Below, piece by piece: positions 1 to 64,000 of a DNA stretch of 64,000 bases (position 1 is the stretch's first letter; every line of letters starts with the position of its first letter). Source of the stretch: Streptosporangium album (GTDB taxonomy: Bacteria; Actinomycetota; Actinomycetes; Streptosporangiales; Streptosporangiaceae). Position numbers and translations under genes: made by a program. Below the pieces are notes generated by a model that was not told the origin of the DNA, ran no database searches, and was given only the letters and a program-made list of their open reading frames with translations. The stretch lies in assembly GCF_014203795.1 (NCBI RefSeq), contig NZ_JACHJU010000001.1:1116001-1180000 (forward strand), in the 5' to 3' direction.

Positions 1-198
1 GTGCAGCCCGGCGAAGAGCGTGCCGCCGCCCGCGCCGAAGAGCCGGTCCAGCCGCTCGGCGTCGGACTTCGACGGCGTCCGGGTGGCGGCCTCCAGACGG
101 CTCACCTGGGTCTGCGTGCACCCCAGCCGGGAGGCCACGGCGGCCTGGGAGAGCTGGGCCTCCTCGCGCAGGCGGCGCATCTCGGCACCGAACCGCAC
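1..198 (-). CDS. XRE-family helix-turn-helix regulator (3' end outside window)
   Basis: Read on the minus strand this is the N-terminal part of a lambda-repressor-like DNA-binding domain. It starts VRFGAEMRRLREEAQLSQ and continues with the recognition-helix stretch RLGCTQTQVSRLEAATRTPS, the classic XRE pattern. I chose the GTG at 196-198. The ATG with the better ribosome-binding site (GGGGAGG, about 50 bases further upstream on the minus strand) lies in another frame, so either the real start is this GTG or a base is lost between them. It is divergent from the small gene at 458. In Streptosporangiales, XRE regulators like this sit with DUF397 and anti-sigma-like ATPase genes in WhiJ-type clusters, and the remnant at 846-1040 fits that. 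The coding region leaves the window at position 1, so the C-terminal part is not visible. Confidence 0.75.
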   Translation of the reverse strand, partial: MRFGAEMRRLREEAQLSQAAVASRLGCTQTQVSRLEAATRTPSKSDAERLDRLFGAGGGTLFAGLH

Positions 199-457
199 CC
201 GAGGGGAATCGGGACCGGAAAAGGCTCGACGCTCATCGCATTCCTCCCCAAAAGAGAAAAACGGACTTTCCACTCCGACGGCAATACCAGAGGCCGGTTT
301 CGACAGACCGATGCCTGACATTACCTGCCATCCATCAGCCCACCGGTCCGGCCATTGTTCCACCTGCCGCAAGGGCAATCTAAGCACACGCCTTCTCTTT
401 CCGGCAGGAAGGAAAAGAAAGCGGGAAGAGCCCCTTCGGACAGGAGAAGAACGAGTA

Positions 458-805
458 ATGCGCGATCAGGAAAACAGCCTTTCCCGTTCCGCCCGCATTC
501 ACCGGAAGCCCCCGAATCCCACGACCGCGGAGCAGCAGGAGCGGTTCATCCACCTGGTGCGGCTCGGCTGGGACCTGCGCACTCTCGGGGTGCGCACCTC
601 GCTGGTCCTGCCGGTGACCGGGCAGCCCATCCTGGAGATCCACTCGACGGCCGGCACTCTGGCCCGGATCACGGTCATCCGGCGCTACTGCGGCTGGGTG
701 TTCACCTGGCGGCCGTGGTGGGCGCGCCTGTGGCGGCGGGGCGAATGGGTGCTGGCCGAGGCCGACAACGCGGCCGACATCGTCATGGCCGAGGTGACCG
801 CATGA
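458..805 (+). CDS. Small conserved hypothetical protein, 115 aa
   Basis: The ATG is preceded by AGGAGAAG about 8 bases upstream, a convincing ribosome-binding site. The product is basic and tryptophan-rich, with the segment RRYCGWVFTWRPWWARLW near residues 75-92 and an acidic end (EADNAADIVMAEVTA). No signal peptide or clear membrane helix is visible. I do not recognise a named family. The position, between a divergent XRE regulator and the remnant of a histidine-kinase-like ATPase, is where the small accessory proteins of WhiJ-type regulator clusters are found, so a regulatory partner is a fair guess and no more. A remnant of the ATPase follows within 50 bases. Confidence 0.6.
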   Translation: MRDQENSLSRSARIHRKPPNPTTAEQQERFIHLVRLGWDLRTLGVRTSLVLPVTGQPILEIHSTAGTLARITVIRRYCGWVFTWRPWWARLWRRGEWVLAEADNAADIVMAEVTA

Positions 806-845
806 GATCGCAGGAGCAGACCAGCCCCCACGACGACACCACCCC

Positions 846-1040
846 GGGGTCATCCGCTCCGGGCGCCACGTGGAGGTCACCGACGACGGCTCGGCCACCA
901 GCAGCCCGGCCGTGCACGTGCCGGACGCCGATGCCAACGGCGGCCGGGGCCTGTGGCTGGTGGATCTGCTCGCCACCGCGTGGGGCTCCCGCCACGACGA
1001 CGAGGCAGGCAGGTCGGTCTGGTTCCAGGTGGCGGGGTGA
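846..1040 (+). pseudogene. Remnant of anti-sigma-like ATP-binding protein (HATPase_c, C-terminal half)
   Basis: One frame reads VEVTDDGSATSSPAV, then DANGGRGLWLVDLLATAWG, and ends WFQVAG followed by TGA. This is the G-box half of the small serine-kinase/anti-sigma ATPase fold (SpoIIAB/RsbW-like), in which a DDG motif and GRGLxLV line the ATP pocket. The N-terminal part with the catalytic asparagine box is missing and there is no start codon with a ribosome-binding site, so this is a deletion remnant. Anti-sigma ATPases are frequent neighbours of XRE/DUF397 genes, which matches the genes to its left. Confidence 0.55.
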
Positions 1041-1118
1041 CCTCCGCCGACCGGGTGACCCTGATCGGGCACTCGTTGGGGCGTCCGGACACTCCGAAGG
1101 CGCTGGGTTAACCAGTCG

Positions 1119-1206
1119 CTACTTCAGAACCCACAGTTCGTACTTGGGCTTGCCATCCCATCCACTCGCGTAATAGCGGCAGTCATAAGAGCCTCTACCC
1201 CCACGG
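1119..1206 (-). pseudogene. C-terminal remnant of an unrecognised protein
   Basis: On the minus strand a short stretch ends GSYDCRYYASGWDGKPKYEL then WVLK and a stop. Its amino-acid composition (aromatic, balanced charge) and lower GC are unlike a random shadow frame, so I read it as the tail of a lost gene. Upstream on the same strand the sequence becomes arginine/proline-rich noise. No function can be given. Confidence 0.25.
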
Positions 1207-1235
1207 GCGCTCCCTGGTTGTGAACCATCGCCCGC

Positions 1236-1394
1236 GAGAAGATTCACGCACGACGGCACGCGGCCCGGGACGCCTTCGACGGCGGGTTCGGCCAGGCCAC
1301 CCTCGTCGCCGCAGGTCTGGCGATCGCCACCGCGGCGCTGACCGCGCTCGCCCTGCGCGAGCCGTACCGAAACACACGGAAGGACGGACAATGA
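1236..1394 (+). pseudogene. C-terminal remnant of an MFS transporter
   Basis: The frame reads AARDAFDGGFGQATLVAAGL, AIATAALTALALREPY, then stops at 1392-1394. This is the last transmembrane helix and tail of an EmrB/QacA-type major facilitator exporter, where A-F-x-x-G-F-x-x-A followed by an alanine/leucine helix is typical. Everything upstream is lost. The stop overlaps the ATG of the hydrolase by four bases (ATGA), so the two genes were once translationally coupled and the hydrolase now lacks its natural upstream partner. Confidence 0.5.
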
Positions 1395-2191
1395 TGGCCG
1401 TTGAAACCTTGACGCGCGTGCGCGGCCTACGCCTGGCCTCGGTCGACTTCGGCGGTGAAGGCAGGCCGGTGCTGGCGCTGCACGGCCACTTCGGCCGTGC
1501 CAGGGCGTTCGCGCCGCTGGCCGCCGCCCTCGCACCCGAGTACCGGCTGATCGCGCTGGAGCAGCGCGGTCACGGTCACAGCGACCGTGGGGACGGCGAC
1601 TTCAGCCAGGACGCCTACGTGGCCGACGCCGCGGAGTTCCTGCGCGGGCTCGGCCTCGGCCCGGTGATCGTACTCGGCCACTCGATGGGCGGCGTGACCG
1701 CCTTCCATCTGGCCGCACGGCACCCCGAGCTGGTCCGCGCGCTGGTCGTCGAGGAGGGCGGCGCGCTCAACCGGCAGCCGGAGGTGCCTCACCCGGTGCT
1801 CGACATACGCGACTGGCCGTGCCGGGCGGCCACGCTGGGCGAACTACGCCGCCAGATCGAGGCGCGCGGCATTCCCGACGCGAGCTACTTCCTGGAGAGC
1901 GCCGTGGAACACCCCGACGGCTGGGGGCTCCTGTTCGACTACACCGACATGATGGACTCCCAGCAGGCCCTGGTCGGCGACTGGTGGGCCGACTGGCTCG
2001 GCTCCACCTGCCCTGCCCTGTTCGTGCACGGCCTTGACAGCCTCATCCTGCCCACCACGATGGCCAGGCAGATGGCCGAACGCCGGCCGAACACCGTGCT
2101 TCGCGAGCTGCCCGGCTGCGGCCACTGGGCGCACGACGACGACCCCGCCGGATTCACCCGCGCCGTACGGGAATTCCTCGCGACCGTGTAG
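1391..2191 (+). CDS. Alpha/beta-fold hydrolase, 266 aa
   Basis: The protein has the full alpha/beta hydrolase layout. The oxyanion-hole loop is HGHFG (about residue 31), the nucleophile elbow GHSMG (serine about 98), an acid in VHGLDSL and the catalytic histidine in CGHWAHDD near the C-terminus. Length and motif spacing match the epoxide hydrolase/haloperoxidase-like branch, with a cap domain around residues 125-190. The substrate cannot be told. The ATG overlaps the stop codon of an MFS-transporter remnant, which suggests translation was coupled to an exporter; with the exporter gone, the present promoter is unclear. No signal peptide is seen, so it is probably cytoplasmic. Confidence 0.85.
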   Translation: MMAVETLTRVRGLRLASVDFGGEGRPVLALHGHFGRARAFAPLAAALAPEYRLIALEQRGHGHSDRGDGDFSQDAYVADAAEFLRGLGLGPVIVLGHSMGGVTAFHLAARHPELVRALVVEEGGALNRQPEVPHPVLDIRDWPCRAATLGELRRQIEARGIPDASYFLESAVEHPDGWGLLFDYTDMMDSQQALVGDWWADWLGSTCPALFVHGLDSLILPTTMARQMAERRPNTVLRELPGCGHWAHDDDPAGFTRAVREFLATV

Positions 2192-2307
2192 GGGCCGCCT
2201 CAGCCGGGCGGCATCGCCCCACAGCACCGCGTCGAGGCGTTCTTCGCCGGCGGTCGCGGCGGCCAGGCTGACGCCGCCTCGCCGTACGGCGCTGCGACGT
2301 GGGCCGG

Positions 2308-3069
2308 TCAGCCCATCCGGCGCAGCACCCGGGCGGCGGTCCGGGCGAGCAGTTCCACCTGCTGTCCGTCGAACTCCGCCCGGGGCCCCTGCGTGATCCA
2401 GCGGGCCACCAGGCGCGGCTTGAGCAGCGTGAGCCCCTCGGCGGTGACCGTCCGCCGGATCTTCCCGCCGTGTACGGCGAGCAGCGGTTCGATCGTGACG
2501 GGGATGCCGGACTCGCGGGAGAGCACCTGGGCCAGCGCGTCGGAGGCGTCGACGAGCGCCTTGGCCACCTTGGTGCCGTACTTCTCGCCGAGGAACAGCC
2601 GCTCGCCGTACCGGGCGATCTCGGTGTCGGGGTCCCACGCCTCGTTGTCGACGACCCAGATGCCGCCGGGGCCGATGACGAGATGGTCGATCGACGCCTG
2701 GCCGGGCACGGCGCGGCCGTCGAGGACCTGGTAGCCGCGCCTGCGGAGTTTGCGGCGGAGCAGCTTGCCGGTGATGGTCTCGCCGCGGCGCCTGCCCCGC
2801 CAGACCGCGGTGGCCTCGTAGGAGTGCCAGGCCCAGAACGCGTCGGCGGCGCCGACCAGCAAGCCGGCCAGGATCCCGATCACCGGGGGGCTGGGCAGCG
2901 CGAACCGGTAGGCGAGCACCAGGCCCGCCACCAGGCCCACTGCGGCCTTGACCATGCGCATCTTCCGGCGCTGGTCGGCGTCCTTGATCCAGAACTGCTC
3001 GTACATGACCTGGGGCGACAGGCCGTGAACCTGGTCGTCGGGCGTCACGTAGATTGATCCGCCGGGCAC
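2308..3069 (-). CDS. NERD-domain membrane-associated protein, about 253 aa
   Basis: Two hydrophobic helices (around residues 35-50 and 55-75) are followed by a cytoplasmic nuclease-related (NERD) domain with GYQVLDGRAVPGQASIDHLV and GPGGIWVVDNEAW. In NERD proteins the aspartate of IDH and an acidic-x-lysine pair form a PD-(D/E)xK-like site. Here the lysine position reads glutamate (VVDNEAW), so nuclease activity is doubtful. I chose the GTG at 3067-3069 because GGGGAG lies six to seven bases upstream; the frame stays open to 3204, but that extension has no good ribosome-binding site. It is divergent from the TetR gene. The role of actinobacterial NERD membrane proteins is unknown. Confidence 0.75.
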   Translation of the reverse strand: MPGGSIYVTPDDQVHGLSPQVMYEQFWIKDADQRRKMRMVKAAVGLVAGLVLAYRFALPSPPVIGILAGLLVGAADAFWAWHSYEATAVWRGRRRGETITGKLLRRKLRRRGYQVLDGRAVPGQASIDHLVIGPGGIWVVDNEAWDPDTEIARYGERLFLGEKYGTKVAKALVDASDALAQVLSRESGIPVTIEPLLAVHGGKIRRTVTAEGLTLLKPRLVARWITQGPRAEFDGQQVELLARTAARVLRRMG

Positions 3070-3210
3070 AGCGAACTCCCCAAGGGTCGGTGAGTGCAAG
3101 GAGACGGATCTGCGACGCTGAAGATCCCCAACTATGGAATACCCAAGTGGGGGCTCCAAGCATCCGAAGGTGACGCAACTAACACGCCTCGGATACCCGT
3201 CCATGGGTTA

Positions 3211-3224
3211 ACCGACCAGTCGGT
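3211..3224. promoter_or_regulatory. Palindromic operator upstream of the TetR gene
   Basis: ACCGAC-CA-GTCGGT is a perfect 6-2-6 inverted repeat, 33 bases before the TetR start. This size and spacing suit a TetR dimer, so autoregulation is likely. A nearly identical site lies at 16501-16516 in front of an acyl-CoA dehydrogenase gene. Confidence 0.6.
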
Positions 3225-3256
3225 ATGCTGTCCGCACCACATTTTGGGGGAGATCG

Positions 3257-3859
3257 ATGACTCAGGACCAGGAGCCGGTACGGCAGCGCCTGCTCGCCGA
3301 GGCCACCCGCCTGTTCGCCGAGCGGGGCTTCGAGAGCACCTCGGTGCAGGAGATCGTGACGGCGGCCGGCGTCACCAAGGGCGCCATGTACCACTACTTC
3401 GACTCCAAGGACGACCTGCTCCACGAGATCTACGGGCGGGTGCTGCGCATGCAGATGGAGCGGCTCACCCACTTCGCCGACGGTCCCGGCCCGCTGGCCG
3501 AACGCCTGCACGCCGCCGCCGCCGACGTCGTGCGGACCACGGTGGAGAACCTGGACGACTCCAAGATCTTCTTCCGCTCCATGCACTCGCTCGCCCCCGA
3601 CACCTACAAGAGCGTCCGAGCCGAGCGCCGCCGCTACCACGAGTGCTTCCGCGACCTCGTCACCGAGGGCCAGCGCGCGGGCACCTTCAGGGACGACACC
3701 CCCGCCGAGATCGTCGTCGACTTCTTCTTCGGCTCGGTCCACCACCTGGGCACCTGGTACAGCGCGGAGGGCCCGCTCTCGGGCGCCGAGGTCGGCGAGC
3801 ACTTCGCCGACCTGCTGCTCACCTCACTGCGACCGGATCGGCCGGCACTCCCCGGGTGA
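3257..3859 (+). CDS. TetR/AcrR-family transcriptional regulator, 200 aa
   Basis: The N-terminal DNA-binding domain is textbook TetR (residues about 8-55: LAEATRLFAERGFESTSVQE, then GVTKGAMYHYFDSKDDLL). The C-terminal ligand domain resembles the branch found with acyl-CoA metabolism regulators. ATG is preceded by GGGGGAG. A perfect palindrome sits in its own promoter, and the same motif with two changes is found 29 bases upstream of the acyl-CoA dehydrogenase at 15255-16472. The inference is that this regulator controls itself and that beta-oxidation-type cluster, with an acyl-CoA or related thioester as ligand. Confidence 0.85.
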   Translation: MTQDQEPVRQRLLAEATRLFAERGFESTSVQEIVTAAGVTKGAMYHYFDSKDDLLHEIYGRVLRMQMERLTHFADGPGPLAERLHAAAADVVRTTVENLDDSKIFFRSMHSLAPDTYKSVRAERRRYHECFRDLVTEGQRAGTFRDDTPAEIVVDFFFGSVHHLGTWYSAEGPLSGAEVGEHFADLLLTSLRPDRPALPG

Positions 3860-3945
3860 CCCTCCGCCCCACCTCGGCCCAGGCCCCGGCGCGCTCGCCA
3901 TCCGGATCGTCGACACCCTGATGTACGGCGTGGCGGCCCGACGAG

Positions 3946-4902
3946 TCACCCGCCGGCGGCGCGGGTGAAGCGGGCGCCCCACTCTCGGACGTGCTCGGCG
4001 AACTCGGGCGGGCCGAGCACCTCGAACCCCACGCCGATGCCGCCCAGGGCCTGCGCCGGCCAGTCGAGCACATCGGTGGCCATCCGTACCCGGCATCGCC
4101 GGTCGTCGACCTCCTCGACCGTCCCCCACCGGCCGACCATGGAACGGACCGTCGCCGCGGGCGCGTGCACCAGCGCCTCGACGGTGTAGGCCGGGGAGAC
4201 GTTGTCGTTCCCGGCCCGGACGAACGCCGCGGCGTCGGTGGCGGGCAGTTCGCGCGGCCGGAACCGCTCCCCGGTGCTGCGCGGATCGTCGAGCCGGTCG
4301 AGCCGGAAGCTGCGCCAGTCGTGGCGGACCAGGTCGTAGGCGACCAGATACCAGCGGCGCCCGAGCGAGACCAGCCGGTGGGGCTCGACATGGCGCGCCG
4401 TCTGCGCGCCGTCTCGCGCCGTATAGGAGAACCGCAGCCGCTCCTCGTCCCGGCAGGCCTGGGCGACGGCCGTCAGAGCCTCCGCGCCGACGGTCGGGCC
4501 GGGGCCCGAGGGGGCGGGCACCGTCACCGCGCGCAGCGCGTCGACCCGCCGGCGCAGCCTCGGCGGCATGACCTGCACGACCTTGGTGAGCGCGCTGATC
4601 GAGAACTCCTCGATCCCGGCGACCGCCCCCTGCGCGGCGGTCTGCAGCCCGATGGCGAGTGCGACCGCCTCGTCGTCGTCGAGCACCAGCGGGGGAAGCA
4701 CGGCACCGGCGGCGAGCTGGTAGCCGCCGTCGACGCCCCGGTGGGCCTCCACCGGGTAACCCAGCTCGCGCAGCCGGTCGACGTCGCGGCGCAGGGTGCG
4801 GACCGACACCTCAAGCCGGTCGGCCAGCTCGCCGCCCGGCCAGTAGCGGTGGGTCTGCAGCAGGGAGAGCAGCCGCAGCGTCCGTGAACTCGTGTTCGCC
4901 AT
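3946..4902 (-). CDS. YafY-type regulator with HTH and WYL domains, 318 aa
   Basis: Residues 5-60 form a DeoR-like winged helix (TLRLLSLLQTHRYWPGGELA, VRTLRRDVDRL). A WYL domain follows at about 140-215 with the RFSYTARDG and RRWYLVAYDLVRHDWRSFRL stretches, and a WCX-type C-terminal segment closes the protein. WYL regulators bind nucleic-acid or nucleotide-like ligands and often answer DNA damage. The gene is transcribed away from an AlkZ-like glycosylase gene, with an imperfect palindrome between them, so a local DNA-alkylation response is plausible. Length is normal and the ATG at 4900-4902 is the only sensible start. Confidence 0.85.
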   Translation of the reverse strand: MANTSSRTLRLLSLLQTHRYWPGGELADRLEVSVRTLRRDVDRLRELGYPVEAHRGVDGGYQLAAGAVLPPLVLDDDEAVALAIGLQTAAQGAVAGIEEFSISALTKVVQVMPPRLRRRVDALRAVTVPAPSGPGPTVGAEALTAVAQACRDEERLRFSYTARDGAQTARHVEPHRLVSLGRRWYLVAYDLVRHDWRSFRLDRLDDPRSTGERFRPRELPATDAAAFVRAGNDNVSPAYTVEALVHAPAATVRSMVGRWGTVEEVDDRRCRVRMATDVLDWPAQALGGIGVGFEVLGPPEFAEHVREWGARFTRAAGG

Positions 4903-4924
4903 GTCCTCACGATCCCCGCTATTC

Positions 4925-4941
4925 AGGACAGAAACTGACCT
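4925..4941. promoter_or_regulatory. Candidate operator of the WYL-regulator/glycosylase divergon
   Basis: AGGACAG-AAA-CTGACCT is a 7-3-7 inverted repeat with one mismatched pair, located 23 bases upstream of the WYL regulator start. YafY-type regulators usually act on the divergent gene and on themselves, so this is a reasonable binding site. Confidence 0.4.
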
Positions 4942-5122
4942 TTGTCGAGCCTAACGTGGTTCTCACGGCCGGGTCGAGGGTCCGATCGCGGACCATCGGC
5001 CGACCGACAAGAGGAGAAACATGACCGCCGACACGGGAACGAGCGCCCGGCGCGCCCCCGGCGACGCGGTCGCCCCCACCGCCCACCGGCGGCGCCCCCA
5101 CCACCCCCCGAGGAGATCCGAG

Positions 5123-6220
5123 ATGACCGGCACGCCGGCGCTCTCCCAGCGCGTCCTCAACCGGACGCTGCTCGAACGTCAGCTGCTGACGCGCCGTACC
5201 TCCCGCTCCGCCCTCGACGTCATCGGACACCTCGTCGCGATGCAGGGGCAGGAGCCCAACTGGCCGTACCTGGGGCTCTGGACCCGGCTGGACGGCTTCC
5301 GGCACGAGGATCTGACGGAGCTGCTCCAGGACCGGAGCGTGGTGCGCTCCACGATGGTGCGCCGCACACAGCACCTGGCCCGTGCCGACGACTTCCGCTG
5401 GCTGCGGCCGACGATCCAGCCCCTCCTCGACCGCGGCGCGCGCGCCTCCTACTACGCCGAGGAGACCGCGGGGCTGGACCTGAGCGAGCTCGCCGAAGCC
5501 GGACGGGAACTGCTGGCCGACCGGACCCTTCCCCGGCGGGAGTTCAACCGGATGCTCGCGGAACGCTACCCGGGCCGCGACGGCCGCGTGCTCGGCGCGG
5601 CGGTGGAGCTCCAGGTGCCGGTGGCGCACGGACCGCAGGCCGGTGTGTGGGGCGGCTGGGGCACCCGCTCGGGGATCCCGGTCACCGTCGCGGAAACATG
5701 GATCGGCCGTCCCCTGACGGAGGCGCGGGTCGACACGCTGATCCACCGTTACCTGGCGGCGTTCGGCCCGGCCACCGTCATGGACGTCCAGGCCTGGTCC
5801 GGGCTGACCCGGCTGCGCGAGGTGGTCGACGGCATGCGGTCACGGCTGCGGGTCCTCCGCGACGGGCAGGGCAGAGAGCTCTTCGACCTCCCCGACGCGT
5901 CCCTCGCCGAGGCGGACGCGCCCGTGCCGGTGCGGTTCATACCCGCCTACGACAACCTGCTCCTGGGGCACGCCGACCGGACCCGCGTGATCAGCGAGGA
6001 GGACCGGAAGCGGGTGATGCCCGGCAGAGCACTGGTGCTCCCCACCTTCCTCGTCGACGGCCTCGTCCACGGGACCTGGTCGGTGAAGGGCTCGACGCTG
6101 CTCATCTCGTCCTTCCGGCCGCTGTCGCGGGCGGACGGCGAGGCGGTGCTGGAGGAGGCCGGGCGCCTGCTCGCCTTCGTCGCCCCGGACGCCGCCCGGC
6201 GCGAAGTCGTGTTCACCTGA
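5123..6220 (+). CDS. AlkZ/YcaQ-like winged-helix DNA glycosylase family protein, 365 aa
   Basis: This belongs to the HTH_42 family, whose studied members (Streptomyces AlkZ, E. coli YcaQ) remove bulky alkylated or cross-linked bases. The catalytic-type QxQ is present as MQGQEPNWPYLGLW with glutamines at about 41 and 43, followed by tandem winged-helix domains and the C-terminal PAYDNLLLGHADRTR region. Two in-frame starts exist: ATG at 5123 (AGGAG seven bases upstream, fits family length) and ATG at 5021 (GAGGAG four bases upstream, adding 34 low-complexity residues). I prefer 5123 because the extension has no family counterpart. It is divergent from a WYL regulator. It could protect the host against its own or a neighbour's DNA-alkylating metabolite. 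Confidence 0.8.
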   Translation: MTGTPALSQRVLNRTLLERQLLTRRTSRSALDVIGHLVAMQGQEPNWPYLGLWTRLDGFRHEDLTELLQDRSVVRSTMVRRTQHLARADDFRWLRPTIQPLLDRGARASYYAEETAGLDLSELAEAGRELLADRTLPRREFNRMLAERYPGRDGRVLGAAVELQVPVAHGPQAGVWGGWGTRSGIPVTVAETWIGRPLTEARVDTLIHRYLAAFGPATVMDVQAWSGLTRLREVVDGMRSRLRVLRDGQGRELFDLPDASLAEADAPVPVRFIPAYDNLLLGHADRTRVISEEDRKRVMPGRALVLPTFLVDGLVHGTWSVKGSTLLISSFRPLSRADGEAVLEEAGRLLAFVAPDAARREVVFT

Positions 6221-6271
6221 GCACGGCCGGCGCCGGTCTCCCTCTTCCGGCCGGAGAGACGATCCACATTG

Positions 6272-6320
6272 CGGAATAAAGCATTCCGTTCTGATATTAT
6301 GGAACAGATCGAACCGTTCC
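6272..6320. promoter_or_regulatory. Two inverted repeats in the exporter promoter
   Basis: CGGAAT-AAAGC-ATTCCG (6272-6288) is a perfect 6-5-6 inverted repeat. GGAAC, ten bases, GTTCC (6301-6320) is a second. An AT-rich GATATTAT lies between them and could be a -10 box. They precede the DHA2 exporter, which has no dedicated regulator beside it; the controlling protein is not identified. Confidence 0.35.
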
Positions 6321-6408
6321 GCCAAAGAACCCCTCAACGCACCCACGATCGCGGGAGCACCGCTCCCCCGTGGCGCCACGTCCCCGAACGACATGCTCTG
6401 GAGGAGCG

Positions 6409-7851
6409 ATGACGACCCTCGACACCCGCCCGGCGGAAGCATCCGGACACGCCGGGGCCGCGCCGTACAAGTGGCGCTGGCCCGCGCTCTTCGTGATCCT
6501 CGCCGGTTCCGTGATGGAGCTCCTCGACGCCACCGTCACCAGCATCGCCGGCCCGACCATGCAGGCCGACCTCGGCGGCGGGACCTCGATGATCCAGTGG
6601 CTCGGCGTGGCCTACACGCTGGCCATGACAGCCGGGCTGCTCACCGGCGGGCGGCTGGGTGACATCGTCGGCCGCAAGCGGATGTTCCTCATCGGCGCGA
6701 CCGGCTTCGTGGTCGGCTCGCTGCTCTGCGCCGTCGCCGTCTCGCCGGAGACCGTGATCGCCGCCCGGGTGGTCCAGGGCCTGTTCGGGGCCGCGATGGT
6801 CCCGCAGGGGCTCGGCATGATGAAGGAGATGTTCCCGCCCAAGGAGCTGCAGTCGGCCTTCGCGGCGTTCGGCCCGATCATGGGACTGTCCGCGATCGGC
6901 GGGCCGATCCTGGCGGGCTGGCTGGTCGACGCCGACTTCTTCGGCACCGGCTGGCGCATGATCTTCCTGATCAACCTGCCGCTCGGCCTGGTCACGGTGG
7001 CGGCCGCGATGAGGTTCCTGCCCGCCACCCGCCGGTCCGGGGCGGTCAGGCTCGACCTGCCCGGCGCGCTGCTGGCCTCCCTCGGCTCGCTGCTGATCGT
7101 CTTCCCGCTGGTCCAGGGCCGCGAGCACGGCTGGCCCGCCTGGACGTTCGTGATGATGGCCGCTTCGGTGGCGGTGTTCGCCTTCTTCGGCTGGTACGAG
7201 TCGCGCAGGAGCCGCCGGGGCGGCGACCCGCTGATCGCGCCGAGCCTGTTCCGCAAGCGCGCGTTCATCGGCGGGATGTTCGTCGGCACGATCTACTTCT
7301 CCGCGTTCACCGGGTTCGGCCTGGTCTTCAACCTCTACACCCAGCTCGGCCTCGGCTACACCCCGCTGAAGGCCGGTCTGGCCGGTGTCCCGCTCTCCGC
7401 GGGCATGATCGTCGGAATGGGTGTCATGCAGGCGGTCAAGCGGCACGGCCGCAAGGTGCTGCTGGCGGGCGCCGTGATCATGGCGGCCGGCGTCGTCGCC
7501 CTCCTGCTGCTTCTCGGTCCCGAGACCGGCCCCTGGCGGCTCGCCCCCGCCCTGCTCGTCACCGGCCTGGGATCGGGCCTGGTCATGGGCCCGTACTTCC
7601 AGATCGCGCTGTCCGGCGTCGACCCGCACGAGACCGGCTCCGCCTCCGGCACGCTGACCGCGCTCCAGCAGCTCGGCGCGGCGCTCGGCGTGGCCCTGCT
7701 CGGCACCGTGTTCTTCGGCGCACTGGGCGGTGACCCCACCGTCGCGGCGCAGCACACCTTCTGGGTCGTCGCCGGCATGGTCGCGCTGACCTTCCTGACC
7801 GGCTTTCTCCTCCCCCGGTACGCCCGGGAGGACGCGGAGCCCGTGCGCTGA
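6409..7851 (+). CDS. DHA2-family MFS drug exporter, 480 aa
   Basis: ATG follows CTGGAGGAGCG, a strong ribosome-binding site. About 14 hydrophobic helices are visible. Motif A (GGRLGDIVGRKRMF) follows helix 2, and the antiporter motif C region (GLSAIGGPILAGWLVD) is in helix 5, so this is a proton-driven exporter of the EmrB/QacA type. Helix 1 carries the DHA2 motif VMELLDATVTSIAGPTM. The substrate is unknown. The gene stands alone, with inverted repeats in its promoter and a strong hairpin terminator ten bases downstream, so it is probably monocistronic and regulated by an inducible repressor encoded elsewhere. Confidence 0.9.
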   Translation: MTTLDTRPAEASGHAGAAPYKWRWPALFVILAGSVMELLDATVTSIAGPTMQADLGGGTSMIQWLGVAYTLAMTAGLLTGGRLGDIVGRKRMFLIGATGFVVGSLLCAVAVSPETVIAARVVQGLFGAAMVPQGLGMMKEMFPPKELQSAFAAFGPIMGLSAIGGPILAGWLVDADFFGTGWRMIFLINLPLGLVTVAAAMRFLPATRRSGAVRLDLPGALLASLGSLLIVFPLVQGREHGWPAWTFVMMAASVAVFAFFGWYESRRSRRGGDPLIAPSLFRKRAFIGGMFVGTIYFSAFTGFGLVFNLYTQLGLGYTPLKAGLAGVPLSAGMIVGMGVMQAVKRHGRKVLLAGAVIMAAGVVALLLLLGPETGPWRLAPALLVTGLGSGLVMGPYFQIALSGVDPHETGSASGTLTALQQLGAALGVALLGTVFFGALGGDPTVAAQHTFWVVAGMVALTFLTGFLLPRYAREDAEPVR

Positions 7852-7860
7852 CCTTCCCCC

Positions 7861-7898
7861 GGGGGTACGGCCGGCGCCCGGGTGCCGGCCGTACCCCC
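7861..7898 (+). terminator. Hairpin terminator of the DHA2 exporter
   Basis: A perfect 15-base-pair stem (GGGGGTACGGCCGGC and its complement) with an eight-base loop starts nine bases after the stop codon. There is no T-run, which is common for high-GC actinobacteria. Confidence 0.75.
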
Positions 7899-8010
7899 GG
7901 TCCGATCTCGCTCGGCGCCCACCCGGCGGGACGCACGGCGGTAAGGAAGACCGGGCTCCACTGCCTCCGACAGGCGACCACCGGCGGTGCGAGCGGGCTC
8001 GGCCGAGTGG

Positions 8011-8205
8011 TCAGACCTGGTTGAGGCCGCCGTCGACGAACAGCTCGGTGCCGGTGACGAAGCCACTCTGGTCGGAGGCGAGGAAGAGTGCGGCGGAGGC
8101 GGCCTCCTCGGGGCGCCCCGTCCGACCGAGGGGCACCTGGCCCGCGAGGTGGCCCTTGAGCTGCTCGGCCTGCTCCCGGTCGGCTTCACCCTCCAGACGG
8201 ATGGG
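8011..8205 (-). pseudogene. C-terminal remnant of an SDR oxidoreductase
   Basis: The minus strand reads [40 protein letters not shown] and [18 protein letters not shown], then stops. This is the unmistakable C-terminal quarter of a FabG-like short-chain dehydrogenase. The Rossmann fold and the YxxxK active site are absent, and upstream sequence does not continue the family, so this is a truncated gene. Confidence 0.65.
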
Positions 8206-8542
8206 TGAATGTTCCTGACGCAGGCCAGCCGGAAAATGGCACCGACCGGCGAGCATCGCGCACTGGGGACAGCGAGATGGCAGGTCGGGTAAAGGGAACT
8301 GTCGCGTTCCCATTTCGCGGCGGTGCGGGTACGGCCGGCAGAGCACGGATCTGCTGCTACGCGCGCTGGCGCCGATCCGCTCGAATGCCGGCCCGGCTGC
8401 CGGCCGCATGGCCACCGGGCCTGCGACGGGCCGTGTTCCCGGCATGATCACAGAAGGGTTGCATGTCAGGGACTCCGTTAGTCGGGACTGGAAGGGCACC
8501 GGAATACTGTCACCTCCGTTTGTCCTCCTTGAGGAGTCTCTC
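8206..8542. other. Intergenic stretch with no supported feature
   Basis: The stretch between the SDR remnant and the DUF4328-like remnant shows only short, compositionally biased frames on both strands. Nothing convincing was found. Confidence 0.3.
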
Positions 8543-8737
8543 GTGTACCCGGTAGCACCCCCCGTGCCCATGCGTCCGATCCACGGTTTAGCGAGGGTGG
8601 CCGTCGCGATGCTGGCCATCGACTCCCTTGTGGGAGTGATTGCGGCCGTTGTCAGCGCGCAGCGCGCTGCCCTCATTGACCGGATCATCGCCGACCCCGA
8701 GGCCGTCGACCCCACTGAGGTCGAAGCCAGTGAGTCA
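8543..8737 (+). pseudogene. N-terminal remnant of a DUF4328-like membrane protein, cut by an IS
   Basis: GTG at 8543 follows GAGGAG by six bases. The reading [20 protein letters not shown], a hydrophobic helix, then [20 protein letters not shown] resembles the first helix and loop of DUF4328 proteins, where an acidic D-P-x-x-V-D-P-x-E loop follows helix 1. The frame is ended by the left inverted repeat of the IS5-type element after about 65 residues. The continuation is not found on the other side of the IS, so a deletion accompanied or followed the insertion. Confidence 0.5.
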
Positions 8738-9727
8738 TTGTCAGCAACCGGCGTTCACGCTGGGTGACAGCTGCTTGTGAGCTTGCTCCCGGTGGAAGAG
8801 GACGAGCGCCGCGGCGACGATACCGCCGATCTTCCAAGGGCACTTGCTGACGTTCCGCAGTGCCTTGAACCGCATCTTGAGCTGGGCGTTCGCTCGTTCG
8901 GCGAGGGCTCGGAGCGCACCGTGGACCTTGTTGTACTGGATCTGATCGTCGGTGAGTGTGCCACCCCGAGACCTCTTGTACGGCAGGCGAAACCCCATAC
9001 CCGCATCGACGTAGCCGAGGTCGGCCAACGTGATCAGCCCGTCCTCGGCGGCCTTGGCCAGCGGGTCGAGGAGGCCGTGCAGGCGGGCACAGGTGAGATC
9101 GTGTTCACGGCCGGGCCGTACCTCAGAAGTCCACAGCGGGTCGCCGCCGGGGCTGGACAGGACCTGAATGTTGCCGCCGTGCTGCTTGTGTTTTCCACTC
9201 CACCACAGGTCGGCGCCGTTCGGGCCCAGGGCGCGGCAGCGGTCGGTTTCGATCAGCGTGCCATCCAGATGCAGGTGGGTGTAGCCGGCGGCCTTCGCCG
9301 CCGTGAGCGCCTCCTGTAGCGTCGGCGCCGGGGCCTTCAATACGGTGACCCCTTCTTCGACGTACCGATCACAGGTCGCGTGCGAGATGGCGTTATCGGC
9401 GGCCGGCCGGGCGATCCGAGCGCCGTCCACCAGCCAGCGGATGATCAGAACGGCCTGCTTGAACTCGCCCAGCGCCCGAGTGCCCGCGCGGGTGCGGCGC
9501 CGTACCCGCTCGGCGCGCAACAGCCCGGCCAGAAACAGCACAACCTCGCGCGGCATGTCCAACTCGGCTGTGTAGGTGATACTGGAGGTCACGTGAAGCC
9601 CTTGTGTGCGGTGCGGTGGATCCTTCGACAAGACCCACCCCTACCAGGGGCTTCACGCTTTTCTCTACTTGATCACTCCCACGCCCGCCGTGATCGGCTA
9701 CACACGGTCATCGACCGTTGCTGACAA
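8738..9727. mobile_element. IS5-family-like insertion sequence, about 990 bp
   Basis: The element is bounded by TTGTCAGCAAC at 8738-8748 and its complement GTTGCTGACAA at 9717-9727, an exact 11-bp terminal inverted repeat. It contains one transposase gene on the minus strand. No matching target duplication is visible (left flank GAGTCA, right flank CGTCTC), so one side has probably been deleted or rearranged since insertion. Confidence 0.7.
8741..9592 (-). CDS. IS5-family transposase (DDE type), about 283 aa
   Basis: The catalytic acids are visible in order: HLDGTLIET (first D), [12 protein letters not shown] (second D) and [14 protein letters not shown] (E). The spacing and the surrounding [13 protein letters not shown] and [10 protein letters not shown] motifs match the DDE_Tnp_4/HARBI1-like transposases of small actinobacterial IS5-group elements. 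An N-terminal helix-turn-helix-like region (residues 20-90) would bind the ends. I chose GTG at 9590-9592; the frame is open for 13 further codons to a TTG. The coding region looks intact, so the element could still move. Confidence 0.8.
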
Positions 9728-9754
9728 CGTCTCAGTGGATCACGGCAGGATCCG

Positions 9755-10310
9755 GTGAGCGCGGCGAACGCGCTGACCGCCCGGTGGACGGCGATCTGCC
9801 CGCGGACCCGGCCGCCGATCAACTCCGGCTCGACGCCTGGGCAGCCGGACAGACCGGCGGGCTCATCCCCGCCCTGCCCGTCTCCGTGACCGACGAGACG
9901 CTCCTGGTCCTGGCCGGCGCGCTCACCGTCCGCACCACCTGGCTTCGCCCGTTCACCGACGGCGTCGACCTGGTCGAAATCGGACCGTGGGCTGGACGCG
10001 AGATCGCCGTGCTGCACCGCAGCACCCGGGTGCTCGGCCGAGCCCGGCTCGCCGAAACCCCGACCGGCCCGCTGACTGTGCTCCGCGTCATGGGCACGGG
10101 TGGAATAGACGTCCACCTCGTCCTCGGCGAGGAGCCCCGGAAAGCCGGCGAGGTCCTCACCGCGGGCATCGACGTACTGGCCGGGCGCTACCCCGCCGTG
10201 CAGGCCGACGCCCTCCCCTGGGGGAATCCGGGCCCCGGAATCACCGTGCACTCCGTCCGCGCCCATGAGCCCGACGACCTGCTGACCGTCACGGTGCCGT
10301 TGCGAGTGGC
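9755..10310 (+). pseudogene. Decayed serpin-like gene
   Basis: One frame begins VSAANALTARWTAI at 9755, and a second begins around 9795 with DAWAAGQTGGLIPALPVSVT, TLLVLAGALTVRTTWLRPFT and VLRVMGTGGIDVHLVLGEEP. The middle matches the central serpin core (LVLxNAxxxxxxWxxPF), and ANALTARW is the usual start of actinobacterial serpin-like proteins. The two parts are in different frames and roughly a hundred residues expected between them are missing. The reactive-centre loop is gone too, because the frame runs into the VOC gene at 10311. This is a deletion-plus-frameshift remnant. Confidence 0.45.
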
Positions 10311-10682
10311 TCAGTCCTGTTGGAGTACGGACAGGACGTTGCCGGCGGGGTCCTTGAACCATGCGATGTACGGCCCGCCGCCCCGCCAGACGCCCTTCTC
10401 GTCCATCTCCATGCCGGCGTACCTCTCGAAGCGGACTCCGCGTGCCGCGAGCTCGTCCACCGCGGAGTCGATGTCGGCGACCGGGAAGTTGAGGATCGTG
10501 AAGGTCGCCGGTGCGTGGTCCCGCTTGGGATAGACCAGCGTGTCCCGGTCACCGGCGATGTGCAGCGTGAGCATCCCGTTCTTCTCGGACACCCGCAGGC
10601 CGAGCGTGTCGCCGTAGAACCGCCTGGCCGCCGGGATGTCGTCCACCGAGAATCCACTGAACGCCCTGGTGTGCTCGAACAT
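10311..10682 (-). CDS. VOC-family (glyoxalase/bleomycin-resistance-like) protein, 123 aa
   Basis: Two beta-alpha-beta-beta-beta modules are visible: [20 protein letters not shown] at the N-terminus and [20 protein letters not shown] followed by [16 protein letters not shown] at the end. That is the layout of small VOC dimers that bind metal or small hydrophobic molecules. ATG at 10680-10682 has GAGGGAGC in front. It is divergent from the PadR regulator, sharing a 200-base promoter region. Its substrate cannot be told; isomerase, dioxygenase or resistance function are all possible. Confidence 0.85.
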
Positions 10683-10827
10683 GGTGCTCCCTCTGTCGGG
10701 TGTGTCCGGTAAATGATGCAACTCAATCTTGATTTGTTCTATCGGATGGCCGGAGTAGATCTCCAACTCCCGCGTCGGCCGTGGTCTCCAGGCCAGAGCC
10801 GGGCAGCGAGACAGTCCATGCAAATAG

Positions 10828-10856
10828 TTGACACTGACTAATCAGTCTCGGATAGT
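10828..10856 (+). promoter_or_regulatory. Promoter and operator of the PadR gene
   Basis: TTGACA at 10828-10833, 17 bases, then GATAGT at 10851-10856 forms a good sigma-70-like promoter. The spacer holds GACT-AATC-AGTC (10836-10847), an inverted repeat placed where a bound repressor would block RNA polymerase. PadR autorepression is the likely meaning. Confidence 0.55.
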
Positions 10857-10882
10857 AGAACCTGTCTAGGGATTGAGGGGTT

Positions 10883-11479
10883 GTGGAGAAGCGACGCAAG
10901 GTGGCCAACCCGTTGGCGCTGGCGGTGCTGGCCGAGCTGCTGATGGAGCCGTTGCACCCCTATGAGATGGGACGGCGGCTCAAGGAGCACGGCAGGGATC
11001 GCAACATCAAGTACACCCGGGGTTCGCTCTACATGGTGGTGGAGCAGTTGGAGAAGGCCGGCTTCGTAACCGAGCACGATACGATCCGCGACACCCAGCG
11101 ACCGGAGCGGACCCTCTACCGGCTCACCGACGAGGGCAGGGACGAGCTGTACGACTGGATGCGCGATCTCGTCGCCGACCCCCGGCACGAATACCCGCAC
11201 TTCGGAGTCGCCCTGTCGTTACTGGCCGTGCTCCCACCGGAGGAGTCGGCGGGACTGCTCAACCGCCGGCTGGTGGCGTTGACCGACGAGCGCGACCGAC
11301 TCCGTGCCGCGGTCCAGGCCGCCGCCGAAGCCGGTGTCCTGTGGGTGTTCCTGGTCGACGACGAGTATCGGATCGCGACGCTGGACACGGAACACCGCTT
11401 CGTCACGGGACTCATCGCATCGATCCAGCAGCCGGACTACGTCCGGGCATGGCAGGAGTTCTTCGGGAGGCAGATATGA
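10883..11479 (+). CDS. PadR-family transcriptional regulator, 198 aa
   Basis: GTG start 27 bases after a candidate -10 box. Residues 5-85 are the PadR winged helix (ALAVLAELLMEPLHPYEMGR, YTRGSLYMVVEQLEKAGFVT, LTDEGRDELYDWM). The rest is the helical C-terminal dimerisation domain of the longer PadR subfamily (Vir_act_alpha_C type). The stop overlaps the ATG of the FAD monooxygenase by four bases, so regulator and enzyme are translationally coupled. PadR proteins typically release DNA on binding the compound their operon acts on, here presumably the monooxygenase substrate. Confidence 0.9.
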   Translation: MEKRRKVANPLALAVLAELLMEPLHPYEMGRRLKEHGRDRNIKYTRGSLYMVVEQLEKAGFVTEHDTIRDTQRPERTLYRLTDEGRDELYDWMRDLVADPRHEYPHFGVALSLLAVLPPEESAGLLNRRLVALTDERDRLRAAVQAAAEAGVLWVFLVDDEYRIATLDTEHRFVTGLIASIQQPDYVRAWQEFFGRQI

Positions 11480-12681
11480 CACGTGTCAGGAAGGCGTTGG
11501 TCATCGGGGGTGGCATCGCCGGGCCGGCGGCCGCGATGGCGCTGCAGAAGGCCGGGATCGAGCCGGTGCTGTACGAGGCGCATCCGCAGAGCGCCGACGG
11601 CGCCGGGGTGTTCCTGACCCTGGCGTCCAACGGAGTGGACGCGTTGCAGACGATCGGTGCGGACCGGACGGCTCTGGCCGCGGGATTCCCCACCCCCGTC
11701 ATCGCACTGCGTAGCACGACCGGCAAGAGCCTGGGTGAGACCCGCACCGGCCTGACCCCGCCGGACGGCACGACCAGCCGCACCGTCAAGCGCGCCGACC
11801 TTTACCGGGCACTCCACGAGGAGACCGCCTCGCGCGGCATCCGGATGGAGCACGGAAAACGTCTGGTCGCCGTCGAGGAGACCGGCGACGGCGTGCGGGC
11901 GATGTTCTCCGACGGCACCGAGGCGATCGGTGAGGTGCTGATCGGTGCGGACGGGGTCCACTCCACGGTCCGCACGCTCATCGATCCGGCAGCACCCGCA
12001 CCCGTCTACTCCGGCCTGATCAGCCTCGGCGGCTACACCGGAGACGCCGCGGTGGACGACGCCCCGGGCAGCTACACCATGATCTTCGGCAAGCGCGCGT
12101 TCTTCGGGTTCGCCATCGCGCCCGGCGGCGAGGTGTGGTGGTTCGCCAACGTGCCCCGCTCCCGGGAACCCGCCCGTGGTGAGGTCGAGGCGATCAGCGG
12201 CCAGGAGTGGCAGCGCCGGCTGGTCGAGCTGTTCACCGAGGACGCCGGCCCCGCGGTCCGGCTCATCCAGGCCAGCGCCCACCAGGACATCATGAAAGCC
12301 ACCGCGGTCCACTCCGTTCCGCACCTGCCGACCTGGCACACCGACCGCATCGTCGTCATCGGAGACGCCGCGCACGCCCCGACCCCCACTTCGGGGCAGG
12401 GCGCCTCCCTGTCGATCGAAGACGCCGTCGTGGTCGCCAAGTGCCTGCGCGACCTACCCGGCCCGCAGGCGCTCGCGCGCTTCGAGGCACTTCGCCGGCC
12501 CAGAGCCGAACGCATCGTCAAACAGGCCGCCAGGATCAACAGCGGCAAAGTCGCCGGACCCGTCGGCCGGTTGTTCAGGGACGCGATGCTCCCTCTCATC
12601 CTCAAGATGGTCGCCGACAGCAAGCAGGCGCGGCAGGTCTACGACCATCACATCGACTGGGACGACGCCACCAGGTCTTAA
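11476..12681 (+). CDS. FAD-dependent monooxygenase, 401 aa
   Basis: The N-terminal dinucleotide-binding motif is ALVIGGGIAGPAAAMALQKA. The second FAD contact is RIVVIGDAAHAPTPTSGQGA, typical of PHBH-fold aromatic or polyketide hydroxylases. Between them lies the substrate domain, with GADGVHSTVR at about residue 155. A single-component enzyme taking electrons from NAD(P)H is expected. It is the second gene of a PadR-led operon (ATGA overlap). Possible roles are inactivation of an aromatic or tetracycline-like compound or tailoring of a metabolite; the sequence does not decide. Confidence 0.9.
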   Translation: MTRVRKALVIGGGIAGPAAAMALQKAGIEPVLYEAHPQSADGAGVFLTLASNGVDALQTIGADRTALAAGFPTPVIALRSTTGKSLGETRTGLTPPDGTTSRTVKRADLYRALHEETASRGIRMEHGKRLVAVEETGDGVRAMFSDGTEAIGEVLIGADGVHSTVRTLIDPAAPAPVYSGLISLGGYTGDAAVDDAPGSYTMIFGKRAFFGFAIAPGGEVWWFANVPRSREPARGEVEAISGQEWQRRLVELFTEDAGPAVRLIQASAHQDIMKATAVHSVPHLPTWHTDRIVVIGDAAHAPTPTSGQGASLSIEDAVVVAKCLRDLPGPQALARFEALRRPRAERIVKQAARINSGKVAGPVGRLFRDAMLPLILKMVADSKQARQVYDHHIDWDDATRS

Positions 12682-12730
12682 CCCCGGGCCACCTCCCAGG
12701 GTGCCGATAGGGGTTCCGCGTGCATCCGGG

Positions 12731-13825
12731 TCAGGCGGGGGCGGGCAGGTCCGCGAGGACGGCCAGGGCGTCCCGGTGGGCGCCGGGGGTGCCGAGTGCG
12801 ATCTCGGTGGACTTCGCGCGCTTGAGATACAGGTGAAGCGGGTGCTCCCAGGTCATCCCGGTCCCGCCGTGGAGCTGCACAGCCTCCTCGGCGACGTGCA
12901 GCGCCACCTCCGAACACCAGGACTCCGCCACCGCCGACGCCGCCTCGATCTCCAGCGCGGTCTCCGCGTCCGGAGCCGGACCGGCCGCCAGCAGGTCGGC
13001 GGCGTTCCTGGCCGCCGCGCGGGCGCGCACCACGTCCAGCCAGAGGTCGGCCATCCGGTGTTTGATCGCCTGGAAGGAGCCGACCGGCCGGGCGAACTGG
13101 TGGCGCCCCTTGATGTAGGCGAGCGTCGTGTCCAGGCACCACTCGGCGACCCCGAGCTGCTCGGAGGCGAGCAGCCCCGCGCCGAAGGACAGCACCTTCC
13201 GCACGTCGAGGCTGCCGATCACCTCTCCGGGGGTGTCGGAGAACGTGACGGTGGCGACCGGCCGGGTCAGGTCCAGCGACGGCACGACCTCGATCCGGAC
13301 GTTCTCCGCCGCCACCCGGTAGAGCTCCGTCCCGACGGGGACGAGCAGCACGTCGGCCACGTCCGCGCCCGCCACCGCCCTGACCTCACCGCTCAGCGTC
13401 CCCCGGTCCGTGACCGTGACGGTCTCCGGCAGCGGCCGGTACGGCGAGGCCGCCAGCGAGACGGCCAGCGCCGCCGTGGTCTCACCGGAGGCGAGCTCCC
13501 GGAGGAGATCCTTCTCGCCGGCCTGGAGCAGAGCCCGTGTCGCGAGGACCGAGCTGGTGAGGAACGGCACCGGCGCCACCGCCCGGCCGAGCTCCTCCAG
13601 CACCACCGCGACCTCGCGCGCCGACGCCCCCGCCCCGCCATACTCCTCGGGCACGAGCAGGCCCGCCACCCCGATCTCCCGCGACAGCGTCCTCCACAGG
13701 TCCATGTCGTACGGCGAGGCGGACTCGATCCGCTTCAGCACGGCGTCGGGCCCGCAACGGTCGGCGAGCAGGTCCCGCACGGAGGCCCGGAGCTCCTCCT
13801 CGACCTCGGTATACAGGAGCGTCAT
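12731..13825 (-). CDS. Acyl-CoA dehydrogenase, small subunit type, 364 aa
   Basis: The acyl-CoA dehydrogenase fold is evident: an alpha-helical N-terminus, a short beta middle domain, then GRHQFARPVGSFQAIKHRMA (dimer/FAD contact) and VQLHGGTGMTWEHPLHLYLK near the end. At 364 residues with a degenerate middle domain it resembles the partner subunits of actinobacterial heteromeric enzymes such as the mycobacterial FadE26-FadE27 type. Its ATG overlaps the stop of the next dehydrogenase (TGA/ATG, four bases), which supports a two-subunit enzyme. Substrates of this class are CoA thioesters with bulky (for example steroid side-chain) acyl groups. The exact substrate is unknown. Confidence 0.85.
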   Translation of the reverse strand: MTLLYTEVEEELRASVRDLLADRCGPDAVLKRIESASPYDMDLWRTLSREIGVAGLLVPEEYGGAGASAREVAVVLEELGRAVAPVPFLTSSVLATRALLQAGEKDLLRELASGETTAALAVSLAASPYRPLPETVTVTDRGTLSGEVRAVAGADVADVLLVPVGTELYRVAAENVRIEVVPSLDLTRPVATVTFSDTPGEVIGSLDVRKVLSFGAGLLASEQLGVAEWCLDTTLAYIKGRHQFARPVGSFQAIKHRMADLWLDVVRARAAARNAADLLAAGPAPDAETALEIEAASAVAESWCSEVALHVAEEAVQLHGGTGMTWEHPLHLYLKRAKSTEIALGTPGAHRDALAVLADLPAPA

Positions 13826-14994
13826 CGGGGCAGGTCCTTCCAGGGCACGTCCTTGTCGACGCGGGGTTCGGATGGCAGACCGAGGACGCGCTCGGCGACG
13901 ATGTTGCGCAGGATCTCCGAGGTGCCGCCCTCGATCGAGTTCCCCTTGGCCCGCAGGTAGCGGTATCCGGGACCACGGCCGAAGAAGTCGACGCTGTCGG
14001 AGCGGCGGAAGGTCCAGTCGTCGTAGCCGAGTCCCTCCTCGCCGCGCAGCTCCACGTCCAGCCCGGACAGCGCCTGGTTGAGCGAGGCGAAGGAGAGCTT
14101 CATGCCCGAGCCCTCCGGTCCCGGCTGGCCGGCCGAGAGCTGCTCGCGCAGCCGGGAGCCGGCCAGCCGCGTCACCTCGGCCTCCACCCAGAGCCGGAGC
14201 AGCCGCTGGTGCAGGTCGTGGGTGCGCAGCTCGGGGCGGGACCGCCAGGTGTCGGCGACCAGGCCGATCATGCCGCCGCCCCGCCGTACCGGTGCGCCGC
14301 CGATCGCCACCCGCTCGTTCATGAGCGTGGTCTGCGCGACCCGCCACCCGTCGCCCACCTCGCCGAGCCGCAGGTCGTCGCCGAGCCGTACTCCGGTGAG
14401 GAAGACCTCGTTGAACTCGGCCTCGCCGGTGATCTGCCGCAGCGGTCTGACATCGACGCCGGGGGCGTGCATGTCGCACACGAAGTAGGTGAGCCCCCGG
14501 TGCTTGGGCACGTCCACGTCGGTCCGGGCGACGAGGATCGCCCAGCGGGCGTGGTGGGCGCCGGAGGTCCACACCTTCTGCCCGTCGACGACCCACTCGT
14601 CACCGTCCCGGACCGCCCGGGTGCCGAGGGTCGCCAGGTCCGATCCGGCGCCGGGCTCGCTGAAGAGCTGGCACCAGATCTCCTCCCCCGTCCACAGCGG
14701 GCGCAGGAACCGTTTCTTCTGCTCCTCGGTGCCGAATGTCAGGATCGTCGGCGCGGCCATGCCCAGCCCGATCGCCTGCACCCCGGTGTCGGGCTGCGGG
14801 GTCCCGGCGAGCTCCCGCTCCACCACGTTCTGCAGCTCCCGGGGGGCGCCGAGCCCGCCGAGCCCCTCGGGGAAGTGCACCCAGGCCAGGCCCACGTCGA
14901 ACCGGGCCCGCAGGAACTCCAGCCGGTCGGCCGGGTCGTACCCGGCCAGGAGCGCGGCGGCGCACTCCCTGATCGTCTCTTCGTCCAACGCCAC
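13822..14994 (-). CDS. Acyl-CoA dehydrogenase, large subunit type, 390 aa
   Basis: Signature segments are WCQLFSEPGAGSDLATLGTR (flavin-side loop), WVVDGQKVWTSGAHHARWAI and the C-terminal GNSIEGGTSEILRNIVAERV. It has the FadE17/26/28-like architecture whose members pair with a shorter subunit, and its stop overlaps the start of such a gene. I chose GTG at 14992-14994 because AGGAG lies five bases upstream; the GTG two codons earlier would sit directly on the ribosome-binding site. Together with the neighbour it probably forms an alpha2beta2 FAD enzyme of beta-oxidation. Confidence 0.88.
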   Translation of the reverse strand: MALDEETIRECAAALLAGYDPADRLEFLRARFDVGLAWVHFPEGLGGLGAPRELQNVVERELAGTPQPDTGVQAIGLGMAAPTILTFGTEEQKKRFLRPLWTGEEIWCQLFSEPGAGSDLATLGTRAVRDGDEWVVDGQKVWTSGAHHARWAILVARTDVDVPKHRGLTYFVCDMHAPGVDVRPLRQITGEAEFNEVFLTGVRLGDDLRLGEVGDGWRVAQTTLMNERVAIGGAPVRRGGGMIGLVADTWRSRPELRTHDLHQRLLRLWVEAEVTRLAGSRLREQLSAGQPGPEGSGMKLSFASLNQALSGLDVELRGEEGLGYDDWTFRRSDSVDFFGRGPGYRYLRAKGNSIEGGTSEILRNIVAERVLGLPSEPRVDKDVPWKDLPR

Positions 14995-15059
14995 GAACAC
15001 TCCTTTATAGGGATCCCGGGGCAGAGACCCGCGGCTTCAGCCATAGGCAGGACATGCCT

Positions 15060-15266
15060 ACCTGCGTTCGGTTATGGTCGTGCACGGGCTTGCGATAACC
15101 AAGCGGGCCTTGCACGGTCGTAAGGTTCTCGCCGCCGGGCTGGCGGAGAGGTGAAACGCCTGCGGAGCTGATGTAAGACACGGCACTCGTTCCGGGTGTC
15201 TGCGATCGGCCGTGAAACAGGAATTCCAGCTTGTGAAGGCTGGAATCCCCCGGCTCAGTCCGGGGG
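15060..15266. mobile_element. Probable IS200/IS605-type right-end fossil
   Basis: The segment ends in two adjacent hairpins: ATTCCAGC-TTGTGAAG-GCTGGAAT (15223-15246, perfect) and CCCCCGG-CTCAGT-CCGGGGG (15247-15266, perfect), followed by AGATGTCAAG. The order GTGAAACAGGAAT, hairpin, GGAATCCCC, hairpin, TGTCAA is the usual 3' end of IS605-type tnpB elements, where it also forms the end of the guide RNA scaffold. No tnpB or tnpA coding sequence remains. The last hairpin overlaps the stop codon of the neighbouring dehydrogenase gene. This call is from pattern memory and needs a homology search. Confidence 0.4.
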
Positions 15267-16472
15267 AGATGTCAAGTGCTTCTTGAGCTCGCGGTAGGCC
15301 AGCGAGCGCTTGTGCACCTCGTCGGGTCCGTCGGCGAGCCGCAGGGACCGCGCGCCCGCCCAGAGGCCGGCCAGCGGGAAGTCCTGGCTGACGCCTCCGG
15401 CGCCGTGGGCCTGGATGGCCTTGTCCAGGATCCACTCCACGTCGCGCGGAGTGGCGATCTTGATGGCCTGGATCTCGGTGTGGGCGCCGCGGTTGCCGAC
15501 GGTGTCCATCAGCCAGGCGGTCTTCAGCACCAGCAGGCGGAGCTGCTCGATCTTCACCCGCGACTCGGCGATCCAGTCCTGGACGACCCCCTGCTGGGCG
15601 ATCGGCCTGCCGAACGCGGTCCGCGACAGGGTGCGCGCGCACATCAGCTCGACGGCCCGTTCGGCCATGCCGATCAGCCGCATGCAGTGGTGGATGCGGC
15701 CGGGGCCGAGGCGCGCCTGGGCGATCGCGAAGCCGCCGCCCTCCTCGCCGATCAGGTTGTCCACCGGGACCCTGACGTCGTCGAACGCGATCTCGGCATG
15801 GCCGCCGTGGTCGGCGTCGGAGTAGCCGAACACGTGCATGCCGCGCCGGACGTCCAGGCCGGGCGTGTCGCGCGGCACCAGGACCATGGACTGCTGCCGG
15901 TGCGAGGACGCCTCCGGGTCGGTCTTGCCCATCACGATGAGGATCCGGCAGTTGGGGTTCATCGCCCCGGAGGCGAACCACTTGCGGCCGTTGATCACGT
16001 ATTCGGAGCCGTCCCGGACGATCGACAGCGCGATGTTCGTGGCGTCCGACGAGGCGGAGTCCGGCTCGGTCATCGCGAACGCCGACCGGATCTCCCCGCG
16101 CAGCAGCGGCTCCAGCCACTCCTCGCGCTGCCACTCGTTGCCGAACATGGACAGCACTTCCATGTTGCCGGTGTCCGGGGCGGCGCAGTTGGTCGCGGTG
16201 GGGGCGATCCTCGGGGAACGGCCCATGATCTCGGCGAGTGGGGCGTACTGCAGGTTGGTCAGCCCCGCGCCGTGCCCGCCGGGCAGGAACAGGTTCCACA
16301 GCCCCCGCTTGCGCGCCTCCTGCTTGAGATCCTCCATCAGCGGGGGGCTGGCCCACCCGCTCTCGGCCGCCTGGGCCTCGAAGGCCTCCTCCGCCGGGTA
16401 GACGCACTCGTCCATGAAGTCGAGCAGTTGCCCGCGCAGCTTCTCGGTCGTGGCGTCGAACGCGAAATCCAT
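15255..16472 (-). CDS. Acyl-CoA dehydrogenase (FadE2/ACAD11-like), 405 aa
   Basis: The long N-terminal helical region (MDFAFDATTEKLRGQLLDFM) and the segments SAFAMTEPDSASSDATNIAL, GRKWFASGAMNPNCRILIVM and ARTLSRTAFGRPIAQQGVVQ identify the ACAD10/11-FadE2 branch, which handles medium to long or 4-hydroxy acyl-CoAs. The last residues (HLTSPPD) are encoded by the hairpin of an IS605-like end, so the natural C-terminus was probably replaced by insertion. A palindrome matching that of the TetR gene at 3.2 kb is 29 bases upstream of the ATG. It is transcribed toward the heteromeric pair but separated from it by 260 bases. Confidence 0.88.
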   Translation of the reverse strand: MDFAFDATTEKLRGQLLDFMDECVYPAEEAFEAQAAESGWASPPLMEDLKQEARKRGLWNLFLPGGHGAGLTNLQYAPLAEIMGRSPRIAPTATNCAAPDTGNMEVLSMFGNEWQREEWLEPLLRGEIRSAFAMTEPDSASSDATNIALSIVRDGSEYVINGRKWFASGAMNPNCRILIVMGKTDPEASSHRQQSMVLVPRDTPGLDVRRGMHVFGYSDADHGGHAEIAFDDVRVPVDNLIGEEGGGFAIAQARLGPGRIHHCMRLIGMAERAVELMCARTLSRTAFGRPIAQQGVVQDWIAESRVKIEQLRLLVLKTAWLMDTVGNRGAHTEIQAIKIATPRDVEWILDKAIQAHGAGGVSQDFPLAGLWAGARSLRLADGPDEVHKRSLAYRELKKHLTSPPD

Positions 16473-16500
16473 GGGTTCTCCTCACGGTCTCCCAGGAGCG

Positions 16501-16516
16501 TACCGACCGGACGGTA
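16501..16516. promoter_or_regulatory. TetR-type operator before the acyl-CoA dehydrogenase gene
   Basis: TACCGACCGGACGGTA is a palindrome with one mismatched pair. Its ACCGACC..G.CGGTAT core matches the site at 3211-3226 at all but two positions, linking this promoter to the TetR gene 13 kb away. Confidence 0.55.
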
Positions 16517-16592
16517 TGAGTGTCGACACGTCCCCTGAACCTGACGTCGTGACACCCGTGTCCTCCGCGACCCCGGAGGACGTCCGCGAGAG

Positions 16593-17432
16593 TCAGGAGG
16601 CGGGCGCCGCACCGAGCAGGCCGTACAGGGACGTCTTCATGTTCGCGACGAAGGCGTCACGGGTCTCGGGGGCGACGAGGTCCAGGGACAGATACGGGTT
16701 GAGGTCCTCCAACTCGACCAGGAGGAGTTCGCCGTCCGGGGTGCGGCAGGCGTCCACGCGCTGGATACCGTGTTCGATGTCGTTCCAGTCGACGAAACGC
16801 TGCGCGAAGACCAGGTCCGGCGCGGTGGCCTCGTACGGTTCCAGGTCCCATCGCCGGTCGGGCCGGGGTGCGTGCAGGGCGTACTGGAAGACGCGGTCGA
16901 TGAAGTAGAACGAGACCTCGTACCGGAAGCGGACGCGCGGCTGGACGAGGACGTCGTCGTAGGTCAGGTCCCCCAGCCGGTCCCGGGGGACGAATTCCAG
17001 GCCGATGGAGTCCGCGCCGAGCTTGGGCTTGACCACGTACTCGTCCGACTCGGGCAGGCGGCCGACGTCCCGGGGACGGTCGATGGTCGGGATGACCGGA
17101 TACCCCGCGGCGCTCAGGTCCAGGAGGTACTGCTTGCCGACCATGTCGGCCTTGCCCGTCAGCTGGCTGTAGACGCGCACGCCGCCGCTGAGCGCCCGGT
17201 CGCGGAAGTCGTCGTACGTCGCCTGGTAGTTCAGCACGGGCCCGCTGTTGCGGACCACGACCGCGTCGAAGGCGCCCATCAGCGCGACCGCGTCCAGCGG
17301 ATGACACAGGGCGACGTCGAACTCCTCGCGCAGCCGCGAGGTCAGGAAGATGTCCTCGTCGCAGTACCGGCGCCCTCGGGCTTGGTAGGCCAGGTCGCTG
17401 ACGTACAGGAGTCGGGGCTGGGCGGTCGGCAT
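16593..17432 (-). CDS. ATP-grasp domain protein, 279 aa
   Basis: RimK-like ATP-grasp features are visible: EYVVKPKLGADSIGLEFVP (the lysine and glycine loop that binds ATP) at about residues 125-145, DVLVQPRVRFRYEVSFYFID, and the metal-binding end LLLVELEDLNPYLSL. A pre-ATP-grasp N-terminal domain (RLLYVSDLAYQARGRRYCDE) comes first. ATG at 17430-17432 has AGGAGAGAC before it. Enzymes of this shape ligate a carboxylate to an amine using ATP, for example in peptide tailoring or small-molecule biosynthesis. No partner gene or precursor peptide is seen nearby, so the substrate is unknown. Confidence 0.75.
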   Translation of the reverse strand: MPTAQPRLLYVSDLAYQARGRRYCDEDIFLTSRLREEFDVALCHPLDAVALMGAFDAVVVRNSGPVLNYQATYDDFRDRALSGGVRVYSQLTGKADMVGKQYLLDLSAAGYPVIPTIDRPRDVGRLPESDEYVVKPKLGADSIGLEFVPRDRLGDLTYDDVLVQPRVRFRYEVSFYFIDRVFQYALHAPRPDRRWDLEPYEATAPDLVFAQRFVDWNDIEHGIQRVDACRTPDGELLLVELEDLNPYLSLDLVAPETRDAFVANMKTSLYGLLGAAPAS

Positions 17433-17628
17433 GTCTCTCCTGGAAGGTCGAGTGCTCGCCAAACTACCGACCCCCGGCACGGACCGCGCGGCGGCCCCCG
17501 GTCCGCCGGGGTGCGGCACCGGTGACCTCGTGGAGCCGACTGACGCGTGTTCGACATCGACGCGCCGATCCGAGCGGAGGCCCCACGGGCGGGCACCCCT
17601 CACGAGCGCGCGTACGGCGCCGGCCACC

Positions 17629-18996
17629 TCATCGGGACCCGCCGCCGGTCAGCACGTCCAGCAGGTCACCGTCGCAGGACAGCGCGGCCTTCCGCATCGC
17701 CGCGACCCGCGCGCGCTGCTCGCCCGCCGGCGCCGCGCGCAGCGCGCGCCAGGCCGAGCCGGCCATCGCCTCGACCTCACCGTCCGGCGAGTAGGTGTCA
17801 CGCAGGGGCTTGAGATCCCCGATGAGCCAGGCCGCGGCCACGGTCCGCGCGGCCTGCAGACGGGCGAACCCGTCAACGGCTTCTCTGTCCCCAGAGAAAC
17901 ACAGCGGTGTCCCGGCACCGGCGACCAGGCTGCGGGTGAGCTCCTCCCCCGTCGCGCCGCTGATGGCCGGATCGTCGAAGTCGACGAACACGACACCGGC
18001 GCGCTGCGGACTCGTCTCGTCCGGCTGCCACATGCGGGTGGTCTCGCGGACCGAGGCCGGCGGATCCGGCAGCTTTCCCAGCAGCCGCAACGCTTCGCGG
18101 GCCGGACCGGCGAGTACGGCGAGCCGCGGCTCGTGTATTTGCATGACGCAGACCTGACCGGCGCACACCGGTACCGCCGCCGCCTCGTTCACGACATAGG
18201 TTTGCTCCCGATCCGGCGGCAGGAGCGGCAGCGCCACAGCCACCCCCAGCACCGCCGGCAGCAGCGCGAGCAGCCGCGCACGCGCTCCCGCGGCCACCAG
18301 CAGCAGGAACCCCGTGGCGGCGAGGCCGGCCAGCCAGACACCCTGCCCGAGGTTGACCCGGCCCGCGATGACGAGGGAAACGTCGCGCACGCCGGTCAAC
18401 GCCGGCGAGAGCAGCGTGATCCGGTCCGGCGTCCCACCGTCCATGGCCGCCTCTCCGTCCAGGAACACCAGGGCCATGAGCGCCGCCGCGGCGAGCGCCG
18501 GCGGGGTGAGCACGGACGGGAGTGCCCTGCCGACCCCCATGCCCAGCCAGGCGCCGGCGACGAGCGCCAGCACCCCGACCACCGGGATCGGCAGCCAGGA
18601 GAGGTGGAAGTATCCGCCGGCGGCGACCACCTGGACGCCACCGACGAGGAACAGCAGCAGGTAGGCGGCGGCCAGCAGGAGCGCCAGAGCGCCGGCGGTC
18701 CTCGCCGCGCGGTGCCAGGCGGGGCGGGGCGTGGTCGCGAACAGCTCCGACACCCCCGAACGACGGTCGCGCAGCCCCTGCAGCGCTCCGGCCCCCACCA
18801 CCAGGGGCCACAGGAATGTCAGCAGGTAGCGCTCCCACTGAGCTGCGGACGTCCACTGCGCCGTCCACAGCTTGGTGCCGTTCCACCACGGCCCGCCGAG
18901 CAGATACAGGAAGGCCAGCGCGGCCACCAGGAAGAGTCCGCCCGCCCAGGGCGCGATCGACCGCCGGAGTTCGATCCGCAGGGTCCGCCCGTTCAC
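17629..18996 (-). CDS. ABC transporter permease, 455 aa
   Basis: Six or so hydrophobic helices are visible in residues 10-270 (LRRSIAPWAGGLFLVAALAF, LLTFLWPLVVGAGALQGLRD, LALVAGAWLGMGVGRAL and others). They are followed by a roughly 180-residue soluble C-terminal domain with two cysteine pairs (VCAGQVCVM; CFSG/SCDGD). The soluble part is unusual for BcrB-type permeases and may be extracytoplasmic. GTG overlaps the stop of the ATPase gene (GTGA), and the four genes from the sigma factor to here form an operon. The transported substrate is unknown; export of a toxic or signalling compound is most likely. Confidence 0.8.
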   Translation of the reverse strand: MNGRTLRIELRRSIAPWAGGLFLVAALAFLYLLGGPWWNGTKLWTAQWTSAAQWERYLLTFLWPLVVGAGALQGLRDRRSGVSELFATTPRPAWHRAARTAGALALLLAAAYLLLFLVGGVQVVAAGGYFHLSWLPIPVVGVLALVAGAWLGMGVGRALPSVLTPPALAAAALMALVFLDGEAAMDGGTPDRITLLSPALTGVRDVSLVIAGRVNLGQGVWLAGLAATGFLLLVAAGARARLLALLPAVLGVAVALPLLPPDREQTYVVNEAAAVPVCAGQVCVMQIHEPRLAVLAGPAREALRLLGKLPDPPASVRETTRMWQPDETSPQRAGVVFVDFDDPAISGATGEELTRSLVAGAGTPLCFSGDREAVDGFARLQAARTVAAAWLIGDLKPLRDTYSPDGEVEAMAGSAWRALRAAPAGEQRARVAAMRKAALSCDGDLLDVLTGGGSR

Positions 18997-19799
18997 CACG
19001 CGCCCCTCTCCGGCTGGTGGCGCGCGAGCAGTGCCGAGTAGCCGCGCTCGATCGGACTGTCCCCCGCGTGCTCCGGTCCGCCCGCTCTGACCAACTGGTC
19101 CGGCGTGCCCTGGAACACCAGCCCGCCGTCCGCGACGAGCACGACATCCGTGCAGGCGGCCGCGACGTCCTCGACGAGGTGTGTCGACACGACGACGCAG
19201 CTGTCGGCGCCGAGCTGCTGGAGCAGCTCGCGGAAGCGCAGCCGCTGCGCCGGGTCGAGCCCGACCGTCGGCTCGTCGAGCAGGAGGATCCGGGGATCGT
19301 TGACGATCGCCTGCGCGACCCCCGCACGCCGTACCATGCCGCCGGACAGCGTCTTCATCCGATGGTCGGCACGGTCCGCCAGGCCCACCCGCTCGACGGC
19401 GTGCTGCGCCGCCGCCGGGATGTCCTTTCCGGGCACCTCCCTGAGCCACGCCGTGTACTCGACGAACTCGCGGACCGTGAAGCGTCTGTAGTAGCCGAAC
19501 TCCTGCGGCAGGTAGCCGATCCGGCGACGCAGTTCCCGCCGGTCGGCACCGTCTCCGGCGGGCGTGCCGAGCAGTTCGAGGGTCCCCCCCGCCGGCCGGA
19601 GAACCGTGGCCAGGGCACGGATGAGGGTCGTCTTCCCGGCACCGTTGGGCCCGAGCAGGCCGTGCACCCCGGCGCCGAGCGCCAGGTCCAGCCCGTCGAC
19701 GGCCAGCTTGCGGCCCGCCCGCACCTTCAGCCCCTCAGCCCGGATCTCCCAGGCGTAGGCCGTCGGTGCGACTTCGGCCGCGCCTATCGCGCGTGTCAT
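18993..19799 (-). CDS. ABC transporter ATP-binding protein, 268 aa
   Basis: All ABC motifs are intact: Walker A GPNGAGKTTLI (about residue 53), Q-loop YLPQEFGYY, signature LSGGMVRR, Walker B RILLLDEPTVGLDP and the switch histidine in VSTHLVEDV. The subfamily is the BcrA/CcmA-like multidrug group. ATG is 19 bases downstream of the anti-sigma gene stop, and the gene's own stop overlaps the permease start, so it works with that permease. Expression is probably driven by the sigma factor encoded at the head of the operon. Confidence 0.92.
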   Translation of the reverse strand: MTRAIGAAEVAPTAYAWEIRAEGLKVRAGRKLAVDGLDLALGAGVHGLLGPNGAGKTTLIRALATVLRPAGGTLELLGTPAGDGADRRELRRRIGYLPQEFGYYRRFTVREFVEYTAWLREVPGKDIPAAAQHAVERVGLADRADHRMKTLSGGMVRRAGVAQAIVNDPRILLLDEPTVGLDPAQRLRFRELLQQLGADSCVVVSTHLVEDVAAACTDVVLVADGGLVFQGTPDQLVRAGGPEHAGDSPIERGYSALLARHQPERGAW

Positions 19800-19818
19800 G
19801 TCAGATCCCTTCCAGTCG

Positions 19819-20643
19819 TCAGATGTCGGCGCCGAAGCGCGTGTAGGTCTCCTTGCGGGCCACCACGACGGCGACCCCGAGCGCGAAGATCGCCCCCCAT
19901 ACGGGCAGGCCGTCCGGGCGCAGGGCGAAGGAGGTGTGGCCCAGCGCCACGGCCGGCGCCACGATCACGGCCGCCCAGGCCGCCACCAGCACGACCGCCG
20001 CACGCGTCATCCCGACCAGCCCGCCGAGCGCGAGGGTTCCGGTGGTGAAGGCCAGACAGGGCAGCAGCCACTGCGCGACCATGACGCCCGTCGCCCACCC
20101 GGCCACCAGCAGTGTGGGGATCACCACGACCAGCACGGAGGTCGTCTGCCGGAGCACCAGGTTGAGACCGGCTCTCGGAGTCGAGGTGGTCAGCTCGTAC
20201 GCCGGATCGAGCCCGCGTGCCCACGAAACGGCGACGCCCAGCACGGGCAGCACCGGCGCCATCAGCAGCACCAGCGAGAAGTCGTCGCCGAATGGCTCGG
20301 TCTTCATCCTGTCGAGCACCAGGGCGAGGAGCGTGACGGACACGCTCATGCCCAGCCACGGCGCCATCACCGGTGTCATCCAGGTCACGGGCATCCGGCC
20401 CCATCGCCGGCGGGGCGGTGCCGGGGCGACCCCGGCCAGCCGCGGTCCGAGCTCCGCCCAGACGTCCTCGACCAGCGACGCCACCGCCGGCGCCTGTCTG
20501 CCGACGGCCGCGGAGAGCCGCCCGCGGCACGTCGCGCACGCCTCCAGGTGGGCTTCGAGCGCCCACAGCTCGTCAGCCGCGATCCCCGTCTCGCCGCGTG
20601 CGTAGCGGCCGATGAGCCCCTCGGACGCGTGTTCCACGTTCAT
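19819..20643 (-). CDS. Membrane-bound anti-sigma factor with zinc-finger motif, 274 aa
   Basis: The N-terminus carries the zf-HC2 motif HLEACATCRGRL (His about 32, Cys about 36 and 39), which in anti-sigma factors of the ZAS type grips the sigma factor. It is followed by six hydrophobic segments from about residue 85 to 260. The start overlaps the sigma-factor stop by four bases. The expected arrangement is that the membrane part senses an envelope or drug signal and frees the sigma factor. The many helices are more than the single one of classical ZAS proteins, so the membrane region may itself be the sensor or may cooperate with the ABC transporter. Confidence 0.82.
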   Translation of the reverse strand: MNVEHASEGLIGRYARGETGIAADELWALEAHLEACATCRGRLSAAVGRQAPAVASLVEDVWAELGPRLAGVAPAPPRRRWGRMPVTWMTPVMAPWLGMSVSVTLLALVLDRMKTEPFGDDFSLVLLMAPVLPVLGVAVSWARGLDPAYELTTSTPRAGLNLVLRQTTSVLVVVIPTLLVAGWATGVMVAQWLLPCLAFTTGTLALGGLVGMTRAAVVLVAAWAAVIVAPAVALGHTSFALRPDGLPVWGAIFALGVAVVVARKETYTRFGADI

Positions 20644-21170
20644 GCCAGCATCTCCCGCATCGCGATCCGTGCCCGCCGGGCGCGGGTCTTGACGGTGCCT
20701 TCCGGCAGCCCGAGCAGAACCGCGGTCTCACGGACGGACAGCCCGTCGAGCACCATGGACTGCAGTACATGCCGCAGCTCCGGCGCGAGCCGGCGCAGGG
20801 CGTCTCCGATGTCGCCGCCGACCGTCTCGGCCAGCGCCTCGTCCTCGGCGGCCGGCGCGACGGCCTCGACGGTCATCGCGTCGGGCAGCCGGGTCTGGTG
20901 CGCTCGCCGGCGGAAGGCGTCGACGAGCCGACGGGCCGCGATCGTCCACAGCCAGCCGACGGCTGTCCCGTCAGCCGACGCGCCCGCGAACGCGCCCGCC
21001 GCCCGCCACACCGCCAGGTAGGTCTCCTGCATGACTTCGGCGACGATCTGCTCGTCGGCGCAGCGGCGGCGCAGCCGCACCGCCAGCCACGGCGACGTGC
21101 GCCGGTAGAGCTCCTCGAACGCGATGCGGTCGCCCTTGGCGACGAGCCGGACGAGATGTTCCTCGTCCAT
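20640..21170 (-). CDS. ECF-type RNA polymerase sigma factor, 176 aa
   Basis: Region 2 is visible in residues 10-90 (DRIAFEELYRRTSPWLAVRL, AEVMQETYLAVWRAAGAF, WLWTIAARRLVDAFRRR). Region 4 lies at 120-175 (VLDGLSVRETAVLLGLPEGT, VKTRARRARIAMREML). The size is that of an ECF sigma factor. It heads an operon with its presumed anti-sigma factor and an ABC exporter, each joined by four-base overlaps or short gaps. ATG at 21168-21170 was chosen from homology at MDEEHLVRLVAKGD; the frame is open further upstream but without family-like sequence. A target promoter cannot be defined from one gene. Confidence 0.88.
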   Translation of the reverse strand: MDEEHLVRLVAKGDRIAFEELYRRTSPWLAVRLRRRCADEQIVAEVMQETYLAVWRAAGAFAGASADGTAVGWLWTIAARRLVDAFRRRAHQTRLPDAMTVEAVAPAAEDEALAETVGGDIGDALRRLAPELRHVLQSMVLDGLSVRETAVLLGLPEGTVKTRARRARIAMREMLA

Positions 21171-21271
21171 CTCGGCCGGCGTTCCCTGTCTTCGTCTCAC
21201 ATCCCACAGACGCCGCTCGCCGGCCGGGCGGTTTTCCGCACCGGGGTGACGTGCGTCACAGACGGTTCCGG

Positions 21272-21306
21272 CCTCCACCGCCGGGAGGGACTCCCGGCGG
21301 TGGAGG
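21272..21306. terminator. Strong bidirectional hairpin terminator
   Basis: A perfect 16-bp stem (CCTCCACCGCCGGGAG and its complement) with a three-base loop. It lies just past the stop of a TetR remnant read on the minus strand and upstream of the sigma-factor operon, which it insulates. Confidence 0.75.
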
Positions 21307-21307
21307 C

Positions 21308-21375
21308 TCAGGGCGTGCCCAGCATGCCCCTCAGCAGTTCCTCGACCCCGAGTCTCAGGTCGTCCGGGGTCGGCT
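21308..21375 (-). pseudogene. C-terminal remnant of a TetR-type regulator
   Basis: The minus strand reads PDDLRLGVEELLRGMLGTP then stop, directly before the strong hairpin. This is a typical final helix of TetR regulators that sit beside FAD monooxygenases. The rest is gone; the neighbouring frame switches to a fragment of such a monooxygenase on the other strand. Confidence 0.4.
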
Positions 21376-21402
21376 CCGTTCCGGCCCCGGCGGGCGGGGG
21401 TG

Positions 21403-21743
21403 GCGGGGACCAGCGGGCCGAGCTGCTCCGCCTGTTCGGAAAGTGGCACGACCCGATCCCGGCGCTGCTCGCCGAGGCCGCGCCGGAGAGCGTGCTCAGG
21501 AACGACGTCCACTACCTCGCGACCCCGCCGCCCGCCATGCACAGGGGCAGGGTCGCGCTGCTGGGAGACGCGGCCCACGCCATGACACCCAACCTGGGGC
21601 AGGGTGCCTGCCAGGCGATCGAGGACGCGGTGGTGCCGGCCCACATCGTGGGAGACGGGGAGGCGGCGGGCGCCGCGACCGGCCCGATGGACGAGGTGCT
21701 CGGCTGGACCCCGCCCGGGACTCCTACGACGCCTTCGACGTGA
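21403..21743 (+). pseudogene. Internal fragment of an FAD-dependent monooxygenase
   Basis: The frame reads GDQRAELLRLFGKWHDPIPA, LLAEAAPESVLRNDVHYLAT and HRGRVALLGDAAHAMTPNLG, then QGACQAIEDAVV. This is the second FAD-contact region of a PHBH-type monooxygenase. The first Rossmann motif and the C-terminus are missing. With the TetR tail alongside, it marks a deleted regulator-monooxygenase pair. Confidence 0.65.
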
Positions 21744-22596
21744 CCGGGGTGGTCTCCGGGACGGGGGTGCGGCCGGCGCCGTGGTCCGGGGAGAGCCGGC
21801 CCAGCGTGACGGTCCCCCAGATCAGCAGCGCGGCGGCGAAGAGCGCCGGGATCACGTTCCCCAGGCCACTCGGCATCGCCTCGTCGAGCAGCAGCGCCCC
21901 GGCGAGGATCGAGGTGATCGGGTCCACCACCTGGACCGCCGCGTAGGCGATGCCGAAATAGCCCACCTCGTAGGTTTTCTGCAGCAGCACCACCGCGCAG
22001 ACCAGCAGCACCGGGATGGCCAGCGTGAACCAGCTCAGCAGCCTGCTCAGGTCACCTCCGAGGCCGCCGCCCACCACGCGGACGAAGGTGGAGACGCTGG
22101 CCGTCACCGCGCCCGCGCCGACCGACAGCAGCAACGCCTTGGCCGAGCCTTTCGCCTTGCGCGCGGCCAGGTGGGCGGCCAGGACGACCAGCCCGACGCA
22201 GCCGAGGAAGCCGAACGCCTCCTGATTGGTCATGTGCGGTGTCACGCTGTGCGCGGGAACGAGCAGCATCAGACCGAGCAGGCCGACGGCCACCGCGATC
22301 GATCCCGTTATCTCAGCCCGGTGCGGGCGCCTGCCGTGCAGCATCGCGGCGAGCGGCACGGCGAACACCAGTGTCGCCACGCTGATGGGCTGCACCACCA
22401 CCAGCGGCGCGAAGCTCAACGCCACGGCGTGCATGGACGCTCCGGCGAACCCGATCACGCCGCCCAGCCACCAGCGGGGCCGCTTCATCAACCGGAGCGA
22501 GGCCCCTTCGGAGACCGCCTCGAACTGCTGGAGCGCGGCTCCCAGCGCGTAGCCCAGCGCACCGACCAGGGCGATGGACATCCCAACCCACGTCAT
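21724..22596 (-). CDS. DMT-superfamily (EamA/NIPA-like) membrane transporter, 290 aa
   Basis: Nine or ten hydrophobic helices span the protein, starting MTWVGMSIALVGALGYALGA and ending NVIPALFAAALLIWGTVTLG. The duplicated DMT pattern is visible, with VVVQPISVATLVFAVPLAAM in the first half and AAVQVVDPITSILAGALLLD in the second. The latter, Q-V-(V/I)-D-P-(I/L)-T-S, is characteristic of actinobacterial DMT proteins. ATG at 22594-22596 gives a start right at helix 1; a longer frame adds 20 polar residues. The substrate is unknown. Confidence 0.82.
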   Translation of the reverse strand: MTWVGMSIALVGALGYALGAALQQFEAVSEGASLRLMKRPRWWLGGVIGFAGASMHAVALSFAPLVVVQPISVATLVFAVPLAAMLHGRRPHRAEITGSIAVAVGLLGLMLLVPAHSVTPHMTNQEAFGFLGCVGLVVLAAHLAARKAKGSAKALLLSVGAGAVTASVSTFVRVVGGGLGGDLSRLLSWFTLAIPVLLVCAVVLLQKTYEVGYFGIAYAAVQVVDPITSILAGALLLDEAMPSGLGNVIPALFAAALLIWGTVTLGRLSPDHGAGRTPVPETTPVTSKAS

Positions 22597-22801
22597 CGCC
22601 ACCCACCGGGGGCATGCAGGCAAGGGTAAAGAAACGACAGTTGGGTCATCACGCAAGCTTAGAGTGCCCGGTGAGTGGGTAACGGGCTGCCCATGTCGGA
22701 CCTGGCGGCCCCGGGAACGGAACCCCTCCCCCGGGCCGCCCTATGGCCGGCCGGGGTGAAGGGCGATCCCGCACCGCGGTGAGGGGCAGCGGATGCGGTG
22801 T

Positions 22802-23164
22802 CTAGTCCCGGGTCGGGCAGACGCAGAACAGGTGCCCCTCGGGGTCGGCGAGCACGACCCAGCCTCCCTCGCCGGGCTGGAAGCCGGGCTTGGTGGCTCC
22901 GAGCTCCAGGTAGTCCTGGACCGCAACGTCCACGTCGGGGACGCGGACATCCAGGTGGAACTGCTTGTCGGCACCCGGCCAGGCGGCCGGCTTGCGGTCG
23001 AGGTTCTGCTGGAAGTAGATGCTCATAGTGCCGTCGCCGATGCCGGCGTAGGTGTCCTCGGCGTACTGGACCTCGTAACCGAAGACGGCGGCGTAGAACT
23101 CCGCGAGCTTCTTCGGCTCGGCGCAGTCGATGGTGATGGCGAGAAACTTCGCGGTCGTGGTCAT
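22802..23164 (-). CDS. VOC-family protein, 120 aa
   Basis: A single VOC domain in two half-modules: FLAITIDCAEPKKLAEFYAA at the start and HLDVRVPDVDVAVQDYLELG, then WVVLADPEGHLFCVCPTRD at the end, the usual pattern of actinobacterial glyoxalase-like proteins. ATG at 23162-23164 is preceded by AAGGGTGAG. It stands alone between two DMT exporter genes. A function beyond small-molecule binding or lyase activity cannot be stated. Confidence 0.85.
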   Translation of the reverse strand: MTTTAKFLAITIDCAEPKKLAEFYAAVFGYEVQYAEDTYAGIGDGTMSIYFQQNLDRKPAAWPGADKQFHLDVRVPDVDVAVQDYLELGATKPGFQPGEGGWVVLADPEGHLFCVCPTRD

Positions 23165-23340
23165 GAATCTCACCCTTCCGTCCATACCTGTCAGGTGACG
23201 TCAGGTTTATCGACGGAGTCGGGTTCCGGACGGACCGGATCATCGGTGCGGACCCTCCACACGCCCTCTCCGGGCGCGACGCCACGACGATCGACCTCCC
23301 GCCGGGCGATAACCGTTGGCCGAGACGCCCGTCGCCTGGT

Positions 23341-23434
23341 TAGAGTCGACCTGTGACGACGCTCATCATGTCCCCTCCGACCGCCCGCTAGCGGGCGCTC
23401 CTCTCTCCTGACAGACCGGATCAAGCGATCCGGT
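23341..23434 (+). promoter_or_regulatory. Candidate attenuator leader of the EamA exporter
   Basis: TAGAGT at 23341-23346 fits a -10 box seven bases before a GTG (23353) that opens a 12-codon ORF, so the transcript may be leaderless. The ORF's TAG lies inside a hairpin (CGCCCGC-TA-GCGGGCG, 23382-23397). A second perfect hairpin (ACCGGATC-AAGC-GATCCGGT, 23415-23434) follows. The exporter start is 62 bases further on. Short ORF plus tandem hairpins is the layout of ribosome-mediated attenuators. Confidence 0.4.
23353..23391 (+). CDS. Putative 12-residue leader peptide (MTTLIMSPPTAR)
   Basis: GTG start without ribosome-binding site, immediately downstream of a -10-like TAGAGT, reading VTTLIMSPPTAR and stopping at TAG within a hairpin. 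The consecutive prolines could slow a ribosome. It precedes an EamA-type exporter; actinobacterial exporter and ribosome-protection genes are often controlled by such leaders when antibiotics stall translation. This is inference from layout. Confidence 0.35.
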   Translation: MTTLIMSPPTAR

Positions 23435-23495
23435 GGGTGGCTGCTGCCCGCATACGTGCGGCCTGACGACAACCACCTCATCTGGAGAGATATCC

Positions 23496-24404
23496 ATGAC
23501 GCACGTCTCCGTACGGCGGGGCCTGCTGTACGTGTCGATCGCGGCGACCGCCTGGGGTTCCGGCGGCGCCGCCGGAGCGCTGCTCCACCGGGCGGGCGCC
23601 CTCGGCCCCGTCCCGGTCTCGTTCTGGCGGTTCGCCTGCGGCGCGGCGCTGCTCCTGCTGGCCACCCGCCTTTTCGGTCTCGGGCGCGCCGGCGGTCCCG
23701 GACGCACCGCCGGCCTCGGGCGGATCGTGGTCACGGGCATGGCGATGGCCGTCTACCAGACGGCCTACTTCGCTGCGATCACCGAATCCGGCCTGGCCGT
23801 GGCGACCGTGATCACCATAGGCGCCACCCCGGTCTTCGTGGCCGCCGGAGCACGCCTGCTGCTGGGCGAGCGACTCGGCGCGACCGCGCTGGGCGCGGTC
23901 GCGCTCGCCCTGACCGGTCTGGCCATGCTGACCCTCGACGGCGGATCGGCCACCTTCTCGGTGGCCGGTGTCGGCTGGGCACTGCTCTCGGCGGCCGGCT
24001 ACGCGGGGGTGACCCTGCTCAACCGGGCCCGCCCCGGCGAGCCGTACGCCACGGCCATGGGCGGGTTCGTCGTCGGAGGGCTCTGCCTGCTGCCCGTCGC
24101 GCTGGTCCAGGGCCTGCTACCGCAGGGCGACCCGCTCGTGTCCTGGTCGGCCATCCTCTACCTCGGCGCGGTCCCGACGGCCCTGGCCTATGGCCTCTTC
24201 TTCACCGGTCTGGCCGCGGTGCGGGCCACGACGGCCTCGGTGATCTCCCTGGTGGAGCCGGTCGGCGCGGCGGCCATCGGCGTGCTTCTCCTCGGCGAAC
24301 GGCTCACCCCGCAGGCCGTCGCGGGGGCGGTCCTGCTGCTGGCCGCCGTGGGCCTGCTCGCCCTCGGCGAGAGGCGCGGGACCGTGGAACCGGTCGCCAT
24401 GTGA
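23496..24404 (+). CDS. EamA/RhaT-family DMT exporter, 302 aa
   Basis: Ten hydrophobic helices and two EamA repeats are clear. The first starts RRGLLYVSIAATAWGSGGAA, the second around residue 155 with VGWALLSAAGYAGVTLLNRA, and each ends in the conserved GERL motif (LLLGERLGATALGAVALALT; VLLLGERLTPQAVAGAVLLL). ATG follows CTGGAGAG by nine bases. The family exports amino acids, purines or drugs. A leader with a short ORF and tandem hairpins precedes it. It appears monocistronic. Confidence 0.88.
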   Translation: MTHVSVRRGLLYVSIAATAWGSGGAAGALLHRAGALGPVPVSFWRFACGAALLLLATRLFGLGRAGGPGRTAGLGRIVVTGMAMAVYQTAYFAAITESGLAVATVITIGATPVFVAAGARLLLGERLGATALGAVALALTGLAMLTLDGGSATFSVAGVGWALLSAAGYAGVTLLNRARPGEPYATAMGGFVVGGLCLLPVALVQGLLPQGDPLVSWSAILYLGAVPTALAYGLFFTGLAAVRATTASVISLVEPVGAAAIGVLLLGERLTPQAVAGAVLLLAAVGLLALGERRGTVEPVAM

Positions 24405-24429
24405 GAACGGCGGCTTCACGGCTTTCCCC

Positions 24430-24543
24430 ATGACCGGCAAGGGAAAGCGTTTCTCCTGCGGCAGATCGGCGGACTGGGACAGGAAGGGCTGGGTGGACGG
24501 ATACAACGCCGGCCACATCCGGTTCTGCGAAAAGCCCGGCTGA
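24430..24543 (+). CDS. Possible 37-residue ORF or gene tail
   Basis: MTGKGKRFSCGRSADWDRKG then WVDGYNAGHIRFCEKPG, stop at 24541-24543. Balanced composition with two cysteines and two tryptophans differs from shadow frames around it, and a terminator hairpin follows ten bases later. There is no ribosome-binding site, so it may be a small protein or the tail of a lost gene. No family is recognised. Confidence 0.25.
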   Translation: MTGKGKRFSCGRSADWDRKGWVDGYNAGHIRFCEKPG

Positions 24544-24553
24544 ATCCCGGGAA

Positions 24554-24582
24554 AGGCCCGGGGTTTCCGACACCCCGGGCCT
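24554..24582. terminator. Hairpin terminator between convergent genes
   Basis: AGGCCCGGGGT, seven bases, ACCCCGGGCCT is a perfect 11-bp stem. It lies between the EamA exporter side and the convergent aldolase operon end and can serve both. Confidence 0.7.
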
Positions 24583-24604
24583 GCGGCGTCCACGGCGGGG
24601 AGAG

Positions 24605-25396
24605 TCAGCCGAACATCTCGGGCTCGGCGGCGCTGATCTGGTCGTAGAGGGGCTGGAAGTTGATCCAGCCGACCAGGTCGTTGCCGATCTGGCCGTGGGT
24701 GAGTTTGGCGTTCTCGTGCTCGATCGGCACCGTCGGACCGGCGGCCTTGGCCAGGAGCTGGGCCTGGCACGAGCGCTCCATCGTGATGAACCACCAGGCG
24801 GCGGCGTCCACGCTGTCGCCCACGGTCAGCAGGCCGTGGTTGCGCAGGATGACGGCTTTGTGCGAGCCGAGCGCGGTGGCGATACGACGGCCCTCCTCGG
24901 TCTCCACGACCACGCCCGTGTAGTCGTCGAACAGCCCGTGGTCCTCGTAGAAGGCGCAGGCGTCCTGGGTCAGCGGCTCCAGGAGCGCGCCCAGCGACGA
25001 CAGGGCCTTGCCGTACACCGAATGGCTGTGCGCGGCGGCGACCGCGTCCGGCCTGGCCTGGTGGACCATCGCGTGGATCGCGAACGCGGCCTGGTTGACG
25101 TGGTAGCGGCCCTCGACGACCTGACCCTGGTGGTTGACGAGGATCAGGTCGCCGACCCGGATCTGCTTGAAGGACATGCCGAACGGGTTCACCCAGAAGT
25201 GGTCGGTGTGCTCGGGGTCGCGGGCGGTGATGTGCCCGGCCACACCCTCCTCGAAGCCGAACCGGCCGAACAGCCGCAGGGCGGCCACCAGGCGTTCCTG
25301 GCGGTGCCGGCGCTCGTCGGCCACGCTGTCGAACTTCTGCGGCAGCCGGAAGGTGAGCTGGTCGGTGGGGATCGGCTGCAGGTCGGACAGGCTCAT
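24605..25396 (-). CDS. Class II aldolase/adducin-family protein, 263 aa
   Basis: The metal-binding histidines are visible in AAAHSHSVYGKALSSLG (about residues 118-135) and VILRNHGLLTVGDSVDAA (about 190-207), as in fuculose-phosphate aldolase relatives. The N-terminus (RLFGRFGFEEGVAGHITARD) carries the family glycine loop. ATG overlaps the stop of the alpha-hydroxy-acid oxidase gene by four bases, with GGAGG upstream. Enzymes of this family cleave or decarboxylate hydroxylated acids. Paired with a lactate-oxidase-type enzyme, the operon probably degrades a 2-hydroxy acid. Confidence 0.85.
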   Translation of the reverse strand: MSLSDLQPIPTDQLTFRLPQKFDSVADERRHRQERLVAALRLFGRFGFEEGVAGHITARDPEHTDHFWVNPFGMSFKQIRVGDLILVNHQGQVVEGRYHVNQAAFAIHAMVHQARPDAVAAAHSHSVYGKALSSLGALLEPLTQDACAFYEDHGLFDDYTGVVVETEEGRRIATALGSHKAVILRNHGLLTVGDSVDAAAWWFITMERSCQAQLLAKAAGPTVPIEHENAKLTHGQIGNDLVGWINFQPLYDQISAAEPEMFG

Positions 25397-26544
25397 CGTG
25401 CCTCCAGGGCGGAAGGGTCGAGGTCGGCGGGCGTACGGTGACCCGCCAGCCCGAGGGTGAGGTCGAGGTCGGCGAGCAGGCTCCGCACCGCGTGACGGAC
25501 GCCGTCCTCGCCGCCGGCCGCCAAGCCCCAGACGTACGGCCTGCCCAGCAGGACGGCCCGCGCTCCGAGGGCGAGTGCCTTGACGACGTCGGATCCGGTG
25601 CGGATCCCGGAGTCGAACAGCACGGTCAGCCGGTCGCCCACGGCGGTGGCGACGGCGGGGAGCGCGTCCAGCGACGCCATGGCGCCGTCGATCTGCCGGC
25701 CGCCGTGGTTGGAGACGACGACGCCGTCCATCCCGGCGTCGGCCGCGCGCAGGGCGTCGTCCACATGCTGGACGCCCTTCAGGACGATCGGCCCGTCCCA
25801 GTTGTCGCGGAGCAGGGACAGCCGGTCCCAGGTGTGGGAGCGGCCGTGGAACATCGGCGCCCACTGCAGGATCGCCGCGTTCAGGTCCTCCTCCACCGGG
25901 CGTTCCAGCCGGGACCGGAAGACGGGGTCCGACAGCGGGATCGCCAGGCCGGTGCCGCGCAGGAACGGCAGGTAGGCGTGGTCGAGGTCGGTGGGCCGCC
26001 AGGCGAGGGTCCAGGTGTCGAGGGTGACGACCAGGGTGTCGTAGCCGTTCTTGGCCGCCCGGTCGAGCAGGCTGAGCGTGACCTCGTCGTCGTGCGGCCA
26101 GTAGAGCTGGTACCAGCGAGGCCCGTCCGCCTCGGCGACCTCTTCGAGGGTGTGGGAGGAGGCGGTGCTCAGCACCGTGGGGATGCCGAGCGAGGCGGCG
26201 GCCCTGGCGGTCGCGAGTTCGCCGTCCGGGTGCACGATCGACTGCACGCCGATCGGGGCGAGCGCGACGGGCGCGGGGTAGGTCCTGCCGAAGAGTTCGG
26301 TGCCGAGGTCCCTGACCGAGACGTCGCGGAGCATCCGGGGCACGATCCGCCACCGGTCGAACGCCTCGCGGTTGGCCCGGTCGGTCGCGCCCGTCCCGGC
26401 CGAACCGGCCACGTACCCGTAGGCTTCGGGGTCGAGACGCTCCTTGGCGGCCTGTTCGAGCCGGGCGATGTCCGTCGGGTACGGCGGGCGCAGGCCGGCG
26501 AGCCCGTTCAGGTAGATCTCGTACTGGTAGTCAGAGAAAGCCAC
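25393..26544 (-). CDS. FMN-dependent alpha-hydroxy-acid oxidizing protein (lactate 2-monooxygenase-like), 383 aa
   Basis: The TIM-barrel FMN enzyme family is clear from APIGVQSIVHPDGELATARA, the central YQLYWPHDDEVTLSLLDRA, the lysine in IVLKGVQHVDDAL and the catalytic SNHGGRQIDGA followed by LFDSGIRTGSDVVKALALGA. The start (AFSDYQYEIYLNGLAG) and lid region resemble lactate 2-monooxygenase, which converts lactate plus oxygen to acetate. I chose GTG at 26542-26544 on homology; an ATG 12 codons upstream is possible. It is translationally coupled to the class II aldolase gene. Confidence 0.85.
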   Translation of the reverse strand: MAFSDYQYEIYLNGLAGLRPPYPTDIARLEQAAKERLDPEAYGYVAGSAGTGATDRANREAFDRWRIVPRMLRDVSVRDLGTELFGRTYPAPVALAPIGVQSIVHPDGELATARAAASLGIPTVLSTASSHTLEEVAEADGPRWYQLYWPHDDEVTLSLLDRAAKNGYDTLVVTLDTWTLAWRPTDLDHAYLPFLRGTGLAIPLSDPVFRSRLERPVEEDLNAAILQWAPMFHGRSHTWDRLSLLRDNWDGPIVLKGVQHVDDALRAADAGMDGVVVSNHGGRQIDGAMASLDALPAVATAVGDRLTVLFDSGIRTGSDVVKALALGARAVLLGRPYVWGLAAGGEDGVRHAVRSLLADLDLTLGLAGHRTPADLDPSALEAR

Positions 26545-26806
26545 AGCCCAAGCCTGTCCCTTATAAACCGGCGCGTCCATATACAACCAGAATATCGTTC
26601 GACGGGGTCGGAGGGTTTCTCCGGAGGACTCCGGATGGTCCCCGCGGCAGCCCCGGCGCCGGGAGCGGACCGGACGCGGCGGTGGCGCCGTGCCGGACCA
26701 TGTGAGGCGCGGTTGCCCAGCGGTCCCCCGAGGCGGATGATCCATCCGGTCGGTACCGTGATGCGACAGCGGGAACGTGTTCCCGGGAACGGGCGTTGGA
26801 GGAAAC

Positions 26807-29017
26807 GTGGCCTTGATAACTCAGCTCCTCAGGCGTTTCCTGGAGCGTCCCGGCTCCATCGACCTGGCGCCGTTCGAGCGGACCGTGTCGTCCGCCGGCG
26901 CCCGGGAGGAACGTCTCAAGGAGCTCGCCGAGCTGCCCCGGCCCTCGGTGGACGACCTGGCCGAGTTCTGCGCGATCATGCGGGAGGCCGCCCGCCGCAC
27001 GCTCGGCCTGCGGCCGTACGACGTGCAGCTCGTGGGCATGCTCGCCCTGCTGTCCGGCAACGTCGCGGAGATGGCCACCGGTGAGGGCAAGACGCTGTCC
27101 GGGGCGATGGCCGCCGCCGGATACGCCCTGCAGGGCAAGCGGGTGCACGTGATCTCGGTCAACGACTACCTGGCCCAGCGGGACGCCGAGTGGATGGGCC
27201 CGCTGTACGACTCGCTGGGCGTCTCGGTCGGCTGGATCGCGGAGACCTCCACGCCGGACGAGCGCCGGGCCGCCTACGCCAAGGACGTCACGTACGGGGC
27301 GGTCAGCGAGATCGGCTTCGACGTGCTCCGGGACCGGACCCGCACCGACCCGACCGACCTGGTCGTGCCGGAGCCGGGTGTGGCACTGGTCGACGAGGCC
27401 GACTCGGTGCTGGTGGACGAGGCCAGGGTGCCGCTGGTGCTGGCCGGGGCCACCGACCCGGGCGACGCCGTGCCGGAGATGGCCGCACTGGTCCGCCAGC
27501 TGGTCAAGGGCTACCACTACGAACTCGACGACCAGGCGCGCAACGTCCACCTGACCACCAAGGGCATCGACACCGTCGAGCAGGCGCTGGGCCTGGAGCT
27601 CTACGACGACGCCGCCACGCTGACCGAGGTCAACCTGGCCCTGCACGCCCACGCCCTGCTGGTCAAGGACGTCGACTACATCGTGCGCGACGGCAAGGTC
27701 CACCTGATCAACCCCTCCCGGGGCCGGGTGGCGCTGCTGCAGCGCTGGCCGGACGGCCTGCAGGCCGCGGTCGAGGCCAAGGAGAGGCTGGCCCCCTCGG
27801 AGACCGGTGAGATCCTCGACTCGATCACCGTCCAGGGGCTGATCACCCGCTATCCCGAGAAGTGCGGCATGACGGGCACGGCGGTCGCGGTCGGCGACCA
27901 GCTCCGCGAGTTCTACGACCTCAAGGTGGCCGTGGTCCCCTCCAACCGGCCGTGCGTGCGGACCGACGAGCCCGACCGGCTCTTCGAGTACGCCATGGAC
28001 AGGGACCACGCGCTCGTCGACGAGATCGTCGAGGTGCACGCGACCGGGCGGCCGATCCTGATCGGCACGCTGAACGTGGCCGAGTCCGAGCGGCTCTCCC
28101 TGACGCTCGCCGGGCGCGGCCTGGAGTGCGTGGTCCTCAACGCCAAGAACGACGCCGAGGAGGCGTCGATCATCGCCAGGGCCGGGGAGCGCGGCGCGAT
28201 CACCGTCTCCACCCAGATGGCGGGGCGCGGCACCGACATCCGTCTCGGCGACGGCGTGGACGAGCTCGGCGGGCTGTACGTCATCGGCTCCGGCCGGCAC
28301 ACCAGCAGCCGCCTGGACGACCAGCTCCGCGGCCGCGCGGGCCGCCAGGGCGACCCCGGCGGGTCGATCTTCTTCGTCAGCGGCGAGGACGAGCTGATCA
28401 CCCACTACGTCGCCGACGAGTACGCCAAGGGCGTGCCCGACCGTGCCCTCGTGGGCCACGCCCAGCGCGTCGCCGAGGGCGTCAACATGGAGATCCACCG
28501 CAACACCTGGCGCTACACCCGTCTCCTCGAAGACCATCGGAGCAAAGTCCTCGGCCTGCGGGAGAAGGTCCTGCGCAGCGACTCGGCCGGCGACGCGCTC
28601 GCCGAGGCCCTCCCCGAGCGGTGGTCGGAGCTGACCGGCACCGCCGGCGAGGAGGTGCTCCAGGAGGCCGCCCGGCAGATCGTCCTGTTCCATCTCGACC
28701 GCGGCTGGGCCGAGCACCTGGCCTTCCTGGCCGAGCTCCGGGAGGGAATCCACCTGCGCGCCCTCGGCCGGCTCAGCCCGATCGAGGAGTTCAACAAGGA
28801 GGCGCGGCTCACCTTCGAGCGCCTGCTGGCCGAGATCGAGTCCCGCTCGATCACCACCTTCGAGACCGCCACCATCACCGCCGACGGTCTCGACCACGAC
28901 GGCGCGGGCCTCAGGCGTCCCACCGCCACCTGGACCTACCTCGTCCAGGACAACCCCTTCGGCACCGAGTGGGAGCGCATCCTCAACCGCCTAACCACCA
29001 AGGTCCGCCGCCGCTGA
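26807..29017 (+). CDS. secA2: Accessory preprotein translocase ATPase SecA2, 736 aa
   Basis: The SecA motor is complete. Walker A MATGEGKTLSG is at residues 89-99, with ISVNDYLAQRDAEWMGPLYD, Walker B VALVDEADSVLVDEARVPLV, MTGTAVAVGDQLREFYDL and the C-terminal motor TQMAGRGTDIRLGDGVDELG with GRAGRQGDPG. The zinc-binding tail of SecA1 is missing and the length is near that of mycobacterial SecA2 (778 aa), so this is the accessory translocase ATPase that exports a subset of proteins at the inner membrane. GTG follows TTGGAGGAAAC. No accessory SecY2 or obvious substrate gene lies beside it; a Tat-dependent peroxidase and a secreted propeller are close but use other signals. Confidence 0.92.
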   Translation: MALITQLLRRFLERPGSIDLAPFERTVSSAGAREERLKELAELPRPSVDDLAEFCAIMREAARRTLGLRPYDVQLVGMLALLSGNVAEMATGEGKTLSGAMAAAGYALQGKRVHVISVNDYLAQRDAEWMGPLYDSLGVSVGWIAETSTPDERRAAYAKDVTYGAVSEIGFDVLRDRTRTDPTDLVVPEPGVALVDEADSVLVDEARVPLVLAGATDPGDAVPEMAALVRQLVKGYHYELDDQARNVHLTTKGIDTVEQALGLELYDDAATLTEVNLALHAHALLVKDVDYIVRDGKVHLINPSRGRVALLQRWPDGLQAAVEAKERLAPSETGEILDSITVQGLITRYPEKCGMTGTAVAVGDQLREFYDLKVAVVPSNRPCVRTDEPDRLFEYAMDRDHALVDEIVEVHATGRPILIGTLNVAESERLSLTLAGRGLECVVLNAKNDAEEASIIARAGERGAITVSTQMAGRGTDIRLGDGVDELGGLYVIGSGRHTSSRLDDQLRGRAGRQGDPGGSIFFVSGEDELITHYVADEYAKGVPDRALVGHAQRVAEGVNMEIHRNTWRYTRLLEDHRSKVLGLREKVLRSDSAGDALAEALPERWSELTGTAGEEVLQEAARQIVLFHLDRGWAEHLAFLAELREGIHLRALGRLSPIEEFNKEARLTFERLLAEIESRSITTFETATITADGLDHDGAGLRRPTATWTYLVQDNPFGTEWERILNRLTTKVRRR

Positions 29018-29156
29018 CCCCCGTCACGGAACGGATGCCGCACCGGGAACCGTACGTTTTCACGCGCTGAGCCGGCCTATGCGGGATTCCGACGGTTCGA
29101 GCAGGGCGGCGCCGTCCCGGACCGAGACACCCGCCGCGCATGCCGGCGGGCGGTCG

Positions 29157-30212
29157 TCATGGGCTCACCGCCACGCCGTACGGGCTGTTGCCGACGGTGA
29201 CGGTCGCGACGACCTTGAGGGTCTTCGGATCGATGACCGTGAGGATGTCCGCTCCCTGCGCCGTGACGTAGACCGCGCCGGAGGTGGCCGCCACGTTGAA
29301 CGGGTCGGTGCCCGGGGGGCCCACGGAAACGGTCGCCGAGACACGGTTGCCACGGGTGTCGACCACGGATACGTTGCCCGGGCCGAGAACGGTGACGTAG
29401 GCCGACCGGCCGTCCGGTCCGAGCGCCACGTCGAAAGGCCCCTCGCCGACCGGCACGGTAGCCGTGACCGTGCCGGTACGGGTTCCGACGGCCGAGACGC
29501 TCGCCGCCGTCTCGTCGGCGACGTAGACCGACCTGCCGTCCGGGGTGACGGCGACGCCCACCGGGGAGCGGCCTGCGGGGAGGACCCGGACGGACCGACG
29601 CGTACGGGTGTCGATGACCGACACGCTGCCCGACCCGGCGTTGGCGACGTAGGCCGCAGCGCCGTCGCGACTGACGTCCACGCTCACCGGGGAGACGCCG
29701 ACGGGGATGGACGCGGTCACCCGGTTGGTCCGGGTGTCGAGCACCGAGACGCTGTTCGAACCGCCGTTGGCGACGTAGAGGAATCTGCCGTCCGGGCTCA
29801 GATCGACACCGCTGGGGTTCTTGCCGACCGGTACGGTCGTGACGATCTTGTTGGTCCGGGTGTCGAGCACCGAGACCTCGGCCGATCCGTTGTCGGCGAT
29901 GTACGCGTGCCTGCCGTCGCGGGCGACCGCGACGCCTTCGGGCGCCGAGCCGGCCGGTACGGTCTCGGTGACCTTGTTCGTCCGGGCGTCGATCACGGAG
30001 AGGGTGTCGTCGAGCTGGTTGGTGACGTACACGTGGCCGCCGGCGCTCGGAAGGACGGCCGCGGAGGGCATCGAGGCCGAGGCCGGACTGACCGGCGCGG
30101 CGGAGAGAGCGGACGCCAGCAGGAGCCCGACGCCGGCCCCCGGCACCGTCCGGGGCGCCTTCCCTCGCTGCCGGTCGGCGGTGTCGGCTCGGGTTCGCCG
30201 GAGGAAACGCAT
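29157..30212 (-). CDS. Secreted YVTN beta-propeller protein, 351 aa
   Basis: A signal peptide is visible (basic MRFLRRTRADTADRQRGKAP, then GAGVGLLLASALSAAPVSPA and a likely cleavage after ASA). About seven 42-residue repeats follow, each with a VSVxDTRTNxVxxTVPVGxxPxGVAVxxDGRxxYVANxG pattern, the YVTN/NHL propeller type. ATG at 30210-30212 has GGGAGG in front. It lies 84 bases downstream of the DyP peroxidase on the same strand, so the two are probably co-transcribed. Such propellers bind ligands or partners outside the cell; no enzymatic residues stand out. Confidence 0.88.
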   Translation of the reverse strand: MRFLRRTRADTADRQRGKAPRTVPGAGVGLLLASALSAAPVSPASASMPSAAVLPSAGGHVYVTNQLDDTLSVIDARTNKVTETVPAGSAPEGVAVARDGRHAYIADNGSAEVSVLDTRTNKIVTTVPVGKNPSGVDLSPDGRFLYVANGGSNSVSVLDTRTNRVTASIPVGVSPVSVDVSRDGAAAYVANAGSGSVSVIDTRTRRSVRVLPAGRSPVGVAVTPDGRSVYVADETAASVSAVGTRTGTVTATVPVGEGPFDVALGPDGRSAYVTVLGPGNVSVVDTRGNRVSATVSVGPPGTDPFNVAATSGAVYVTAQGADILTVIDPKTLKVVATVTVGNSPYGVAVSP

Positions 30213-30296
30213 TGTGCCTCCCATGCACATCGCAGGGGTTCGGTCTGTGGCCCGGACGGCCTTTCGACGGAGACCGGTCCCGGCCGGAGGCGGCGG

Positions 30297-31583
30297 TCAG
30301 GTCAGGAGACCACGGGCGTAGTAGTCCCGGTTGTCGCGCACGCCGGGAAGGGCGAAGAAGTAGCCTCCGCCCCGCGGACTGATGAACGGCACCAGCGCTT
30401 CGCCCTCCAGCCGGTTCTGCATGGTGATGTAGGTGTTGAGCTCACGCTGGAAGCAGCAGAACGCGTGCCCCAGGTCCAGGCCGCCGTGTTCGTCGGGGCT
30501 CCGGTCGTAGTCGTAGCTGCGACGCAGGATGGTGCTGGTCGATGCGGTCTGCGGGGTCTGGGGATTGGCGAGGCGGATGTGGCTGTCAAGCGGAGTGATC
30601 AGTCCCTGCGGGTCGTTGGTGTAGATGGGATCGAGGAGGTCCGAGGCGTTCTCGTCCAGGGCGTACATCGGGGCGCCGCTGTCCTTTCGGCGGCCGAAGA
30701 TCCGCTCCTGCCGGGCAAGGGGCAGCCTCTGCCACGCCTCGATGTTGAAATGGACGATGCGCAGCGCCTGGTAGGTTCCGCCCGCCGCCCAGGCGGGCTC
30801 AGCGGTGTGCGGCTGCGCCCAGACCAGTCGGTCCATCTGGGCCGTGTCCGTGGTGTCCGGGTTGGCGATGCCGTCTTTGAAGCCGAACCAGTCCCGCGGG
30901 GTGCCGACGGGACGCGGTGGATTGCGCTGGGCATTGACGCGCCAGCGCGTCCTCATCGCACCGTTGGTGTGGGCCAGGATGTCGAGCAGTGCGTGCACCG
31001 TCGTGTCGCGGTGATCGGCGCACATCTGTATCAGCACGTCGCCCTGGGACAGCGCGGGGTCCAGGTCGTCGTGACGGAAGGGCTGCATGGTGATGAGCTG
31101 GGCCGGTTTGCGCGCGCCCAATCCGTATCGGTCGTCGAAGAGGGTCGCGCCGAGGGCGAGGGTGATGGTGAGGTTGTCCGGTACGACCTTGGGTCCCAGG
31201 ATGTCGTTGTCCGGTGGCGCTGAACCCCGGGGAGCCTTCGGCGGCGTGCCACCCGCGGTGAGGAAGCGTGCCCGCGCGGTCAGCGTGCGGAACAGGTCGG
31301 TGAGTTCTCTGCGGTCAGAGGTGGTCACGTCGAAGGAGATGAAGGTCCCGATCGGCTGCGGCGGAGTGGCGATCCCCGCCTGGTGGTAGCCGTGGAAGGG
31401 AATGGCACCTGTGCTCGCGCTGCCGCCGCTCGCCGTGCCGGCGCCGGGCAGGCTCCTGCCCGCCGTTCCGACGAGGCCGGCGGCGACTGTTCCCTGAAGG
31501 AACGACCGCCGCCCGAAGGCGCCCGCGGGGCATCCTCCGCCGCTCCACCCGTCCTCCGGTACACGGTGCCTTCTGTCAGACAT
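30297..31583 (-). CDS. Tat-exported Dyp-type (EfeB-like) heme peroxidase, 428 aa
   Basis: A twin-arginine signal is present (AFGRRSFLQGTVAAGLVGTA, about residues 23-45). The DyP signature GFKDGIANP holds the distal aspartate (about residue 233), and the proximal histidine is expected in HGGLDLGHAFCCFQRE. The arrangement matches EfeB/A-type DyP enzymes, which oxidise dyes or phenols with peroxide or release iron from heme outside the cell. ATG at 31581-31583 follows GGGAGAAG. No EfeU or EfeO gene is nearby; instead a secreted beta-propeller gene follows, an unusual partner. Confidence 0.9.
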   Translation of the reverse strand: MSDRRHRVPEDGWSGGGCPAGAFGRRSFLQGTVAAGLVGTAGRSLPGAGTASGGSASTGAIPFHGYHQAGIATPPQPIGTFISFDVTTSDRRELTDLFRTLTARARFLTAGGTPPKAPRGSAPPDNDILGPKVVPDNLTITLALGATLFDDRYGLGARKPAQLITMQPFRHDDLDPALSQGDVLIQMCADHRDTTVHALLDILAHTNGAMRTRWRVNAQRNPPRPVGTPRDWFGFKDGIANPDTTDTAQMDRLVWAQPHTAEPAWAAGGTYQALRIVHFNIEAWQRLPLARQERIFGRRKDSGAPMYALDENASDLLDPIYTNDPQGLITPLDSHIRLANPQTPQTASTSTILRRSYDYDRSPDEHGGLDLGHAFCCFQRELNTYITMQNRLEGEALVPFISPRGGGYFFALPGVRDNRDYYARGLLT

Positions 31584-31773
31584 GCTTCTCCCCTGACAAT
31601 GAGCCCGTACTGTGCCGCGGCCTGTTCCCCTGGCTGAACCCAACCGAACGGTTACGACCACCGTGGATGCTTCCCGAGCAGCCCATGGGTCGCGGCCTTC
31701 CAATCGGAATAAATCCACCGATTAGCCACATACCCGACAATCATCACGATATTCCTAAGGGCCCGTCCGCAAG

Positions 31774-31880
31774 CATGCCCAGGTCGCACCACGCCGCGCT
31801 GCCCGACCACCTGCGCGCCGACCTGGACCGCGAGCCGTACCGGCCGCTGTGGGCCGTCGGCGCCGGAGACCATGCGGCGG
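31774..31880 (+). pseudogene. Short remnant, possibly nucleotidyltransferase N-terminus
   Basis: The frame MPRSHHAALPDHLRADLDRE then PYRPLWAVGAGDHA recalls the start of nucleotidyltransferase-domain proteins (LxxDLxREPYxPLxAxVxGxHxYG). It ends after about 35 residues without the GS(x)D catalytic motif. The call is tentative. Confidence 0.25.
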
Positions 31881-31892
31881 CATCACGACATT

Positions 31893-31911
31893 CATTACGC
31901 GATCAGTAATG
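31893..31911. promoter_or_regulatory. Inverted repeat upstream of the MmyB-type regulator
   Basis: CATTAC-GCGATCA-GTAATG is a perfect 6-7-6 inverted repeat, 36 bases before the regulator's GTG and in a locally AT-rich stretch. It probably serves autoregulation. Confidence 0.4.
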
Positions 31912-31946
31912 GTTTTACAGATCTCTGGCCGGTTATCGTGTTATTT

Positions 31947-32750
31947 GTGACCTCCACCAGCGCGGCCCGGCCCGTCGGCGAACTTCTGCGCCAGTGGCGG
32001 GAGCGCCGGCGGATGAGCCAGATGGACCTCGCCATCCAGGCCGACATCTCCACCCGGCATCTGAGCTTCGTGGAGACCGGCCGGTCCAGGCCGAGCCGGG
32101 ACATGATCCTGCATCTCGCCGAGGAGCTGGACCTCCCCCTCCGCGAGCGCAACCATCTGCTGCTGTCAGGCGGATTCGCACCGGTCTACGCCGAGACACC
32201 GCTCAACTCGCCGCAGATGTCCTCGGTCAGAGAGGCCCTCGGCCAGGTGCTGAGCGGGCACGAGCCGTACCCGGCGGTGGTCGTGGACCAGCGCTGGAAC
32301 CTGGTGGACCGCAACGCCGCCACCGGCGTGCTGCTGCGCGGCGTCGCGCCGGAGCTGCTCGTCCCGCCGGTCAACGTGCTCCGGCTGAGCCTGCACCCCC
32401 GAGGGATGGCCCAGCGGATCATCAACCTGGGTGAGTGGCGCGCCCACCTGCTCCACCGGCTGCGCCGCCAGATGAGCCTCACCGCCGACCCCGACCTGGC
32501 CGCACTCTGGCACGAGCTCGACGGGTACCCCTGTGACCAGCCGGAACCCGAGATAGAGCGGCCGGGCCCCGGTGACATCGTGATCCCGTTGCGCCTGCGG
32601 CGCGGCTACCGGGAGCTCGCCTTCTTCAGCACGATGGCCACCTTCGGCACCCCGCTGGACATCACCGTCGCCGAGCTGGCCATCGAGGCGTACTTCCCGG
32701 CCAGCCCCGAGACCGCCGCCTACCTGCAGCACCAGCACCACCCGGACTAG
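31947..32750 (+). CDS. XRE-family regulator with MmyB-like ligand domain, 267 aa
   Basis: Residues 8-70 form an XRE helix-turn-helix (LLRQWRERRRMSQMDLAIQA, STRHLSFVETGRSRPSRDMI). Residues 95-260 match the MmyB-type ligand-binding domain, with VDQRWNLVDRNAATGVLLRG, NVLRLSLHPRGMAQRIINLG and FFSTMATFGTPLDITVAELA. The GTG start has no ribosome-binding site, so translation may be leaderless or weak. The MmyB domain probably binds a fatty acid or similar lipid. The likely target is itself and the TetR-type remnant region or genes lost from the right side. Confidence 0.85.
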   Translation: MTSTSAARPVGELLRQWRERRRMSQMDLAIQADISTRHLSFVETGRSRPSRDMILHLAEELDLPLRERNHLLLSGGFAPVYAETPLNSPQMSSVREALGQVLSGHEPYPAVVVDQRWNLVDRNAATGVLLRGVAPELLVPPVNVLRLSLHPRGMAQRIINLGEWRAHLLHRLRRQMSLTADPDLAALWHELDGYPCDQPEPEIERPGPGDIVIPLRLRRGYRELAFFSTMATFGTPLDITVAELAIEAYFPASPETAAYLQHQHHPD

Positions 32751-32754
32751 ACGG

Positions 32755-32953
32755 CGGAGCCGGCCGCCCCGGTGTGGCCCTGGGTGTGGCCGCCGTCGAG
32801 GCGGGCGAACTGCCGGACGAGACCGACGCGGACCAGCTCGCCTTCGAGCTGAACGGCGTCGCCCTGGCGGCCGGCCAGGCCATCCAGCTCCACCACGACC
32901 CCGAGGCACCCACCCGCGCCCACCGCGCGATCACCCGCCTCCTGTCCCGCTGA
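32755..32953 (+). pseudogene. C-terminal remnant of a TetR-family regulator
   Basis: The frame reads GVALGVAAVEAGELPDETDA, DQLAFELNGVALAAGQAIQL and HHDPEAPTRAHRAITRLLSR, then TGA. This is the end of the TetR ligand domain (TetR_C type: GELxxxTDxxQLAFELxGxxxAAN). The DNA-binding half is absent and the fragment abuts the stop of the MmyB regulator. Confidence 0.6.
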
Positions 32954-33028
32954 GGCGGCCCGGAGGGGGCATGCCACCGAAGTGTTCCGGCGGTCGCGTT
33001 CACGTCGGTCCAGGGCGGCCCACCGTCG

Positions 33029-33613
33029 TCAGCCCGCGGCCGTCCCGCCCTCGGCCGCGGCCACCGGCCGGTAGGTGAGGACGATGACACCCGAGCTGAA
33101 CGTCGTGGTGTCCAGGAGCTCCAGGGTCGCCTCGGCGCCCTCCCTGAACAGGCGCTGCCCTTCCCCGCGGACGACGGGGTGGACCCAGATCCGATACTCG
33201 TCGAGGAGGCCGTGCTCCATCAGCGCGTCGGTCAGCCGGCCGCAGCCGAACATCAGGATGTCCTGGCCGGGCTGCTGCTTGAGCTCGGTCACCGCTCCGA
33301 CGAGGTCGTCCCCCGCGATGACGGTGGAGTTGTTCCACTCGTCGGCCTTCTCCAGGGTCGAGGAGACCACGTACTTGGGCAGGCCGTTCATCCGGTCGGC
33401 GTAGTCGTTGCCGCCCATGGCCGGCCAGGCCTGCGCGAAGCCGTCATAGGTCACCCGCCCCATCAGCAGGGCGTCGCTGGAGAAGAGCAGGTTGTAGGCG
33501 TAGGCGAGGTACTCCTCCGTCCCGTACTGCAGGGACCAGAGGTGGGGGTTGTCGATGAAGCCGTCCAGCGTCGCGTAGGTCGAGGCGACGATCTTCCGAA
33601 CCGGCTTGCCCAT
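33029..33613 (-). CDS. RibD_C/dihydrofolate-reductase-like protein, 194 aa
   Basis: This matches the small RibD C-terminal-domain reductases: KIVASTYATLDGFIDNPHLW at the start, DALLMGRVTYDGFAQAWPAM, YVVSSTLEKADEWNNSTVIA and MFGCGRLTDALMEHGLLDEY. They bind NADPH in a dihydrofolate-reductase fold, but the physiological substrate of the stand-alone forms is unknown. ATG at 33611-33613 follows GAGGAG. An AT-rich inverted repeat lies 130 bases upstream and may control it. A paralogue is encoded at 42804-43418. Confidence 0.85.
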   Translation of the reverse strand: MGKPVRKIVASTYATLDGFIDNPHLWSLQYGTEEYLAYAYNLLFSSDALLMGRVTYDGFAQAWPAMGGNDYADRMNGLPKYVVSSTLEKADEWNNSTVIAGDDLVGAVTELKQQPGQDILMFGCGRLTDALMEHGLLDEYRIWVHPVVRGEGQRLFREGAEATLELLDTTTFSSGVIVLTYRPVAAAEGGTAAG

Positions 33614-33739
33614 GGGTTTCTCCTCAGAGGTTTCAGCAGGTCCATAACCCGCCCGGCGGCCGCGACACCACGAGGGGCTCCGGCACGGGCAGGTCCTCGG
33701 CCTGCTCCGGGGTGCAGGTGGTTCCCGATTGCAAAATAA

Positions 33740-33758
33740 AGTTTGTACGTAAAAAACT
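33740..33758. promoter_or_regulatory. AT-rich inverted repeat, possible operator
   Basis: AGTTT, nine bases, AAACT lies in a sharply AT-rich patch (33730-33770) within otherwise 70%-plus GC sequence. It is upstream of the RibD_C-like gene on the minus strand. HxlR- or MarR-type repressors bind sites of this kind; no regulator gene is adjacent. Confidence 0.3.
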
Positions 33759-33884
33759 AGCTTGTCAATGGCCTGTGGAAGCGTGGCCGGGGAGACGGGT
33801 CCGGCCGGGGTGGAGATCGCGGAGAGCCCGGAAAGGCGGCGAGGGCGGCACCACGGGACAGGGCATCCGCGACGGACACCCCGA

Positions 33885-34105
33885 TCACCACCTGCCCCGG
33901 CCCGGCCACCGATCGAGGACGGCCTCCCAGGCGGCGGCGTCCATCGGACCCTGCAGCCAGCCCGCCGGCGACTCCCAGGTCATCCCGGCGGCCCTGAGCC
34001 GGTCGGGGTCGGCGAGCACGGCGCACCGCCGGTCGACCGGCAGGGCCATCAGCTCGGCGCGGGCGGCCAGCATGCCGAGGGCGCGGGGGATCTGCCCGTC
34101 ACGAC
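33885..34105 (-). pseudogene. Internal fragment of a TROVE-domain-like protein
   Basis: The minus strand reads IPRALGMLAARAELMALPVD, RRCAVLADPDRLRAAGMTWE and SPAGWLQGPMDAAAWEAV. This recalls the TROVE/Ro60-like RNA-binding proteins of actinobacteria, which have TWE-x-LAxWLxGPMDAAAWEAVIPSMG. Homology stops at AAAWEAV and the rest (LDRWPGRGRW) is unrelated, so the gene is cut at both ends. Confidence 0.4.
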
Positions 34106-34152
34106 GGTGCCTGCGGCCCGACGGATGCCAGGCCGATAGGGCTGGCCGTCGG

Positions 34153-35541
34153 TCAGGATCGGTCGTGCTGGTATCCGGCCGCCGCCAGGACGCGGTCGCG
34201 CGAGGCGCGCACGTCCTCGCGCAGCGCGGTCAGGTCGATGTCGAGGACGGTACCGGCCCACTTGCGGACCTGACCGGCGATGAAGACGGCGTCGATGTTG
34301 CGGGGGTCGGAGCCGAGCACGAGGGTGCCGATCGGGTCGTTGAGCGGCATGTTGTTGAGGTCGTCGGCGCGGACGACGAGCACGTCCGCCTGCTTGCCGG
34401 GGGTGAGGGAGCCGGTGACGTCGCTGAGGCCGATGCTCCTGGCGCCCTGCAGGGTGGCGAAGTCGAGCACGTCGTGCACCCCGATCCGGGTGGGCGGCTC
34501 GCCGGTGCCGTAGACGGCGTTGACGGCGCGCATGCGCTGGATGGCGTGCAGGGCGCGCATCTGCGTGAACATGTCGCTGGCCAGCGCGACCTCGACGTCG
34601 ATGCTCAGGCTCGGCCGGATGCCGACGGCGAGTGCGTCGTCGACGGCCGGGACGGCACTCTCCAGGCCGATCTGGGCGTCCGAGGTCGGAGCGAGCGAGA
34701 CGGCGGCGCCGGCGCCGGCAATCGCCTGCCATGCCTGCGGGGTCAGGCCCGTGCAGTGGATGAGCGCGACGTCCGGCCCGAGCAGCCCTTGTTTGGCCCA
34801 GCCGAGGATGGCCTCGGAGGAGGGCAGGCCGAAGACGGCGTCGATGCTGACGCCGATGCCGAGGTCACGCGCGGTGTGGGCGAGACGTTCGCCGTAGGCG
34901 AGGTCGGGGCCGGCGATCTCGGCGGTGGCGAGCGTGGCCAGGCGCAGGGTGAGGAGCCCGCTACCGGAGGCGAAGTAGGTGTCCTGGAGCCGGGTCAGGT
35001 CGGCGGGCCATTGGCCGTCCCAGTCGCCGAAGTGCGGGCGCATCGAAGCGTGCACGCCACGGATGCCGGTGTCGACCAGGGCACGGATGGCGGCGTCGGA
35101 GTGGGCTGCGGTGCGGGAGTTGTGGGAGAAGTCCAGCATGGTGGTGATACCGCTGTCGATGGCGGTCAGCGCGGCCAGCTTCGTCCCGATGTACATGTCC
35201 TGCGGCTGGTACGCCGGAGCGATCCCGGCCAGGGTGGAAGTGACATATTCGCCGAGGTCATTGACGTCGGGCATGACCCGGCGCAGCTGGGCCTCCCAGG
35301 CGTGCCGGTGCGTGTCGACGAAGCCGGGGGCCAGGATGGCGCCGGTGACGTCGATGATCAAGGCGCCCTCGGCTTGGAGGTCCGGGCCGACGGCGGCGAT
35401 CCGGCCGCCTTCGATGAGCAAGTCGGCGCGGGGCAGGACGCCGAGGCCTGGGTCCATGGTGACGATGACGGCTCCGGTGAGCAGGATGCGACGCCCGGGG
35501 TCGGCGTCACGGCGGCGCAGTTCGTGCAAGATTGCGGTCAT
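34153..35541 (-). CDS. Amidohydrolase-family protein, 462 aa
   Basis: The TIM-barrel metal site is visible: GFVDTHRHAWEAQLRR (HxH at about residue 78), ALIHCTGLTPQAW (His about 264) and LSIDVEVALASDMF (Asp). The C-terminus DVTGSLTPGKQADVLVVRAD closes the beta-sandwich. The closest recognisable group is the cytosine deaminase/chlorohydrolase-like amidohydrolases that deaminate or hydrolyse N-heterocycles. It is the last gene of a four-gene operon with two SDRs and a flavin reductase-like protein, suggesting breakdown of a cyclic nitrogen compound. Confidence 0.85.
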   Translation of the reverse strand: MTAILHELRRRDADPGRRILLTGAVIVTMDPGLGVLPRADLLIEGGRIAAVGPDLQAEGALIIDVTGAILAPGFVDTHRHAWEAQLRRVMPDVNDLGEYVTSTLAGIAPAYQPQDMYIGTKLAALTAIDSGITTMLDFSHNSRTAAHSDAAIRALVDTGIRGVHASMRPHFGDWDGQWPADLTRLQDTYFASGSGLLTLRLATLATAEIAGPDLAYGERLAHTARDLGIGVSIDAVFGLPSSEAILGWAKQGLLGPDVALIHCTGLTPQAWQAIAGAGAAVSLAPTSDAQIGLESAVPAVDDALAVGIRPSLSIDVEVALASDMFTQMRALHAIQRMRAVNAVYGTGEPPTRIGVHDVLDFATLQGARSIGLSDVTGSLTPGKQADVLVVRADDLNNMPLNDPIGTLVLGSDPRNIDAVFIAGQVRKWAGTVLDIDLTALREDVRASRDRVLAAAGYQHDRS

Positions 35542-35569
35542 GGTGGGCTTCCTTCGGCAAGAGGGGGAG

Positions 35570-36136
35570 TCAGTCGTGAGTCAGGTATCGCCACTTGGTC
35601 ATGCGACGCCGCAGGTCCAAGGTGGTGGCGTTGCCGGAGAAGGTGCCGTCGCCGCGATGGTGGAACTCACCCGTTCCGCGTCTGCCCGGATCGATCCAGG
35701 CGCGCTCGCCCTTGAGGATCCACAGGCCGTGGTCGTCGACGAGCCGGTCGTCGGCGACGGTGCATTCGATGTTGGCGAAGCACTCGGTGACGAGAGGTGC
35801 CCGAACCACGGCGCCGGGTGCCGGGGTGAAGCCGAACCGCTGCCATTTGTCGACCTCGCGGCCGGAGACGTTGCCGACGTCGACCACGCGTTCGGCCAGG
35901 TCAATGGAGGGGATCGCGATGACGCACTCGCCGGTGGTGCGCAGCGCGTCGTAGCTGTGGTCCCAAGGGCCCAGAATGAGCCCGATGAGGGCGCCGTGGG
36001 CAACCGGCATGTTGAAACCGTTGGTCATCAGGTTGGCGCGCCGGCCGTCGAAGGTGGACACCATGATGACCGGTCCGGGTTCGAGCAGCCGGTGCACCTG
36101 CTCCAGCGGGTAGTCCACGAAGTCGAAGGTGGTCAT
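35570..36136 (-). CDS. Flavin reductase-like FMN-binding protein, 188 aa
   Basis: The FMN-binding split-barrel family is indicated by PGPVIMVSTFDGRRANLMTN at the N-terminus, GLILGPWDHSYDALRTTGEC and VDVGNVSGREVDKWQRFGFT, as in flavin reductases that feed two-component monooxygenases. ATG at 36134-36136 gives the best start; a longer frame adds 16 basic residues. It lies between an SDR and an amidohydrolase gene in the same operon. No monooxygenase partner is encoded here, so it may act on its own substrate. Confidence 0.85.
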   Translation of the reverse strand: MTTFDFVDYPLEQVHRLLEPGPVIMVSTFDGRRANLMTNGFNMPVAHGALIGLILGPWDHSYDALRTTGECVIAIPSIDLAERVVDVGNVSGREVDKWQRFGFTPAPGAVVRAPLVTECFANIECTVADDRLVDDHGLWILKGERAWIDPGRRGTGEFHHRGDGTFSGNATTLDLRRRMTKWRYLTHD

Positions 36137-36203
36137 GGTCGGAGCCTTTCGTCGCACCGGGGTGAACGGCCGACGGCCGTTCACCCCGCCGGTTCAGTGC
36201 GCT

Positions 36204-36980
36204 CTAGATGGCCTGGGCGGTGGGCAGGATGGTGATCTCGGTGAGGTTGACATGGCGGGGCACGGCGGCCATGAACGCCACTGTCTCGGCGACGTCGGCC
36301 GACTGCAGGACGTCGATCTGGTCGATGAGATCGGCCATGAGCTTGCTCGCGTCCGGGTCGGTGACATGGTCGGGCAGCTCGGTGTCGACCATGCCGGGTT
36401 CGATGGTGGCCACGCGGATGTTCTTACGACCGAGCTCGACGCGCAGCAGCCGGGTGAGGTGGCTGATGTAGGCCTTGGTGCCGGAGTAGACGGAGAACTT
36501 CTCCAGGATCCGGGTGGCGGCGATCGAGGATGTGGTGATGAGGTCGGCGGACTTGCCCGCTTCGGCGGCGGCCGTCAGGTGCGGCACGAAGGCGCCGATG
36601 ACGTTCATGACGCCGGTGATGTTGAGGTCGATCTGGCGCTGCCAGTCGTCCTGGCGCAGGTCGGTGATCGGGGAGACGAGCTGGACACCGGCGTTGTTGA
36701 AGACCAGGTCCGCCTGGCCGAACCGCTCGGCGATCTGCTGGGCCGCGGCGTGGACGGCGTCGCGGCCGGTGACGTCCACAGGCACCGCCATCGCGGTGCC
36801 TCCGGCGGCATGGATGCGCTCGACGAGCGCTTCGAGCTTGTCCTTGCGCCGGGCGAGCACGGCGACCTTGGCTCCGAGCTCGGCCAGGCGGCTCGCGGTG
36901 GCGGCGCCCATGCCGCTGGAGGCGCCGGAGATGACGGCCACGCGGTCGGCCAGCGGCGTGCCGGTGAGCAGAGCAGACAT
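36204..36980 (-). CDS. SDR-family oxidoreductase, 258 aa
   Basis: Cofactor motif VISGASSGMGAATASRLAEL (about residues 16-35), NNAG in LVFNNAGVQLVSPITDL, catalytic serine region ITTSSIAATRILEKFSVYSG and the YSGTKAY active site (YxxxK). The C-terminal part resembles the YdfG/serine-dehydrogenase-like group. It is 26 bases downstream of another SDR gene and part of the same operon. Specific substrate unknown. Confidence 0.9.
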   Translation of the reverse strand: MSALLTGTPLADRVAVISGASSGMGAATASRLAELGAKVAVLARRKDKLEALVERIHAAGGTAMAVPVDVTGRDAVHAAAQQIAERFGQADLVFNNAGVQLVSPITDLRQDDWQRQIDLNITGVMNVIGAFVPHLTAAAEAGKSADLITTSSIAATRILEKFSVYSGTKAYISHLTRLLRVELGRKNIRVATIEPGMVDTELPDHVTDPDASKLMADLIDQIDVLQSADVAETVAFMAAVPRHVNLTEITILPTAQAI

Positions 36981-37006
36981 GACAGATACCTCTTTCAACG
37001 GTGGGG

Positions 37007-37846
37007 TCAGGCGGCGGCGTCGTGAGCGGTGGCGGCGGACTTGGCCCGCCAGGGGTTCAGGTCGTCGTGGATCTGGTCGAGCTTGACCTGGAGCCGGTCG
37101 ATGCTGTCGGGCCCGAGGTAGAGGTGGGTGGGCAGCGTGTCCTGGCTGGTGACCTCGTAGATCAGGGCCGCGCCCTTGACTGGGTCGCCGAGCTGCGTGT
37201 GGCTGGCCATCGCGGCCCACTCGATCGTCACATGGGCGGGAGTGCCGTCGTAGGCGGCGATCCTGTTCGCGGCCAGCGACAGCGAACTGGCGTCCAGGAA
37301 GTCGGTACGCAGCACGCCCGGCTCCACCACCATGGATTGGATGCCGAACGGCGCCAACTCCTTCAACAGCGCCTCGCTGATCCCGGCCACAGCGAACTTC
37401 GAGGCGCAGTACATGCTCACCCCCGGCTCGCCCTCGAAACCGGATCGAGAGCCGATGTGCACGAGCTTGCCGGAACCCTGACGACGCATGACGGGCAGCA
37501 CGGCGCGGGTCATGTCGATGAGGCCGAAGACGTTCAGGTCGAACAGTGAGCGGGCCTCTGCGTCGGTGATCTCCTCCAGTGCCCCGAGCAGGCCGCGGCC
37601 GGCATTGTTGACAAGCACGTCGATGGCGCCGAATCGGTCAACCGCGGCCTGGACGGCGGCGGGGATGGCCGCGCTCTCGGTGACGTCAAGGGCGACGGTG
37701 AGCACGTTGCCCGCCTTGTCGAGGTCCTCCGGCACGCGGTTCGGATTGCGCACCGCGATCACGACGTTGTCGCCCTTGTCGACGGCGGTATGGGCGATCT
37801 CCGCGCCCAGACCACGGGATGCTCCGGTGATGAACCAGGTGGTCAT
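37007..37846 (-). CDS. SDR-family oxidoreductase, 279 aa
   Basis: TTWFITGASRGLGAEIAHTA carries the NADP-binding TGxxxGLG, DVLVNNAGRGLLGALEEI the NNAG, and VSMYCASKFAVAGISEALLK the YxxxK active site. The short N-terminus (MTTW) is typical of the large group of actinobacterial SDRs controlled by MmyB/XRE regulators. ATG at 37844-37846 was chosen; it heads the SDR-SDR-flavin reductase-amidohydrolase operon. An inverted repeat at 37927-37951 in its promoter is a likely operator for the MmyB-type regulator encoded just upstream. Confidence 0.9.
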   Translation of the reverse strand: MTTWFITGASRGLGAEIAHTAVDKGDNVVIAVRNPNRVPEDLDKAGNVLTVALDVTESAAIPAAVQAAVDRFGAIDVLVNNAGRGLLGALEEITDAEARSLFDLNVFGLIDMTRAVLPVMRRQGSGKLVHIGSRSGFEGEPGVSMYCASKFAVAGISEALLKELAPFGIQSMVVEPGVLRTDFLDASSLSLAANRIAAYDGTPAHVTIEWAAMASHTQLGDPVKGAALIYEVTSQDTLPTHLYLGPDSIDRLQVKLDQIHDDLNPWRAKSAATAHDAAA

Positions 37847-37926
37847 AACGGTGCCCTTCGTTCCGTACTCTTTGCCTGACACGGATGAGTTTGCCGAGGT
37901 CAGCGGAGCGGAAGAAGGTCACGGAA

Positions 37927-37951
37927 TTCCTGGGAGTGATTTACCTAGGAA
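37927..37951. promoter_or_regulatory. Operator-like inverted repeat before the SDR operon
   Basis: TTCCTGGG, nine bases, CCTAGGAA is an 8-9-8 inverted repeat with one mismatch, 81 bases upstream of the first SDR start. Its CCTGGG half-site resembles the perfect repeat at 41013-41035 before another MmyB-type regulator. Confidence 0.45.
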
Positions 37952-38022
37952 CCGGGTCTGTAGACGTCGAAGAGGCCAGAGCATGGCCCCGGCCTCATCG
38001 TGTCCTGCCAATTGCTGGTCGC

Positions 38023-38907
38023 CTAACCTGGCCGCTTGTTTCCGGCCGAGAGCGCGCCGGCGGCGGCCTCCGGCGTGCGGGCCATGGCTTGGTCGGCCTG
38101 CACTCGTAGCCGCTCGAATGCGGCGGCGGTCGTGGAGGCAGGCTCGGCCTGGTAAACGACGAGCTGCTGGTGGGGGGCGCCGTTGACGGTGAATGCCGAG
38201 AATTGGATGTACAGGTCGCCGACGTGTGGGTGACGCAGGTGCTTGCCTTCCTGCGTCTTGGGCTTCACGTCGTGGCGGCTCCACAGATCGGCGAACTTCG
38301 GGCTTGCGCTCGACAGCTCCTCCACGACCTCGCTGAGCCGTACGGACTCCGGATCGTGGCCGTAGGCGGCGCGCAGCTCAGCCACGCAGGAGTGCGCCGC
38401 CCGCTCCCATTCCTGGTAGAAATCGCGTCCTGCCGGATCCAGGAAGACCATGCGGGCCAGGTTGTCAGCCGGAGCGAAACCTTCGTGCAACGCCGCGGCC
38501 AAGGTGTTGCACGCCAAGATGTCCAGAGCCGGGCCCAGCGCGAACGCCGGTGAGGTAGACCAGCCGTCCATGAGCTGAAGCAACTGCGGGCTGACGGATG
38601 TGCCCTGAACTCCGCTCCAGGCGCGAGCCGCCGACGGCTGGACCAGCCGCCACAGATGCTCCGTGGCCGCCGGATCCAGCAGCAGCGCGCGGGCCAGCGC
38701 CTCGACCACCTGCGGAGACGGGCTGGACTCGCGTCCCTGCTCCAGCCGCACGTAGTAGTCGCTGCTCATCCCGGCCAGCATCGCCACCTCTTCACGCCGT
38801 AGCCCCGCGACCCGTCGGCGCCCATACTCAGGCAGCCCCACGTCCTCAGGTTTGAGCGTTTCGCGACGGGCGCGCAGGAAGTCACCCAAGGGCGTGCCGT
38901 CGCTCAT
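38023..38907 (-). CDS. XRE/MmyB-type transcriptional regulator, 294 aa
   Basis: The N-terminus TPLGDFLRARRETLKPEDVG, then RRVAGLRREEVAMLAGMSSD, YYVRLEQGRESSPSPQVVEA is the actinobacterial XRE variant. The rest is the MmyB ligand domain (ALGPALDILACNTLAAALHE, NLARMVFLDPAGRDFYQEWE, HPHVGDLYIQFSAFTVNGAP). Such regulators sit beside an SDR gene and repress it until a lipid-like ligand binds. Here the SDR operon starts 177 bases downstream on the same strand, with an inverted repeat in front. Confidence 0.88.
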   Translation of the reverse strand: MSDGTPLGDFLRARRETLKPEDVGLPEYGRRRVAGLRREEVAMLAGMSSDYYVRLEQGRESSPSPQVVEALARALLLDPAATEHLWRLVQPSAARAWSGVQGTSVSPQLLQLMDGWSTSPAFALGPALDILACNTLAAALHEGFAPADNLARMVFLDPAGRDFYQEWERAAHSCVAELRAAYGHDPESVRLSEVVEELSSASPKFADLWSRHDVKPKTQEGKHLRHPHVGDLYIQFSAFTVNGAPHQQLVVYQAEPASTTAAAFERLRVQADQAMARTPEAAAGALSAGNKRPG

Positions 38908-38973
38908 GTCGTAGCCGCGCGGAGGTGTCCGTCGCAGCGTCGTGCTGCAGGCCTGTGCATGGGTTCCTCTCCA

Positions 38974-39892
38974 TCAAAAGGTGATCGTGATCTTGCCTTG
39001 TACGTGGCGTTCGGCGAAGTCGATGAGGGCTTGACGGACGTGAACGAAGGAGTACTCGGCGCTGATGGGGACGTGAAGGGTGTCGCGCGCCGCTTGATCG
39101 GCCAACATGTCGAGCCACCCTGCCGGTGTAGACAGCGCTCACTCCGTCGAGGAATTCCCGCGGACCGCCGAGGGACGAGACGATCCGGCCGCCCGGACGG
39201 GCAGCGGCCGCCGTAACGGCCAGGTCCTGCCCGGCGTTGGCCACGTCGATCACCACCTGGACGCCCTCGCCCGCCAGGGCGAGCACCTGAGGCGCTATGT
39301 CGTCCTTGGTGTAGTCGACGGTGAGATCGGCGCCGAGGCCGTCCAGGAATGGCCCGTCCTCGGCCCGTCCTGTGGCGATCACCCGGGCGCCGGCCTGCTT
39401 GGCCAACTGCACCACGAAGGAGCCGACGCCACCGGCGGCCCCGACGACCAAGACGTCCATTCCGGGCGACAGGTCCGCGGCCGCCACCAACGCGGCAGCG
39501 GTCATCGCGCCCGTAGGCAGGCTCGACGCTCGCCGCACGTCCAAGTTGGCTGGGTGTTTGGCGCTGGAGAAGTCATCATCGACCAGCGCGTATTCGGCCA
39601 GCGTGGCAAAACTTGCGCCGTTCCAGGCCAGGACGGGGTCGCCCACGGCGAACCGGGTGACGTCCCGGCCCACCTCTTCGACGACGCCGGTGACATCCAC
39701 TCCCGGCACGAAAGGATGGGTGACGGGCATCGCCTTGCGCATCGCTCCAGTGACCAGCTTCACATCGACCGGGTTCAACGCCGCCCCCTCCACCCGGACC
39801 AGCACCTGGTGCGGGCCTGGAACGGGGACGGGGACGTCCTCGATGGACAGCTTCTCCAGCGGCCCGTACGCGTGAGAGACCAAGGCCCTCAC
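38974..39892 (-). pseudogene. Zinc-independent alcohol dehydrogenase/quinone oxidoreductase, frameshifted
   Basis: From GTG at 39890-39892 (GGGAGG five bases before) the frame reads like a normal MDR-family NADPH:quinone reductase: LSIEDVPVPVPGPHQVLVRV, HPFVPGVDVTGVVEEVGRD, then VLVVGAAGGVGSFVVQLAKQ. After GVSAVYTG near 39125 the family continues in another frame (LDMLADQAARDTLHVPISAE, YSFVHVRQALIDFAERHVQG, KITITF) and stops at 38974-38976. One extra base in the GGGTGG stretch explains it. The frame that is actually open runs on to 38882 with unrelated residues. It may be a true pseudogene or a sequencing error. Confidence 0.75.
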
Positions 39893-40141
39893 CGATACCT
39901 CCCTTTCTCCTGGCTTGAGCAATCAGCGCCCCGACATCGGCGAAAAATACCCAAATCGGATAGGTCTTTACCCGACTTTGACGGGGCAGACCCTGCTTTT
40001 GCGTGCTTTGTGGAGATCTTGCCGAGGCGGCGAGTGGCATGTCGCGTGCAGTCAGATTCAGCAGGTACGGCCCGAGATGCGCGTCCCGGTGGCCGGCACT
40101 CAGCGCCTCACCCGCTGCTGCGGCAGCGGAGGAACGGCCGA

Positions 40142-40969
40142 TCAGTGCTGGACGGCCAGCGTGCTCAGCATGGCCAGAGCCTCCGCCGAGCGAAACCCCG
40201 GCTCGGCCGGTTGGGCGATCAGACGCTGACCCGGAGCGCTGGCGATCGGGAAGACTTCGGATTTCAGGTGCAGTTCGCCCACGTCGGGGTGGAAGAACCT
40301 GCTGCCCTGCACCATGGCCCCGCGTGGTTCGCGCCCGGCCCACAGCCGCCGGAAGTCGGCGCTGCTGATCGACAGCTCACCGATCAGTTCCCGGACGCGC
40401 TGCTCCTGGGGGGCCTCACGAGCCAATTGGCGCAGGTCATGCACAGCGGCCCGCGCGCTGAGATCCCAGTCGCGGAAGTACTCTCTCCCGGCAGGATCGA
40501 GGAAGATCATGTGAAGCATGTTGTCGCCAAAGGTGAAGCGGCTGTGCAGCACCTCCGCTAGCGGATTGCGCGCCAGCACGTCCTGAGACCGGCCCAGGAC
40601 GTAGGCAGGGGCACTGCTCCAGTCGTTGAGCAGCCGTATGACTCGCTGGCCGACCCGTTCGACGCGATTCGGCCGCCGTCGCCTCTGCACGGGGCGGGCC
40701 AGCCGGTGCAACTCCACCACAGCCGCTTCATCCAGCCGCAGCGCGTGAGCCAGAGCCTTCACGGTCTGCTCGGTGGGGTGGAGCTCTCGTCCCTGTTCCA
40801 GCCGGATGTAGTGGCCGACGCTGATACCGGCCAGCCGTGCGACCTCCTCACGGCGCAGCCCAGGGACCTGACGTCGGCCCTGGATCGCCAATCCCACCTG
40901 CTCCGGCCGCAGTTGCGCACGGCGAGCGCGCAGGAACGCTCCCAGGGGATGGGGCGCCTCACTGTCCAT
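40142..40969 (-). CDS. XRE/MmyB-type transcriptional regulator, 275 aa
   Basis: Same architecture as the regulator at 38023: HPLGAFLRARRAQLRPEQVG, QVPGLRREEVARLAGISVGH, YIRLEQGRELHPTEQTVKAL, then the MmyB domain with RSQDVLARNPLAEVLHSRF, NMLHMIFLDPAGREYFRDWD and HPDVGELHLKSEVFPIASAP. ATG at 40967-40969 was chosen. A perfect 10-3-10 palindrome lies 44 bases upstream, probably its own operator. The quinone oxidoreductase-like gene 250 bases downstream on the same strand is the likely target. Confidence 0.88.
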   Translation of the reverse strand: MDSEAPHPLGAFLRARRAQLRPEQVGLAIQGRRQVPGLRREEVARLAGISVGHYIRLEQGRELHPTEQTVKALAHALRLDEAAVVELHRLARPVQRRRRPNRVERVGQRVIRLLNDWSSAPAYVLGRSQDVLARNPLAEVLHSRFTFGDNMLHMIFLDPAGREYFRDWDLSARAAVHDLRQLAREAPQEQRVRELIGELSISSADFRRLWAGREPRGAMVQGSRFFHPDVGELHLKSEVFPIASAPGQRLIAQPAEPGFRSAEALAMLSTLAVQH

Positions 40970-41012
40970 GACCCCGAGATTAGGTGAGGGACCAGCCACG
41001 CGATGCCGCCTA

Positions 41013-41035
41013 GCCTGGGTGCGTTGCACCCAGGC
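41013..41035. promoter_or_regulatory. Perfect palindrome upstream of the MmyB-type regulator
   Basis: GCCTGGGTGC-GTT-GCACCCAGGC, a perfect 10-3-10 inverted repeat between the divergent regulator (start 40969) and the DUF418 gene side. It contains the CCTGGG half-site also seen at 37927-37951. Confidence 0.55.
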
Positions 41036-41039
41036 AAGC

Positions 41040-41375
41040 ACCACGCCCTTCATCTGACCGAGTGGCATCGGGCTCGGGATCGCCAGGTACGGCGCGTGCG
41101 CGAGCTCATCACCCAGGCCGGGCAGCGATTCGACTACGCCGCCATTCGGCCCGGTGCTCGGGTCGGTGCCATGAAGTGCAAAGTAGCTCTGTGTAATCGC
41201 TTGTCAGTGTCGGCAGACCTTCGACCGCTGGGAAACCGCCCAGGGCTCAGCTGCACCAGCGCCCGCTACGAGCTTGCTTCGGCGCGGAATACCGGCCAAA
41301 AGTATCGGCGTGAGCCGCACGACCCTCCTTTTGCCCGATACCGGCGACGGACCGGGCGGGCCAGGCTGCACCCCC
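41040..41375. other. Intergenic stretch, no clear gene
   Basis: A plus-strand frame (about 41045-41165) reads HLTEWHRARDRQVRRVRELI then TQAGQRFDYAAIRPGARVGA with protein-like composition and could be a gene tail, but it matches no family I recognise. The remaining bases before the DUF418 start hold nothing I can support. Confidence 0.2.
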
Positions 41376-42410
41376 ATGTCACCTCAATCTCCCTCGCGGG
41401 AGCGCATCTCCGCGCTCGATGTTTTACGCGGATTTGCGCTGTGCGGGATCCTGCTGGTCAACATCCCGGAGATCGCCGGTCTCGACATCGGGGAGCGGGG
41501 CTCTGCGGCGGGTCTGGACAACGCGGACGCCTGGCTGCAACTGCTCGTCATGAGCCGCTTCATGCCCATCTTCGCCCTGCTGTTCGGCATCGGGTTCGCG
41601 CTTTTGGTGGACTCCGCTGCGGACCGCGCCGCTCGCCCCCGGCTTCTCCTGCTGCGTCGGCTCTTGGTTTTGCTCGCGATCGGCCTGGTGCATCTTCTGT
41701 TGCTGTGGCAGGGAGACATCCTGAGCGCCTACGCCATCGTCGGCCTTGTTGTTCTGCTGCCTTCGACCTGGCTGCCGCGGTGGGCCGTGGCCGGCCTCGC
41801 CGCCGTGCTCATCGTGGCGTCACTGATCTCCAGCGACGGCCAGATCACGCTGGTCCACCGCGTCAGCGAGGTCGCTGGGCTGTTCCTGCTGGGATCGGCA
41901 CTGGTCCGCTACGGGGTCGTCGCCCGGTTGGAGCAGTCCACCCGGGTTCCGGCCATGCTGGGCCTGGCCTTCGCGGCGGGGGCGGCGCCTGGTCTGTTGC
42001 TGCAGGCCGCGTCGGCGGCAGGCGGTCCGAACGATTCGGACTTCGGGTTTTTGGTCGTCGCCGCCGGGCCGCTGCTCGCGGGGGCATACGTGTGCGCCCT
42101 GCCGGTCCTGCTCAGAACACCGCTGCGACCGGCGTTGCGGGCTGTCTTCGCGCCGCTGGGCCGGATGGCGCTGACCAACTACCTGACCGCCACGATCCTC
42201 GTCCTGGCGCTCGGCCCTGTCCTCGACGGCCAGCCGCACGACTCGGCTGCGGTGTTCCTGACCGCCGGCGCCGTGCTCGCCACTCAGTGGCTGTGCTCCA
42301 CCCTCTGGCTGCGCCGATACCGCTACGGCCCTGTCGAGTGGCTCTGGCGCTGGGCCACCTGGGCGCACCGCCCCGCTCTTCGCCGCACGTCGCCCGCCGC
42401 GCTGGGTTGA
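41376..42410 (+). CDS. DUF418-domain membrane protein, 344 aa
   Basis: The N-terminus RISALDVLRGFALCGILLVN is the hallmark of the acyltransferase-3/HGSNAT-like DUF418 family, followed by MSRFMPIFALLFGIGFALLV and several further helices. The C-terminal DUF418 half contains PLGRMALTNYLTATILVLAL and WLCSTLWLRRYRYGPVEWLW RWATW in one run. About ten helices in all. The function of the family is not established; acyl transfer across the membrane is suspected. ATG at 41376 lies right before the conserved start. Confidence 0.85.
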   Translation: MSPQSPSRERISALDVLRGFALCGILLVNIPEIAGLDIGERGSAAGLDNADAWLQLLVMSRFMPIFALLFGIGFALLVDSAADRAARPRLLLLRRLLVLLAIGLVHLLLLWQGDILSAYAIVGLVVLLPSTWLPRWAVAGLAAVLIVASLISSDGQITLVHRVSEVAGLFLLGSALVRYGVVARLEQSTRVPAMLGLAFAAGAAPGLLLQAASAAGGPNDSDFGFLVVAAGPLLAGAYVCALPVLLRTPLRPALRAVFAPLGRMALTNYLTATILVLALGPVLDGQPHDSAAVFLTAGAVLATQWLCSTLWLRRYRYGPVEWLWRWATWAHRPALRRTSPAALG

Positions 42411-42591
42411 TCAGCTTGGTGGCCATGAGCAGCACGAACAAGTCCAGATCGTCGTCGATCGCCTGGCCTCCAGATGCCGGACGATCGCGCCCACCATCGC
42501 CGTCCGCCCAGGTCGGCGTTCTCCTACCGAACGCGGCCCCAGCCCCAAAGTGGGCCGGTCCGCGCAGGTCATCGGACTTCAGAGAAGATCG

Positions 42592-42675
42592 TGTTCTCGG
42601 AAGCGGAGATGGCCACAACTTCCGAGAACATGCACGGCTGAGAGGCGAAACCCCAGCTCGGCACTTCCGAGAACA
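42592..42675. repeat. Three copies of CTTCCGAGAACA
   Basis: The 12-mer occurs as its complement at 42592-42603 and directly at 42619-42630 and 42664-42675. The first two form an inverted repeat with a 15-base spacer. They lie in the 390-base gap between the DUF418 gene and the RibD_C-like gene, which otherwise contains no gene. This could be a recombination or binding site. Confidence 0.6.
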
Positions 42676-42803
42676 GGACCGCGTCGCTAGTTGGCGGCTG
42701 AGGACACGTTCGGGAGGAGGAAACCAGGTATGGCGGTATTGGACGATCACATCGCTGACCGACGGATGTGGCGCCGATGCGGCGATCCTCCCCGCAAAAG
42801 CGG

Positions 42804-43418
42804 CTATTTCCCTCCGGGTACCTGTTCCTTGACCTCGTCGTAGCCGACCTTGGTGGGTGCCGCGGTCGGCGCGTAGATCACGCGGATCACGCCCGTCGGA
42901 AACGCCTCCGTCGCCGTCATTCTCAGGTGGTACGGCGCGTCGCCGTCGTCGAACAGCTTGCGGCCCTTACGCGCCGCCACCGGATGCACCAGCAGGCGCA
43001 GCTCATCGACCAGCCCCGCGGCGAGCAGTTGCTGCACCACGGAGATCGACCCGGGGATGAGGATGCCTCTGATGCCAGCATCGGCCTTGAGCGAGGTGAC
43101 GGCATCGAGGAGGTCGCCCTTGATCAGCTCGGAGTTGCGCCAGGAGAACTCCAGCGGCTGGCGCGAGACGACCACCTTGCGCACGTCCCCGAGTTGCTTG
43201 GCGAACTGTGCGTCGTCCCCACCCGCGGCCTCGCGGTCGGGCCAGGAACCGGCGAAGCTGTCGTAGGTCTCGCGGCCGATGAGCAGCACGTCAGCGGTGT
43301 CATAGTCCTCGCCGACGGCGCGGCCCATGTTCTCGTCGAAGTACGGGAAGTGCCAATCGGGGTCGATCTCGGCCACACCGTCGGCCGAGATGAACAGCGT
43401 GGAGATGATCTTTGCCAT
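42804..43418 (-). CDS. RibD_C/dihydrofolate-reductase-like protein, 204 aa
   Basis: MAKIISTLFISADGVAEIDP, DVLLIGRETYDSFAGSWPD, KVVVSRQPLEFSWRNSELIK and GILIPGSISVVQQLLAAGLV match the stand-alone RibD C-terminal-domain reductases. It is a distant paralogue of the protein encoded at 33029-33613. ATG at 43416-43418 is the start. Upstream lies a perfect 25-bp inverted repeat (43501-43593). Cofactor NADPH is expected; substrate unknown. Confidence 0.85.
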   Translation of the reverse strand: MAKIISTLFISADGVAEIDPDWHFPYFDENMGRAVGEDYDTADVLLIGRETYDSFAGSWPDREAAGGDDAQFAKQLGDVRKVVVSRQPLEFSWRNSELIKGDLLDAVTSLKADAGIRGILIPGSISVVQQLLAAGLVDELRLLVHPVAARKGRKLFDDGDAPYHLRMTATEAFPTGVIRVIYAPTAAPTKVGYDEVKEQVPGGK

Positions 43419-43500
43419 CGAGATGATCCCTTCAAGTCAGGTGGTGTCGGTAGATAGACCGGCGCAGCATCCCAAACTTATCGGCCGGCCACAGCATCGC

Positions 43501-43593
43501 GGGGCTTGATCGACAACGGAACGGTGGATGGCGGCAACTCCGCCCGCGTCGGCCTGTTAACGCCACTGACCGTTCCGTTGTCGATCAAGCCCC
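43501..43593. repeat. 93-bp hairpin element with perfect 25-bp inverted repeats
   Basis: Bases 43501-43525 (beginning GGGGCTTGATCGACAACG) are the exact complement of 43569-43593; the 43-base centre includes GTTAACG. Such long perfect arms are far beyond a normal terminator and suggest a miniature transposable element or a solo pair of insertion-sequence ends. No target duplication is visible. Confidence 0.7.
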
Positions 43594-43745
43594 GGCACTG
43601 CCTGGCGCCGCTGCACGCCACGGTGGAAGTCGTGGTGACCACTGCCTCGTCGACCGGATCCCATCGCCGGGTGCCCTCCTGCGATGGGCCCGCCTCCGCT
43701 GGGTTGACCCTGTTTGAAGCGGCCTAGCCCAATAGCCTTCCGGAC

Positions 43746-43892
43746 ATGACCCTCGACACTCCTTCCCCGGGCCCCGCCGATCCGCTGACCCCCTATCTAC
43801 AGGTGGCCGACGCGCTGCGGTCCCGGATCATGCACGGCGACCTGGCGCCCGGCGACAAGCTGCCCTCTCAGAGCCTGCTGACAAAGGCTTAA
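43746..43892 (+). pseudogene. Truncated GntR-family regulator (N-terminus)
   Basis: MTLDTPSPGPADPLTPYLQV then ADALRSRIMHGDLAPGDKLP and SQSLLTKA, stop. The first 40 residues are the start of a GntR winged helix (PxYxQVADxLRxxIxxGxLxPGDKLPS). The helix-turn-helix itself and the effector domain are gone; a MITE-like element begins seven bases after the stop. Confidence 0.6.
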
Positions 43893-43898
43893 GTGCTC

Positions 43899-44035
43899 GG
43901 GGCCCCAGTAGCAATGAAGAAATTTCCAGCGGATACGCAGGTCGGAGCCTCTGTGAGTGCTTTCGAGCACGGACTGGAAGACGGGCCGCCGACCTGCATA
44001 TCCGTTGTTTCCTGCGCCGTTACTACCAGGACCCC
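43899..44035. mobile_element. MITE-like element, copy A (137 bp)
   Basis: It starts GGGGCCCCAGTAG and ends TACTACCAGGACCCC, with an inner inverted repeat (GGATACGCAGGTCGG against GACCTGCATATCC). It shares ends and the inner repeat with copy B at 46878-47013. It is too short to encode a transposase. It separates a truncated GntR gene from another gene fragment. Confidence 0.6.
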
Positions 44036-44170
44036 CTTCGGCAACGGCCGCTTCTACGGCCGGTTCATGCTCGACCCCACCCCGGGGACGATCCCGCCGT
44101 TGCAGGCGCGCCTGGTCGCGGTCACCCTGGCCGATCAGGCGGGGTCGGCGCTGGACACCGCCGCAAGCGA
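44036..44170 (+). pseudogene. Unrecognised gene fragment next to MITE copy A
   Basis: The frame reads FGNGRFYGRFMLDPTPGTIP, PLQARLVAVTLADQAGSALD, TAASDSGG with protein-like composition. It has no start and runs out in glycine-rich noise before the permease gene. It looks like the C-terminal piece of a lost gene; I cannot name it. Confidence 0.3.
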
Positions 44171-44192
44171 CTCGGGGGGGGTGACGGCCGGC

Positions 44193-46040
44193 TCAGGTGG
44201 CGGGGGGAAAGACGATCGGCAGGCGCAGGCGGCAGATGACGGCGTCGGTGTTGCGGCGGATCGCCCGGTCCAAGACGGCGCCGCGCTGGTTTTGCAGCAG
44301 GCGCTGCCAGGGCTTGGGCAGGTGCATCTCCGGGATGAGCACGACGATCCGCTTGTGGCCCTCTTCGGCGGAGATGGCGCGCAGGTAGTCGATGATCGGC
44401 CGGGTCAGTGAGCGGGTGCGGCTGGGCAGGATGACGAGGGGGACGTCGGGCCGCCAGGCGTTCCACGCCTGGCGCACTGCGTCGGCGGATCCGGCGTCGG
44501 GGTCTTCGGGATGGACGACGGTGAGCGCGCGGACCTCGTCACCCAGGGACAGCGCGGCGCTGAGGGCTTCTTGGGTGAGGAGGTTGACCGCGCCGACCGG
44601 GACGATGACCAGACAGCGGCGGGGCATGGGGCGGGCGGGCAGCTGGCCCAGATGCAGGGCGGCGCCGATGCGCCGGTAGGTGCGGTGCACCGTCTCGAAC
44701 AACAGGACCAAGACGGCGACGGCCACGAACACCAGCCAGCCGCCCTCGTGCCATTTGGCTACCAGCTCCACAACCAGCGCCACGGCGGTCAGCAGCGCTC
44801 CCAGCCCGTTCAAGGTGGCATGCCCGCGCCAGCCGGGGCCGCGCTCCAGGCGCCAGTGTCGGACCATGCCGATCTGGGAGAGGGTGAAGCCGATGAACAC
44901 GCCGATGGCGAAGATCGGCACCAGCGCCTGGGTGTTTCCCTCCGCCGCCAGGATCAGGATCAGCGCGAGAACGGCGAGTACGGTGACGCCGTAGCGGTAG
45001 ACCTGCCTGTCGGCGCGCAGGGCGAACACGTGCGGCAGGTGGTGGTCGCGGGCCAGGCGTGAGGCCAGGACGGGCAGGCCCCCGAAGGAGGTGTTGGCCG
45101 CCAGGGCCAGCAGCACCATGGTGGCGAACTGCACGATGTAGAAGGCGAGGTTGTGGCCGAGCGCGGCGTCGGCCAGCTGCGCCAGCACGGTTTTGGTAGG
45201 GCTCGGGGCGATGCGGAACTTGCCGATCAGCAGCGACAGGCCGATCAACATCACCCCGAGCAGGACGCCCAGGGTGACCTCGGTGCGCTGGGCCCGCTGG
45301 ATGCGGGGGGTGCGGAAAGTAGGAACGGCGTTGGCGATGGCCTCCACCCCGGTCAGGGCCGAGCAGCCGTTGGCGAAGGCGCGCAGCAACAGCACCGCCC
45401 CGACCGCGGCGGTGGCCGAGCCGGTCGGGTGGGCGGGCTCGGTCGCGGGCTGGCCGCGCAGCAGCCCGGCCACTACGACGGCGGCGATCGCCACGACGAA
45501 CACCACCGTCGGGGCGATCATCACCTTCGCCGACTCCGCGACGCCGTACAGGTTGACAGCGGTGATCAGCACCAACACGAGCACGCACAGCAGTACCCGC
45601 TCGCCGTGCAGGGCGGGGAAGGCCGAGGTGAAGGCGGCGACGCCGGCGGAAACCGCCACCGCGACGTTGAGCACGTAGTCGATGATCAGTGAGGCGGCGG
45701 CGACCAGGCTGACCCGCCGCCCCAGATGCCGCCCGGCCACGGCGTAGGCGCCGCCGCCGTCGGGGAAGGCGGCGATCACCTGCCGGTAGGAGGCGGTCAG
45801 CGCGACCAGCAATACCACGATGGCCACCGTGACTGGCAGGGTGAACCCCAGTCCCCGGCTACCGGCCACCGCCAGCACGATCACGATCGCCTCTGGCCCG
45901 TAGGCCACCGACGACAGCGCGTCCAGCGACAGCGCCGCCACTGCCTGCGGCACGGTGAGCCGGTCCCGCTCACGATGCCGGAGCGCGCCGCCGCCTGCGG
46001 AGCGATTCACCCCTTTTGCATCTTCAGCGCCCGCAGACAC
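44193..46040 (-). CDS. KimA-like APC-family transporter, 615 aa
   Basis: Twelve hydrophobic helices are seen, starting DALSSVAYGPEAIVIVLAVA (unwound helix 1) and ending around residue 455. A cytoplasmic domain of about 140 residues follows with RCLVIVPVGAVNLLTQEALS, VPLVILPSRTRSLTRPIIDY and KRIVVLIPEMHLPKPWQRLL. APC fold plus a USP-like tail of this length is the plan of the potassium importer KimA (YdaO) rather than of amino-acid permeases. GTG start with GGAGAG upstream. The magnesium-transport genes are close and divergent, so a joint role in cation homeostasis is possible. The potassium substrate is inferred from family only. Confidence 0.8.
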   Translation of the reverse strand: MSAGAEDAKGVNRSAGGGALRHRERDRLTVPQAVAALSLDALSSVAYGPEAIVIVLAVAGSRGLGFTLPVTVAIVVLLVALTASYRQVIAAFPDGGGAYAVAGRHLGRRVSLVAAASLIIDYVLNVAVAVSAGVAAFTSAFPALHGERVLLCVLVLVLITAVNLYGVAESAKVMIAPTVVFVVAIAAVVVAGLLRGQPATEPAHPTGSATAAVGAVLLLRAFANGCSALTGVEAIANAVPTFRTPRIQRAQRTEVTLGVLLGVMLIGLSLLIGKFRIAPSPTKTVLAQLADAALGHNLAFYIVQFATMVLLALAANTSFGGLPVLASRLARDHHLPHVFALRADRQVYRYGVTVLAVLALILILAAEGNTQALVPIFAIGVFIGFTLSQIGMVRHWRLERGPGWRGHATLNGLGALLTAVALVVELVAKWHEGGWLVFVAVAVLVLLFETVHRTYRRIGAALHLGQLPARPMPRRCLVIVPVGAVNLLTQEALSAALSLGDEVRALTVVHPEDPDAGSADAVRQAWNAWRPDVPLVILPSRTRSLTRPIIDYLRAISAEEGHKRIVVLIPEMHLPKPWQRLLQNQRGAVLDRAIRRNTDAVICRLRLPIVFPPAT

Positions 46041-46218
46041 CAGCCCTCTCCATCTCCCCGGCTCACGCCGCCGCTCCCGCCGAGGTGATTCCCTTAAAAC
46101 CCCTGTTCAGCGCCCCTGAAAGCCCATAACTCCTCTTGGGTGAGGATCGAAGGCACCTCTGCACAGCGCGAAACCGGGGTTGAGGAACATCGGTACAGCG
46201 GTTAGGGCGCGTCGGGAA

Positions 46219-46660
46219 TCAACACGCTGGTTTGATCTTCGGGATGAGGATGACTCCTTCTGCTGCAGCGAACGCGATGAGGTCGGACAGCGTCATGAGG
46301 CGGATCCGGGTGGGCGCGATGGAGTGCTCGCGCTGGTCCAGCAGCGGCCGAATCTGGCGTTCGGCGGTGGCGATCGTCCCTGTGACAACGCCGAATAGGT
46401 CGGCCAGCACGTGCTGTGGCACGCGGAAACGCAGGCGTAAGACGGTCACCAGGGTTTTTTCGGCGATAGTTAGCGCAGCCGGGTGGCCTCCGCCGGGCTT
46501 GCGGATGGGCGGGCCTCCACGTCGGGCATGCAGTTCGGCCTCTCGCTGAACATGGTAGGGAATGACCAGCGCGGTGGTCAGCTGGTCCCAGTCGGCGGAC
46601 GTCATCTCTGTCAGGGGTCCAGCCCACATAAGGTCAAAACCCACATTCAGTGGATCATGA
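46219..46660 (-). pseudogene. Truncated transposase (helix-turn-helix part only)
   Basis: WDQLTTALVIPYHVQREAEL, HARRGGPPIRKPGGGHPAAL, TIAEKTLVTVLRLRFRVPQH and VLADLFGVVTGTIATAERQI, then a stop after IPKIKPAC. This is the homeodomain-like HTH segment of actinobacterial transposases of the ISAzo13-like or IS5-like kind, without a DDE catalytic domain. The upstream part has no convincing start, so it is an inactive relic in the gap between two transporter genes. Confidence 0.5.
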
Positions 46661-46877
46661 ACCGGTCTTTCCCCTGGTCGCGGCCAGGCACAGTCTGCTG
46701 AGAACGTGCTGGGTGCATGTACCGGATAACAATCCATTATCACGTACATGGCCTGCCGCCGACGTTGCCATCGTGGAGCCGGTGATAAAGACCGCGCCGG
46801 GCGGCGCGCCCGGCCGGCAGAGGTCCCGGCGGCGATCAGGTCTGATGCGGTGTCGCGCCAGCGACCGTGTCAGCACG

Positions 46878-47013
46878 GGGGTCCCGGTAGTCCTGGCCAA
46901 AAAATCAACGGATATGCAGGTCACAGCCTCAGCTGAGGGTCATCCAGCGCGGTCCGCAAGGGCCTGCCGACCTGCATATCCGTTGAAAATTTCGCCAATA
47001 CTACTGGGACCCC
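46878..47013. mobile_element. MITE-like element, copy B (136 bp)
   Basis: It begins GGGGTCCCGGTAGTCCTGG and ends TACTACTGGGACCCC. An inner perfect 18-bp inverted repeat (TCAACGGATATGCAGGTC and its complement) surrounds a variable centre. It ends about 100 bases before the M-box riboswitch and just touches the hairpin at 47012-47071. Confidence 0.65.
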
Positions 47014-47071
47014 GAGAGGTGTGAACTTTGCATGATTGCGCTCCGCAAAGGCGACAAAAGTTACCTCTCGG
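47012..47071. repeat. Long imperfect hairpin between MITE B and the M-box
   Basis: CCGAGAGGT (47012-47020) pairs with ACCTCTCGG (47063-47071), and inside AACTTTGC pairs in part with GCAAAGG and AAAAGTT. It could end an upstream transcript, be part of the element's insertion site, or regulate the M-box promoter. Confidence 0.45.
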
Positions 47072-47109
47072 TGGTTGTAGCGCCTATCCGTGGCAACCTA
47101 CGCTTTTTT

Positions 47110-47285
47110 GGTAGGCACCTCGTTAGGTGAGGCGTCTGTCCGGATACAGGCCACTGACCCCACGACGTCGAGAGACGCCCAGGTTCAGGACACCTCTCCC
47201 CGGCTTAAGGGGTGAGGCCAGGTGGCTTCCCGCGGACTTTTCGCGGGCATACGCCGGGCAGTGCCGAAGCTCTTACGAGATGTGG
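47110..47285 (+). promoter_or_regulatory. M-box (ykoK) magnesium riboswitch
   Basis: The conserved blocks appear in order: CGTTAGGTGAGGC, GGATACAGGCCACTG, GACGTCGAGAGACGCC, AGGTTCAGGACACCTC, the CCCCGGCTTAAGGGG turn, the P-stem CCCGCGGACTTTTCGCGGG and the closing GCCGGGCAGTGCCGAAGC with TCTTACGA. This is the actinobacterial M-box layout, which folds when Mg2+ is plentiful and shuts off magnesium transporter genes. It lies 295 bases upstream of the NRAMP-type gene on the same strand and controls it, and perhaps the MgtC gene beyond. Confidence 0.9.
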
Positions 47286-47579
47286 GGTGCGCCACCCGTT
47301 GTGGAGTGGGTTCCCCGTCGTGGATGCGGCACCGCACGGTTGCGATGCCCGGCCGGACGGAGGTGAGGATGTGTCAGGAAGCCATTCGGGTCGAAATCGG
47401 CCTGAAACCCGTGTGTCCTCATCTACCTCCGGCACGCGATAGCCACCTTTCTCGCGCCTCGCGCCTGCCTCGCCCACCCGAGTACGGCCCGCGAAGAGCG
47501 GTACCTTGCGCCCTGTTCGTGAGGAGGGCGGCTACACGCGTGCCCCTGACAGCTCGTTGCGGGCTGAGAGGGGTCCAGC

Positions 47580-49241
47580 ATGGTCACCACCGACACCCCT
47601 GTGACCGGCGGTATCGCCACCGACCGTCGCGGGGCGGTGCTGGACAGCGCCCACGTCGGCGACATCCGTGGCGCCCTGGGCACCATCCGACACGGCGACA
47701 CGGCGCCCCGGCTGGGCCTGTCTGCCAAGTTCAAGACGCTACTGGCGATCATCGGTCCCGGCCTGATCGTAATGGTCGGAGACAACGATGCCGGTGCGTT
47801 CGCCACCTACGGCCAGGCCGGCCAGAACTACGGCACCAAGCTGCTGTGGACGTTGCTGCTCCTGGTCCCCGTCTTGTACGTCAACCAGGAGATGGTGCTG
47901 CGCCTGGGCGCCGTCACCGGTGTCGGCCACGCCCGCCTGATCCTGGAGCGGTTCGGCACGTTCTGGGGTGCCTTCAGTGTCATCGATCTGTTCATCCTCA
48001 ACGCCCTCACCCTCATCACCGAGTTCATCGGCATCACCCTCGCCGCCGGGTACCTGGGCCTGCCGAAGATCCCCTCAGTGATCCTGGCCGGGCTGGTGAT
48101 CGTGGCGGCGGCCTTCACCGGGTCCTTCCGCCGCTTCGAGCGGATCGCCATCGCGCTGTGCGGCGCATCGCTGTTGCTCGTCCCTCTCTACGTCATGGCG
48201 CACCCGGCCGCCTCGCAGATGGCACACGACTTCCTCGTCCCGTCGCTGCCCGCCGCCTCCGGCCAGATGGCCACGCTGATGCTGCTCATCATCGGGGTCG
48301 TCGGCACGACCGTCGCCCCGTGGCAGCTGTTCTTCCAGCAGTCCTACATCGTTGACAAGCGCATCACTCCGCGCTTCATGAAGTATGAGAAGGCCGACCT
48401 GTGGATCGGCATCCTCGTGGTGATGATCGGCGCTGCCGCGATGATGGGCTTCACCGCCGCGATCTTCGAGGGGACCAAGGGGTTCGGGAACTTCACCGAC
48501 TCCGCCGACATCGCGCACGGTCTGGAGGCCTATGCGGGCAGGATCGCAGGGGGACTGTTCGCCGTCGCGCTGCTGGACGCCTGCGTCATCGGCGCGTTCG
48601 CGGTCTCCCTGTCCACCGCCTACGCCATCGGAGACGTCCTGGGACTGAAGCACTCACTACATCGGCGGATCACGCAGGCCAAGGGCTTCTACGCGGTGTA
48701 CGCCGCTCTGATCATCCTGTCGGCGGCCGTCGTACTGATCCCCGGCTCGCCGCTCGGCCTGCTCACCGAGGGCGTGCAGGCCCTCGCAGGGGTGCTGCTG
48801 CCCAGCGCCTCGGTGTTCCTGCTCATGTTGTGCAACGACAAGCAGGTCCTCGGGCCATGGGTGAACGAACGCAGGACCAACCTGCTCGCCTCAGCAGTGG
48901 TCGGCGTGCTGGTCACCCTGTCGATCGTCCTCACCGCCGCGGTGCTGTTCCCGGGCATCACAGCGACCCATATCTTCATGATCATTGAGGCGTGTGGCGC
49001 GGCCGGGATGCTCGCCATCGGATACGCCCTCGCCCGCCGCCACTTGACCGCCGCAGGCGCGGCGGACGGGCCGATCGACCGCACCGGCAAGGACACCTGG
49101 CGGATGCCGCCGCTAACCGCGCTCACCAGGCCGGTCATGTCCACCGGACGCAAGGTCGGCATGGGCGTTCTACGCCTCTACCTGGTCGTCGCCATGGCGC
49201 TGGTCATCATCAAGATCGCCCAGATGGTGCTCGGCCACTGA
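47580..49241 (+). CDS. NRAMP-related divalent-cation (probably Mg2+) transporter, 553 aa
   Basis: Eleven to twelve helices with NRAMP hallmarks. Helix 1 reads GPGLIVMVGDNDAGAFATYG, and helix 6 reads GTTVAPWQLFFQQSYIVDKR. The manganese-binding methionine of the canonical helix-6 MPH motif is replaced by alanine-proline-tryptophan. That change is known from NRAMP-related magnesium transporters, and an M-box lies upstream, so magnesium uptake is the best reading. ATG follows GAGAGGGG. An N-terminal extension of about 45 polar residues precedes helix 1. The MgtC gene follows after 117 bases and may be in the same unit. Confidence 0.88.
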   Translation: MVTTDTPVTGGIATDRRGAVLDSAHVGDIRGALGTIRHGDTAPRLGLSAKFKTLLAIIGPGLIVMVGDNDAGAFATYGQAGQNYGTKLLWTLLLLVPVLYVNQEMVLRLGAVTGVGHARLILERFGTFWGAFSVIDLFILNALTLITEFIGITLAAGYLGLPKIPSVILAGLVIVAAAFTGSFRRFERIAIALCGASLLLVPLYVMAHPAASQMAHDFLVPSLPAASGQMATLMLLIIGVVGTTVAPWQLFFQQSYIVDKRITPRFMKYEKADLWIGILVVMIGAAAMMGFTAAIFEGTKGFGNFTDSADIAHGLEAYAGRIAGGLFAVALLDACVIGAFAVSLSTAYAIGDVLGLKHSLHRRITQAKGFYAVYAALIILSAAVVLIPGSPLGLLTEGVQALAGVLLPSASVFLLMLCNDKQVLGPWVNERRTNLLASAVVGVLVTLSIVLTAAVLFPGITATHIFMIIEACGAAGMLAIGYALARRHLTAAGAADGPIDRTGKDTWRMPPLTALTRPVMSTGRKVGMGVLRLYLVVAMALVIIKIAQMVLGH

Positions 49242-49358
49242 ACCTCACGGCTGCGGAACCACTCGTTTACATAACCGCTTTACCGGCCGCTCCACCGGTC
49301 CCCTGTGACTGAGATCCGGCGTATCGGCCATGACGTGAAGGAGGGGCGGTGATCGATC

Positions 49359-49944
49359 ATGTACACCCTGACCACCACCGAGTTCGCGCTGCGTTTGGCC
49401 GCCGGGGCAGGCTGCGGCGCACTGATCGGCATCGAACGCCAATGGCGCGCCCGCATGGCCGGACTCCGCACCAATGCCCTCGTCGCAGCCGGGGCCACCT
49501 TGTTCGTCCTGTACTCCGTCGCCGTCGGTGACACCGGCAGTCCCACCCGGGTCGCCTCCTACGTGGTGTCCGGCATCGGCTTCCTCGGCGCCGGAGTAAT
49601 CTTGCGCGACGGATTCAAAGTCCGCGGTCTCAACACCGCCGCCACTTTGTGGTGCTCAGCCGCCATCGGCGTCTTGGCCGCCTCCGGACAGTTCACCTTC
49701 ACCGGCCTTGCCACCGCCACCGTCGTGGTCATCCACCTCCTCGGCCGGCCACTGGGACGGCTCATCGACCACGACGTCCCTGACGCCGACGAGGACCTAC
49801 AGGCTCAACACCACCGGCACCGGCCAGAGCAGTCTCACCGCCCACCTGCTCCTGAACGCGGACGCCCGCTTGGAGCATCTCACCACCGGCCTCTTTCTCG
49901 ACCCCGGGCCTAGCCTGCGCGACCCCGCAGCAGCCGAAGTCTAG
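49359..49944 (+). CDS. MgtC/SapB-family membrane protein, C-terminus frameshifted
   Basis: Four helices with the family signature VVSGIGFLGAGVILRDGFKV and the start ALRLAAGAGCGALIGIERQW identify MgtC. The opened frame ends at 49913 with histidine/proline-rich residues. A neighbouring frame from about 49796 reads YRLNTTGTGQSSLTAHLLLN and ADARLEHLTTGLFLDPGPSL to a stop at 49942-49944, which looks like the natural ACT-like tail. So a one-base shift is likely near 49796, real or an error. MgtC proteins help cells grow at low Mg2+ and modulate ATP synthase; placement after an M-box-controlled transporter fits. Confidence 0.8.
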
Positions 49945-49967
49945 AGTCACTGAGGGTGAGGAAATCT

Positions 49968-50153
49968 ATGCTCGGGCAGTCCGCCCTTCACCGCACCCAG
50001 GGCACCTTCATCACCGGCAGCACCTGTGCCGCACTCGCAGGAGACGCACACCTGCCCCACTACGGCCATGCCGCAGCCCTGATCGGCATCTCGATACTGC
50101 TGGCCATCCTGATCATCGTCGCAATCGCCATCTTCCGATCCGGACGAAAATGA
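49968..50153 (+). CDS. Small membrane protein, 61 aa
   Basis: ATG follows GTGAGGAAATCT, a good ribosome-binding site. Residues 1-30 are polar (MLGQSALHRTQGTFITGSTC), and residues 35-58 form one hydrophobic helix (AALIGISILLAILIIVAIAI) ending FRSGRK, so the C-terminus is probably cytoplasmic. It follows the MgtC gene by 24 bases and is likely co-transcribed. Small single-helix proteins often tune magnesium transporters (MgtS, MgtR in enterobacteria), but there is no sequence similarity to claim. Confidence 0.55.
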   Translation: MLGQSALHRTQGTFITGSTCAALAGDAHLPHYGHAAALIGISILLAILIIVAIAIFRSGRK

Positions 50154-50288
50154 AGGCCCTCCGCTCGGGTCCGCGCGATGAGCCCCAAAGTATCTGTGCG
50201 TAATCAGTCGGAGGGCTGAGGTCCCTCTCTGTAATCAGGAGTAGCTGGACCGTTCGGAGCGTCCCAGCTGAGCTCGCCCGGATGACTA

Positions 50289-50385
50289 ACTTCCGGAATT
50301 GCTCAATTCCGGAAGTAAACTGTGGGAATGACTTCCGGAAACGCGCAGAAGCAGGTATCACAGGACGGCGAAACAGCTTCCGGAA
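50289..50385. repeat. TTCCGGAA palindrome cluster at the recombinase start
   Basis: ACTTCCGGAATT-GCTC-AATTCCGGAAGT (50289-50316) is a perfect 12-4-12 inverted repeat. Two further TTCCGGAA copies are inside the gene's first codons (50333-50340, 50378-50385), the latter two within near-identical 15-base direct repeats. The GGAAG ribosome-binding site of the recombinase is inside the palindrome. Confidence 0.7.
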
Positions 50386-51344
50386 ACACGCAACCGGTTC
50401 CGCGCGGACGCCAACCGGTCCACCTGCCCCCTATCTATGAGGAGGTGCTCGCCTCCTACGCGGCCGCGCTGGAGGGCTCGCCGCTGGCCGACTCCAGCAA
50501 GGCCAAGTACCGCTCACGGGTGCGCGGCTTCCTCGCCTTCCTCGCCCAGGCCGCCGCCGACGGCGCTCTGGACGGCGACCCGCTCACCGACCCCACCGCC
50601 GCCGCGTGGGCGGTGCGCGACTACCGACGCCACCTGAAGAACGGCCGACGCGCCTCCACCACGATCGACAACGTGCTGGCCGCCATCGACGACTTCCACG
50701 CCCGCCGAGCCCTGGCCGTCACCGCCGCCCGCCGCGAACGCGCCCAGCGCCGCACCGCGCCCAAGGCCCTGAACGAGCGACGCGCACGCCGCTACCTGCG
50801 GGAGGTGGAGAAGAACGCCCCCTCTCGCGACGCTGCGATCGCGCTGCTGCCCTACTTCGCGGGCCTGCGCATCAGCGAGGTCGTCGCCCTCGACCTGGCC
50901 GACGTGCGCCTCTCAGCCCGCAAGGGCGAACTGCGGGTACGCGGCAAGGGCCACGACGGCGGCAAGATCCGCACCGTCGACATCCACCCCGACCTGCGCA
51001 CCGTCCTGCAGACCTGGCTAGAGGCCCGCACGAACTGGCCCGGCTCGGCCGACACCACGGCGCTGCTGCTCAACCGCCGCGGCGGCCGCCTGACCGACCG
51101 CGCCGCCCGCGACATCATCATCCGCCCGGGCGAGACCGCCGGCATCAACGACGACCCCGCCGAACCCTTCGGCCCGCACGTGCTGCGCCGCACCTTCGGC
51201 ACCCAACTCGTGCGCGCAGGCAAGGACCTGATCTTGGTCGCTGAGCTGATGGGACATGAGCGCCTCGACACCACCCGGCGGTACACCCTGCCCACCTCAG
51301 CAGACCGGGCCGCAGCACTCGACGCACTCATCACGGACCACTGA
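50322..51344 (+). CDS. Tyrosine recombinase (XerC/D-like integrase), 340 aa
   Basis: SAM-like core-binding domain at residues 40-130 (LASYAAALEGSPLADSSKAK, YRSRVRGFLAFLAQ). The catalytic domain carries all expected residues: R in YFAGLRISEVVALDL, K in GKGHDGGKIRTVDIHP, H-x-x-R in GPHVLRRTFGTQLV, H in LMGHERLDTTRRY and the nucleophile Y there. GTG at 50322 has GGAAG six bases upstream. No excisionase or phage genes are adjacent. The TTCCGGAA-type palindrome overlapping its start is the best candidate for its own recognition or control site. Confidence 0.88.
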   Translation: MGMTSGNAQKQVSQDGETASGNTQPVPRGRQPVHLPPIYEEVLASYAAALEGSPLADSSKAKYRSRVRGFLAFLAQAAADGALDGDPLTDPTAAAWAVRDYRRHLKNGRRASTTIDNVLAAIDDFHARRALAVTAARRERAQRRTAPKALNERRARRYLREVEKNAPSRDAAIALLPYFAGLRISEVVALDLADVRLSARKGELRVRGKGHDGGKIRTVDIHPDLRTVLQTWLEARTNWPGSADTTALLLNRRGGRLTDRAARDIIIRPGETAGINDDPAEPFGPHVLRRTFGTQLVRAGKDLILVAELMGHERLDTTRRYTLPTSADRAAALDALITDH

Positions 51345-51738
51345 CCTGCGCAAACGTTGCTCCCTTGGGCCTGGTGACACTGTTACTTACCCGCCGCCCC
51401 GCCTTGCGCAGCGCCTTCCGGACGGCCTCGGCGTCCCGGTCACGCATCGTCCACAACGGCCGTCTGCCCTCGCCGTACCCGAATTCCAGCGCGCCCTCGC
51501 TACCCCAGCCACAGAGTCCCTGCATCACTGCAGGTAAAGGGCATATCCGACGAAAGTTTCGTCAGGACTACTGGGACCCCTAAGGGATCGAAGGGAGAGA
51601 CGCGCTGCAGTGTTTTGGTGCAGCGGTCGTCAGGCCCCCGTCCGAAGGTCGGGGCGAAGCCTTCCGCGCACGCGTAGCTCTGGGCCGGGCTATTCGAGCC
51701 ACAGCACGGCATCCGGCTCCGCGCCGACCGTGTCCGTC
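51345..51738. other. Intergenic region with a possible gene remnant
   Basis: On the minus strand (about 51400-51500) a frame reads GALEFGYGEGRRPLWTMRDR then DAEAVRKALRKAGRRVS, protein-like and out of keeping with a shadow, but without start and unrecognised. The half MITE copy at 51530-51580 follows. No other feature is supported. Confidence 0.25.
51530..51580. mobile_element. MITE-like element, copy C (right half only)
   Basis: The stretch from GGGCATATCCGACGAAAG to GGACTACTGGGACCCC matches the right half of copy B in its inner CATATCCG block and terminal ACTACTGGGACCCC. GACGAAA-C-TTTCGTC forms a small palindrome in reverse reading. No left half is found, so this is a truncated copy. Confidence 0.5.
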
Positions 51739-52752
51739 TCAGCTCATGGACAAAATCCTGCCCAGCCACCCGGCGCGTGCCTCTCGGGCGTTCCGAGACA
51801 GCACCGCCTGCGGCACCAGGCCGTCGAACCCGTGGAAGCCGCCGGGCCACACGTGCAGTTCAGCACTCCCCCCGGCCTGCCAGATACGACTGGCGTAGGT
51901 GGCATCCTCGTCGCGGAAGGTCTCGGCGGATCCCACGTCGATGAACGCGGGCGGCAGCCCAGACAGGTCCGCCGCCCGCGCCGGCGCCGCATAGGGGGAG
52001 ACGTCGTTGGTGCCCCGGGCGTCGCCGAGTAGGGCCGTCCATCCACCCTGGTTGGACGCCTGGTCCCAGAGGCCCAGCCCAGCCAGCTGGCGCGCTGAGG
52101 CAGTGTCGTTGCGGTCGTCGATCATCGGGTACATCAGCATCTGCGCGAACAGGGCCGGGCCGCCACGGTCACGGGCCATCAGGGCCAGGGCCGCAGCCAG
52201 GCCACCGCCGGCGCTGCGCCCGGCGACGATAATCCGCTCAGGATGGAAGCCGAGTTCCTCGGCGTGTTCGGCGGTCCACGCCAAACCGGCGTAACAATCC
52301 TCGACCGGACCGGGGTGCGGGGTCTCCGGTGCCAGCCGGTATTCCACCGACACCACGGCCGCGCCTACCTCCTGGGCCATGTCGAGCATCTCCGGGACTT
52401 GTGACCGGTTGTCGCCCATGACCATGCCACCGCCGTGCATGTAATAGATCACCGGAACAGGCACAGCCGCCGCCGCCGGCCGGCAGATCAGCAAGGAGAC
52501 GTCCGGAGCGCCCTGAGGTCCTGGCACCGTCCGCTCTTCGACGGTGAAGGCGCCACCCTTGCTGAACGCCTCGTGCGGCGCAGGTTGCATGCCGGGAGGG
52601 CCCTGGCGGAGGGTCGGCAGGGCGGTGAGGTCGCTGAACGCGTCGGGCGGCAGGACCTCGTTGATCATGCGCAGGGCCGGTTCGAGTTCCGGGTCGAAAG
52701 GTGGAGGCGGGCCGACGGGAGCCTGAGATGGATCAGAGACGAAGGCGGTCAT
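51739..52752 (-). CDS. HSL-family alpha/beta hydrolase (esterase), 337 aa
   Basis: The hormone-sensitive-lipase family motif YYMHGGGMVMGD (oxyanion hole, about residue 107), nucleophile VAGRSAGGGLAAALALMARD (serine about 180), acid FIDVGSAETFRDED and histidine VWPGGFHGFDGLVP are all in place. The long N-terminal cap (about 90 residues) is normal for the group. ATG at 52750-52752 follows TTGGAGTTGAC. No signal peptide, so a cytoplasmic esterase for short acyl chains is expected. It is next to, but separated from, the DHA2 exporter. Confidence 0.9.
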   Translation of the reverse strand: MTAFVSDPSQAPVGPPPPFDPELEPALRMINEVLPPDAFSDLTALPTLRQGPPGMQPAPHEAFSKGGAFTVEERTVPGPQGAPDVSLLICRPAAAAVPVPVIYYMHGGGMVMGDNRSQVPEMLDMAQEVGAAVVSVEYRLAPETPHPGPVEDCYAGLAWTAEHAEELGFHPERIIVAGRSAGGGLAAALALMARDRGGPALFAQMLMYPMIDDRNDTASARQLAGLGLWDQASNQGGWTALLGDARGTNDVSPYAAPARAADLSGLPPAFIDVGSAETFRDEDATYASRIWQAGGSAELHVWPGGFHGFDGLVPQAVLSRNAREARAGWLGRILSMS

Positions 52753-53094
52753 TGTCAACTCCAAGAGTGATGTGATCAAGATCTTCATGTTCGGTGGTCT
52801 TCGGCAAGGGATCTGCCGCCATGCGGCGGATTGTGAACGCCACATGGCGGTGGCCGTATCCGCAGCACGGTGCAGGGGGCGTTGCGCATGGCAGGGGGGT
52901 CCGTCCCCGTAACCACCGCCGAGCACCGGCTGCCAAACGGGCGGGAGTCCGCGGACTCGCCTATGGCGGCCATCGCCGCCACCAGCCGACCAGGTGGATC
53001 ACGTCGCGTCACCGAATCGAGCCGCAGAAGCCCTCGCGGCCGACGGCTCGACGATTCCGCCGTTCGACTGGTTGAGCGATAGGGGGGATCTCGT
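52753..53094. other. Intergenic stretch without supported feature
   Basis: Frames on both strands are arginine/serine-rich and without motifs or ribosome-binding sites. Nothing is annotated here. Confidence 0.3.
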
Positions 53095-54669
53095 TCAAGA
53101 CCGCTCGAGCCGAGCTCGACCGGCACCGGCACTGCTGGCCCCCGGATCGGTTCCGCCATCCGGACCCTGCGGGATCTCGCCGGCGCTGGATCGCGCTGAA
53201 GCGGAGGCATCCGTGGCGTCTGACGGTGTTCCGCCCTCGGACGGTCGCGGTGGGAGGGCCTTGGGCGATGACAGCACGGTGGCCGTGAGGAGGAAGGCGG
53301 CGACGAGGAGTCCGGCCGCGACGCCGAAGGCCAGGCGATAGCCATAAGTAGAAGCTGCAGCGGCGCTCTCGGCGCTGGGAAGCAGGTTCTGCGCATGTGA
53401 GCTGGCGAGGGTGGCCAGGGCCGCGACGCCGAGGGCTCCCCCGATCTGCTGGGTGGTGTTGAGCAGTCCAGAGGCCAGGCCCGAATCGCTGAGTGTGGCG
53501 CCGGACATGGCCAGGCCGATGACCGCCGGAAGTGCCAGGCCCGCGCCGGCTCCGAGCAGGACCACGGCCGGAAGGACGTCCATGGTGTAGGTGGCGTGCA
53601 GGGGGAGGCGGGCGAGCAGCAGGAGAGCGGCCACCGTGGATACCAGGCCGGCCAGCAGCACGGTGCGGCCGCCGAAGCGGGTCATGAGCCGTGCGGACAG
53701 GCCGAGTGAGATCGCCGCGATCACGATGGGACCGGGCAGGTAGGCCAGGCCGGTTTCGATGGCGCTGTATCCGTTGACCGATTGAAGGTACAGGGCCAGA
53801 AGGAACTGAAACCCGAACAAGGCGGCCACGAAGAGGATCTGGACGACGTTGGCCCCCCAGAGGTAACGCGACCGGAAGAGGCGCAGCGGTAGCAGCGGGC
53901 TGCTCACCTTGGCCTGTCGCAGGACGAACCCCGCGAGCAGGACGATCGACGCAGCGCCGAGGCCGAGGGTGTGGGCCGAGCCCCAGCCGTGTTCCTCGGC
54001 CTTGTTGATGGTGTAGACGAGCAGCATCAGTCCTGAAGTGACCAGGAACGCGCCGAGCAGGTCGGCTCCCGCGCCGAACCCGAGCCCGCGGTCGGGCTGG
54101 AACAGGCGCGCGGCCAGGGCCACGATGACGATCCCGATGAGGACGTTGATGTAGAAGATCGAATACCAGCCGACGGCCTGGGTGAGGACTCCTCCGGCGA
54201 TGACGCCGATCGAGCCCCCGGCCGCGGCCACGAAGCTGAAGACGCCGATCGCCTTGGCCTGTTCGCGGGGTTCGGTGAACATGGTCACGATCATGCCCAA
54301 GGTGACGGCGCTGGCCATGGCGCCGCCGACGCCCTGAAGGAACCGTCCGGTGATCAGCAGTTCCTGGCTTCCTGACAGGCCGCAGAGTAGTGAGGCCGCG
54401 GTGAATGCCGTGATGCCGGTCAGGAACATGCGTTTGCGGCCGATGAGGTCGCCGAGCCGCCCGGACAGCAGGAGCAGTCCACCGAATGCGATCATGTAGG
54501 CGTTGACGAGCCAGGAGAGACTGGTCTGGGAAAAGTGCAGGGCTGAGCCGATGGTGGGCAGCGCCACGGTGACGATGCTCCCGTCGAGGACGATCATCAG
54601 TGTTCCCGCGCAGAGCACGTACAGCGCGGGCCAGCGCATGCGGTCGGCCCGGTTGGCTGTCTCGCTCAA
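53095..54669 (-). CDS. DHA2-family MFS drug exporter, 524 aa
   Basis: Fourteen helices starting RWPALYVLCAGTLMIVLDGS. Motif A is LSGRLGDLIGRKRMFL. Helix 5 with SFVAAAGGSIGVIAGGVLTQ is the antiporter motif C. The tail of about 60 residues is rich in serine, proline and glycine and disordered-looking. ATG at 54667-54669 with AAGGTGAC in front. It is divergent from an HxlR regulator that probably represses it; the two share an 84-base promoter region. Export of a toxic compound, induced by it, is the usual logic. Confidence 0.9.
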   Translation of the reverse strand: MSETANRADRMRWPALYVLCAGTLMIVLDGSIVTVALPTIGSALHFSQTSLSWLVNAYMIAFGGLLLLSGRLGDLIGRKRMFLTGITAFTAASLLCGLSGSQELLITGRFLQGVGGAMASAVTLGMIVTMFTEPREQAKAIGVFSFVAAAGGSIGVIAGGVLTQAVGWYSIFYINVLIGIVIVALAARLFQPDRGLGFGAGADLLGAFLVTSGLMLLVYTINKAEEHGWGSAHTLGLGAASIVLLAGFVLRQAKVSSPLLPLRLFRSRYLWGANVVQILFVAALFGFQFLLALYLQSVNGYSAIETGLAYLPGPIVIAAISLGLSARLMTRFGGRTVLLAGLVSTVAALLLLARLPLHATYTMDVLPAVVLLGAGAGLALPAVIGLAMSGATLSDSGLASGLLNTTQQIGGALGVAALATLASSHAQNLLPSAESAAAASTYGYRLAFGVAAGLLVAAFLLTATVLSSPKALPPRPSEGGTPSDATDASASARSSAGEIPQGPDGGTDPGASSAGAGRARLERS

Positions 54670-54753
54670 GGGTCACCTTCGTTCCTGAGTAGATGGCTTG
54701 TTACCGAGGCCATCATTTGTGACCATGGAGGCCTAGCGGAAGAAGGCACATTC

Positions 54754-55146
54754 ATGGTCCAGAGGAACACCGATGTATCAGCGCAGGTCCACGACTCGCA
54801 TGACTCGGCGGCCTGCACGGTGCTGGAGGTGCTCGACCGGGTCAGCGGCAAGTGGACCATCGGGATCCTGCTCGCGACCGCGCACGGCCCGGTGCGGTTC
54901 ACGGAGCTGGAGCGGACGGTCCAGGGCATCAGCCGGCGCATGCTGACGCTCACCCTGCGCAATCTGGAGCGTGATGGCCTGCTCGTCAGGACCGTCTATC
55001 CGACGGTGCCGCCCAAGGTCGAGTACACCGCTACCGAGGTCGCGCTGGAACTGTACGCATCCTTGGCCTCGCTCACCTCGTGGGCGGAACGGCACCGCGC
55101 CACGATCGCCGCCGCCCGCGACGCCTACGACCGCAGCATGGAGTAG
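54754..55146 (+). CDS. HxlR-family transcriptional regulator, 130 aa
   Basis: The single winged-helix domain is complete: CTVLEVLDRVSGKWTIGILL, GPVRFTELERTVQGISRRML, TLRNLERDGLLVRTVYPTVP and KVEYTATEVALELYASLASL. The cysteine at the N-terminal end of helix 1 (AACTVLEV) is the conserved redox- or electrophile-sensing residue of the family. ATG follows GGAAGAAGG. It faces away from the DHA2 exporter gene, its probable target. Confidence 0.92.
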   Translation: MVQRNTDVSAQVHDSHDSAACTVLEVLDRVSGKWTIGILLATAHGPVRFTELERTVQGISRRMLTLTLRNLERDGLLVRTVYPTVPPKVEYTATEVALELYASLASLTSWAERHRATIAAARDAYDRSME

Positions 55147-55308
55147 GGGTTGTAGCCAAGGTAAGCCCAAACCCCACAATGGCGATCTTGGTTGAGTCGC
55201 AGGCCGACGGGCGAGCAGCGCCGGCCCGCCTGGGTTGACGCTGCAAGGTGCCCGGGATGGAGACGACCCCGAGACTGTGATCGCGAGTCGGGCCCGCGAT
55301 CGGTTCTT

Positions 55309-55408
55309 AGATAACCTTCGTTATCTGGCAAGATAGCGATCACGGACCCCCTGCGAGCTGGGCGAGCGTCGTTCACTGCGAAAGCTTCGTTTCCCGGTTA
55401 TCTGGCAA
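55309..55408. repeat. GTTATCT repeats before the second tyrosine recombinase
   Basis: AGATAAC-CTTC-GTTATCT (55309-55326) is a perfect 7-4-7 inverted repeat. GTTATCTGGCAA occurs at 55320-55331 and again at 55397-55408, 24 bases before the recombinase start. A further perfect repeat GATCGCG/CGCGATC lies at 55279-55301. Confidence 0.65.
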
Positions 55409-55432
55409 CTCGGCGAACGGGAGGACCGCACC

Positions 55433-56368
55433 GTGGATCCGATCATCGTCGAGCAACTCGGCCGCGCCCACCCGCTCGCCCGGCACCTGGACGACTTTCT
55501 CACCGACCTGGCCAACGCCGGAGCCTCCTCGCATACCCGGCGCGCCTACCGCGGAGACCTGCTGCGGTTCGCCGCCCACCACGACGGCGAAATCGGCGCG
55601 CTGACCGCGACGCCGATCCGCGCCTACCTGGCCGAGCTCGCCGAGCTGTCGCCGGCCAGCCGCAAGCGCAAGCGCGCCGCCGTCGCCTCCTTCACCAAGT
55701 GGGCGGTCCGTCACGACCTGCTGCAGGCCAACCCGATGGATCGGATCGACACCGTCAAAGTGCCCAAGACGCTGCCCCGCCCGGCCAGCGCGGCCGACGT
55801 CGCCAAGGTCTTGGCCGCGATCTGCACCCGGCGCCCGCGCAAGGACCTGCCGCTGGACCGGCTGCGCGACCGGGTGCTGTTCGAGACCGCCTACGTCTGC
55901 GGCGCCCGCGCCTCCGAGGTGTGCGGCCTGTACGTCGAAGACCTGGACCTGCGCCTGGACGACGAGCACGTGCGCATCCACGGCAAGGGCGGCAGCGTAC
56001 GCACCGTGCTGCTGGACGACCGCGGCTACGTCGCACTGCTCAAGCTCTACCTGGTCCGCACCGGCTACACCGCCGGGCCGCTGTTCCGGGCCAGCATTAA
56101 CGGCGCGGGTGGGCCGCTGTCCTACGACGCCGCCCACCACCGCTGGCAGCGTTACTGCGCCGACGCCGACGTGGAGATCGACATTCACCAGCTGCGCCAC
56201 GCCCACGCCACCGAACTCATCAACGTCGGCGTCACCATCGAAGCCGTCCGCCGCCGTCTCGGCCATGCCTCGACCGAGACCACCCAGCTGTACGCGCTGC
56301 TGGACGACAAGGTCGCCGACGCTGAGATCCGCGCCGCCCGCCGACGCCGCGACCAAATGGGCCGCTGA
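55433..56368 (+). CDS. Tyrosine recombinase (XerC/D-like), 311 aa
   Basis: Core-binding domain: HLDDFLTDLANAGASSHTRR, AYRGDLLRFAAHHDGE. Catalytic domain with R in YVCGARASEVCGLYVED, K in IHGKGGSVRTVLLDD, H-x-x-R in IHQLRHAHATELINVG, H in RRRLGHASTETTQLYA and tyrosine there. Length and arrangement match XerC/XerD-type recombinases. GTG follows GGGAGGACC. It differs from the recombinase at 50322 and has its own repeat set upstream. A chromosome-dimer role is unlikely for both; each may recombine its adjacent repeats. Confidence 0.9.
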   Translation: MDPIIVEQLGRAHPLARHLDDFLTDLANAGASSHTRRAYRGDLLRFAAHHDGEIGALTATPIRAYLAELAELSPASRKRKRAAVASFTKWAVRHDLLQANPMDRIDTVKVPKTLPRPASAADVAKVLAAICTRRPRKDLPLDRLRDRVLFETAYVCGARASEVCGLYVEDLDLRLDDEHVRIHGKGGSVRTVLLDDRGYVALLKLYLVRTGYTAGPLFRASINGAGGPLSYDAAHHRWQRYCADADVEIDIHQLRHAHATELINVGVTIEAVRRRLGHASTETTQLYALLDDKVADAEIRAARRRRDQMGR

Positions 56369-56508
56369 TCAAACCTGTTCCGCTCGATGCTCATGCCCAG
56401 GCCAGCACTCCGATGCATTGACCAGGGCCAACGCGATCGCATGTACCTGGTGACAGCTTCGTTAACGACAGGCCGACACCTACGCCGCCAGTTCATCTAC
56501 AGCCTTTG

Positions 56509-58061
56509 AGGAACGAAGCACTACGGTGGTTTGTTAAGGCGGGGCGTAGAGGTCGAGGGACCGCCCCGCGGTGACGGCTGTGACCAGGGCCTGTAGTTCA
56601 GCGGGCGGGGGCCTGCTCGACCAGTTGCGCCACCAGCGTTGCAGCAGTGCGCAGGGGGTCAGCCAACCGCGGACGTAGCGGACGGCGCGGGGCCAGCACA
56701 GTGGCACGGGTGGCACTGTGGCGGTGGGCCCCCCTCTCTCCGCCGTCGGTGTCGGCCGGGGCGGGCGGGAGGTGTGGTGGCGGGACCGGATCGGCGGGCC
56801 GGGCATGCCGGCAGAAGGTGAACGCGCAGGCCACCAGGGCCCAGTGGCGGCGGATCGCGGCATCGGAGCGGACCTGGAAATCGGCCCACCCGAGTTCGTC
56901 CTTGACCTGCTTGTAGCCCTGTTCGATCCACGTCCGCAGGCCGTAGAGGCGCACGATCTCGGCCAGGCCGGCGGCCGGATGCGGGCTCCAGGCCGCACGG
57001 ACGCTCCCAGGGCGGGGCAGGTTGGTGGCCAGATACCAGGTCGCCTTGGCCGGCAGCGTCGCCGGGTCGGCGGTCGCGACGATCAGCCGGACCGCCTGGT
57101 GCGGGCCGTAGCCGCCCAAGACCGCGTCCGCGGCCCACCACACGGTGCTACGGCCATCGCGAAACCGCCGCACGACCTTGGTCCAGGCGCCCGGCGCTTG
57201 GGGACCTCCCCAGGCAAGCTCACGGGCGGCGTCGATCGGCGTGTGCGCCTCATCCACCGGAGCCCAGGAGCCCTGGTGCGGCTTGAGCGCGAGCACGAAC
57301 GGCCAATCCAGCGGCCCACAGTTCAGCGGTGAAGGCCGCATTGTCGCCGTAGGCGCAGTCGGCCACCAGCGCCCGAAACGGCACGGCGGCGGCCTGAGCC
57401 CGACCTGCCAGAGCGGCCGCGAGCTGCGGCTTGGTGCGAAATGCCGGATCGCTGCGGCCGCGAGGCAGCCGAGCGGCGGGGGTGTAGGGCACCGCGTGCA
57501 GCGGGTAGTAGACCCGCTCGTCGGCCCAGAGTGTGGTCACCGCCACGATCCCGTTCTCGATCTTCCCGACCGAGCCCAGATACTGGTGGGCGGTGTGCGC
57601 GGTGGCGGTGCCGTCCTTGCGGTCCCCGGTGTCATCGACCACCAGCACCCCGCCCGCATGCGGCGCGGTCACCGGATCGGCCCGCAGCAGCTCAAGGCGC
57701 CGGGCGTTGACTTTCTCGTGATCCCACGGCGACTCCGACTCAGAAGAACTGCAGCCGCTGCACCGCCGCATTCTGGGCCCCGACCACCGGCTCCGCACCG
57801 GCCAGGGCCGTCAGCGTCTTGTTCCGGTCCCGCGGCAACAACAGCCCGGCCAGATATTCGCGGAACCCCCGGCGCTGCGCGAGCGAGCACCACAGATCAT
57901 CGAACCGGGCCGCGTACTCCTCCAACGGACCCGGCGCCGGTGGACACGGACGCCGCGCGGTCACCACCACGACCACCCCCGAACAGCACCAACTACCCCT
58001 ATCCACCGGCTTACCGCGACATCGACCCCATGTCAACAAACCACCGTAGTGCTCCGTTCCT
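56509..58061. mobile_element. IS701-type insertion sequence, frameshifted (1553 bp)
   Basis: Terminal inverted repeats of about 29 bp run from AGGAACGAAGCACTACGG (left, 56509) to the complementary right end at 58033-58061, with two mismatches. The only gene, a transposase on the minus strand, is broken by two frameshifts. No clear target duplication could be read. Confidence 0.7.
56534..58039 (-). pseudogene. IS701-family transposase with two frameshifts
   Basis: Three frames join into one transposase. The first reads EEYAARFDDLWCSLAQRRGF to AAVQRLQFF (before about 57748). The second reads SPWDHEKVNARRLELLRADP, GVLVVDDTGDRKDGTATAHT to AELWAAGL (before about 57310). The third reads FVLALKPHQGSWAPVDEAHT, LYGLRTWIEQGYKQVKDELG. 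The DDE set would be DD in VVDDTGDRK, D in VADCAYGDN and E in WIEQGYKQVKDE. A missing base near TTCTTCTGAG and an extra G near GATTGGCC break it. Confidence 0.8.
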
Positions 58062-58119
58062 GAATGAGGGCTGATATCCCTGTTGACCTGGGGCGATGAT
58101 GGTCCCAGGGGGGATTGTC

Positions 58120-58710
58120 ATGCCGAAACTGCTACATGCGCGTCCACCGATGGACGCCGAAGAGGAACGACAGATCCGCAAGCTGGCCGGGGCCCGTCAC
58201 GCCCCGGGCGACTGGATCATGCGGGCGCAGATCATCGCGTTCAGCTGGCAGGGACTACGCACCAGCGCCATCGCCGCCAAGCTGGGCTGTCACATGCAGA
58301 CCGTGCGCGAGCGGATCGAGCGCTTCAACACCGAAGGCCTGGCCGGGCTCGGCGACCGGCCCGGAGCGGGCCGCAAACCCCGGATCACCGAGGTCGAACG
58401 CGGGCGCATCATCGCCCTGGCGCGCTCGACCCCGCCCGGACGGCTGGCCCGCGACGAGGCCGGCGACCTGGCCGCGGCCGACGAGAGCGGCCCACCGCAG
58501 TGGACGCTGGACAGCCTGACCGCCGCCGCCCGCGCGGCAGGTATCACCGTCGCGCGCAGCCAGGTCCGCCGGATCCTGCTCAAAGAGAAGGTTCGCCGGC
58601 GCCACACCCGCTCCTGGACCGAATCGACCGATCCGGACTTCGCCCCAAAAGGCACCCTCCGGGATGAAACTGGGGGTGGAGCTGTCCGTCGACGTCGGCC
58701 GGTTCATTGA
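58120..58710 (+). pseudogene. Truncated IS630-family transposase
   Basis: ATG with GGGGGGATT upstream. The N-terminal helix-turn-helix domains are intact (WIMRAQIIAFSWQGLRTSAI, AAKLGCHMQTVRERIERFNT, GLAGLGDRPGAGRKPRITEV, VARSQVRRILLKEKVRRRHT). After DPDFAPKGT, where the DDE domain (ICADELGP type) should begin, the sequence becomes unrelated. So only about 185 of roughly 350 residues remain. The break point is probably the edge of the IS5-type insertion that follows. Confidence 0.75.
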
Positions 58711-58810
58711 GATCGTTCCAACTTGAAGTTGCTGGTCAGGGGCCTGGTGTGATCCGTTGAGGGCATGCTCTGGCTGGTGGTGGGTACTGATCATGGTGGG
58801 TGATCATCGG

Positions 58811-59701
58811 TCAGCGGGTGTGTTCGGTGATGGCCAGGACCATCAGCGCGCGGAGCAGCTTGGTGACGTGGATGGCGTCCAGGCGGAGCTTGGTGAGGAT
58901 GCGCCAGGCCTTCAACGTGGCGAAGCCGTGCTCGACGGGGGCGCGTTCGGCGCTGATGAGCCGGTTGACCTGCTTTTGCGCGGGGGTGAGGGGCCTGCCG
59001 CGGGTGGCTTTGCGGCCGGTGATGATGACCGGATTGTCGTCATCGTCGTCCAGGCCGACGAAGCCGAGGTCGGCGATAGCGCCCAGCCCGGCCTCGCGCA
59101 GGCGGGCGGTGAGGCGGTTGTGCCGGGCGGTGGTGATCTCCGATGCGCGACCAGGCCGGACGGCGGAGACCCACAGCAGGTTGCCGCGGGTGTCGGTGAG
59201 CGCCACCACGAGCAGCCCGTGGGCCTTGTGCTTGCCCGAGTAGTTCCTGCGGTTGTCGGCTCCGGTGCGGCGGCGGGTGCGGATCAGGGTGCCATCCAGC
59301 AGGACGACCTCACCACCGGCTTTGGCGATCTTCTTCAGGGCGCGGTCCAGGCGGGGTGCGCGGGCGGCGAGCAGTTCGACGGTCTCCAGCATCCAGCGTC
59401 GCACGGTGGAGGCCGAGACGTTGTTGGCGCCGGCCATGTCGGCCAGGCGCTGGTCATGGCGTAAGACGGCCAGCACGATGGTGGCGATCTTCCCGGCGGG
59501 CAGTTTCCGCCAGCGCGAGCCGATGGTCTTGAGATGAGCGCGCAGCAGGTCGGCCAGGAAGGTGAGGGTTTGGGTGGACAGCGGCAGCATGCAGGAGTAG
59601 ACAGGCGAGGGCGTGTCTTCGGCGGACGTCGAAGCCTTCGACGTTGTCGATGTCGTGGTTTTGGTTGTGGTCACACGCCGCCAGGCCCCCGCCGGGGACA
59701 C
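58811..59701 (-). CDS. IS5-family transposase, about 296 aa
   Basis: Catalytic acids: D in VVLLDGTLIRTRRRTGADN, D in AIADLGFVGLDDDDDN, E in AERAPVEHGFATLKAWRIL, with GKHKAHGLLVVALTDTRGNL between, as in DDE_Tnp_4 (HARBI1-like) transposases. The N-terminal part (TFLADLLRAHLKTIGSRWRK, LPAGKIATIVLAVLRHDQRL) is the HTH domain. The true start is uncertain between GTG at 59701 and an ATG 37 codons in. It differs from the IS5-type transposase at 8741. Terminal repeats could not be located. Confidence 0.8.
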   Translation of the reverse strand: MSPAGAWRRVTTTKTTTSTTSKASTSAEDTPSPVYSCMLPLSTQTLTFLADLLRAHLKTIGSRWRKLPAGKIATIVLAVLRHDQRLADMAGANNVSASTVRRWMLETVELLAARAPRLDRALKKIAKAGGEVVLLDGTLIRTRRRTGADNRRNYSGKHKAHGLLVVALTDTRGNLLWVSAVRPGRASEITTARHNRLTARLREAGLGAIADLGFVGLDDDDDNPVIITGRKATRGRPLTPAQKQVNRLISAERAPVEHGFATLKAWRILTKLRLDAIHVTKLLRALMVLAITEHTR

Positions 59702-59778
59702 GCTCGGGATGTTTCACCCGGGCAGGGCCTGGCCAGGGGCTGCGGGAAGCGGCAGTGGGCGCAGTGGGCCGCCCGAGG

Positions 59779-60327
59779 TCAGGGGGCGAACGCGCCGCTG
59801 GGGGTCTTGCGCAGCCAGCCCCGCTCGGCCAGCCGGTTCAGCTTGGCCCGCACGCCTTCGACCTGCCCCGATTCGGTGGAAAGGCTGAGCTGGGCGCAGA
59901 TCGCCTTGCAGATGAGGGGGCCGTCGGCGGCGCGTACCGCGGCCAGTAGCGCCTGGTAGTCGGCGGGCAGCTCATCAGTGCCGGCAGCGTGGTGACGGTG
60001 CGGGATCAGCAAACCGCCGGGCACGGGCACGGACGCGGGTACGGGTACGGGTATGGGGCGCAGCTCTATCCCCTGGGAGGCCTGCTCTGCTGCCTGGGCT
60101 GGGGTGAGCATCACCTGGTAGAACGGCGTCGGCTCACCGCCGGGCTCGCCGGGTGCGTTGAGCTGCTCGGCGGGATCGTCGGCGAGGAGTTCCTTGACCA
60201 CCTGCTCGGCCACACGCAGCCGGTCCATCTCGTCTTCGGTCTCGGCCAGTTGCTCGCGCAACCGATCGGCGTGCGTGCCCAGCGCGACCAGGCGCATGGT
60301 GATGCGCTCCAGCAGCGGTGACGACAT
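59779..60327 (-). CDS. Hypothetical protein with coiled coil and winged helix, 182 aa
   Basis: Residues 1-50 are predicted coiled coil (LLERITMRLVALGTHADRLR, EQLAETEDEMDRLRVAEQVV). The middle is proline-rich (IPVPVPASVPVPGGLL), and the last 60 residues look like a winged helix (YQALLAAVRAADGPLICKAI, CAQLSLSTESGQVEGVRAKL, NRLAERGWLRKTPSGAFAP). It is 77 bases upstream of the IS5-type transposase on the same strand, so it may be the accessory ORF of that element. No named family recognised. Confidence 0.6.
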   Translation of the reverse strand: MSSPLLERITMRLVALGTHADRLREQLAETEDEMDRLRVAEQVVKELLADDPAEQLNAPGEPGGEPTPFYQVMLTPAQAAEQASQGIELRPIPVPVPASVPVPGGLLIPHRHHAAGTDELPADYQALLAAVRAADGPLICKAICAQLSLSTESGQVEGVRAKLNRLAERGWLRKTPSGAFAP

Positions 60328-60543
60328 GGCTTCCCCCGGCCGACAAGACAACGATTACCTGGCGAGATCACCAGGACACGGACGATAACGACCCCAGGCC
60401 GGGCAGCGCAGACGAAAGCCGGAAGATCCACATTTGCCCCCGGCGGACGATCGAGACCCATGATCCCAGCCGTCTACCAGGAGAGAGCACACTCAACACC
60501 GCCAGGCCACCCCCTCCGACCTGCGAGGACAGGATGGAACTAG

Positions 60544-61957
60544 TAGGGCTTGGTTACCTCGGGTAGGGGACGGTATGTCACCTGTTTGGGGGTGAGGGAA
60601 GATGACCCCTCAAGAACTCGAGGCCGTGCGGGCGCGGCTGGAGACGTTTGCCGCTGAGATGTTCTCCGGTTTCGCCCGTGCTGATCAGCGGCGGTGGGGC
60701 GAGCGGTATGTGCGCGGCCTGCTGACCGACGGAGCGCGGAAATCGATGGAGCCGATGGCGGCCCGGCTGGGCGTGGACCGCCAAGGGCTGCAGCAGTTCT
60801 GCACCGATGCCCCCTGGTCGCATCAGCTGGTTTTGGCCGAGCTGGCCTGGCGGATGGACGCGGCGATCAACCCGGCCGCCTGGGTGGTCGATGATGTGTC
60901 CTTTGTCAAGGACGGCCAGGAGTCGCCGGGCGTGGCCGCGCAGTATTGCGGGGCGCTGGGCAAAACCGCGAACTGCCAGGTCGCGCCGAGCGTGCATCTG
61001 GTCACCGACGCCGCCTCCTGCCCGGTGAACTGGCGGCTGTTCGTGCCCGAGCAGTGGGATCCGGCCTCACCGCGCACGGAGGATCCGGCCGCGGTGGCGG
61101 CACGCCGGCAGCGCTGCCGGATCCCCGCCGACGTCGGTCATGTGCCCAAGTGGCAGCTGGCTCTGGACATGATCGACGAGCTGGAGAGTTGGGGGCTGGA
61201 TCCGCCGTTGGTGGTCGCCGATGAGGGCTACGGTCAAGACGGGGCCTTTCGCCTGGGCCTGACCGAGCGCGATATTCCCTACGTGGTGGGGGTGCGTTCC
61301 GATACCGCGCTGCTGGAGGCCGAGGCCTGCCGCAGCGTCGCGCCGTATGCGGGGACCGGGCGGCGGCCGGTGCCCCGCTACCGGCAGCGGCGCATCAGCG
61401 CCCGGCAGTTGGTGCTGGAGGGCGGGCGGCGCGCGCTGCACACAGTGCGGTGGCGGATGGGGTCCAAGGGGCCGTTGCGCTCGCGCTTTGCCGCGCTGCG
61501 GGTACGGCCGGCGGGCGTGCGGATCCGCCGCGCTTACGCGGGCGGGGAGTTGCCGGTGTGCTGGCTGCTAGCCGAATGGCCGCCCGGTGAGCCGGAGCCG
61601 GTCAAGTACTGGTTGTCCACGCTGGAGGCCGATGTTCCATTGCGGCGTCTGGTGGGTCTGGCGAAGATCCGCTGGCGCATCGAGCACGACTACCGTGAGC
61701 TGAAGACCGGCCTGGGCCTGGACCACTTCGAGGGTCGCACGTGGAGCGGTTGGCATCATCACGTCACCCTGGTCTCGGTCGCTCACGCGTTCTGCACCCT
61801 TGAAAGGCTCAACCCAAAAGCGCCGGCTGCGGCTTGAGCACCTACCGGGTCATCGCCGAGTTGCAGCTGCTTCTGGCCTGCTGGGCCGGTATCTGCCCCA
61901 CCTGCCGCCGCGCGTTACCCAGACATGCCCAGCCCGTCCCCACCTAACCAAGCCCTA
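60544..61957. mobile_element. IS701-type insertion sequence, apparently complete (1414 bp)
   Basis: TAGGGCTTGGTTA (60544-60556) and its complement TAACCAAGCCCTA (61945-61957) are the ends. Both are flanked by CTAG (60540-60543 and 61958-61961), the CTAG target duplication expected for IS701-group elements. It carries one intact transposase gene. It adjoins, and probably cut off, the 5' part of the group II intron to its right. Confidence 0.88.
60602..61837 (+). CDS. IS701-family transposase, 411 aa
   Basis: Full length, with DDE residues in AWVVDDVSFVKDGQES (D), PLVVADEGYGQDGAF (D) and IRWRIEHDYRELKTGLGLD (E). The N-terminal FAAEMFSGFARADQRRWGER is the usual start of the family. ATG follows GGGAAG. 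It differs from the frameshifted IS701 transposase at 56534 in sequence and length, so the two elements are separate arrivals. Likely active. Confidence 0.9.
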   Translation: MTPQELEAVRARLETFAAEMFSGFARADQRRWGERYVRGLLTDGARKSMEPMAARLGVDRQGLQQFCTDAPWSHQLVLAELAWRMDAAINPAAWVVDDVSFVKDGQESPGVAAQYCGALGKTANCQVAPSVHLVTDAASCPVNWRLFVPEQWDPASPRTEDPAAVAARRQRCRIPADVGHVPKWQLALDMIDELESWGLDPPLVVADEGYGQDGAFRLGLTERDIPYVVGVRSDTALLEAEACRSVAPYAGTGRRPVPRYRQRRISARQLVLEGGRRALHTVRWRMGSKGPLRSRFAALRVRPAGVRIRRAYAGGELPVCWLLAEWPPGEPEPVKYWLSTLEADVPLRRLVGLAKIRWRIEHDYRELKTGLGLDHFEGRTWSGWHHHVTLVSVAHAFCTLERLNPKAPAAA

Positions 61958-61961
61958 CTAG

Positions 61962-63141
61962 CTCATTGGCGGGGAACTCCTCGGGACCATGTGAACCACC
62001 CCGGGGAGGCCACGACGAAGGTCTGCGGCGTAGTCGTGGCGATGCCGCAGGGGTAGAGCTGGACGCCTCACCTGTCGATCGACTTCGTGACGAACGTGGG
62101 AACCGTCCGGTGCCGCCCTCGCCCCGCGCGGCCAGCGTGGCGGAAGGGCAGGCGCGACGTCTGCTGATGGCATCGGGCGGGGCGGAGGCTCCGTAGTAGT
62201 CCGAGGCCGGGAAAGCCGGCCACATGGCGAAGGGAGCCAGCAAGTCAGTGGTGGAAGTACTGGAAGACCAGGAGGTTCGCTGGTGAATACGAGTGATCCG
62301 TCGTGGGGCCTGTTGAGGGCCGAGCGACGGGTACTGGAGATCCAGACCAAGCTGCACCGTTGGGCGACCGATGATCCTCATCGTCGGTTCGACGATCTGT
62401 TCAACCTCGTCACCGATCCCGGCTTTCTGCTGATGGCTTGGGAGCGGGTTGCGGGGAACAAGGGCGCACGCTCGGCCGGAGTCGACGGGATAACCGCCGC
62501 CTTCGTCCAGGAACGGATCGGGACTGAACAGTTCCTGGAGGAGTTGCGTGAGCAGCTCAGGAACCAGACGTTCCGGCCCGTTCCGGTCAGAGAGCGGATG
62601 ATTCCCAAGCCGGGGACGCGCAAGCGCCGCCGTCTGGGGATCCCGACGATCGCCGACCGGGTGGTCCAAGCGTCCTTGAAGCTGGTGCTGGAGCCGATCT
62701 TCGAGGCGGATTTCCTTCCGTGCTCGTATGGGTTCCGGCCGAACCGGCGAGCGCACGACGCGATGGCCGAGACGCGCTTCCTGGCATCCAAGACCTACGA
62801 ATGGGTACTGGAGGGCGACATCAAGGCCTGCTTCGACGAGATCTCGCACCCGGCCCTCATGGACCGGGTGCGCGGACGGATCGGGGACAAGCGCGTGCTC
62901 GCGCTGGTAAAGGCGTTTCTGAAGGCGGGCATCCTCACCGAGGTCGGCACGTCCAAGGAGACCGTCACCGGCACCCCGCAAGGAGGGATCTTGTCTCCGC
63001 TGCTGGCCAACGTGGCTCTCTCGGTTTTGGACGAGCACTTCGTCCAGGCACCGGGCGGAGCGCGTTCGACCACGAAACAGCGCTGGACCCGCCGCCAGAA
63101 GGGGCTGCCCAACTACCGGTTGATCCGGTACGCGGACGACT
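61962..63141 (+). mobile_element. Group II intron 1 (5' truncated, interrupted)
   Basis: The intron-encoded reverse transcriptase starts at 62283. Upstream, GAACGTGGGAACC (62092-62104) and GTAGTAGTCCG (about 62193) are shared at similar spacing with intron 2 (63506-63518; about 63632), so part of the ribozyme is here. No GTGCG-type 5' end is found before the IS701 end at 61957, so the IS probably removed it. The intron is broken at 63141 by intron 2 and continues, if at all, beyond the window. Confidence 0.6.
62283..63141 (+). pseudogene. Group II intron reverse transcriptase, split at YADD
   Basis: RT blocks in order: GNKGARSAGVDGITAAFVQE (RT1), FRPVPVRERMIPKPGTRKRR with LGIPTIADRVVQASLKLVL (RT2), SYGFRPNRRAHDAM (RT3), WVLEGDIKACFDEISHPAL (RT4), TGTPQGGILSPLLANVALSV (RT5-6 entry) and LIRYADD (RT5 active site). 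It breaks after YADD plus one base of the next codon, where GTGCGCC begins. The maturase and DNA-binding parts are not visible. The open frame runs 35 bases on into intron 2 sequence. GTG at 62283 with GGAGG upstream. Confidence 0.85.
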
Positions 63142-64000
63142 GTGCGCCACGAACGCTGATGGAGGTTGTGATGTAGAAGATCGCGAGCTTCGGATGCGGT
63201 GCTGTGCTGGTGATGGAGGTAGGTCCTCCGGGATCGCTCACGCAGGGGGAGGTCCCAAACCACCGCGAGTTGCTGCGGCTCAATGGCCGTGGTGGTGAGC
63301 GTCGCGGAAAAGGCGCACGAGATGCGTCAGGTGTGAGCCGAGAAGGCGAACGAGAGTGAACCACTGATGAAACGTCGAAAGCGTAGCGGCGTCATCGAAA
63401 CCGGGGTCCAGTTGTTGCCCCGGGATGAGCCTGGCGGGTGCCTGCTTGCTGGCCAGGTGGTGACCGGCGTCAAGGTGGCGCGAGTTCGGCTTGGGCGCCA
63501 GTACGGAACGTGGGAACCTGCCGTCTCAGCGGTGTCGGGCGCGTGTTGGAGCGTCCGGCCGAAGGGAGTACCCCAAGCAGCGGACACTGCAAGGGGCCGA
63601 GTACCGGGGCGAGGCGGAGGGACGGACCGGCTCGTAGTAGTGCAGAAGCGCCGTAATGGGCGTGGAGCGAAGGGGCCGGGTCGCCCGGAGTCGCTTGGTG
63701 GTCAACCGGCTGGTCATCCGATCGGGCCGGGAGGAGCCAGGTGAGCGAACTCAGGCAGCAGGACAAGCCGTTTCAGATCGACAAGTGGAAGGTCTGGGAA
63801 GCGTTTCAGAGAGTCAAGGCCAACAAGGGGGCGGCGGGGGTCGATGAGGAGTCGATCGCGCAGTTCGAGGCCGATCGGGACCGGAATCTGTATCGGATCT
63901 GGAACCGGTTGTCCTCAGGCTCGTACTTCCCGCCGCCGGTGAAAGCGGTGGAGATCCCCAAGCCGCAAGGGCGAGGGGTGCGGGTGCTGGGCGTGCCGAC
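63142..64000 (+). mobile_element. Group II intron 2, inserted in intron 1
   Basis: It begins GTGCGCCACGAACG at 63142, the GUGCG-type 5' end of bacterial group II introns, directly after the bases for YADD and one T. About 600 bases of non-coding, structured sequence follow before its own reverse transcriptase at 63741, a normal distance. The 3' end lies outside the window. Confidence 0.75.
63741..64000 (+). CDS. Group II intron reverse transcriptase (3' end outside window)
   Basis: GTG follows GGGAGGAGCCAG. The protein begins SELRQQDKPFQIDKWKVWEA, FQRVKANKGAAGVDEESIAQ and continues with NRLSSGSYFPPPVKAVEIPK and GRGVRVLGVP, the RT0-RT2 region of group II intron proteins. It differs from the first RT, so intron 2 is a different family and not a self-copy. 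It is cut by the window end at about residue 86. Confidence 0.85.
   Translation, partial: MSELRQQDKPFQIDKWKVWEAFQRVKANKGAAGVDEESIAQFEADRDRNLYRIWNRLSSGSYFPPPVKAVEIPKPQGRGVRVLGVP

What the first reader, a model, noticed from the sequence alone, without database searches (positions are those of the whole stretch)
62283..64000. Nested group II introns (twintron) with the inner one inside the YADD motif of the outer reverse transcriptase
The outer RT reads normally to LIRYADD. One base later GTGCGCC, a group II 5' end, begins, and a second RT gene follows 600 bases on. The two RTs differ, so this is one intron family homing into the active-site codons of another. Twintrons of this kind are known in few bacteria (for example Thermosynechococcus) and insertion here disables the host element unless the inner intron splices out.
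Basis: partly seen in the sequence, partly recalled or inferred. Interest (0 to 1): 0.7.

Follow-up and report, generated by a model that had tools for sequence, protein, structure and literature searches.

The report
Intron homing into another intron's enzyme
A self-splicing jumping intron sits inside the catalytic-site codons of another jumping intron's reverse transcriptase, nine times in this genome and in several kinds of host intron, apparently because its RNA guides match those catalytic codons.

Summary
Past the window edge the inner intron (1,946 nt) ends in a normal domain V/VI and the outer reverse transcriptase (RT) resumes as YADD|FVILVSG with a maturase domain. This genome has nine copies of the inner intron, all one base after the YADD/FADD codons of an outer group II RT, in four outer types. 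Inner copies differ by 0-2 nt; outer RT halves share 41-72% protein identity. Two empty type C copies show the exact target. The intron's guides pair with the YADD codons (EBS2 GCGUA with UACGC, 5/5; EBS1 AGUUGU with ACGACU, 6/6). The same insertion lies in a Bradyrhizobium elkanii plasmid (both junctions) and, by one junction each, in Streptomyces, Pseudonocardia and Acrocarpospora. An RT tree rejects one YADD clade, so the guides arose, or were exchanged, more than once. Complete type A outers themselves sit in IS110 transposase genes: a three-level nest. In the window copy the outer lacks its 5' end beside an IS element, so this outer is probably dead. Known kind (twintron), new variant: an RT-encoding intron specialised on another retroelement's catalytic codons. 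Splicing and retrohoming are inferred, not shown.

The parts
62283..63141 (+). 5' part of the outer group II intron RT (type A), ending in YADD plus the first base of the next codon
   Evidence: resumes at L009 5089 (window-equivalent 65088), outside the window.
61964..63141 (+). Remaining 5' side of outer intron type A; the first 281 nt present in L010 (1540-1820) are missing here
   Evidence: Similarity to L010 starts at 61964; no other window match to L010 601-1860; outer start in L010 and outer 3' end at window-equivalent 65791.
63142..64000 (+). Inner group II intron, in-window part; full length 1,946 nt, to window-equivalent 65087
63741..64000 (+). Start of the inner RT/maturase (427 aa in full; TIGR04416, RVT_1, GIIM)
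63215..63332 (+). RF01999 group-II-D1D4-2 match of the inner intron
   Evidence: 102.7 bits.
63129..63133 (+). IBS2, TACGC (Tyr-Ala codons of YADD)
63136..63141 (+). IBS1, ACGACT (Asp-Asp codons of YADD and the next base)
63381..63385 (+). EBS2, GCGTA (inner intron nt 240-244)
63410..63415 (+). EBS1, AGTTGT (inner intron nt 269-274)
   Evidence: changes with the exon across sublineages.
60540..61961 (+). IS element (inverted ends CTAGTAGGGCTTGG; DDE_5 transposase ORF 60602-61837) abutting the truncated outer intron

Best explanation
The inner element is a mobile group II intron whose guide sequences (EBS2 and EBS1) pair with the YADD active-site codons of reverse transcriptases of other group II introns. 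It retrohomes one base after YADD in whatever outer intron carries the site. Splicing it out restores an intact frame, so it need not kill its host. The host cannot change those codons without losing RT activity, so the target is hard to escape; and full-length host RT can be made only from RNA from which the inner has spliced, so the host depends on it. Shown here: site, boundaries, guide pairing with covariation, empty sites, presence in several outer types, restored frames. Inferred: splicing, retrohoming, dependence.
For: All nine copies in this genome share the same codon phase. Two empty type C copies (L023) equal L014 over 1,000 nt upstream and show the clean target. Inner copies differ by 0-2 of 1,946 nt while outer RT 5' halves share 41-72% protein identity, as expected for recent invasion of already separate hosts. 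EBS1/IBS1 6/6 and EBS2/IBS2 5/5 at A, B and C sites; group-mean EBS1 pairing is 5.0-6.0 of 6 with own exons and 0.2-4.0 with exons of other sublineages. Joined outer RT frames are open across the junction in A, B, C (L014) and D. The inner's own motif (YCDD) pairs worse, 5/6 and 3/5. Same insertion in Bradyrhizobium (both junctions), Streptomyces (5' only), Pseudonocardia and Acrocarpospora (3' only).
Against: No RNA or mobility data. Type D sites pair less well (5/6 and 4/5), as do the Streptomyces and Bradyrhizobium EBS1 pairs (5/6). Pairing alone is not sufficient: 23 sites with perfect pairing among 480,448 positions of own-genome loci, of which at most nine are the filled or empty A-C sites; the rest were not examined. 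Both L023 copies, with the perfect site, are empty, and so are RTs with imperfect sites (L021/L022, L096-L099). Four of nine outers are damaged apart from the inner: L009 truncated, L012 cut in its 3' half, L013 frame broken and L015 interrupted. Three of nine inners carry further insertions. In 42 relatives elsewhere with a placed 5' end none was at YADD.
Confidence: 0.85

Rival explanations
1. The nest arose once and the whole twintron then spread as a unit by outer-intron mobility, IS transfer or recombination; the inner has no special affinity for YADD.
For: Type A: three copies, all filled, with the outer 5' side and the inner 100% identical, as if the composite had moved. L013-L015 share sequence just upstream of outer C.
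Against: Same codon in outers as different as 41% protein identity, with near-identical inners; empty type C copies; guide pairing with the YADD codons; a distant intron shows the same insertion in Bradyrhizobium. It may explain copy number within type A, not the spread among types.
Confidence: 0.12
2. Dead insertions: the inner no longer splices, every outer is inactivated, and the copies are remnants.
For: Four of nine outers and three of nine inners are damaged.
Against: Inner RT complete in 7 of 9 copies; DV/DVI present in all nine; joined outer RT frames stay open for about 190 codons after the junction in A, C (L014) and D.
Confidence: 0.12
3. Assembly artefact: repeats of identical inner introns joined unrelated flanks.
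For: Type B joins halves of two RT classes, which a misjoin across a 1.9-kb repeat could cause.
Against: Types A, C and D have matching halves in eight loci; frames join in phase; empty sites and other organisms' records show the same junction.
Confidence: 0.03

Closest known systems
Thermosynechococcus elongatus TeI3/TeI4 twintrons (Mohr et al. 2010, PMC2882425; passages seen)
   Same: Inner group II intron at a conserved site inside the ORF of an outer group II intron; identical inners in diverged outers, read there as recent independent insertions.
   Different: There the inner is ORF-less, can be mobilised by the outer's protein, and lies between two start codons, so the outer RT can start after it. 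Here the inner has its own RT, sits in the catalytic motif, and occupies outer RTs of different types.
Trichodesmium erythraeum twintron (Pfreundt & Hess 2015, PMC4649490; passages seen)
   Same: Bacterial twintron with an ORF-containing inner intron; sequential splicing shown experimentally there.
   Different: Inner lies in domain I of the host intron, a single case, not in the RT gene.
Porphyridium purpureum plastid mat1f twintrons (PMC4476101; passages seen)
   Same: One inner intron in two different outer introns at the same site.
   Different: Outers keep only truncated protein remnants; the site is described as in domain IV, not the YADD codons; the inner also occurs alone in atpB.
Methanosarcina acetivorans nested introns (seen only as described in PMC4424553 and PMC2882425)
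   Same: Repeated homing of group II introns into other group II introns.
   Different: Described as up to five introns nested; a site in the RT motif is not mentioned in the passages seen.

Membership tests
Group II intron (mobile, RT-encoding) | 5' GUGYG end and D1-D4 core | tested here: met
   GTGCGCC; RF01999 102.7 bits.
Group II intron (mobile, RT-encoding) | Domain V/VI at the 3' end with a bulged branch A | tested here: met
   RF00029 over the full model, ending at the 3' boundary; predicted fold leaves an A bulged 7 nt from the 3' end, z -6.4. That this A is the branch point is inference.
Group II intron (mobile, RT-encoding) | RT/maturase ORF inside the intron | tested here: met
   TIGR04416 391 bits, PF00078, PF08388.
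Group II intron (mobile, RT-encoding) | EBS1/IBS1 and EBS2/IBS2 pairing | tested here: met
   6/6 and 5/5, changing together across sublineages; EBS2 not convincing in the X sublineage.
Group II intron (mobile, RT-encoding) | Splicing and retrohoming activity | not testable with these tools
   No RNA or assay data.
Twintron | Complete intron inside another intron, both boundaries defined | tested here: met
   L010: outer 1540-5648 with inner 2999-4944. In the window copy the outer 5' end is missing.
Twintron | Inner splices first and restores the outer | tested here: inconclusive
   Frames restored in silico; not shown in RNA.
T. elongatus-type twintron | Inner is ORF-less and near the outer start codon | tested here: not met
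   Inner has a 427-aa RT and sits at YADD.

The most novel reading that the evidence does not exclude
Homing into the key codons of other mobile elements' enzymes is a way of life of this intron family. Guides for the RT active site (YADD) evolved, or were exchanged, more than once in separate lineages (Actinomycetota, Alphaproteobacteria, perhaps Bacillota), and sister introns lie in transposase genes, some at what I recall as catalytic motifs. In this genome it builds chains of dependence (IS110 transposase > outer intron > inner intron), and recombination between shared inner introns shuffles RT halves between outer classes (type B).
Probability: 0.45. Interest if true: 0.85.

Novelty: new variant of a known kind. 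Interest (0 to 1): 0.73.

Why it matters
Inteins and homing introns are known to favour conserved host sites (recalled). Here a retroelement appears to do this to other retroelements, with an RNA guide that reads the catalytic codons of their enzyme. Filled and empty natural sites of one outer intron in one genome make it directly testable whether nested introns tame, depend on, or ride their hosts. It also shows how shared introns could shuffle protein halves in bacteria. A published intron pipeline states that it cannot detect the outer intron of a twintron (passage of PMC8919778), so such nests may be under-reported.

Tried and rejected
An intron end at ...CCTAC (the usual AY) was considered first; it leaves the outer out of frame, and the copies plus empty sites place the end five bases later.

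YADD pattern in 394 genomes of the class: 36 of the 393 other genomes hit; 30 of those hits were fetched as loci and none held the inner RT by tblastn. L033 shares the first 16 nt of the intron after FADD-like DNA, but no group II match reached threshold: unresolved. Relatives by DNA search: 79 of 345 genomes of the order and 23 of 394 of the class at E <= 1e-20, own genome included in both; only two first-look candidates per genome were scored. A 5' end could be placed automatically in 23 of 29 and 19 of 28 non-own loci (placed at the nearest GTGYG, so some may be wrong); none is at YADD.

Flanking ORFs of 20 relatives, chosen by me from the 41 loci, with a leaning to those that looked like transposases, against Pfam: transposase or integrase-core hits in 5 (L103, L120, L078, L112, L092), a Homeodomain-like hit over cut-off in L071, none of these in the other 14 (L108 had a sub-cutoff HTH_32). 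My readings of L134 and L137 as IS630 and IS6 motifs are recalled and got no Pfam support; L136 was not tested. L058 (Clostridium MAG) has YADD-like DNA at its junction, but the gene has no Pfam match and does not read as an RT.

Print: searches of an open-access library (listings; passages of six papers) showed no report of an intron at the YADD codons of another RT. Most subscription papers are not held; PMC101233 was not held.

Full report
Observation. The outer RT reads from 62283 to LIRYADD, and the inner intron begins GTGCGCC at 63142. The window is C1:1116001-1180000 of a 9.02-Mb genome (unnamed; an actinomycete by its relatives, inferred). Extending it as L009 shows the inner RT (427 aa), domain V/VI (RF00029, 52.3 bits, ending at L009 5088) and the outer RT resuming. 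The joined codon is GAC GAC T|TC, giving YADDFVILVSG and an open frame to the C terminus, with a GIIM maturase domain in the 3' half.

Copies. The inner intron occurs nine times in this genome, always one base after YADD or FADD: type A in L009 (window), L010, L011; type B in L012; type C in L013, L014, L015; type D in L016, L017. A pattern search finds exactly these nine. The intron is 1,946 nt in the six uninterrupted copies; copies differ from the window's by 0-2 nt over aligned parts. L015, L016 and L017 inners carry further insertions with ORFs that look like transposases by eye. Outer 5' RT halves share 72% (A-B), 66% (A-C), 62% (B-C) and 41-46% (D with the others) protein identity; each shares 36-39% with the inner RT. 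Two uninterrupted type C copies (L023) equal L014 over the 1,000 nt upstream and give the empty site GACGACT^TCGTCGTA. A TIGR04416 census of the genome lists 47 matches, including the nine inner RTs (seven complete) and nine outers broken at profile position 215-216.

Guides. A scan of intron windows against 5' exons over 18 copies in five groups (two of which, A and D, are the same intron at different sites) put the best pairing at intron nt 269-274 with exon -6 to -1 (0.902 of positions) and the best separate one at nt 239-244 with exon -13 to -8 (0.715). For type A these are EBS1 AGUUGU with ACGACU (6/6, one G-U) and EBS2 GCGUA with UACGC (5/5): the Asp-Asp and Tyr-Ala codons. Sublineages with other exons carry other EBS1 sequences matching their own exons; group-mean pairing is 5.0-6.0 of 6 with own exons and 0.2-4.0 with those of other sublineages. 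The second element fails in the X sublineage (L018-L020). Type D pairs 5/6 and 4/5. The inner RT's own motif pairs 5/6 and 3/5, which may spare it from self-insertion (inference). Pairing alone does not define the target: 23 perfect sites occur in 480,448 positions of own-genome loci.

Other organisms. Bradyrhizobium elkanii plasmid pK03D-2 (L133): an RF01999 intron inside the RT of another RF01999 intron, 5' side ERYADD, 3' side VICHC, with two RF00029 matches in order. Streptomyces sp. NBC_01454 plasmid (L132): 5' junction CRYADD|GTGCGCC, 75.7% identity over the aligned stretch; its domain VI runs into further group II sequence and I saw no outer 3' half in the 600 nt after that. Pseudonocardia MAG (L054, 84% RT identity) and Acrocarpospora macrocephala (L060, 95.7% over 516 nt, with an insertion before the last 25 nt): outer RT sequence follows the intron's 3' end; their 5' sides are not available. 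An RT tree of 37 rows (48 loci tried, 12 without a long enough RT dropped, plus the L133 outer) groups the window, Pseudonocardia and Streptomyces introns (96/91), but Bradyrhizobium with a Mesorhizobium intron at another target (99/95). Holding the YADD rows as one clade is rejected (p-AU 1.3e-33 for 5 rows; 3.5e-6 for 6 with L058), and the fewest changes of target are three, L058 counted as YADD. L058 and the L133 outer are long branches. Yet all four introns with a known 5' part and this junction, L058 included, have GCGTA and GTYGT at the EBS positions (for L132 the automatic EBS2 call was shifted by one, the letters are read by eye). Convergence or exchange of domain I could explain this; I did not separate them.

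Levels of nesting. In L010 the complete outer A (1540-5648) interrupts an IS110 transposase; joining its flanks gives a 406-aa open frame, with DEDD_Tnp_IS110 in the 3' exon (PF01548, 9.4e-26). L011 has the same arrangement (not tested with Pfam). So IS110 > outer intron > inner intron. In the window an IS element (60540-61961, DDE_5 transposase) abuts the outer, whose first 281 nt are absent; the inner is intact. Type B joins a 5' half like type A (72%) to a 3' half with PF01348 instead of PF08388, so recombination through two inner introns, or a misassembly, has joined two RT classes in frame; its frame ends where a stretch repeated in other loci begins.

Mechanism and limits. The evidence supports repeated retrohoming guided by the YADD codons. 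Splicing, retrohoming and host dependence remain inferred. The outer's need for splicing follows from the interrupted catalytic motif (role of YADD as in passages of PMC4424553).

Known ground. Twintrons exist, and T. elongatus already showed identical inners in diverged outers (PMC2882425). What differs is the catalytic-codon site, the inner's own RT, the range of outer types and the recurrence in unrelated bacteria. The searches named in Tried and rejected showed no earlier report.

Noticed in passing
window 47112-47288: M-box magnesium riboswitch (RF00380, 126 bits), + strand.
   Followed up: no
window 55400-61961: Several ORFs that read like an integrase and transposases (by eye; only 60602-61837 tested with Pfam): a mobile-element-rich stretch.
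   Followed up: partly
L055 (Micromonospora sp. CB01531) about 1680-3612: An RF01999 intron that appears nested in the RT of another RF01999 intron at a different conserved stretch (WNR / SSGTYFPP).
   Followed up: partly
L012: Chimeric outer RT: 5' half like type A, 3' half with PF01348, joined at the inner intron.
   Followed up: partly
L132 about 5955-8511: Further group II sequence (RF02012, ltrA 6628-8451, second RF00029) follows domain V of the YADD-nested intron in a Streptomyces plasmid.
   Followed up: partly
L103, L120, L078, L112, L092: Relatives of the inner intron lie in transposase or integrase-core genes; in L078, L112 and L092 antisense to them.
   Followed up: partly
hit listings: Shigella and some E. 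coli plasmids match the Bradyrhizobium YADD flank plus intron start at about 74% over 93% of the query.
   Followed up: no
   Followed up: no
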